Shown piece by piece: positions 1 to 21,614 of a stretch of DNA of 21,614 nt. Position 1 is the stretch's first letter. Every line of letters starts with the position of its first letter. The notes under the pieces were generated by a model that ran no database searches, had not been told where the DNA came from, and saw nothing but the letters and a program-made list of their open reading frames with translations. Origin of the DNA: a virus; the IMG/VR virus record IMGVR_UViG_3300012920_000331, positions 1 to 21,614 of that record; one strand, given 5' to 3'. A program made the translations under genes and the position numbers.

Positions 1-1
1 C

Positions 2-766
2 AATACAGATCAATATCAATACAAGTATTTGGAAGAAACTACTTTCACTAACAATGGTGCAGAAGTAGCAGAAGGATCAGCTTTCGGCGAAAGTGCTTTA
101 GCTTTCACAGAAAGAACAGAAGAGATCAGAAAATTTGGTGTTTCTATACCTGTTACAGAAGAACTGCTTGCTGATGTATCAGCAGTACAGGGCTACTTAG
201 ATAGCAGACTAAGAACAATGCTTGAACTTAGATTGTCCGATGTATTAATCGGGGGATCAGGATCAGCGCCAATAATTCGTGGTATCTTAAACAAATCAGG
301 AATTAACACTTTTGATTATTCATCTTTTTCAGGAAACTTGAAGAGAATTGGACAAATTTATCAGGCAATTACAGAAATCCGAAAGGACGCCTTTATAGAG
401 CCTGACGCAATTCTTATGCACCCTTCTGATTGGTATGATGTAGTAACAGAAGTAAACGCCGTAACAACTTCAGGCGCATTACAACCACTATTCGTGGGCG
501 CAGGTATGATGAACGGCGCACCGCAAGCAAGTATATGGGGTGTACCTGTAGTTCCAACAACAGCTATTTCAGCAGGAACAGCGTTAGTTGGTGCTTTCGG
601 TGGCGGACAAGCAGTTCACATAGTTTCAAGACAGGGTATTGAAGTATCTATGTCTGATAGCCATGATGACTTCTTCACAAAAGATAAAGTCATGATGAAA
701 GCTAGCATGAGATTAGGTTTCCCTATTTATAGGGCTACTGCTTTCTGTTCAATAACTAACTTTTAA
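2..766 (+). CDS. Major capsid protein, HK97 fold (5' end outside window)
   Basis: This is the C-terminal part of an HK97-type major capsid protein (phage_capsid family), the subunit of the icosahedral head shell. The frame is open to the first base of the window, so the true start lies upstream; the TTG at 29 is only an internal Leu codon. The sequence GVSIPVTEELLADVSA, the following long helix, and the later segment DAILMHPSDWYDV are typical of the P- and A-domain regions of this family. The end (FPIYRATAFCSI) matches the usual C-terminal strand of the family. Portal and protease genes would be expected just upstream. It is followed by a strong hairpin at 793-816. GATC sites are frequent in the first 300 bases and absent from about 290 to 780. 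Confidence 0.93.
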   Translation, partial: NTDQYQYKYLEETTFTNNGAEVAEGSAFGESALAFTERTEEIRKFGVSIPVTEELLADVSAVQGYLDSRLRTMLELRLSDVLIGGSGSAPIIRGILNKSGINTFDYSSFSGNLKRIGQIYQAITEIRKDAFIEPDAILMHPSDWYDVVTEVNAVTTSGALQPLFVGAGMMNGAPQASIWGVPVVPTTAISAGTALVGAFGGGQAVHIVSRQGIEVSMSDSHDDFFTKDKVMMKASMRLGFPIYRATAFCSITNF

Positions 767-792
767 TAGATAGTTAAAATGGTTTTGATGTC

Positions 793-816
793 GCACTCGT
801 CTTATAAGGCGGGTGC
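793..816 (+). other. RNA hairpin between capsid gene and next gene
   Basis: A 10-bp stem (GCACTCGTCT pairing with AGGCGGGTGC, including two G-U pairs) closes a TATA loop. No U-tract follows, so it is not a classical intrinsic terminator. A hairpin directly behind the capsid gene could act as an attenuator or as a 3' stability or processing element that keeps capsid mRNA in excess. That role is inferred from position. Confidence 0.55.
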
Positions 817-841
817 GGATCAAACAAAGAAAAGGAAAACA

Positions 842-1039
842 ATGAAACTAAAAAAAGATTTATGGATAAATGATGAAGGTAAAGTCGCCGAAGGTACTGA
901 CGGTCTTCCAAAAGGTTGGGCTAAAGGTAAATTACTTGGTAAGAAAGGCGATGAAATATCTGATCTACAAGCTAAAGAGTGGGGATTAGATAAAGCCAAA
1001 GCGAAAGCGAAGGCACCTGCTGAAAATAAAGCTAAGTAG
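842..1039 (+). CDS. Small Lys-rich protein between capsid and head-tail adaptor genes
   Basis: A 65-residue, strongly basic protein. I chose the ATG at 842 because AAAGGAAAAC sits at ribosome-binding distance; the in-frame ATG at 779 would place the 793-816 hairpin inside the gene. The N-terminal half (MKLKKDLWINDEGKVAEG, then GLPKGWAKG) looks like a small beta unit; the C-terminus is an Ala/Lys tail (KAKAKAKAP). It lies between the capsid gene and the adaptor gene, a place where siphoviruses often carry a small head protein or head fibre/decoration protein. No family is recognised with certainty, and the role is inferred from position only. It vaguely resembles the product at 4431 in having short strands and a Gly-Leu turn. 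Confidence 0.75.
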   Translation: MKLKKDLWINDEGKVAEGTDGLPKGWAKGKLLGKKGDEISDLQAKEWGLDKAKAKAKAPAENKAK

Positions 1040-1044
1040 GACTA

Positions 1045-1662
1045 ATGTCGCACGCGCAATATTGTTCTACTAACGATCTAAAAACAATGATTGGGCTTTC
1101 AGGATCATCACAAGATACAAACTTAACTAATGCTATTAACGCTAGCTCTAGATTAATAGATCAGATTACAGGCAGAGTATTTTTCATAAGTGAGAGCGTG
1201 CAAATAAAATACTTTACGCCTAATAATCCTTTTATCTTAGATGTTCCTGATATAGCTACAACAACAGGATTAATCGTTCAGTTGGATACAACAGACGACG
1301 GATCCTACGATAAAACAATAACACTCGATACAGACTTTTACTTAAAGCCGTTAGATGTAGTAGATCTAGACGGCGATAATGATATTCCCTTCCAAACATT
1401 AGTAATATTTGATCGACGATCTTCAGAAAGGTTTGATCCTGATATTGTAAGAAATATTAAGATCACGGCTAAATGGGGATTTAATGCTGTACCTGACGCG
1501 ATCAAGCAAGCATGTTTATTACAATCATCTAGATTATGGAAAAGAAAAGACAGCCCTTTCTCAACTTATGGATCTTCAGAAACAGGCGAAAGAGAGTTGT
1601 TTCAAAAAATGGATCCTGACGCAAAGACTTTAATAAAACCTTATATCAGACATCGACTTTAG
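1045..1662 (+). CDS. Head-tail connector/adaptor (gp6/gp15-like)
   Basis: A 205-residue protein with the shape of the HK97 gp6 / SPP1 gp15 adaptor family, which forms a ring under the portal and docks the neck and tail. The N-terminal helical part starts with a typical run (YCSTNDLKTMIGL, then NAINASSRLIDQITGRVF), followed by an inserted beta region containing paired Asp residues and a C-terminal helix (PDAIKQACLLQSSRLWKRKDSP) ending near GERELF. The SSRLIDQITGRVF helix and the W-G-P-DAIKQAC-arrangement are the family signals. It begins five bases after the preceding stop, with AGGA close to the ATG, and is followed by the neck gene three bases after its stop. The assignment to the family is firm; the exact ring position is inferred. 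Confidence 0.85.
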   Translation: MSHAQYCSTNDLKTMIGLSGSSQDTNLTNAINASSRLIDQITGRVFFISESVQIKYFTPNNPFILDVPDIATTTGLIVQLDTTDDGSYDKTITLDTDFYLKPLDVVDLDGDNDIPFQTLVIFDRRSSERFDPDIVRNIKITAKWGFNAVPDAIKQACLLQSSRLWKRKDSPFSTYGSSETGERELFQKMDPDAKTLIKPYIRHRL

Positions 1663-1665
1663 ATC

Positions 1666-2199
1666 ATGGCTTTTAGTCAACAATTTAAAGTAACAGGATT
1701 AAACAAAGTAAAAAAGAAAGTTGATCTAGGAAACTTATCTAATAAACCGATCAGATCTTATATGCGTACTTCCGCTTATCTGATCAAGAACAGAGCGCAA
1801 GAAGTAGCACCTGAAGACACAGGCGCACTTAAAAGATCTATTAGATCAACACAGATCAAAAGTAAAGGAAGATTACCGCAACGGATCCAAGTTAGATCAG
1901 ACAGCCCGAAGTCCCCTTTTGTTCATGGCGATCCAAAGAGATCAGGAAAGCTAAAACTATCCGAGCCATTTACTAGATCTAAACCGCACTTTCCACCTGT
2001 AAGGAAACTTCGTGGGTGGGCAGAAAGAAAGTTGGGCGATCCAAACTTAGCTTTCGTAGTTGCTAGATCAATAGCAGAAAAAGGAACACCGCTTGTACCT
2101 TATTTACTGATCGCTGAAAGAGATACTAAGACAGAAAGAAAAGCACTCTTAGTGGATCTAGCGAACGATATTGAGAAACAATTTAAGAAATTAAATTAA
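1666..2199 (+). CDS. Neck/tail-completion protein, HK97 gp10-like
   Basis: A 177-residue basic protein. The segment APEDTGALKRSIR (residues about 48-60) is the hallmark of the HK97 gp10-like family, found in siphoviral neck or head-closure proteins that stabilise the head-tail junction. A long basic stretch follows (FTRSKPHFPPVRKL), and the C-terminal helix ends IEKQFKKLN. It begins three bases after the adaptor stop, without a clear ribosome site, so translational coupling is likely. It is the last gene before the AT-rich control region, which breaks the structural operon; the tail terminator, which would normally follow directly, is found only at 4016. Confidence 0.85.
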   Translation: MAFSQQFKVTGLNKVKKKVDLGNLSNKPIRSYMRTSAYLIKNRAQEVAPEDTGALKRSIRSTQIKSKGRLPQRIQVRSDSPKSPFVHGDPKRSGKLKLSEPFTRSKPHFPPVRKLRGWAERKLGDPNLAFVVARSIAEKGTPLVPYLLIAERDTKTERKALLVDLANDIEKQFKKLN

Positions 2200-2216
2200 A
2201 AAAATAAAATTTTTTT
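2198..2216 (+). terminator. A/T-only hairpin with T-tract after neck gene
   Basis: Seven A residues overlapping the stop codon pair with seven T residues across a TAAAA loop, leaving a T-rich tail before CCC. An all-A/T stem is weak, but equivalents stand directly behind the last gene in the two other control regions (18207 and 21025), which supports a termination or boundary role. Confidence 0.4.
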
Positions 2217-2227
2217 CCCACTCTTTT

Positions 2228-2245
2228 AAGCCTATAAACATTGGG
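2228..2245 (+). repeat. 18-nt intergenic element, copy 1 (forward)
   Basis: AAGCCTATAAACATTGGG. The same 18 bases recur exactly at 21097-21114, and an inverted 16/18 copy lies at 18318-18335. All three are in the control regions ahead of the palindromic promoters. In this copy the ends can also pair (AAGCC with GGCTT) as a short hairpin. Confidence 0.75.
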
Positions 2246-2304
2246 CTTATTCTTTAAAAAACTTCAAATATAGGCTAAATCAGCCATATTAAAAAAAAAG
2301 GTTG

Positions 2305-2333
2305 TTGACTTATTATTTAATCTATGGTTAAAT
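2305..2333 (+). promoter_or_regulatory. Promoter overlapping palindromic operator, copy 1
   Basis: TTGACT (2305-2310) and TTAAAT (2328-2333) are separated by 17 bases, a good sigma-70-type promoter. The spacer and -10 are covered by an imperfect palindrome, ATTTAATCT-A-TGGTTAAAT (2315-2333, two mismatches), related to the better palindromes at 18405 and 21156. The layout suggests a dimeric repressor or activator shared by the three units. Transcription would start near 2340, just ahead of the GAAAGGAAAC ribosome site. Confidence 0.7.
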
Positions 2334-2353
2334 TAAGTATGAAAGGAAACAAT

Positions 2354-2521
2354 ATGAATAACGAAAAAAAATACACATTAGCAGAATTGACAACTTGCTC
2401 TTTTGATCCGACACATATCTTGGTTATCAAAAAAGCATTTGTTAAAGGGGATCAAAAGTTTTGTAGTAAAAATTGTAAAGCTACATACATAAGCGATATG
2501 GAATTAAGTAGAAGTTGGTAA
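2354..2521 (+). CDS. Small Cys-containing protein, first gene of the inserted cassette
   Basis: A 55-residue protein of unknown function. The ATG at 2354 is chosen because GAAAGGAAAC (2341-2350) lies at proper spacing; the ATG at 2339 overlaps the ribosome site itself and the one at 2324 lies inside the promoter palindrome. Same start layout as the genes at 18455 and 21196. It contains a zinc-knuckle-like FCSKNC motif (about residues 36-41) and one more Cys near residue 15, so a small treble-clef or half zinc ribbon is possible. Its placement in a structural operon with its own promoter marks it as an early-type or accessory gene. Confidence 0.7.
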   Translation: MNNEKKYTLAELTTCSFDPTHILVIKKAFVKGDQKFCSKNCKATYISDMELSRSW

Positions 2522-2526
2522 AAAGT

Positions 2527-2889
2527 ATGACAATAAAAACTTCTAAATCTAACACTTTGAAAGGGGGTGTTGTGGGGGTACATTGTAAATCTTGTACTTG
2601 TAGTTTCAGCAGTACAATTCCTAGAGCTATGCGACAGGCGTTGACTATACCTGCTGAAGTTCCTACTAAGCGTGAGCGTAAAGTTCATTGTCCTAGTGGC
2701 GAAACTAAATCTACTTGCGAAGTTTCTGTTTTTACTACAAAAACAAGACTTCGGATTACAACTTGTAAACCGTGTAGCGTAAAGCGTTTCGCTGATCACG
2801 GAAACGGTTGTGATACAGTATTTTATAATTCACTCGATCTTCCGTCAGCCGAAAGGGTTGTCGTAAGATCCGTGCCTTATAAACTGTAG
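2527..2889 (+). CDS. Cys-rich protein of unknown function, probable zinc binder
   Basis: About 120 residues from the ATG at 2527, five bases after the previous stop; no strong ribosome site, so coupling is likely. It holds three Cys clusters: HCKSCTC near residue 20, HCPSG with a Cys nine residues on, and CKPC with NGC further down. Such pairs suggest one or two zinc ribbons. Codon use differs from its neighbours: Arg is often CGT or CGA rather than AGA, and GATC, dense elsewhere, is absent from about 2460 to 2790. That suggests a recent arrival. The frame could be partly fortuitous, but the Cys spacing argues for a real gene. Confidence 0.6.
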   Translation: MTIKTSKSNTLKGGVVGVHCKSCTCSFSSTIPRAMRQALTIPAEVPTKRERKVHCPSGETKSTCEVSVFTTKTRLRITTCKPCSVKRFADHGNGCDTVFYNSLDLPSAERVVVRSVPYKL

Positions 2890-2901
2890 ATCATAAAAAA
2901 A

Positions 2902-2923
2902 TGGCGGGGCTGATCACCCGCCA
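2902..2923. other. GC-rich hairpin with A-run on its left
   Basis: TGGCGGG (2902-2908) pairs perfectly with CCCGCCA (2917-2923) over an 8-base loop. On the + strand the right side is AAAGAAAAT, so it lacks a U-tract there. On the - strand it would be followed by seven T, as in an intrinsic terminator. It may therefore stop antisense transcription or protect the mRNA of the genes that follow. It comes after the stop at 2889 and before the ribosome site of 2949. Confidence 0.5.
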
Positions 2924-2948
2924 AAGAAAATATAAAAGGGGAATAATT

Positions 2949-3191
2949 ATGAGAGAAGAACAAATAAAAAAAGATAAGTTTGTAGAACTTATTGAAAGAA
3001 GAGTGAATAGCTGTACTAATCAAATGAGATTGATCGGCAATCTTGCTAATCAGCATTTATATAGTTACACAGATCTAGAAATAGATTTAATTGAAACTCA
3101 TCTTGAAGAACAACTAAAAAAGAATATAGATCAATTAAGAGCTAGAAAAATAACTCAACCTGATCTATTCGACTTTGAAGAAGGGGAATAA
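2949..3191 (+). CDS. Small acidic helical protein of unknown function
   Basis: 80 residues from the ATG at 2949, preceded by AAAAGGGG; the in-frame ATG at 2901 lies in the hairpin and has no ribosome site. The protein is predicted to be largely helical, with a charged N-terminus (MREEQIKKDKFVELIERR) and a middle helix (DLEIDLIETHLEEQLKKNIDQ). It ends in an acidic tail, DLFDFEEGE. The stop overlaps the start of the next gene (TAATG). The AAAGGGG-type ribosome site recurs for the next genes and again at 21384, unlike the GAAAGGA sites of the structural genes. No family recognised. Confidence 0.75.
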   Translation: MREEQIKKDKFVELIERRVNSCTNQMRLIGNLANQHLYSYTDLEIDLIETHLEEQLKKNIDQLRARKITQPDLFDFEEGE

Positions 3192-3325
3192 TGACACCAT
3201 TAGAAAATATAAAGCAGATCATCGCTCATGACATTACAAGTCATGATCAGATCGATCAGATCAGAACAACTTTAGATCTTAAAGAGATAGATCTAAATTA
3301 TCCAAACTTGAAAGGGGAACTATAA
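3191..3325 (+). CDS. 44-residue protein, translationally coupled
   Basis: A short reading frame from an ATG overlapping the previous stop codon (TAATG), with GAAGGGGAA just upstream inside the preceding gene. The product is MTPLENIKQIIAHDI followed by a helix rich in Ile/Gln/Asp and ends NYPNLKGEL. Its stop is followed immediately by the next ATG. The interior carries a burst of GATC sites (six in 60 bases, 3244-3296). Unknown function; called real because of coupling on both sides and the ribosome site. Confidence 0.6.
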   Translation: MTPLENIKQIIAHDITSHDQIDQIRTTLDLKEIDLNYPNLKGEL

Positions 3326-3457
3326 ATGGATAAAGAAACTATGAGTAAGGAAGAATACGATAAGTTCGTTGAAGAAGGGGATTGGTTTTTAGATGAACAA
3401 GCACCCGACTTTAAAGAGAAGTTATTTAAAGATATGAAAGAAAGGGGAACGATATAA
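3326..3457 (+). CDS. 43-residue acidic protein, translationally coupled
   Basis: Begins directly after the previous stop, with AAAGGGGAAC before the ATG, and its own stop abuts the ATG at 3458. The product (MDKETMSKEEYDKFVEEG, then DWFLDEQAPDFKEKLFKDM) is acidic and amphipathic. Small acidic phage proteins of this kind often bind and block host factors, but nothing specific is recognisable, so the function is open. Confidence 0.6.
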   Translation: MDKETMSKEEYDKFVEEGDWFLDEQAPDFKEKLFKDMKERGTI

Positions 3458-3730
3458 ATGTCAGAAAATTACAAAGTCATAGGATCCATAAGCGTTGTTG
3501 GAACTTATGATGTTGAGAAAGGTAAGTTAGATCAGGTACACAAGATCATAAGAGATGATCTAGAACTAGCTGTAAAAGAACAAGATCAGTTACAAGAAGA
3601 TATCCTGAAAGAAGGTAAGCTAACGCCAACTATCAAACAGGATTACTATCTTGAAGTATCAGACAAAACAGGTTTACTACAATTAACCTTAATGCCTAAT
3701 ATCACACTAGAATTTCAAGAAGTAGAATAA
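3458..3730 (+). CDS. 90-residue alpha/beta protein of unknown function
   Basis: Preceded by AAAGGGGAAC and abutting the previous stop. The N-terminal strand (YKVIGSISVVGTYDV) leads into a helix (KLDQVHKIIRDDLELAVKEQD) and then to two strands (DYYLEVSD, LLQLTLMPNITLEFQEV): a small alpha/beta fold. I do not recognise the family. It is part of the inserted small-gene cassette and is followed after four bases by the next gene. Confidence 0.75.
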   Translation: MSENYKVIGSISVVGTYDVEKGKLDQVHKIIRDDLELAVKEQDQLQEDILKEGKLTPTIKQDYYLEVSDKTGLLQLTLMPNITLEFQEVE

Positions 3731-3734
3731 TATT

Positions 3735-3995
3735 ATGGAATTGAAACGCAGACTATTAGATCTTCAGACTTTCCTTCAGGGCGGATTGTCCGAAGATCTA
3801 AAGTCTTCGATCCAAAAGGATCTAAATAAAAGAGTTAAGATCTTATATTCAATAGAAGGAACTATTGATCTGATCATAGAAGGAAGATCAGTAGATCAAT
3901 GCAATCAGATCTTTAGATCTAAACTTCAGGATCTTAAAGATCGAGTAACGCAGATAGATCATACAGAAATCTACAAGACTATCGAAGGATCCTAG
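3735..3995 (+). CDS. 86-residue helical protein; densest GATC stretch in the window
   Basis: Mostly helical, with leucine-rich segments (MELKRRLLDLQTFLQGGL, and a C-terminal IFRSKLQDLKDRVTQID) compatible with a coiled coil. No family recognised. Upstream TATT-ATG spacing offers no strong ribosome site, so coupling to 3458 is likely. The gene and the 15 bases after it contain 16 GATC sites in about 275 bases where chance predicts about one, and they fall in different codon phases, so the protein sequence seems partly shaped by the DNA motif. It is the last gene of the cassette before the tail terminator. Confidence 0.72.
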   Translation: MELKRRLLDLQTFLQGGLSEDLKSSIQKDLNKRVKILYSIEGTIDLIIEGRSVDQCNQIFRSKLQDLKDRVTQIDHTEIYKTIEGS

Positions 3996-4001
3996 ATCTA
4001 T

Positions 4002-4009
4002 GCTATTAT
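4002..4009 (+). promoter_or_regulatory. Extended -10 promoter, likely leaderless
   Basis: TG-C-TATTAT forms an extended -10 element; six bases separate it from the ATG at 4016, which has no ribosome site. The start point expected about seven bases downstream is the A of the ATG, so the mRNA would be leaderless. It would restart transcription of the tail genes after the inserted cassette. The same arrangement occurs at 14389 and 20390. Confidence 0.5.
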
Positions 4010-4015
4010 CAAGTC

Positions 4016-4426
4016 ATGGCGACTTTGACACAGATCAGATCAGGAATAGCAACGAACATATCGAATAACATCACGATCGTTGATGTTTTTGCTTATGTCC
4101 CCCACCGAGCCGAGCCACCTATAGCAATAGTTGGGGTGCTTGATACCTTAGAATATGATACTACTATGGCTAGGGGATCAGATAAATACTTGATCCCTGT
4201 AAGGCTTTATGTCGCTAATGTTGACGGTCAGGACAGCCAAGAAACTTTAGATCAGTTTATTAAGACTTCAGGAACTAACTCTATGAAGTCTGCAATAGAA
4301 AGCGATCTAACTTTGGGTGGTGTCGCGTCTTCTGTTAGAGTTACAGAAGTAAGAGATTACGGCGCCTTCGAGTTAAATAATACTGACTTACTTGGCGTGG
4401 AATTTGTAGTAGAAGTGATAGGATAG
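4016..4426 (+). CDS. Tail terminator/tail-completion protein
   Basis: 136 residues. The composition and order (helix MATLTQIRSGIATNI, short strands, PPIAIVGVLDTLEYD, then YLIPVRLYVANVDGQDSQETLDQF and a C-terminal strand LLGVEFVVEVIG) fit the gpU/gp17-like tail terminators and the corresponding actinophage minor tail proteins, which cap the tail tube at the head end. The short DSQETLDQF helix after a strand is typical. It lies between the neck genes and the tail-tube genes, as expected. There is no ribosome site; see the extended -10 at 4002. Family assignment rests on layout and fold pattern rather than a unique motif. Confidence 0.68.
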   Translation: MATLTQIRSGIATNISNNITIVDVFAYVPHRAEPPIAIVGVLDTLEYDTTMARGSDKYLIPVRLYVANVDGQDSQETLDQFIKTSGTNSMKSAIESDLTLGGVASSVRVTEVRDYGAFELNNTDLLGVEFVVEVIG

Positions 4427-4430
4427 AAGT

Positions 4431-4604
4431 ATGTATATAGCTACAGTAAATTTAAAAATTAAAGATAAAGAGATCCAAGCAGGCGAAAGCATTGATAAAA
4501 AACCTGCTAAGTGGTTATTAGATCAGGGACTTGTTATCAAAGTTAATGCTAAAGAATATCAAGAACAAAAAATGCAAGAGTTGAATAATAAGGAAGAAGA
4601 ATAA
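4431..4604 (+). CDS. 57-residue small protein in tail operon
   Basis: The ATG at 4431 follows the previous stop by four bases with AGGA upstream. The product begins with a strand (MYIATVNLKIKDKEIQAGE), then a short helix (PAKWLLDQGLVIKV) and a charged tail (NNKEEE). The -EIQAGESI- and -WLLDQGLV- pattern resembles small phage proteins in head-tail regions that look like a mini winged fold; no named family is claimed. It is coupled to the next tiny ORF (stop at 4602-4604, ATG at 4609). Confidence 0.65.
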   Translation: MYIATVNLKIKDKEIQAGESIDKKPAKWLLDQGLVIKVNAKEYQEQKMQELNNKEEE

Positions 4605-4608
4605 TATA

Positions 4609-4695
4609 ATGGGTTACGGAAGATACGGATCAGGATCAGGATCAGGAACTAGAAGAAGAAGACGAAGATCAGGATCAGGAAGAAGGAAAAAATAA
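4609..4695 (+). CDS. 28-residue Gly-Ser/Arg microprotein
   Basis: MGYGRYGSGSGSGT, then six Arg, a second GSG patch and a basic end (RRKK). It is encoded by repeated GGATCA units, so the DNA is also an array of GATC sites (five in 50 bases). The stop overlaps the next ATG (TAATG), and the frame is chained to its neighbours on both sides, which argues for translation. A short Arg-rich tail with a flexible Gly-Ser part could bind nucleic acid in the manner of a protamine, or the ORF may exist for the DNA motif. Function unknown. Confidence 0.5.
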   Translation: MGYGRYGSGSGSGTRRRRRRSGSGRRKK

Positions 4696-4742
4696 TGAAT
4701 TGTTGTGGAAGTTGTCCCGACACATGTAAAGGCGGTCAGTAA
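4695..4742 (+). CDS. 15-residue Cys-rich micropeptide
   Basis: MNCCGSCPDTCKGGQ: four Cys in ten residues, with overlapping start (TAATG with 4609) and overlapping stop (TAATG with the tail-tube gene at 4742). Double start-stop overlap with one of the most highly expressed structural genes suggests it is translated, perhaps as a coupling leader that sets tail-tube output, or as a metal- or disulphide-binding peptide. This is inferred from arrangement alone. Confidence 0.45.
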   Translation: MNCCGSCPDTCKGGQ

Positions 4743-5452
4743 TGGCTTTTAAACATGGTAAGGATAGTAAAGTATTTTTGAACAGCACCGATCTTTCTAG
4801 CTATTTAAATAATGCTGACGCTACAAGATCAGCAGACATCGCAGAAAGTACAACTTTTGGAAAATCAGCTAAGACATACATAGCAGGCGGAAAAGACGGC
4901 ACTATAACTATTGCAGGATTTTTCGACGCAACAGCAGATAGCCCTATTGCAACTAATCTCGGCACAGGTGGTCAAGAATTAGTCATGGGAATTGACGGCG
5001 TTGACGCTACCGATAATGTAAGTTTTGGAAAAGGCAACTTTACTAATTATGGGATTTCAAGTCCTGTAGGCGATATCGTTGCTTTTAATGCTGACTTCCA
5101 ATCTGATGAAGGTATCTTTAATGGTACTGTTCTTGAAAATGCAACTGTTACAGCTACAGGATCAGGAACAGCTAGAGATAATTCAGCAAGTACAGCTAAC
5201 GGGGGTGGCGCTTTTATTATCGTTACTTCTGCTAGTGGAACAAGCCCAACACTAGACGCTAAGATCACTCATAGTGCTGATAACAGTACTTATGCTGATC
5301 TAGTAACATTTACCCAAGCAACTTCAGCAACTAGCGAAGTTAAAGCGGTTGCGAAAGGTACTACAGTAAATAGATATCTTAAAGTCGAATATACAGTAGG
5401 CGGATCTACACCAAGTTTCGCTGTTATAATTGGCTTTGGAAGAAACAATTAA
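4742..5452 (+). CDS. Major tail tube protein A with extra C-terminal domain
   Basis: 236 residues. Residues 1 to about 133 are the tube domain and match the next gene closely: both start MAF-x-HGKDS, share (A)D(I/V)AE(S/T)T and (K)TYI, and have NY-x-ISSPVGD(I/V)VA. Tail tube subunits stack as hexamer rings between head and tip. Residues about 134-236 form an added beta domain (from TVTATGSGTARD to the end, including AKITHSADNSTYADLV), which probably decorates the tail surface; such Ig-like or carbohydrate-binding add-ons are common in tail proteins. It follows the micropeptide with start-stop overlap. The two tube genes lie side by side with 19 bases between. Confidence 0.85.
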   Translation: MAFKHGKDSKVFLNSTDLSSYLNNADATRSADIAESTTFGKSAKTYIAGGKDGTITIAGFFDATADSPIATNLGTGGQELVMGIDGVDATDNVSFGKGNFTNYGISSPVGDIVAFNADFQSDEGIFNGTVLENATVTATGSGTARDNSASTANGGGAFIIVTSASGTSPTLDAKITHSADNSTYADLVTFTQATSATSEVKAVAKGTTVNRYLKVEYTVGGSTPSFAVIIGFGRNN

Positions 5453-5471
5453 GAAAGGATATAGATAAAAA

Positions 5472-5882
5472 ATGGCTTTTGTTCATGGAAAAGATAGTGT
5501 ATTCAAACTAGATAACGCTAGTGGATCACTTACAGATATATCAGCTTTTATAAATAATGTGGACTTTCCTGAAACTGCTGATGTTGCAGAAACAACAGTA
5601 CTTGGGAAGGACAATAAAACATATATTGTTGGATTAAAAGACGCAACTATTTCAATAGGCGGTCTTTTTGATAGTACATTAGACGCAATATTGGGCGTTG
5701 TATTAGGACAATCTGCTACATTAAGTTTTGAATATTCCCCTGAAGGAACAGGATCAGGGGCGATCAAATATACAGGCGAGTGTATTTTAACAAACTATGC
5801 TATTTCTAGCCCTGTCGGCGATGTAGTTGCTTATTCAGCAGATCTACAAGTTTCTGACGCGGTTACTAGAGGTACACACTAA
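5472..5882 (+). CDS. Major tail tube protein B (paralogue without extra domain)
   Basis: 136 residues, a paralogue of the product at 4742 over its whole length (MAFVHGKDS at the start, KTYIVGLKDATISIGGLFDST in the middle, NYAISSPVGDVVAYSADLQ near the end). It lacks the C-terminal beta domain. A GAAAGG ribosome site stands upstream. Two tube subunits could form mixed rings, with the decorated form a minority, or occupy different positions along the tail. The likely origin is a duplication, after which the sequences have diverged strongly. Confidence 0.85.
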   Translation: MAFVHGKDSVFKLDNASGSLTDISAFINNVDFPETADVAETTVLGKDNKTYIVGLKDATISIGGLFDSTLDAILGVVLGQSATLSFEYSPEGTGSGAIKYTGECILTNYAISSPVGDVVAYSADLQVSDAVTRGTH

Positions 5883-5902
5883 ATAAATAGATAGGACGCA
5901 CA

Positions 5903-6244
5903 ATGAGTGAAAATCTTAAAAGGCTAAGTCGAGAAGACATCTTAGGTCTTCCTGATGTGCCTGAAAAAATAATAAATATTGAAGAGTGGGGCTTTTCGAT
6001 CAAGATTAAAGGTATGTCAAAAGGTATGGCTGTTAAACTTGGTCGATTGCTCAAAGATACTGAATTAGACGCTTTTGAATATCAAATTCATCTTTTAAAA
6101 GAGTGCGTAATAGATCCTGAATTAGATGATGATCTAATTGATAGTCTTTACGAGAAAGATAGCAAGATAGTCGATCAGATCTTTGTAGAAATCAACAAAC
6201 TAAATGGCTTAGGGGGTACGGCGGAAGACGCCGATCAGTTTTGA
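5903..6244 (+). CDS. Tail assembly chaperone, short form (gpG-like)
   Basis: 113 residues ending GGTAEDADQF. It sits between tail tube and tape measure, the invariant place of the tail assembly chaperone, which coats the tape measure protein during tail assembly and is not in the virion. The N-terminus (MSENLKRLSREDILGLPD) leads to a beta hairpin (WGFSIKIKGMSKG) and helices (AVKLGRLLK, DAFEYQIHLLKECV). The -CVIDPELDDDL- stretch is typical of gpG-like proteins in phages of Gram-positive hosts. The stop is UGA preceded by UUU, a shift-prone context, and a second frame continues for 63 codons; see the next entries. Confidence 0.85.
   Translation: MSENLKRLSREDILGLPDVPEKIINIEEWGFSIKIKGMSKGMAVKLGRLLKDTELDAFEYQIHLLKECVIDPELDDDLIDSLYEKDSKIVDQIFVEINKLNGLGGTAEDADQF
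6212..6242 (+). promoter_or_regulatory. Programmed frameshift region (+1, or -2) for the chaperone
   Basis: The long form must move from the 5903 frame into the frame that is open from 6213 to 6434, which is a +1 (or -2) change, not -1. Two candidate sites lie inside the overlap. At 6239-6244, UUU-UGA lets the P-site tRNA re-pair perfectly one base on while the stop waits in the A site, as in the RF2 (prfB) shift. At 6212-6216, a run of five G (GGG-GGU) allows +1 or -2 slippage, as known for phage Mu tail genes. Which is used cannot be decided here. Confidence 0.65.
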
Positions 6245-6434
6245 TCTAGATACCGATCTAGCCTTTTCTTTTCGTTTAGCCCGTGATCTAAGCATGACGG
6301 TGGGCGAGTTGCATAGTAAGATGAGTGCTAAGGAATTTAATGATTGGGCTTATTTCTATTTATGGGAAAAGAAAGCCCGCGATAAAGCCCAAGCACTCGC
6401 AGACGCAGAAATGAAGAAGAAAAGGAACAGATAA
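6243..6434 (+). CDS. Tail assembly chaperone, frameshift extension (gpT-like)
   Basis: The second part of the chaperone, made as a fusion to 5903 by the frameshift, giving about 176 residues if the shift is at UUU-UGA. The segment DLDTDLAFSFRLARDLSMTVGEL, with KMSAKEFNDWAYFYLWEKKA after it (given here in pieces), resembles the DUF4035/gpT-type chaperone domain: LAR-L-MTV-EL then a -S-EF-W-YF- pattern. There is no credible start of its own: the ATG at 6294 has no ribosome site and would lose the conserved first helix. It ends four bases before the tape measure ATG, with a Lys/Arg-rich tail. Confidence 0.75.
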   Translation, partial: DLDTDLAFSFRLARDLSMTVGELHSKMSAKEFNDWAYFYLWEKKARDKAQALADAEMKKKRNR

Positions 6435-6437
6435 TAA

Positions 6438-8870
6438 ATGGCTGTATCAAATATAGTTTTAAATATTATAACTAAGGGCGCTGATCTAGCTAAACGACAA
6501 TTAGACGGGATCGGTAAGTCGGGCGATAAATCTTCTAAGGGGTTAGGTAAATTCGGAAAAGCTATGGGCGTTACTGCTGTTGCAGGCGCAGTAGCTATGG
6601 CGAAAGCTCTATCGAGCGCAACTAGACAATTTATGGCGTTCGACGACGCTATGACACAATCATTAGCGATCATGAGTGCTACTGAAGATCAGCAACGCCG
6701 TATGGAACAAACTGCAAGAGAAGTTGCGATCAGTACTTCCTTTTCCGCAGAACAATCAGCAGAAAGCTTTTTCTTCCTAGCGTCAGCAGGTTTAGACGCA
6801 GAACAACAGATCCAAGCACTTCCCCAAGTTGCTAAGTTTGCCCAAGCAGGTATGTTCGATATGGCTACTGCTACTGACTTGGCTACTGACGCACAATCCG
6901 CATTAGGTTTAACTGTTAATGACGCACAACAAAACTTAGAGAACTTAACTAGGGTAACTGATGTATTAGTCAAAGCTAACACCTTAGCTAACGCAAGTGT
7001 TCAACAGTTTTCAGAGGCTCTTACATCTAAAGCAGGATCCGCGTTAAAGGTTGTTAATAAAGATATCGAAGAAGGCGTCGCTGTTCTTGCTGTCTTTGCA
7101 GACGCAGGCGTTAAGGGTGCCGAAGGTGGCGAGAAGTTAAATCAGGTTTTAAGAGATATCCCAAGAGCTACAGCGAAGAACGGCGAAGAGTTTAGAAAAC
7201 TTGGACTAGAAATGTTTGACGCTGAAGGCAATATGAGAAATGTTGCTGACATTGTTGAAGAGCTTGATCGTGTACTTAAACCTATGTCCGATGAACTTAA
7301 AGCAAGTACATTAGATCAGTTAGGTTTAAATCGTGGTGTAGCTGACGCAGTTAAGATCTTATCAGGATCAACAGACAAGATCAGAGAATATGAAAGCGCT
7401 CTTAGAGATAGCGGGGGAACTACTGAAGAAGTAGCAGACAAACAGATCCAATCTTTATCACAACAAGTAGGACTAGCAGGCGACAAATTCGCAGAAATAG
7501 GATTGATCCTAGCTGATAAGTTCGCACCTGCATTAGAAGACGCAATCGGATTAGGTAATAGATTTTTAGATGAAGTAATTTTAAGACTTAAAGGCGAAAC
7601 ACCTGTAAAGAGTATTGAAGAACAAGCAAGAGGAATAGCGATGTTAAGTGGCGCTTTCGCAGGCGCTATGGGTGGCGGATCCCCGATAGTTAACTTCGTT
7701 GAGCAACAAGAACGCTTAGAAGAGATCCTAAGATCACAACAAAACGATCGATTAATGCAAAATATGGCGATCAATACAGCAAGATTAAATGAACATGTAG
7801 ATAGATCTATAGCACTTAATAGAGATCGAATTAATAACGCACATAGATACGAAATAGAACAAGATAGATTAAATCAGACAGTACAAACAGCCACAGAAGT
7901 AACAGAAGAGCTAAACGACGCAGAAGAAGAGTTAGTTGCATTAAGAAACGAAAAAGGTATAGGCGCATTAAACAAAGTTTTTAAAGCCTATCAAAAGATC
8001 GAAGATATAAAACAAAACATCATTGATCTAGAAACTGAAGAGCAAGACAGATTAGAAAGTTTAGAAAGCGCTCAAACAGATCAAGAAAAAGCAATTAAAG
8101 CAGTTGAGTTAGCTGAACAGGAATTAAATAGACAAAAAGAACTAAGTAAACAAGTTACATTAGAAGAAGAAATCGCGATCCTAAGACAAGCTGACGCAGT
8201 ACAAAGATTATCAGATATAGAAGAAAGATCTACGCTACAGAATAAAGAACTTGAACTAGCTAAAAGAAGATTAGAAGAAATAACATTAGCTAGCACTTCA
8301 GCTACTAGAGAAGAAGAACAAGCTGAAGAAGATCTGATCAGAGCGCAAGAAGATGTAGTAAAAGCAACACAAGCAGTAGAAAAAGCTACTGATGATTATA
8401 GAACTGCTAAAGAAGAACTAGCTAAAGCAACTGACGACAGTACAGAAAACTTACTTGAAATGGCGATCGCTAAAGCTGAATTAGATAAAGCATTAGCAGA
8501 CGCAAGCGCTTTAGGAACTTTTGAACAATTAGTAGGACTAATGGCTGATAAGGTTGAAGGCGATCTAGATCGTGTTATGAATAAATTTGGCGAAATATTT
8601 GCTTTATCAGGAAAACCTGTAGATCTTGGAACTTCAGGTGGTAAACAGCCTGCACAAAAAACCTTCGATCCTACAGGTGCATTAAAAGACGAAACACCTT
8701 TTGTAAGTAGTGGCGGTATAGGTGGTTTCGCAGGATCCATGCTAGCTACTAGCGGATCAGTAAATATAAATGTTACAACAGGTGCAGTTCTCGGAACTGA
8801 ACAAGATGTAGAAAATGCTGTTGCTACTGCAATAACAAAAGCACAACAGCGCGGACTTTCGATTGTCTAA
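6438..8870 (+). CDS. Tail tape measure protein (TP901 type)
   Basis: 810 residues; sets tail length and is ejected ahead of the DNA. The N-terminal part (LAKRQLDGIGKSGDKSSKGL, then a hydrophobic AVAGAVAMAKAL) is followed by the TP901-type core (FDDAMTQSLAIM, FSAEQSAESFFFLASAGLD, AVLAVFADAGVKGAEGGEKL) at roughly residues 65-330. Residues about 480-690 are long charged coiled coil. The C-terminus is Gly-rich (SSGGIGGFAGSMLATSG). At about 0.15 nm per residue the tail would be near 120 nm (rule of thumb). The stop overlaps the next ATG (TAATG). No muralytic domain is visible. Confidence 0.92.
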   Translation: MAVSNIVLNIITKGADLAKRQLDGIGKSGDKSSKGLGKFGKAMGVTAVAGAVAMAKALSSATRQFMAFDDAMTQSLAIMSATEDQQRRMEQTAREVAISTSFSAEQSAESFFFLASAGLDAEQQIQALPQVAKFAQAGMFDMATATDLATDAQSALGLTVNDAQQNLENLTRVTDVLVKANTLANASVQQFSEALTSKAGSALKVVNKDIEEGVAVLAVFADAGVKGAEGGEKLNQVLRDIPRATAKNGEEFRKLGLEMFDAEGNMRNVADIVEELDRVLKPMSDELKASTLDQLGLNRGVADAVKILSGSTDKIREYESALRDSGGTTEEVADKQIQSLSQQVGLAGDKFAEIGLILADKFAPALEDAIGLGNRFLDEVILRLKGETPVKSIEEQARGIAMLSGAFAGAMGGGSPIVNFVEQQERLEEILRSQQNDRLMQNMAINTARLNEHVDRSIALNRDRINNAHRYEIEQDRLNQTVQTATEVTEELNDAEEELVALRNEKGIGALNKVFKAYQKIEDIKQNIIDLETEEQDRLESLESAQTDQEKAIKAVELAEQELNRQKELSKQVTLEEEIAILRQADAVQRLSDIEERSTLQNKELELAKRRLEEITLASTSATREEEQAEEDLIRAQEDVVKATQAVEKATDDYRTAKEELAKATDDSTENLLEMAIAKAELDKALADASALGTFEQLVGLMADKVEGDLDRVMNKFGEIFALSGKPVDLGTSGGKQPAQKTFDPTGALKDETPFVSSGGIGGFAGSMLATSGSVNINVTTGAVLGTEQDVENAVATAITKAQQRGLSIV

Positions 8871-10132
8871 TGTCAGTAGCTTTTGATAGTAATGTCGATA
8901 TAACCGTAGAAATCGGATTTGATAGTGATCCTTTTGATGAAAGTCAATCTTTCACAGATGTAAGTCAATATGTAAGACAGTTTACAACAAACAGGGGAAG
9001 AGTTAATGAACTAGGTCAGTTTGGCGCAGGATCAGCACAAATATTGCTTTCAAATACAGATAATAGATTTAACCCAAGTCAGACTACACATTATTACGAT
9101 AGCGCTAATAATAGATCAAAAATACAGCCACTTAAAAGAGTTAGGATCAGCGCTGTTTACAGTTCAAGTACTTATGTAATATTTGAAGGATTTTTAGATA
9201 CTATTCCTGTAGTCTTTACTGCACAGGGGCAGGATAGCGTCGTAACTTTTAGAGCAACTGACGCTTTTAAAGTTTTTCAATCAGGTGTTTTAGACAGCCG
9301 ATCTTGGCGTTTAGGTCGTGCGGGTTTTTCAGAATTAGGACAATCAACTAGATTAGGATATAACGATACACCTGAACTATCTTCGGATCGTGTAACTAGG
9401 ATCTTAAATGCTATAGGATTTCCTACTAACAGAAGAGATATCTTAACGGGTACTAACAATGTACAATCTCAATCATTAGCAGATAATATATTATCAGCAC
9501 TTAGAGAAGTTGAAACAGCAGAAAACGCACAATTTTTTATAAGTGCAGACGGTAAAGCAACATTTAGAAATCGTGATTATAGGTTATCAAACACAAAAGC
9601 TATAAATGTGCAGGGTACTTTTAGTAATACAGGATCGGATCTTCCTTATACTGATGTCAGTTTGAGTTTAGATGATAATGAAATAATTAACTTATATGAG
9701 TGGACGAGAGAAGGCGGATCCACTCAATATGCGTCAGACGGCGACAGCGTTTCTAGATTTACAGCTTTCGCAAGCGCTAAATCTACTATAAATGTTTCTG
9801 ACGCTGATGTCCTTTCTATTATTCAGCAGAAAGTAGCTGAAACTTCTATTCCGATCGTAAGAATAGATAAATTAACTGTCAATCCTAGAGATAATACAGG
9901 ATTATGGACACAAGTTTTAGATCGTGAGTTCGGGGATCGTATTAAAGTTAAGATCCAAGATCCTAGCGGTACAACAATAGAAGACGAATTGTTAATAGAA
10001 AGCATACAGCATACTGTAAATGGATCGTCGCAATCTTGGTCGTGGTCTGCTACTCTTAGCCCTGCGGGATCTTCGGCTTGGATATTAGGATCAGCTAAAC
10101 TTGGCGAAGGTACTCGTTTCGCTTATAGTTAA
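8870..10132 (+). CDS. Distal tail / baseplate hub minor tail protein
   Basis: 420 residues, start overlapping the tape measure stop. The N-terminal region has the pattern of actinophage minor tail proteins placed after the tape measure: DVSQYVRQFTTNRGR, then AGSAQILLSNTDNRFNP, then KRVRISAVY and FEGFLDTIPV, a hub-like beta barrel around residues 30-130. A middle domain (ADNILSALREVETAENAQFF) and a C-terminal domain (GDRIKVKIQDP, ELLIESIQHTVNG, WSWSATLSPA) follow, as in Tal/hub proteins that form the tail tip and hold the fibres. It probably fuses Dit-like and hub roles, since no separate Dit gene is present. The middle region (RILNAIGFP) may bind neighbouring subunits. Confidence 0.8.
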   Translation: MSVAFDSNVDITVEIGFDSDPFDESQSFTDVSQYVRQFTTNRGRVNELGQFGAGSAQILLSNTDNRFNPSQTTHYYDSANNRSKIQPLKRVRISAVYSSSTYVIFEGFLDTIPVVFTAQGQDSVVTFRATDAFKVFQSGVLDSRSWRLGRAGFSELGQSTRLGYNDTPELSSDRVTRILNAIGFPTNRRDILTGTNNVQSQSLADNILSALREVETAENAQFFISADGKATFRNRDYRLSNTKAINVQGTFSNTGSDLPYTDVSLSLDDNEIINLYEWTREGGSTQYASDGDSVSRFTAFASAKSTINVSDADVLSIIQQKVAETSIPIVRIDKLTVNPRDNTGLWTQVLDREFGDRIKVKIQDPSGTTIEDELLIESIQHTVNGSSQSWSWSATLSPAGSSAWILGSAKLGEGTRFAYS

Positions 10133-10155
10133 AGTTATAGAAAGGTTTATATAAT

Positions 10156-11070
10156 ATGGCGGGTGCAGGTTGGAAAAGTTATAGCACAGGCGATTTAATT
10201 AGTGCTACAGAGTTTCAAACATTTTTACAAGATCAAGTTATACAAGTTTACGCAGATAGTTCAGCTAGAGATACTGCATTAGGAACTAATGACGCAGAAG
10301 GTATGTTCTGCTTTCTAAAAGATAGCAACACTTTACAATTTTATGACGGATCTAATTGGACGAATTTTATAGGTGAAGGCGATATAACAGGTGTTACAGC
10401 AGGATCAGGACTTACGGGCGGGGGTACAAGTGGCGCCGTAAGTTTAGCAGTTGATATAAATTCAGAAAGTTCAGTTACCCCTGTGAGTGCTGATGAGATT
10501 TTAATTGCTGACGCTAGCGCTAGTAATGCTATTAAGAAAACAACATTAGCTACTTTACCAATATCTACTGCTACACAATCAGCGCTAGATAACATTACAG
10601 CAGGAACAAGCACATTAACTATTCCTATTACTGTAAAAGTAGCAGACGACGGATCAGGATCGCAAAATGTATATTATATGCTTAATGGTACTGATACAGG
10701 GGCAGGAACTAAGACACCTGCTTTAGATGTAGCTGTAGGATATAAGTATAAATTTGATATTTCTGATAGCTCTAATACTAACCACCCATTAAAATTTTCT
10801 ACAACAAAAGACGGAACGCATAATTCAGGATCAGCATTTACAACTAATGTTACAGAAAGCGGAACAGCAGGATCCTCTAATGCTTATGTAGAAATAGAAA
10901 TAACACCTGAAACGCTTGGAACAGCAACTTCTACAGGTGCTACAGTAGGTAAATTATATTATTACTGCCCAAATCATAGCGGTATGGGTGCTGAAGGTAA
11001 TTTAAGCCTATATCCTAACGCGAGTTCGGGTGGTGGCGTGAGTTTAGGTTTAGTGATAGCATTAAGCTAG
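10156..11070 (+). CDS. Tail fibre protein with cupredoxin-like C-terminal domain
   Basis: 304 residues. The N-terminal 75 residues (GWKSYSTGDLISATEFQTFLQDQVIQVY in two parts, then FYDGSNWTNF) match a fibre attachment unit common in phages. A repetitive Gly/Ser/Thr middle follows (GVTAGSGLTGGG). The C-terminal domain at about 155-287 ends in YYYCPNHSGMG: Cys271, His274 and Met277, with His210 in NHPLKF further up, is the ligand order of type-1 copper cupredoxins. Whether copper is bound is unknown; the fold could be used purely for adhesion. A GAAAGG site precedes the ATG. Probably a host-contact component. Confidence 0.75.
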   Translation: MAGAGWKSYSTGDLISATEFQTFLQDQVIQVYADSSARDTALGTNDAEGMFCFLKDSNTLQFYDGSNWTNFIGEGDITGVTAGSGLTGGGTSGAVSLAVDINSESSVTPVSADEILIADASASNAIKKTTLATLPISTATQSALDNITAGTSTLTIPITVKVADDGSGSQNVYYMLNGTDTGAGTKTPALDVAVGYKYKFDISDSSNTNHPLKFSTTKDGTHNSGSAFTTNVTESGTAGSSNAYVEIEITPETLGTATSTGATVGKLYYYCPNHSGMGAEGNLSLYPNASSGGGVSLGLVIALS

Positions 11071-11083
11071 GAAAGGAATAGAA

Positions 11084-11428
11084 ATGGCGGAAACTTTTAA
11101 CACGGCTGACATAGCGGTTACAAACTCGGAACAGACTTTATATACTGCCCCAAGTAGTTCGGGCGATGTATCTATTATGTTATCTTTGAGAGTTACAAAC
11201 ATTGACGGAACTAATGATGATACTGTTACTGTTAAAATTTACGAAAGTGGCGGATCAACTCTAAAAGCGTCGATTGCGTCAACAATGACAGTACCAGCCG
11301 ACAGCTCTTTGGAACTTGCAGGAAATTCTAAAATAGTTTTAAAGCAATCTGAAGTAGTTAAGATCACGGGTGGTGCGTCAAGTGGCGATCTTGAAGCTTA
11401 TTTGTCTGTATTAGAAATTACGGCTTAG
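11084..11428 (+). CDS. Small beta-rich tail protein
   Basis: 114 residues, apparently all beta (TLYTAPSSSGDVSIMLSLRV, then DTVTVKIYESGG, SLELAGNSKIVLKQS, LEAYLSVLEITA). It resembles small beta-sandwich proteins encoded next to fibre genes in many marine phages and may be a fibre or collar trimer. The GAAAGGAA site at 11071 is a good match to the local consensus. The function is inferred from position between the two fibre-like genes; no enzymatic motif is present. Confidence 0.65.
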   Translation: MAETFNTADIAVTNSEQTLYTAPSSSGDVSIMLSLRVTNIDGTNDDTVTVKIYESGGSTLKASIASTMTVPADSSLELAGNSKIVLKQSEVVKITGGASSGDLEAYLSVLEITA

Positions 11429-11437
11429 GGGTTTAGT

Positions 11438-12439
11438 ATGTCTGAATATGGTTATACAGGAAAAGTACCTGCACAGAATACCGCAAAAAATAGCGGTGTC
11501 TTCCAAGTTAATGACATTATTGATTTAAAATCCGACAACGGTTGGTCGCTACAGGAATATCCTGTTCAATATTTAGTTATCGGTGGCGGTGGCGGTGGCG
11601 GTGGCGCCGAGTGGGTTTCGGGCGGTGGCGCAGGTGGCGCAGGCGGTTATCGTAATTCATACGCAAGTGAAACAAGCGGGGGAAATTCATCAACAGAAAC
11701 GCCATTAACAATTACACCCAATACAGATTACACAATTACAGTTGGCGCAGGTGGATCTCGCAAAAAAAATCAAGCCGTAGGCGGTGCAGGTAGCGATAGT
11801 GTTTTCGCGTCTATTACTTCTTTAGGTGGCGCAGGTGGGGCAGGCGCGCACGGGGGTAATGCTACTTCGGGCGGTGGATCGGGCGGTGGCGGTACAACTG
11901 CTACTTCTAAATCTAACGGTACTTCAGGTCAGGGCAAAAATGGTGGTAATGGTCTTCATGGGCCGAATACATGTCCTAATCACTACTTAGCAGGTGGCGC
12001 GGGTGGTGGCGCAGGTGGTAACGGAAATAACCCTAGCTGTAGCGGTGGAACTATTACGGGTGGTGCAGGATTAACTTCATCAATTACGGGAACTGCTGTT
12101 GGTCGTGGTGGCGGTGGTTTTGGTGCAGGTAACGATAATACTTTTAATTATCCTTTTGATAGTTCAACGGGTGGCGGTGGTACTTGTAATGGACAGGGCG
12201 GAACAGGTAGCGCTCGAAGTGGGGTAGCGAATAAAGGTGGTGGCGGTGGCGCCGCAACTTCAAACGCCAACGCTTATTCAGGTGCAGGCGGTAAAGGTGT
12301 AGTAATTGTCAGAGTTCCTTTTGATTGGAATTGTAACAATGCTAGTGGACTAACCTTTAGCGAAACTTTAGATTATGTTAACCACGAAAAAGTTATAGAA
12401 TTTACTGACGGTACTGATACAGTACAGTTTGGAGCATAA
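11438..12439 (+). CDS. Glycine-rich tail fibre adhesin
   Basis: 333 residues, probable receptor-binding fibre tip. The pattern YLVIGGGGGGGG at residue 47, followed by GGAGGAGGYRNS and a long stretch with many GGG, GGAGG and GGN repeats to about residue 285, is typical of the glycine-rich domain found in marine phage fibres and in T-even gp38-type adhesins, where such runs form polyglycine-II helix bundles with variable loops at the tip. The C-terminus (VIVRVPFDWNCNN) returns to ordinary sequence. The gene has only two GATC sites in 1 kb against 14-15 expected at the window average, partly because of GGT/GGC runs. The TAA abuts the next ATG. Confidence 0.8.
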   Translation: MSEYGYTGKVPAQNTAKNSGVFQVNDIIDLKSDNGWSLQEYPVQYLVIGGGGGGGGAEWVSGGGAGGAGGYRNSYASETSGGNSSTETPLTITPNTDYTITVGAGGSRKKNQAVGGAGSDSVFASITSLGGAGGAGAHGGNATSGGGSGGGGTTATSKSNGTSGQGKNGGNGLHGPNTCPNHYLAGGAGGGAGGNGNNPSCSGGTITGGAGLTSSITGTAVGRGGGGFGAGNDNTFNYPFDSSTGGGGTCNGQGGTGSARSGVANKGGGGGAATSNANAYSGAGGKGVVIVRVPFDWNCNNASGLTFSETLDYVNHEKVIEFTDGTDTVQFGA

Positions 12440-12910
12440 ATGGCTTATTACGCATTTATAAACGAAGATAATGTAGTAGTCGAAGTTATTTCAGGTAAAA
12501 ATGAAGATGAAACAACACCTGAAGGCTATGACACTTGGGAAGAATATTATCAAAGTAAAAGAGAAGGGCTTACTTGTTTAAGAACATCATACAATACTTA
12601 TGATGATGTATATTTAGATCCGCAAACAGGCGATCCTGCTGAAGATCAAAGCAAAAAATTTAGGGGGAACTTCGCTTGTAAAAACTCTATTTATATATCT
12701 GAAGGCGATTATTTTACGCCTGCTAAAGAGTTTAGCACTTGGGTTTATGACGAAAGCATAGGAAATCTAGGCGATTGGGTACCACCTGTAGCTAAACCTA
12801 CAGCAGAAGAATTAGAAGATGATCAGATTGCATTATGGAACGACGATGATGTCCAATGGGACATTTATGAGTGGAACACTACTACTGAAATATACGAAAA
12901 AATAGAGTAG
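12440..12910 (+). CDS. Fibre-associated protein of marine-phage type
   Basis: 156 residues starting directly after the fibre stop. The beginning MAYYAFINEDNVVVEVISGKN in two parts, then CLRTSYNTYDD and KKFRGNFACKNSIYISEGDYF, matches a family I recall next to fibre genes in cyanophages and pelagiphages (strand-rich start, -TSYNT-, -FRGNFA-, -F-P-K-F-SW-). The role is unproven; a fibre chaperone or an adaptor is usually assumed. The C-terminus is acidic (EELEDDQIALWNDDD). It ends 28 bases before the next start, with a palindrome in the gap. Confidence 0.7.
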   Translation: MAYYAFINEDNVVVEVISGKNEDETTPEGYDTWEEYYQSKREGLTCLRTSYNTYDDVYLDPQTGDPAEDQSKKFRGNFACKNSIYISEGDYFTPAKEFSTWVYDESIGNLGDWVPPVAKPTAEELEDDQIALWNDDDVQWDIYEWNTTTEIYEKIE

Positions 12911-12919
12911 AAAAACACT

Positions 12920-12940
12920 ATAAAGCTACACTAGCTTTAT
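12920..12940 (+). promoter_or_regulatory. Perfect palindrome over start codon (operator or RNA switch)
   Basis: The arms ATAAAGCTA and TAGCTTTAT (9 bp, no mismatch) are separated by CAC. The left arm overlaps a TATAAA -10-like box (12919-12924) and the right arm contains the first two bases of the ATG at 12939, which has no ribosome site. As DNA it has operator geometry; as RNA it would hide the start codon in a stem. Confidence 0.55.
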
Positions 12941-13646
12941 GAAAAAAATTATATTTAAAGCACTCGAAAAAAAATACGACACATTAGATAAACTTCCTGT
13001 CCCTGCTAGTAATAAATTGCCTGATTGGTACAAAGATATAAATATTTATGGCGATACAGAAAAAGCTGATGAAATAGAAGTAGGTACTAATTTAACTAAT
13101 GGTACATTTAAAAAATGTATTCCAATACTAGACGCATTAGGTTTGGGATATATCATAGAAACTCAATACGATATAGTCCTGAAACACATTGACGGTCATT
13201 GGGATTTAACTTGGAAAACGCAAGAAACAATATTTGAGCCACACGCAGAACATACTTCAAAAATAGAAACGCCTTATGGTTATTATTCTAGAGTAGCTAA
13301 GTATCAATATAGAAGATTACCTATTACGCCTAAAGGATATTCATCTTTAGTAATAAGCCCTATCGGTTATAACAAATTACCTTTTAAAGCTGTTGCGGGT
13401 GTAATAGATACTGATCGTAATATTTCAGGTTTCGCTTTACCCGTATGGGTTTCCAAAAATCACAGGGGTATAGTCAAGCATGGAACACCTATTGCACAGA
13501 TTATTCCATTTAAAAGAGATAATTGGGAAATGGTCAGCGATTATTTTAAAGACAATGATTATTATGTTCAAGAGCAAAACAGTTTCGGTAGGTACGCTAT
13601 AAATCATTATGCAAAAGAAATATGGAAAAAGAAAAAATTTAAATGA
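12939..13646 (+). CDS. LPDWYK-family protein 1, dUTPase-like motifs
   Basis: 235 residues, unknown function, of a type seen in marine phages near fibre genes. It starts with a KLPDWYKD motif (26-33). The stretch PKGYSSLVISP (131-141), GVIDTD (154-159) and GTPIAQIIPFKR (182-193) follows the order and spacing of the dUTPase/dCTP-deaminase core (PxGY, G-ID-D, G-xIAQ), but the conserved Tyr after the Asp is Arg and the Gly-rich C-terminal motif is missing, so catalysis is doubtful. I infer a shared beta fold reused for binding. A second copy follows with ATGA overlap. Nearly free of GATC (one site), unlike the rest of the window. No ribosome site. Confidence 0.65.
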   Translation: MKKIIFKALEKKYDTLDKLPVPASNKLPDWYKDINIYGDTEKADEIEVGTNLTNGTFKKCIPILDALGLGYIIETQYDIVLKHIDGHWDLTWKTQETIFEPHAEHTSKIETPYGYYSRVAKYQYRRLPITPKGYSSLVISPIGYNKLPFKAVAGVIDTDRNISGFALPVWVSKNHRGIVKHGTPIAQIIPFKRDNWEMVSDYFKDNDYYVQEQNSFGRYAINHYAKEIWKKKKFK

Positions 13647-14374
13647 GTGAAATAAATGTCTATCCTAGACACAAACTTGTAGAAAATTTATTAGAACTTT
13701 ATCCACCACAGCCAATAAATAGATTTCTTCCTGATTGGTATAAAAAACAAAAAGTAAATAATAAAGAAGATTTTTATTTTAAAGATAAAGCTATTCAAGC
13801 AAAAAGATGTCCTGCAATAATTGAAGAAGTTACACGGGGTATAGTAATACCAAGTTGGACAGATTTTTTTATATATAAGAAAGGCGATGTAATTAATTGG
13901 GTTGCAGAAGTCGGACGCCGTCCTGAATTAGATCATATAAAATGGATAACAGAGCAGGGCGAAGATCAAATTGAACACATGAAATTAAATGGAATTAACA
14001 GCTATGGTATTTTAAAACTAACTTCCCCTTATTTATTTAAAGCGCCTAAAGGTTATGGAATACACTTTAAAGACCCTTTTTACCACCATAGAAGAAATAT
14101 TAGATTGTTAAGTGGATATGTTGAAAGCGATATTTGGTATGAAACAAATTTTCCTTTTGAGTTTTATAAAGATATTAATGTAACTGAAGAAGAAAGTTTA
14201 GTGATCAAAGCAGGCGATCCATTAATAGTCATGGAATTATATAAAAAAGATCAAAAGCATGAAGTCAAAGTAAATAAATACGATGAAGAATTTATAGATC
14301 TACATACTAAACAAGCACAACACTTATATTCTATGAGTGAAGATTGGAATAGATATACTAAATTTTATAAATAA
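13643..14374 (+). CDS. LPDWYK-family protein 2 (diverged paralogue)
   Basis: 243 residues. It begins inside the stop of the previous gene (ATGA) and repeats its plan: LPDWYKK at 29-35, PKGYGIHF at 135-142, GYVESD at 158-163, then GDPLIVMELY at 191-200, with a longer, Lys-rich C-terminus. Overall identity is low, so the duplication is old. In this copy the first Asp of the G-ID-D motif is Glu and the IAQ motif is lost, so it is even less likely to be an enzyme. The pair may act as a complex; placement behind the fibre genes suggests a structural or host-interaction role, as an inference. It ends 30 bases before the 14405 gene. Confidence 0.65.
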   Translation: MSEINVYPRHKLVENLLELYPPQPINRFLPDWYKKQKVNNKEDFYFKDKAIQAKRCPAIIEEVTRGIVIPSWTDFFIYKKGDVINWVAEVGRRPELDHIKWITEQGEDQIEHMKLNGINSYGILKLTSPYLFKAPKGYGIHFKDPFYHHRRNIRLLSGYVESDIWYETNFPFEFYKDINVTEEESLVIKAGDPLIVMELYKKDQKHEVKVNKYDEEFIDLHTKQAQHLYSMSEDWNRYTKFYK

Positions 14375-14388
14375 AATTACTTATTTTT

Positions 14389-14397
14389 TGATATAAT
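14389..14397 (+). promoter_or_regulatory. Extended -10 promoter, likely leaderless
   Basis: TG-A-TATAAT is a perfect extended -10 element; seven bases separate it from the ATG at 14405, and there is no ribosome site between. The start point predicted from the -10 is at or within one base of the ATG. No good -35 is seen, as usual for extended -10 promoters. It would drive the lysis block separately from the fibre genes. Confidence 0.6.
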
Positions 14398-14404
14398 CAA
14401 CTTT

Positions 14405-14995
14405 ATGAAACTACAACTAATTAGAACTCAATTTGGGAAAGACGCTGTCAATGGTATGTTATTTGTGGACGGTGTATTCGAGTGCTATACCCTAGAAGAT
14501 GAGTATAGGGATATTAAGATAGCAGGCGAAACATGTATTCCCGAAGGCACATATCCTATTGAATATCGTAATGAAGGTGGCTTTTTCAATCGTTATACAA
14601 AGAAATTTCCTACGATCCATAAGGGACGCGGTATGCTCGAAATAAAACAGATCCCGAACTTTAAATGGGTGCTTTTTCACTTAGGGAATACTGACGAAAA
14701 TACGGCAGGTTGCGTTCTAGTAGGATCTACTCAACAGGATCTAGATGTTTCTAAAGACGGATTTATAGGAAATAGCAAGCTAGCTTATACAAACTTCTAT
14801 CCAAAAGTCGCAGACGCTTTAGATCGTGGCGAAAAAGTTACATTAGAGATCACTAAAGTAAACTTAGGATCAGAAGTAACTAACGCTAGTCCACCTGATA
14901 TGATCCACCCAAACAATATAAAAGACGATTTATCAGAGATTAAAGGATTGATCAGGATCCTTAATGCTAAACTAGAAGGAAAGAACATAACCTAG
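14405..14995 (+). CDS. DUF5675-like protein, probable lysis-associated
   Basis: 196 residues. The first 150 resemble DUF5675, a family found in phage lysis regions: LIRTQFGKDAVNG, then CYTLEDE, IPEGTYPIEYRN, and FHLGNTDENTAGCVLVG (His92, Asn95, Cys103). The His-x-Gly-Asn...Gly-Cys pattern is reminiscent of peptidoglycan-acting cysteine enzymes (L,D-transpeptidase-like), but activity is unproven for the family. A C-terminal helix (DDLSEIKGLIRILNAKLEG) follows a Pro-rich linker. It precedes a zinc ribbon and a holin-like gene, which supports a role in lysis. Likely leaderless; see 14389. Confidence 0.72.
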   Translation: MKLQLIRTQFGKDAVNGMLFVDGVFECYTLEDEYRDIKIAGETCIPEGTYPIEYRNEGGFFNRYTKKFPTIHKGRGMLEIKQIPNFKWVLFHLGNTDENTAGCVLVGSTQQDLDVSKDGFIGNSKLAYTNFYPKVADALDRGEKVTLEITKVNLGSEVTNASPPDMIHPNNIKDDLSEIKGLIRILNAKLEGKNIT

Positions 14996-15009
14996 AAAGG
15001 TTTATCACT

Positions 15010-15132
15010 ATGGGTATTAACTGCCCAAGCTGTAATATATCTTTAGTTTATGTTAAAGGTGCTTGGAAATGTCTTCAACAAAAGTGCAAACACTTTAACA
15101 AAAGACAATTCGGAAAGGTAGAAGAAGAATAA
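15010..15132 (+). CDS. 40-residue zinc-ribbon protein
   Basis: MGINCPSCNISLVYVKG..., with CPSC at 5-8 and Cys21/Cys26 after a 12-residue gap: two Cys pairs suitable for one zinc. A GAAAGG site stands upstream and the stop overlaps the holin-like start (TAATG). Similar micro zinc ribbons occur throughout the window. Function unknown; a DNA- or RNA-binding or folding module is possible. Confidence 0.65.
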   Translation: MGINCPSCNISLVYVKGAWKCLQQKCKHFNKRQFGKVEEE

Positions 15133-15350
15133 TGGCTAAAAAAGATTGGAAAGCATATTGGAAGTTTATGATCGTAAAGGCTTTACGAACAGGCTTGCAA
15201 TCAGCAATCGGCGTTTATCTTAGTGCGCAGACAGGAATTATTGACGCGGACTTAGTACAAGTATTGGGGGTAAGTTTCGCTACAAGTGCGCTTACTGTAC
15301 TTCAACACGCTTTAGAGCAGTATAAGCCTGCACAAACTTTCGACGCATAA
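15132..15350 (+). CDS. Holin-like small membrane protein (r1t type)
   Basis: 72 residues. A basic, aromatic start (MAKKDWKAYWKFMIVKALRTGLQ) is followed by a hydrophobic segment (SAIGVYLSAQTGI), an acidic turn (IDADLVQ) and a second hydrophobic segment (VLGVSFATSALTVLQHALEQY). This is the r1t-type holin pattern common in phages of Gram-positive hosts, where the protein opens the cytoplasmic membrane for the endolysin. Start-stop overlap with the zinc ribbon. The endolysin is not adjacent; candidates are the DUF5675-like protein and the enzyme at 20555. Confidence 0.75.
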   Translation: MAKKDWKAYWKFMIVKALRTGLQSAIGVYLSAQTGIIDADLVQVLGVSFATSALTVLQHALEQYKPAQTFDA

Positions 15351-15369
15351 TTCTTTAAACAGAATTTGA

Positions 15370-17547
15370 GTGATCTATCGGTTTAATACACTTGTTAGAT
15401 TACTTCTTGTCGTATTTTTAGTAATTCCTGTACCCGTTTTACTTGCTGAAGAAGTAACAACAACAGAAAATTTTAATAATCAACAAATAAATCAGGATAT
15501 ACAGTTCCTTTATGGATCTTCTGATACTGCTGTAACTGCGATCAATAGTGGATCATGCGGGGAAACTACGACAGCAGGATCAATATTTATTGAAGATCTT
15601 GATTGTTTTGGATCAGAATACTTTGGATCTGATCGTTATCAGCTTGGAATAAGATCAAGTACAGACGATCTAACGATCTCTTTTCCTAGTTCTGATCAGA
15701 AACAGATAAGAGAAGTAGGCTTTACTTATAATGCAAGAGAAAGCACAGGATCAGGCACGGTATATTATGACAATGGATCTTCGGCTACTTTTACTTTAAT
15801 AAATACTTGGGATCAGGCTAATAATGTTGTTGCAGATAGTACAGCTACATTAACTTTAACTGTAGAAAATACTTACATAACAGAAATAGTTATTGACGGG
15901 GCTACAGATAATCAACAAGATTGGTGGCTTATAGATGATGTTTATTATACTTATGACAATGGAACGACTACAACTACTACTTCATCGACTACAAGTAGCA
16001 CTACTAGCAGTACTACAAGTACATCTAGTACGACAACAACAACTAGCACCACGACAACGACTACTTTACCGCCTGAAACTACGACTACTACATCTACGAC
16101 GACGACTACGAGTACGACTACTACATCTACGACTACTACGACGATCCCGCCAACTACGACTACATCGACGACTACTACTACTATTCCGCCGTCAACTACG
16201 ACGACTACGATAGCCCCACCGCCACCACCTACAACTACTACGACTTTAGCCCCTGTAATAGTCAAGATTGGCGATGAAGAAGTCGAATACACACAAGATC
16301 AGATAGATCAGGGCGACGCTCAAAGAGATCAGGAAAGACAAAAAAACGAAGAAGAGTACGGCTGTTATTTAACTGACGCCCAAATTTTGCGCGGGGATTG
16401 TGATATTGAAGAAGAAGAGATCATAGAAGAAGAGATTATAGAAGAAGAGATCATAATAATTGAAGATCTTACTGATGAAGAGATAGAAGAATTAGATCTA
16501 AAAGCTGAAGAAGATCTAGAAGATCTAGAAATAATAGAAGAAGAGATCATAGAAGTTGAGTTTGATCCTGAACTAGATCTATCTGAGGAAGAAAAAGAAG
16601 AGATCATTAAAGTAATTGAAGAGTTAAATGAATTAGATCTAGAAGAATTTGTAATAGAAGAAGACGAATTTGATGAAATTGTGATCATAATTGAGCCTGA
16701 AGATGAAGAGATCATAGAAATAAAAGAAGAAATTATAGAGATAGAAGAAGAGATTGTAGAAGAAATACTTGAAGAGATCCTTCCTGAAGAGATCACAAAA
16801 GAAGAATTTGAAGAAATAAAAGAAAAAGAAATAGAAGATCTTACAGAAGAAGAAGTAGAACTTGTAGTAGCTGTAGTTGAAGAAGTAATTGAAGAGATCA
16901 TTGATCTAGAAGAAGTAGTAGAAGTATTAGATCAAGAAGAGTTAGAAGATCTATCAGAAGAAGAATTAATAGAATATGAAGAAGAATTAGAAGAACAGAT
17001 CGAAGAATTTGTAGAAACTCTTGATCAAGAAGAGCAGATCGAAGTCTTAGAACAGGTTTCAACTGTTGAAGTACAATCTTTAGCAGTTGCAGACAAACAA
17101 ACACAGAAAGTAGTACAAGCTGTAGTTAATAAAGTTACAGAAGTTAAAACTGTTGAAACATTATCTACAGAAGAAAAAGAAGTTGTAGCTGAAGTATTAG
17201 GCGTACAGGGTGCAGAAGATCTAGAGATCTTAGCAGAGAGCGCCGAGAAAGATGAGAATATAAGTAAAGCTGTTGAAGAATATGTTGAGAGAGCAACTTC
17301 AGAAGATAATAAAGATGTAGAAAATTTTACCGTTGCTGATGTTGTTGTAGAAATTCAAGTAGAAGAGTTTATAGCAGATCCGATCGGTGCTATTATTGAT
17401 GTAGATTTGTCTGAAATAAACATTAGAGAAATCGGATCGGACATGACGGAAGATCAGAAGGCTAAAGCTAGGGAAACTACGATCCCTGTTATTATTGCTA
17501 GTCAGATCATAAGTGCAAGTGCGATCCCTTTTAGAAGGAATTTTTAA
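15370..17547 (+). CDS. Exported protein: beta domain, Thr-rich linker, Glu/Ile-rich region
   Basis: 725 residues from a GTG start. A clear signal peptide: basic MIYRFNTLVR, hydrophobic LLLVVFLVIPVPVLL, likely cut near LLA-EE (about residue 26). Residues about 30-195 form a beta domain (ending WWLIDDVYYTYDNG, a lectin/carbohydrate-binding-like ending). Residues 198-293 are almost pure Thr/Ser/Pro, the kind of linker common in Acidimicrobiia surface proteins. Residues about 300-570 are extremely acidic, rich in EEEIIEE-type repeats, probably helical. The C-terminal 22 residues (TIPVIIASQIISASAIPF then RR) could be a membrane anchor. It lies between the holin-like gene and a two-helix membrane gene. 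No known phage function fits; a host-derived surface protein or envelope-disrupting factor is inferred. Confidence 0.75.
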   Translation: MIYRFNTLVRLLLVVFLVIPVPVLLAEEVTTTENFNNQQINQDIQFLYGSSDTAVTAINSGSCGETTTAGSIFIEDLDCFGSEYFGSDRYQLGIRSSTDDLTISFPSSDQKQIREVGFTYNARESTGSGTVYYDNGSSATFTLINTWDQANNVVADSTATLTLTVENTYITEIVIDGATDNQQDWWLIDDVYYTYDNGTTTTTTSSTTSSTTSSTTSTSSTTTTTSTTTTTTLPPETTTTTSTTTTTSTTTTSTTTTTIPPTTTTSTTTTTIPPSTTTTTIAPPPPPTTTTTLAPVIVKIGDEEVEYTQDQIDQGDAQRDQERQKNEEEYGCYLTDAQILRGDCDIEEEEIIEEEIIEEEIIIIEDLTDEEIEELDLKAEEDLEDLEIIEEEIIEVEFDPELDLSEEEKEEIIKVIEELNELDLEEFVIEEDEFDEIVIIIEPEDEEIIEIKEEIIEIEEEIVEEILEEILPEEITKEEFEEIKEKEIEDLTEEEVELVVAVVEEVIEEIIDLEEVVEVLDQEELEDLSEEELIEYEEELEEQIEEFVETLDQEEQIEVLEQVSTVEVQSLAVADKQTQKVVQAVVNKVTEVKTVETLSTEEKEVVAEVLGVQGAEDLEILAESAEKDENISKAVEEYVERATSEDNKDVENFTVADVVVEIQVEEFIADPIGAIIDVDLSEINIREIGSDMTEDQKAKARETTIPVIIASQIISASAIPFRRNF
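15961..16248 (+). repeat. Low-complexity ACN tract (Thr/Ser linker)
   Basis: About 290 bases of ACN triplets (ACT, ACG, ACA) broken by TCN and CCN, coding the Thr/Ser/Pro linker of the 15370 gene. Synonymous codons are well mixed rather than iterated, which limits slippage; this is selection for the peptide, not an expanding DNA repeat. GATC is nearly absent here because Thr/Ser/Pro codons rarely allow it. Confidence 0.85.
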
Positions 17548-17804
17548 TGAAGTTTAATTTACCTAAATTAAACGCACCGAAGTTACCTGAAATAAAGGTA
17601 CCTAAAATAAATATAATAAAAGTTTTTAAATGGCTTGGATCTTGGTTGAAAAAAATGACTAGAGAACTTGTGATCCAAACATTTACGATCTTAGGATTTT
17701 TTATTGCTTGGTTTAGCATGACAGGAAGTTCTAGATCAATAATTGGTTTAGCCATACTAGGATCATTAGTCGTATGGTTGCTAACAATAAATTTTAGAAA
17801 GTGA
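17547..17804 (+). CDS. Two-helix membrane protein with Lys-Pro repeats
   Basis: 85 residues, start overlapping the stop of the 725-residue gene (TAATG). The N-terminus is a repeated Lys/Pro motif (LPKLNAPKLPEIKVPKI). Two hydrophobic segments follow (about 45-60, TFTILGFFIAWFSM; and 64-81, IIGLAILGSLVVWLL), then a basic end (NFRK). It could be a second holin, an antiholin or a partner that keeps the exported protein at the membrane. Coupling with 15370 makes a functional link likely. Confidence 0.72.
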   Translation: MKFNLPKLNAPKLPEIKVPKINIIKVFKWLGSWLKKMTRELVIQTFTILGFFIAWFSMTGSSRSIIGLAILGSLVVWLLTINFRK

Positions 17805-17812
17805 GAATAACA

Positions 17813-17956
17813 ATGGAAAATTTTTTTATGGGTGTTGTATCTATTTATTTTATATTTAAAATAATGCTTTTTATGATCTTTAAAATAGATAAGATAGAAA
17901 GAAACATCGCTAAATTTAAAGAGTGGGATTGGATCGATAAAGATGACATCTTGTAA
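17813..17956 (+). CDS. 47-residue single-pass membrane protein
   Basis: MENFFMGVVSIYFIFKIMLF, then a cytoplasmic-type tail (KIDKIERNIAKFKEWDW). One hydrophobic helix at about 4-24. It is preceded by GTGAGAATAACA, giving only a weak ribosome site, and its end overlaps the next ORF by 14 bases. Small membrane proteins in such clusters are often holin/antiholin components; no family recognised. Confidence 0.6.
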   Translation: MENFFMGVVSIYFIFKIMLFMIFKIDKIERNIAKFKEWDWIDKDDIL

Positions 17957-18032
17957 AACTTATGTAAACGAAAACGGTACATATATTACTATATGTAACT
18001 GTAAGCATGGATATTTTAGTCATGTCGGATAA
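17943..18032 (+). CDS. 29-residue Cys/His-rich ORF overlapping both neighbours
   Basis: From ATG 17943, the product includes TICNCKHGYFSHVG, with three Cys and two His in total, suggesting metal binding. It overlaps the end of 17813 by 14 bases and the start of 18007 by up to 26 bases. Support is the overlap chain and the Cys/His pattern. Chance occurrence is possible. Confidence 0.35.
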   Translation: MTSCKTYVNENGTYITICNCKHGYFSHVG

Positions 18033-18204
18033 CGGTTACACACAAAAAGAGATGATCAATAAAGTGATGAAAGATATAGAAAAGCTATTTGAAAAGTTAG
18101 ATCAGATCCAAAAGGATCTAGCTACACGCCCAACAAGACAAGAGATCTACGGTTGGATCATAGCGGGAATATCGATTGCGACATTGATCACGGTCTTAAT
18201 GTAA
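18007..18204 (+). CDS. Coiled-coil protein with C-terminal membrane anchor
   Basis: Up to 65 residues. The ATG at 18022 (MSDNGYTQKEMI) is as credible as 18007; neither has a ribosome site. A charged coiled-coil helix (VMKDIEKLFEKLDQIQKDL) is followed by a linker and one C-terminal hydrophobic helix (WIIAGISIATLITVLM). This is the plan of XhlA-like proteins, membrane-anchored lysis partners encoded with holins. The last gene of the lysis/envelope block; an A/T hairpin follows directly. Confidence 0.65.
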   Translation: MDILVMSDNGYTQKEMINKVMKDIEKLFEKLDQIQKDLATRPTRQEIYGWIIAGISIATLITVLM

Positions 18205-18206
18205 AA

Positions 18207-18229
18207 CAAAAGTTCTAAGCGTTTTTTGG
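18207..18229 (+). terminator. Hairpin/T-tract with AGTTCTAAGC core, copy 1
   Basis: CAAAAGTTCTAAGC then GTTTTTTGG stands three bases after the stop at 18204. The 13-base core AAAAGTTCTAAGC recurs at 21027, also just after the last gene of a block and also followed by six T and GG. The outer A and T runs can pair. A terminator or block boundary is the likely role. Confidence 0.5.
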
Positions 18230-18394
18230 ACAAAAAATAGACGATTTTATTCAAAAAATAAATATTTTTTTTTCGCTTGCATTTTATTTATTTACATGTG
18301 CGTTATGATATAAAATACTCAATGTTTACAGGCTTTTCTATTTTATATGCACAGATCTTTTAATTATGTCAATCAATATAAATATTTTTTAAAT
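18230..18394. other. Non-coding AT-rich control region, left part
   Basis: No gene is seen from 18205 to 18454. The stretch is over 75% A+T by eye, with runs of A and T (for example T-runs near 18264 and A-runs near 18235). It holds an extended -10-like TG-A-TATAAA at 18306-18314 that could start a short RNA near 18321, the inverted 18-nt element, and then the palindromic promoter. A short non-coding RNA is possible but not shown. Confidence 0.4.
18318..18335 (-). repeat. 18-nt intergenic element, copy 2 (inverted)
   Basis: Reads CTCAATGTTTACAGGCTT on the + strand; its reverse complement matches AAGCCTATAAACATTGGG of the two forward copies at 16 of 18 positions. It lies about 70 bases before the palindromic promoter, as the forward copies lie 42 and 72 bases before theirs. 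Confidence 0.65.
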
Positions 18395-18423
18395 TTGTAA
18401 TAATTTAATCTAAGGTTAAGATT
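18395..18423 (+). promoter_or_regulatory. Promoter overlapping palindromic operator, copy 2
   Basis: TTGTAA (18395-18400) lies ahead of the palindrome TTAATCT-A-AGGTTAA (18405-18419, one mismatch), with TAAGAT/TATATA -10-like sequences overlapping or following. The palindrome is shared with 2317 and 21156. The gene downstream has the same GAAAGGAAACGAAATG start as the gene at 21196. Confidence 0.6.
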
Positions 18424-18454
18424 ATATATATAAGACATATTGAAAGGAAACGAA

Positions 18455-18640
18455 ATGAAACTTTATACACTAAGAAACAACAAAGGGGTAGCACACTCTT
18501 ACCATAACAATAAAAGGGACGCTATCGCAGAACTTAAAGTCTTGTTAATGTTAGAAGGATCCAAGAAAGGTCGTAAAAGAAATACAGTTATCTTTAACGA
18601 CGGTACTGTTTGGGCTATCGAAGAAAGCGTAGCAAGATAA
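18455..18640 (+). CDS. 61-residue basic protein, first gene of early-type unit
   Basis: Start at ATG 18455 behind GAAAGGAAAC; the upstream TTG at 18440 would run through the ribosome site. The product (MKLYTLRNNKGVAHSYHNNK, then DAIAELKVLLMLEGSKKGRK and VIFNDGTVWAIEESV) looks like a small alpha/beta protein with a basic helix. No family recognised. The stop overlaps the next ATG (TAATG). A first gene behind a shared regulated promoter may be an early host-takeover protein, as inference. Confidence 0.72.
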   Translation: MKLYTLRNNKGVAHSYHNNKRDAIAELKVLLMLEGSKKGRKRNTVIFNDGTVWAIEESVAR

Positions 18641-18771
18641 TGAAAGCTAAATCATTTGACGGATATACTTACTGCACTAATTGTAAGGTTAGAAAATTAA
18701 GTCAATGGACATTAAAAGATAACTCACATTATATCTTCTGTCAGAATTGCGGGAAAAGTGCGCGTCGCTAA
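18640..18771 (+). CDS. 43-residue zinc-ribbon protein
   Basis: MKAKSFDGYTYCTNCKVRKL, then FCQNCGKSARR: the pairs CTNC (12-15) and CQNC (34-37) form a standard zinc-ribbon with an 18-residue loop. Coupled to the genes on both sides (TAATG at the start, 14-base overlap at the end). Small zinc ribbons in phage early regions often bind nucleic acid or RNA polymerase; no specific target can be named. Confidence 0.68.
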   Translation: MKAKSFDGYTYCTNCKVRKLSQWTLKDNSHYIFCQNCGKSARR

Positions 18772-19009
18772 AACAAAGTTTCACGGGGATTATGACAATC
18801 AGCGTAATCGTTTAAGGAAGTTTCACATCTTAGATCAGGATCTTTCTTACTGCGGAAAGTATCTTGATCCTTATGATCTCAAAGACGGATCAGTAATATT
18901 TTCAAAAAGATTTTATAGAAATGGTAAATGGAAAAAGGATCATGTCTGCGGATCCTGTCTTAGATCTTATATCAATGTAGGTTTTAACGATCTTGAAATA
19001 TTATCTTAG
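18758..19009 (+). CDS. 83-residue Cys-containing protein (HNH-like half site or zinc finger)
   Basis: From GTG 18758, which overlaps the previous gene by 14 bases; the frame is open and continuous. The product has a Cys in LSYCGKYLD and a C-x2-C in HVCGSCLRSY (about residue 65), with a beta strand between (GSVIFSKRFYRNGKWKKD). That is a small zinc-binding fold. It does not show the DH-x-NH residues of HNH nucleases. Function unknown. Confidence 0.62.
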   Translation: MRVAKTKFHGDYDNQRNRLRKFHILDQDLSYCGKYLDPYDLKDGSVIFSKRFYRNGKWKKDHVCGSCLRSYINVGFNDLEILS

Positions 19010-19070
19010 GTAAATACTAGGATCTACGCACCTTTCTATTAAACTACGATTAAACAACAGAAGGGCTAGC

Positions 19071-19331
19071 GTGTCTAAATCTTTTGACGAATTTATTAAA
19101 GAAAATCCTAGTAGCTTGATACATCAATCTAATACTAAATACTATCTAAAAAGCGAAAAAACTTTTAAAGAGTGGAATAAAGCATTAGAACATTATGACA
19201 ATGGCTACAGAAGACAAGCCATAATAGATTGGTTAACTGCTGAAGACGGTTGCGGGTGGACTATATCAAGAAACTCTATTGAAAGGTATTTTACGCAGTA
19301 TGACAAAAAGAAAAACAAAAAAGACGATTGA
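19071..19331 (+). CDS. 86-residue helix-turn-helix-like protein
   Basis: GTG start with AGAAGGG upstream; the gap before it holds two ATTAAAC repeats 11 bases apart. The middle (YRRQAIIDWLTAEDGCGWTI, then SRNSIERYFTQYDK) has the length and spacing of a helix-turn-helix with the recognition helix at SRNSIERYF. The product ends in a basic Lys-rich tail. It overlaps the phosphoesterase gene at 19300 by 32 bases, so the two are made together. It may guide the enzyme to DNA or regulate the unit; inference. Confidence 0.65.
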   Translation: MSKSFDEFIKENPSSLIHQSNTKYYLKSEKTFKEWNKALEHYDNGYRRQAIIDWLTAEDGCGWTISRNSIERYFTQYDKKKNKKDD

Positions 19332-20376
19332 TCAGTTTCAGGAAGAACATGTAGAGAAACTAGAAAGAGAAAACAAAGAACTTAAAGCAACTAACAGAAG
19401 AGTTTTAAAGTCATTAGAAAACGCCAAACACAAGAAACAGGATCTAGTTAACGCTGTTTATCAAGCTGTCAAAGACAATTTAAGCCTAATAGAGATCCCT
19501 AAAGTTAAAGTTCCGCCTAGAGATCGTAGAAAAGGACAGGAAGAAATAGCAATAGCCTTACTTTCTGACATACAATTAGCCAAAGTAACACCTGATTACA
19601 ATACAGAAATAGCAGAAGAAAGAGTATTAAGGTACGCAGACAAGATCATCAACATCGCTAGGATTAAGCGTAAGTCTTTCCCTGTAAAGAAAGTAGCTGT
19701 TTTAGTTCTTGGCGACATAGTAGAAGGCGAGTTAATATTCGCAGGGCAGGAACACTTGATCGATAGTTCTTTATATAGACAAGTAACAATCGACGCACCA
19801 AGAATTATGATCGGTTTTCTTGATAAATTACTAGCAGAGTTTGAAGAAGTAGATTGTCATTTAGTTATAGGTAATCATGGTGCTTTGGGTGGTAAATCTA
19901 GAAGATCTTATAACCCTGAAACTAACGCTGATCGCATGCTTTATAAGATCTTAGAGCTTGCTTATAAGGATCAGAAAAGAATAACCTTTAATAGTCCTGA
20001 CGGGGAAGGCGAAAGAAATTGGTACACGGTAGCTGAACTAGGCGAAAAACTACGCTTTTTCTTATTTCATGGGGATCAGATCAGGGGTTTCGGTGGGATC
20101 GCTTGGTATGGATATAATAAAAAGATCTTAGGTTGGAAGGCTTTAGCGTCTAACGGGCTAATGGAAGACTTTGATTATGCTGTTTGTGGACATTATCACA
20201 CGCCTACAACGATGTATATTAACGACACTAGGGTTTGGGTTAACGGATCTACAGAGAGTTATAACACTTTCGCACAAGAACAATTAGCAAGCATGGGGCG
20301 TCCATGTCAGTTCTTATTGTTTGGAAAAGACGGATCAGGCGTAACTTCTGAATATTTAATAAATTTGGAAAAATAA
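19300..20376 (+). CDS. Calcineurin-like metallophosphoesterase
   Basis: 358 residues from the ATG at 19300, with GAAAGG 13 bases upstream; the TTG at 19279 is less likely. An N-terminal coiled coil (about 10-60, EEHVEKLERENKELKATNRR) is followed by the catalytic domain with all five metal motifs: LSDIQ (Asp90, Gln92), LGDIVEGE (Asp139), IGNHG (Asn192, His193), FHGDQ (His257) and CGHYH (297-300). The first motif is D-x-Q instead of D-x-H, which occurs in some phage members. Members cleave phosphodiesters or phosphomonoesters, often in nucleic acids; a DNA nuclease/phosphatase of replication or host takeover is plausible. The coiled coil suggests dimers. Confidence 0.88.
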   Translation: MTKRKTKKTIDQFQEEHVEKLERENKELKATNRRVLKSLENAKHKKQDLVNAVYQAVKDNLSLIEIPKVKVPPRDRRKGQEEIAIALLSDIQLAKVTPDYNTEIAEERVLRYADKIINIARIKRKSFPVKKVAVLVLGDIVEGELIFAGQEHLIDSSLYRQVTIDAPRIMIGFLDKLLAEFEEVDCHLVIGNHGALGGKSRRSYNPETNADRMLYKILELAYKDQKRITFNSPDGEGERNWYTVAELGEKLRFFLFHGDQIRGFGGIAWYGYNKKILGWKALASNGLMEDFDYAVCGHYHTPTTMYINDTRVWVNGSTESYNTFAQEQLASMGRPCQFLLFGKDGSGVTSEYLINLEK

Positions 20377-20379
20377 ATA

Positions 20380-20395
20380 AATCTTAGATTATAAT
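20380..20395 (+). promoter_or_regulatory. Half-palindrome plus -10 box ahead of 20402
   Basis: AATCTTAGATT (20380-20390) is an 11-base palindrome matching the centre of the TTAATCTTAGATTAA element, and it runs into TATAAT (20390-20395). Six bases further is the ATG at 20402, with no ribosome site, so transcription would be leaderless. The repressor suggested for the full palindromes might act here too. Confidence 0.5.
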
Positions 20396-20401
20396 TATTA
20401 T

Positions 20402-20548
20402 ATGGCGAAAACATTTTTTGGCTTAGAAAACGACGGGATCAAGACAAAGATCATTTATAATGACGATCAGGGAAATTGGATCACAGAAGATCTAAAGGTC
20501 GGAATTACTAGGATCAATGATTTAGATCCTGCATTAGCTAGCAAGTAG
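20402..20548 (+). CDS. 48-residue protein ahead of the transglycosylase-like gene
   Basis: MAKTFFGLENDGIKTKIIYN, then DDQGNWITEDLKVGITRIND and a short end (LDPALASK). It is a small beta-rich protein of unknown function, with six GATC sites in under 150 bases. Its TAG stop is in the same reading frame as the next gene, with only two codons between the stop and the TTG start, so an amber-suppressed fusion of about 200 residues is formally possible. Leaderless start expected. Confidence 0.6.
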   Translation: MAKTFFGLENDGIKTKIIYNDDQGNWITEDLKVGITRINDLDPALASK

Positions 20549-20554
20549 ATCAGT

Positions 20555-20995
20555 TTGATTGCTGAAGTTCTTATAGCTTGTACTTTGTCGTCCCCGATTG
20601 TACCTTCAGATCTGCAATTTTATTGGGATTGCAGGAAACACAATGAAATTATCTATCACATGGAAGATTATGTAGATCTATTCCATGAATACTTTGAAGA
20701 TCCTGAAGATCTAGGAAAGATTTTAAGGATCGCTTTTTGTGAAAGTAGCGGAAAACCTACAGCATATAACGAAAACAAAGACGGATCCAACGATCTAGGG
20801 ATCCTACAGTTTAACAATCGTACTTGGTGGGATTGGTTAGCGCCAAAGCTAAAGATCACAAGCGAGAGAACTGATGTTAGAGTGTCTGTCGCTGTTGCAA
20901 GTTGGCTGATCAAAAATGATACTGTGAATAGATACGGACATGGTTGGTATCATTGGTACCCTTCTAGATCCTGTTGGGATCTTAAAAATCTATAA
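20555..20995 (+). CDS. Lytic transglycosylase/lysozyme-like muralytic enzyme
   Basis: 146 residues. The core FCESSGKPTAYNENKDGSND, then LGILQFNNRTWWDW, has the catalytic Glu (Glu63 in CESSG), the A-x-N step (Ala70, Asn72) and the G-x-x-Q motif (Gly82, Gln85) of the SLT/Rpf-type lysozyme fold that cuts the glycan strand of peptidoglycan. The TTG at 20555 is a weak start, but no better one keeps the first helix. The N-terminus (MIAEVLIACTLSS) is hydrophobic with an LIAC lipobox-like sequence but no basic residues, so export is uncertain. Cys 26, 62 and 140 may pair. The endolysin candidate, or an entry-stage wall-cutting enzyme. Confidence 0.8.
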   Translation: MIAEVLIACTLSSPIVPSDLQFYWDCRKHNEIIYHMEDYVDLFHEYFEDPEDLGKILRIAFCESSGKPTAYNENKDGSNDLGILQFNNRTWWDWLAPKLKITSERTDVRVSVAVASWLIKNDTVNRYGHGWYHWYPSRSCWDLKNL

Positions 20996-20999
20996 ATGG

Positions 21000-21020
21000 T
21001 CTTAGGCGCGTCTTAGGCGC
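21000..21020 (+). repeat. Tandem TCTTAGGCGC repeat, 11-bp period
   Basis: TCTTAGGCGC occurs twice with one G between (21000-21009 and 21011-21020), exactly one helical turn apart, directly behind the gene at 20555 and before the A-run hairpin. The spacing is that of side-by-side protein sites; GC content is high for this region. Confidence 0.55.
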
Positions 21021-21024
21021 AGAA

Positions 21025-21048
21025 AAAAAAGTTCTAAGCACTTTTTTG
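21025..21048 (+). terminator. Hairpin/T-tract with AGTTCTAAGC core, copy 2
   Basis: AAAAGT (up to eight A) pairs with ACTTTTTT over the loop TCTAAGC, ending in a T-run and GGG. It repeats the 18207 element (core AAAAGTTCTAAGC), here with a better stem, and follows the last gene of the block. An intrinsic terminator with an A/T-rich stem is likely. Confidence 0.5.
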
Positions 21049-21096
21049 GGTAAAATTTAAGAAATTTCTTTGGCTGATCAGTAGAAAAATAGCTAA

Positions 21097-21114
21097 AAGC
21101 CTATAAACATTGGG
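21097..21114 (+). repeat. 18-nt intergenic element, copy 3 (forward)
   Basis: AAGCCTATAAACATTGGG, identical to 2228-2245 over all 18 bases. It lies 42 bases before the palindrome of the promoter that serves the gene at 21196. Confidence 0.75.
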
Positions 21115-21144
21115 GATATTAGTACAAAAAAAACCTAAAAAAAG

Positions 21145-21175
21145 CTGTAACTATTTTAATCTTAGATTAATCTAA
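21145..21175 (+). promoter_or_regulatory. Promoter/operator palindromes, copy 3
   Basis: CTGTAA (21145-21150) can act as a -35-like box. The perfect palindrome TTAATCTTAGATTAA (21156-21170) overlaps a second perfect palindrome TTAGATTAATCTAA (21162-21175), so there are three AGATTA/TAATCT half-sites in a row. This is the best copy of the element, and could let the regulator bind in two registers. CTAATA (21172-21177) may serve as -10 sequence. Confidence 0.6.
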
Positions 21176-21195
21176 TAGGTATGAAAGGAAACGAA

Positions 21196-21387
21196 ATGAA
21201 ATGTTTGAGAACTATTAAAGGTGTAGCCTGTAAAGGTAAAATGGGTAAGTTTGTAAATGGATATTATTCCTATGAAACTTATGAAGAATTTTATAAGAAG
21301 TATTACAGGTGCGTAACTTGTAGAAGATTACCTTTAAAATCTCAACAAGACATGTTCGGACTTAATGAAAAAGGGGAAATACTATGA
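21196..21387 (+). CDS. 63-residue Cys-containing early-type protein
   Basis: Start at ATG 21196 behind GAAAGGAAAC; the ATG at 21181 is within the ribosome site. The product (MKCLRTIKGVACKGKMGK, then YYSYETYEEFYKKYYRCVTC and RRLPLKSQQDMFGLN) has Cys at 3 and 12 and a CVTC pair near residue 40, fitting a small zinc ribbon. It is very rich in Tyr. The stop overlaps the next ATG (ATGA). Same promoter/start layout as the genes at 2354 and 18455. Confidence 0.7.
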   Translation: MKCLRTIKGVACKGKMGKFVNGYYSYETYEEFYKKYYRCVTCRRLPLKSQQDMFGLNEKGEIL

Positions 21388-21614
21388 AAACAGAATACGG
21401 AATATTAGTGGATCATGATTTCGGGGTACAAATACACCGAAAAGATTGTAAGGATTTTTTAAATCCTAAAAACCATACAAGAACTATTGGCGACTTTCCT
21501 GTCTTAGAACAGATCAGGATCCCATTAGAGTTAGATCAGGAAACTGATTTTAACAATAGTGAAGATCTTAAAAAGTTAGTAGTACTTTTGTCTGATAGTT
21601 TTTGGGGTGGGGAA
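21384..21614 (+). CDS. Unknown early-type protein, 3' end outside window
   Basis: At least 77 residues, open to the window end. The ATG overlaps the previous stop (ATGA) and is preceded by AAAAAGGGGAAA, the ribosome-site type of the 2949-3458 cassette. The product (MKTEYGILVDHDFGVQIHRKD, given in part, then NPKNHTRTIGDFPVLEQIRI and LELDQETDFNNSEDLKKLVV) has no motif I recognise. Five GATC sites lie in 200 bases. Confidence 0.65.
   Translation, partial: MKTEYGILVDHDFGVQIHRKDCKDFLNPKNHTRTIGDFPVLEQIRIPLELDQETDFNNSEDLKKLVVLLSDSFWGGE

Follow-up and report, generated by a model that had tools for sequence, protein, structure and literature searches.

Does one regulator control the similar control regions that recur across the genome of an uncultured virus, one of them lying inside its structural operon? 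How uncultured phages regulate their genes has hardly been read, as they have no host in which to be grown; here, sequence comparison on its own gave an operator, the geometry of its promoters, a candidate for the regulator and a change in specificity that arose naturally. The sequence examined was the 21,614-base IMG/VR virus record IMGVR_UViG_3300012920_000331 (the window, assigned here to clade K1), which encodes head, neck, tail and lysis-like proteins together with small genes without known function. Genes were called by a home-made model, and the start sites of small genes are approximate.

A palindromic promoter module recurs across the window

The initial annotation had described three regions (2198–2354, 18207–18455 and 21025–21196) sharing, in the same order, an A/T hairpin next to the preceding gene, an 18-nt element, a palindrome overlapping a promoter and a conserved sequence ahead of a small gene. 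Inspection of the sequence found every listed part in all three, including a hairpin after each preceding gene; the 18-nt element of the middle copy is inverted. The features, with two additional sites, are as follows.

2198–2216: A/T hairpin A7-TAAAA-T7 where the neck/tail-completion gene ends; may be a terminator
2228–2245, + strand: 18-nt element, copy 1, AAGCCTATAAACATTGGG
2305–2310, + strand: −35 hexamer TTGACT, 18-nt spacer to TAAATT at 2329–2334
2317–2331: operator palindrome 1, TTAATCTATGGTTAA, in the spacer and overlapping the −10
2341–2350, + strand: start element GAAAGGAAAC, 3 nt before the ATG at 2354
2354–3995, + strand: accessory cassette of small genes between the neck gene (1666–2199) and the tail terminator gene (4016–4426)
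18207: AAAAGTTCTAAGCGTTTTTT (direct repeat D12), just 5′ of the following hairpin
18253–18272: A/T hairpin after the gene at 18007–18204
18318–18335, − strand: 18-nt element, copy 2, inverted, one mismatch
18395–18400, + strand: −35 hexamer TTGTAA, 16-nt spacer to TAAGAT at 18417–18422
18405–18419: operator palindrome 2, TTAATCTAAGGTTAA
18442–18451, + strand: start element GAAAGGAAAC, before the ATG at 18455
19039–19053: extra operator, TTAAACTACGATTAA, ahead of gene A (19071) and of the gene for the calcineurin-like phosphoesterase (19300–20376)
20378–20392: extra operator, TAAATCTTAGATTAT, ahead of gene B (20402) and of the lysozyme-like gene (20555–20995)
21025–21047: A/T hairpin AAAAAAGT-TCTAAGC-ACTTTTTT after the gene at 20555–20995
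21097–21114, + strand: 18-nt element, copy 3, AAGCCTATAAACATTGGG
21145–21150, + strand: weak −35 CTGTAA, 17 nt before TAATCT at 21168–21173
21156–21170: operator palindrome 3, TTAATCTTAGATTAA, perfect
21183–21192, + strand: start element GAAAGGAAAC, before the ATG at 21196

The 15-base palindrome consensus is TTAATC-N3-GATTAA. Six sites with two or fewer mismatches occur in the window versus 0.47 in dinucleotide-preserving shuffles (shuffle maximum 2), and five of the six are intergenic, intergenic DNA making up 17% of the window. A match at 14929 lies inside a gene and is probably a chance match. The three copies originally described were therefore real, but the window carries at least five operators: the extra palindromes at 19039 and 20378 stand without the 18-nt element and without the start element, and both have orthologous sites in relatives. 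An RNA hairpin role for the palindrome was ruled out, as the loop would be one base only. The ‘added overlapping half-site’ reported at 21156 does exist as TTAATCT at 21167, but corresponds to TAATCT at the expected position of the −10 hexamer.

The start element, GAAAGGAAAC-RAW-ATG, was confirmed at 2341, 18442 and 21183, with no further copies in the window. Across five K1 contigs, all 15 exact copies of GAAAGGAAAC lie 2–4 nt before a start codon and 24–37 nt after the start of a palindrome, and none was found in contigs G002 and G003 of the sister clade K2. Judged by this placement, GAAAGGAAAC is a predicted ribosome-binding sequence, specific to clade K1 and tied to the palindrome-promoter class. 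The 18-nt element is real but optional within the module, being absent from many copies. It was found ~48–90 bp upstream of some, not all, K1 operators, in either orientation, as well as at position 4814 of a relative (L165). At least 119 exact matches occur in IMG/VR, which is about chance level, and the element was rejected as a general phage signal.

The palindrome occupies two registers over sigma70-type promoters

The proposed overlap of palindrome and promoter was borne out in both clades, where sigma70-type promoter elements stand in register with the palindromes. In K1, 18 non-redundant palindromes combine TTG (or TTTACA), a 16–18 nt spacer and TANNNT starting from palindrome base 13, a register found at 0.1% of random positions. 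Nearly all of these are then followed by GAAAGGAAAC; the remainder are promoters of cassettes in relatives. At 21156, the window's copy departs only at the first base of its −35 (CTGTAA for TTGTAA), and two relatives have TTGTAA there. In K2 the −35 itself falls within the palindrome: ten sites carry TTGAC in the right half, mostly followed by an 18-nt spacer and TAATAT. An extended −10, GGCCTAATAT, is also conserved in promoters of this clade (G002, G003, G004 and G008), downstream of the −35 on which the operator lies. Upstream of K2 gene A the palindrome ends 1–3 bases 5′ of the ATG, so that gene A transcripts are probably leaderless or nearly so. As the palindrome covers the −10 in K1 and the −35 in K2, it is better read as an operator than as a core promoter element, and its differing registers over promoter elements make it look like the operator of a repressor.

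Orthologous sites occur in related viruses

The phosphoesterase beside the module, used as a query, retrieved 80 viral loci. Palindromes were present at the same genes in close relatives (L005–L011, K1) and in K2 (76–79% identity), while none was found at the phosphoesterase loci of L015 and L016 or in loci with identity of 66% or lower. For G001–G004 and G008 the analysis covered full or longer contigs. Relatives mostly carry 6–8 near-consensus palindromes per contig versus 0.4–0.9 expected, nearly all intergenic and in orthologous positions; all six palindromes of G003 are intergenic, although only 6% of that contig is. In K2 the palindromes stand before genes A and B, before the gene that follows the lysozyme-like gene, before a helix-turn-helix (HTH) gene and before replication-region genes. 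The initial annotation had staked its reading, one regulator acting on a dispersed regulon, on the module recurring at conserved positions in related phages, and the search of related contigs found orthologous sites; enrichment and intergenic placement also support that reading.

Searches with the HTH and ERF-like proteins added eight groups beyond K1 and K2. When entire contigs were searched for recurrent palindromes, coding sequence overwhelmed the result, and a search of intergenic DNA took its place. Run unsupervised and group by group, this returned TTAATC-N3-GATTAA (or a one-base shift of it) at or near the top in eight of ten groups (K1, K2, K3, V, U, T, R and Q). Group Z has a one-base variant operator, TAAA[AT]C-N3-G[AG]TTTA, and group Y a TAAATC-N3-GATTG[GC] form between −35 and −10; group X has almost no recognisable operator, with a single similar site before gene B. 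The viruses of the family are uncultured, infect bacteria and are probably marine. Scans of GTDB genomes with the HTH protein and the terminase gave no close relative, and terminase matches among phages were mixed and less than 60% identical; a marine actinobacterium as host is only a guess.

A promoter is kept, and its cargo exchanged, inside the structural operon

That one unit is embedded in the late operon was upheld by the cassette at 2354–3995 and by an operator at the same junction in relatives. A palindrome-promoter stands between the neck and tail-terminator genes in L158, L160, L162–L167 and G001, its core perfect in most, usually directly after the neck gene and after one gene in L163 and L167. 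The first genes of the cassette differ among these relatives. The junction promoter being present throughout, it follows that the promoter-operator was kept and the cargo exchanged. In K2 the cassette is absent, with the neck and tail-terminator genes adjacent (L168). Morons of tailed phages are independent, promoter-driven cassettes between late genes whose content varies among relatives. The cassette likewise has its own promoter, an insertion point between structural genes and variable content, but differs in that the operator on its promoter is one that the phage also uses for its other units. Of terminator-like features, A/T hairpins alone were seen.

A small winged-helix protein is the likely regulator

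All groups encode a BldC/MerR/Xis-like winged-helix protein of 63–80 aa, usually downstream of a palindrome. In K1 and K2 this HTH protein has 64–66 aa, adjoins ERF/Rad52-like and HTH_36 proteins and is encoded behind an operator; for the window, its gene is expected beyond the end of the record, ~0.7 kb on. In K2, K3, V and U this operator sits on the leader of the HTH gene itself; in K1 one gene intervenes and the distance is ~426 nt. Groups Z, Y, X and T/Q showed no clear operator close upstream of it. Where the HTH gene is present, contigs hold 112 sites in 513 kb (reversed control, 3); where it is absent they hold 13 sites in 769 kb, of which truncated near relatives (the window, L010 and L021) account for at least 10. 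HTH_36 and ERF-like proteins co-occur with the HTH gene equally well.

The AlphaFold model of the HTH protein is a winged helix (pLDDT 84, recognition helix 19–27) with the fold of the MerR/BldC/Xis superfamily. The nearest solved folds were CbpM, BldC, the MerR family and phage excisionases (Xis), none of them significant (E 0.06–0.5), and Pfam HTH_17 matched at E=0.001, below the curated cut-off. The only PDB sequence match of the HTH profile was a weak one to a mycobacteriophage immunity repressor (7r6r, E=0.043). The recognition helix carries S (R..[VL][AS]S) in TTAATC groups and Q in X, Y and Z, where operator position 2 is A; this association (6/7 T-type versus 0/3 groups) gives p of about 0.03, uncorrected for phylogeny. 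In the tree of ERF and HTH_36 proteins Z is sister to K3; the HTH_36 helix is identical between these two groups, and both the HTH helix and the operator differ, which favours the small HTH protein over HTH_36.

The small HTH protein is therefore the likely operator-binding regulator on comparative grounds. The initial annotation had named HTH or zinc proteins as candidates; the regulator is probably this HTH protein and none of the small zinc-type proteins. A ParB-like (KorB-like) protein was rejected, being present in K2 and in the palindrome-poor L118 and L016 and absent from the K1 genes listed; gene A was rejected as sole regulator, as it also occurs in the palindrome-free L015 and L118.

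A conserved, structured RNA leader lies ~75 nt before the HTH-gene ATG in L095, L097–L099, L108, L110, L111, L113, L116–L118 and L016. Its two-part stem has compensatory changes in six of eight consensus pairs, with folding z-scores of −2.9 to −3.8. The loop reads CCUUUC in most groups and can pair with the Shine-Dalgarno sequence GAAAGG, and an ACGCACCUA-like stretch is conserved. The leader, which had no match in Rfam, may regulate translation of the HTH repressor.

Proposed mechanism and alternative explanations

We consider it probable that an autoregulated phage winged-helix repressor controls the early-type units, including the cassette in the structural operon. The module would be a sigma70-type phage promoter with a 15-bp palindromic operator on its core elements, repeated at five to eight places per genome. 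The winged-helix protein (63–80 aa), encoded in a recombination/replication operon under its own operator, would bind these operators, exclude RNA polymerase and so shut off or hold off the early-type units together, along with its own gene. The interchangeable small genes between the neck and tail-terminator genes would then be expressed on an early schedule despite their late-gene location, and K1 transcripts of these units would share a special ribosome-binding sequence. Binding, repression as the direction of control and timing are all predictions from sequence comparison; ‘early-type’ draws on the promoters, copies of which precede about six groups of genes, and on the neighbouring replication and recombination genes. 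Among 12 contigs, some of them fragments, neither a tyrosine nor a serine recombinase was found, and one contig, G003, almost closes on itself. Lysogenic immunity fits less well than an autoregulated shut-off of early genes, with a non-integrating prophage possible. A fuller version is tentative, and we would sooner doubt than accept it: a one-domain, BldC/Xis-like master repressor, autoregulated, of an apparently non-integrating phage family, its specificity having co-changed with its operators at least once (the K3/Z split) and its mRNA leader able to mask the ribosome site, with the operator-promoter serving as a socket for exchanging host-takeover or counter-defence genes.

The same arrangement could instead serve activation, the palindrome being a class II or MerR-like activator site. 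MerR relatives often activate, and the K2 palindrome is centred just upstream of the −35, near −40. MerR activation, however, typically involves an elongated spacer of at least 19 nt (PMC9938897), whereas the K1 site covers a normal 16–18 nt spacer and the −10, and in K2 the −35 boxes are close enough to consensus to do without an activator; we regard activation as fairly unlikely. It is unlikely that the operator is bound by the replisome-organizer-like HTH_36 protein of the same operon, doubling as a transcription regulator or initiator. This protein (Pfam HTH_36, E=1.8e-12) is present in essentially all contigs having the palindrome and the HTH gene, yet its recognition helix is nearly invariant, even across the differing operators of K3 and Z, and the sites are dispersed over promoters rather than gathered in an origin-like cluster.

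Recognition by a host factor, or a palindrome that is itself a host-type core promoter element, could explain why TAATCT and TAAGAT resemble −10 hexamers (TANNNT). We hold this to be very unlikely, given that the register relative to −35 and −10 differs between clades, that both half-sites are conserved and that phosphoesterase relatives without the phage HTH gene have promoter-like sequence at the phosphoesterase gene but no palindrome. Recent duplication of promoter cassettes, with no common regulator, would account for the 18-nt element, ribosome-binding sequence and TTCTAAGC hairpin shared by the window copies, but is scarcely credible when groups with different flanking DNA and different downstream genes retain nothing but the palindrome.

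Comparison with known regulatory systems

The closest architecture is that of cluster K mycobacteriophages, which carry start-associated sequences (SAS) and extended SAS (ESAS) (PMC3203893), the latter containing SigA-like promoters (PMC11373665). Both systems have intergenic copies with a SigA-like promoter, an imperfect inverted repeat and a conserved pre-start sequence, and the inverted-repeat consensus varies between cluster K subclusters as the operator varies between groups here. The sequences are different. The SAS is the 13-bp GGGATAGGAGCCC, 3–9 nt before start codons, in place of GAAAGGAAAC; an inverted-repeat promoter upstream of a start element is found in K1 as architecture only. 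Cluster K has pairs of 15–17 bp inverted repeats with a spacer, whereas the window family has one 15-bp palindrome. In cluster K start elements outnumber inverted repeats, whereas every exact start element here follows a palindrome. Both systems have copies in the non-structural part of the genome, but one copy here lies in the structural operon.

Cluster A stoperators resemble the predicted system in that one phage DNA-binding protein serves many genome sites, but they are asymmetric and also stop elongation (PMC9283540), unlike the palindromic, promoter-located sites here. Nor was an integrase found in the contigs of the window family. CvkR is a MerR-type repressor acting on a 15-nt palindrome, AnnACATnATGTnnT, over promoter elements (PMC9938897). 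It has a dimerisation domain, whereas the viral HTH protein has only a winged HTH and a short tail; BldC binds direct repeats, whereas the predicted operator is palindromic. The acr-aca operons of known phages are often set among structural genes. There too a small HTH repressor is paired with small early genes whose promoter bears an inverted repeat (PMC9410906). Here, in contrast, the regulator is encoded outside the cassette and would govern about six units. The window system is not assigned to cluster K SAS/ESAS, cluster A stoperators, CvkR/BldC or Aca.

The operator and candidate regulator form a pair that can be tested with synthetic DNA and a 66-residue protein, and the pair bears on the question of what cluster K-type promoter and start motifs do. 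In archaeal viruses, anti-defence genes have been located through conserved early regulatory sequences (PMC11065993); the operator could be a similar search handle, pointing to the swapping cassette, and to other small genes without known function, as candidates.

Other genome features

Several short words are avoided in K1 (window, G001 and G005): CTGG occurs 0 times against 57 expected, CCAG and GGAG once each against 30, and GGCC and GACC once each against 18. GATC is 1.9-fold over-represented. Avoidance of this degree was not seen in K2, and in K1 it suggests evasion of host restriction, or a modification system. The window also encodes a 725-aa protein (15370–17547; 618–751 aa among relatives) with Thr-rich and Glu/Ile-rich low-complexity stretches, likely a surface protein. 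The tail-tip/fibre genes are almost wholly exchanged between otherwise close relatives (window 10156–12910 versus G001 12020–16542).
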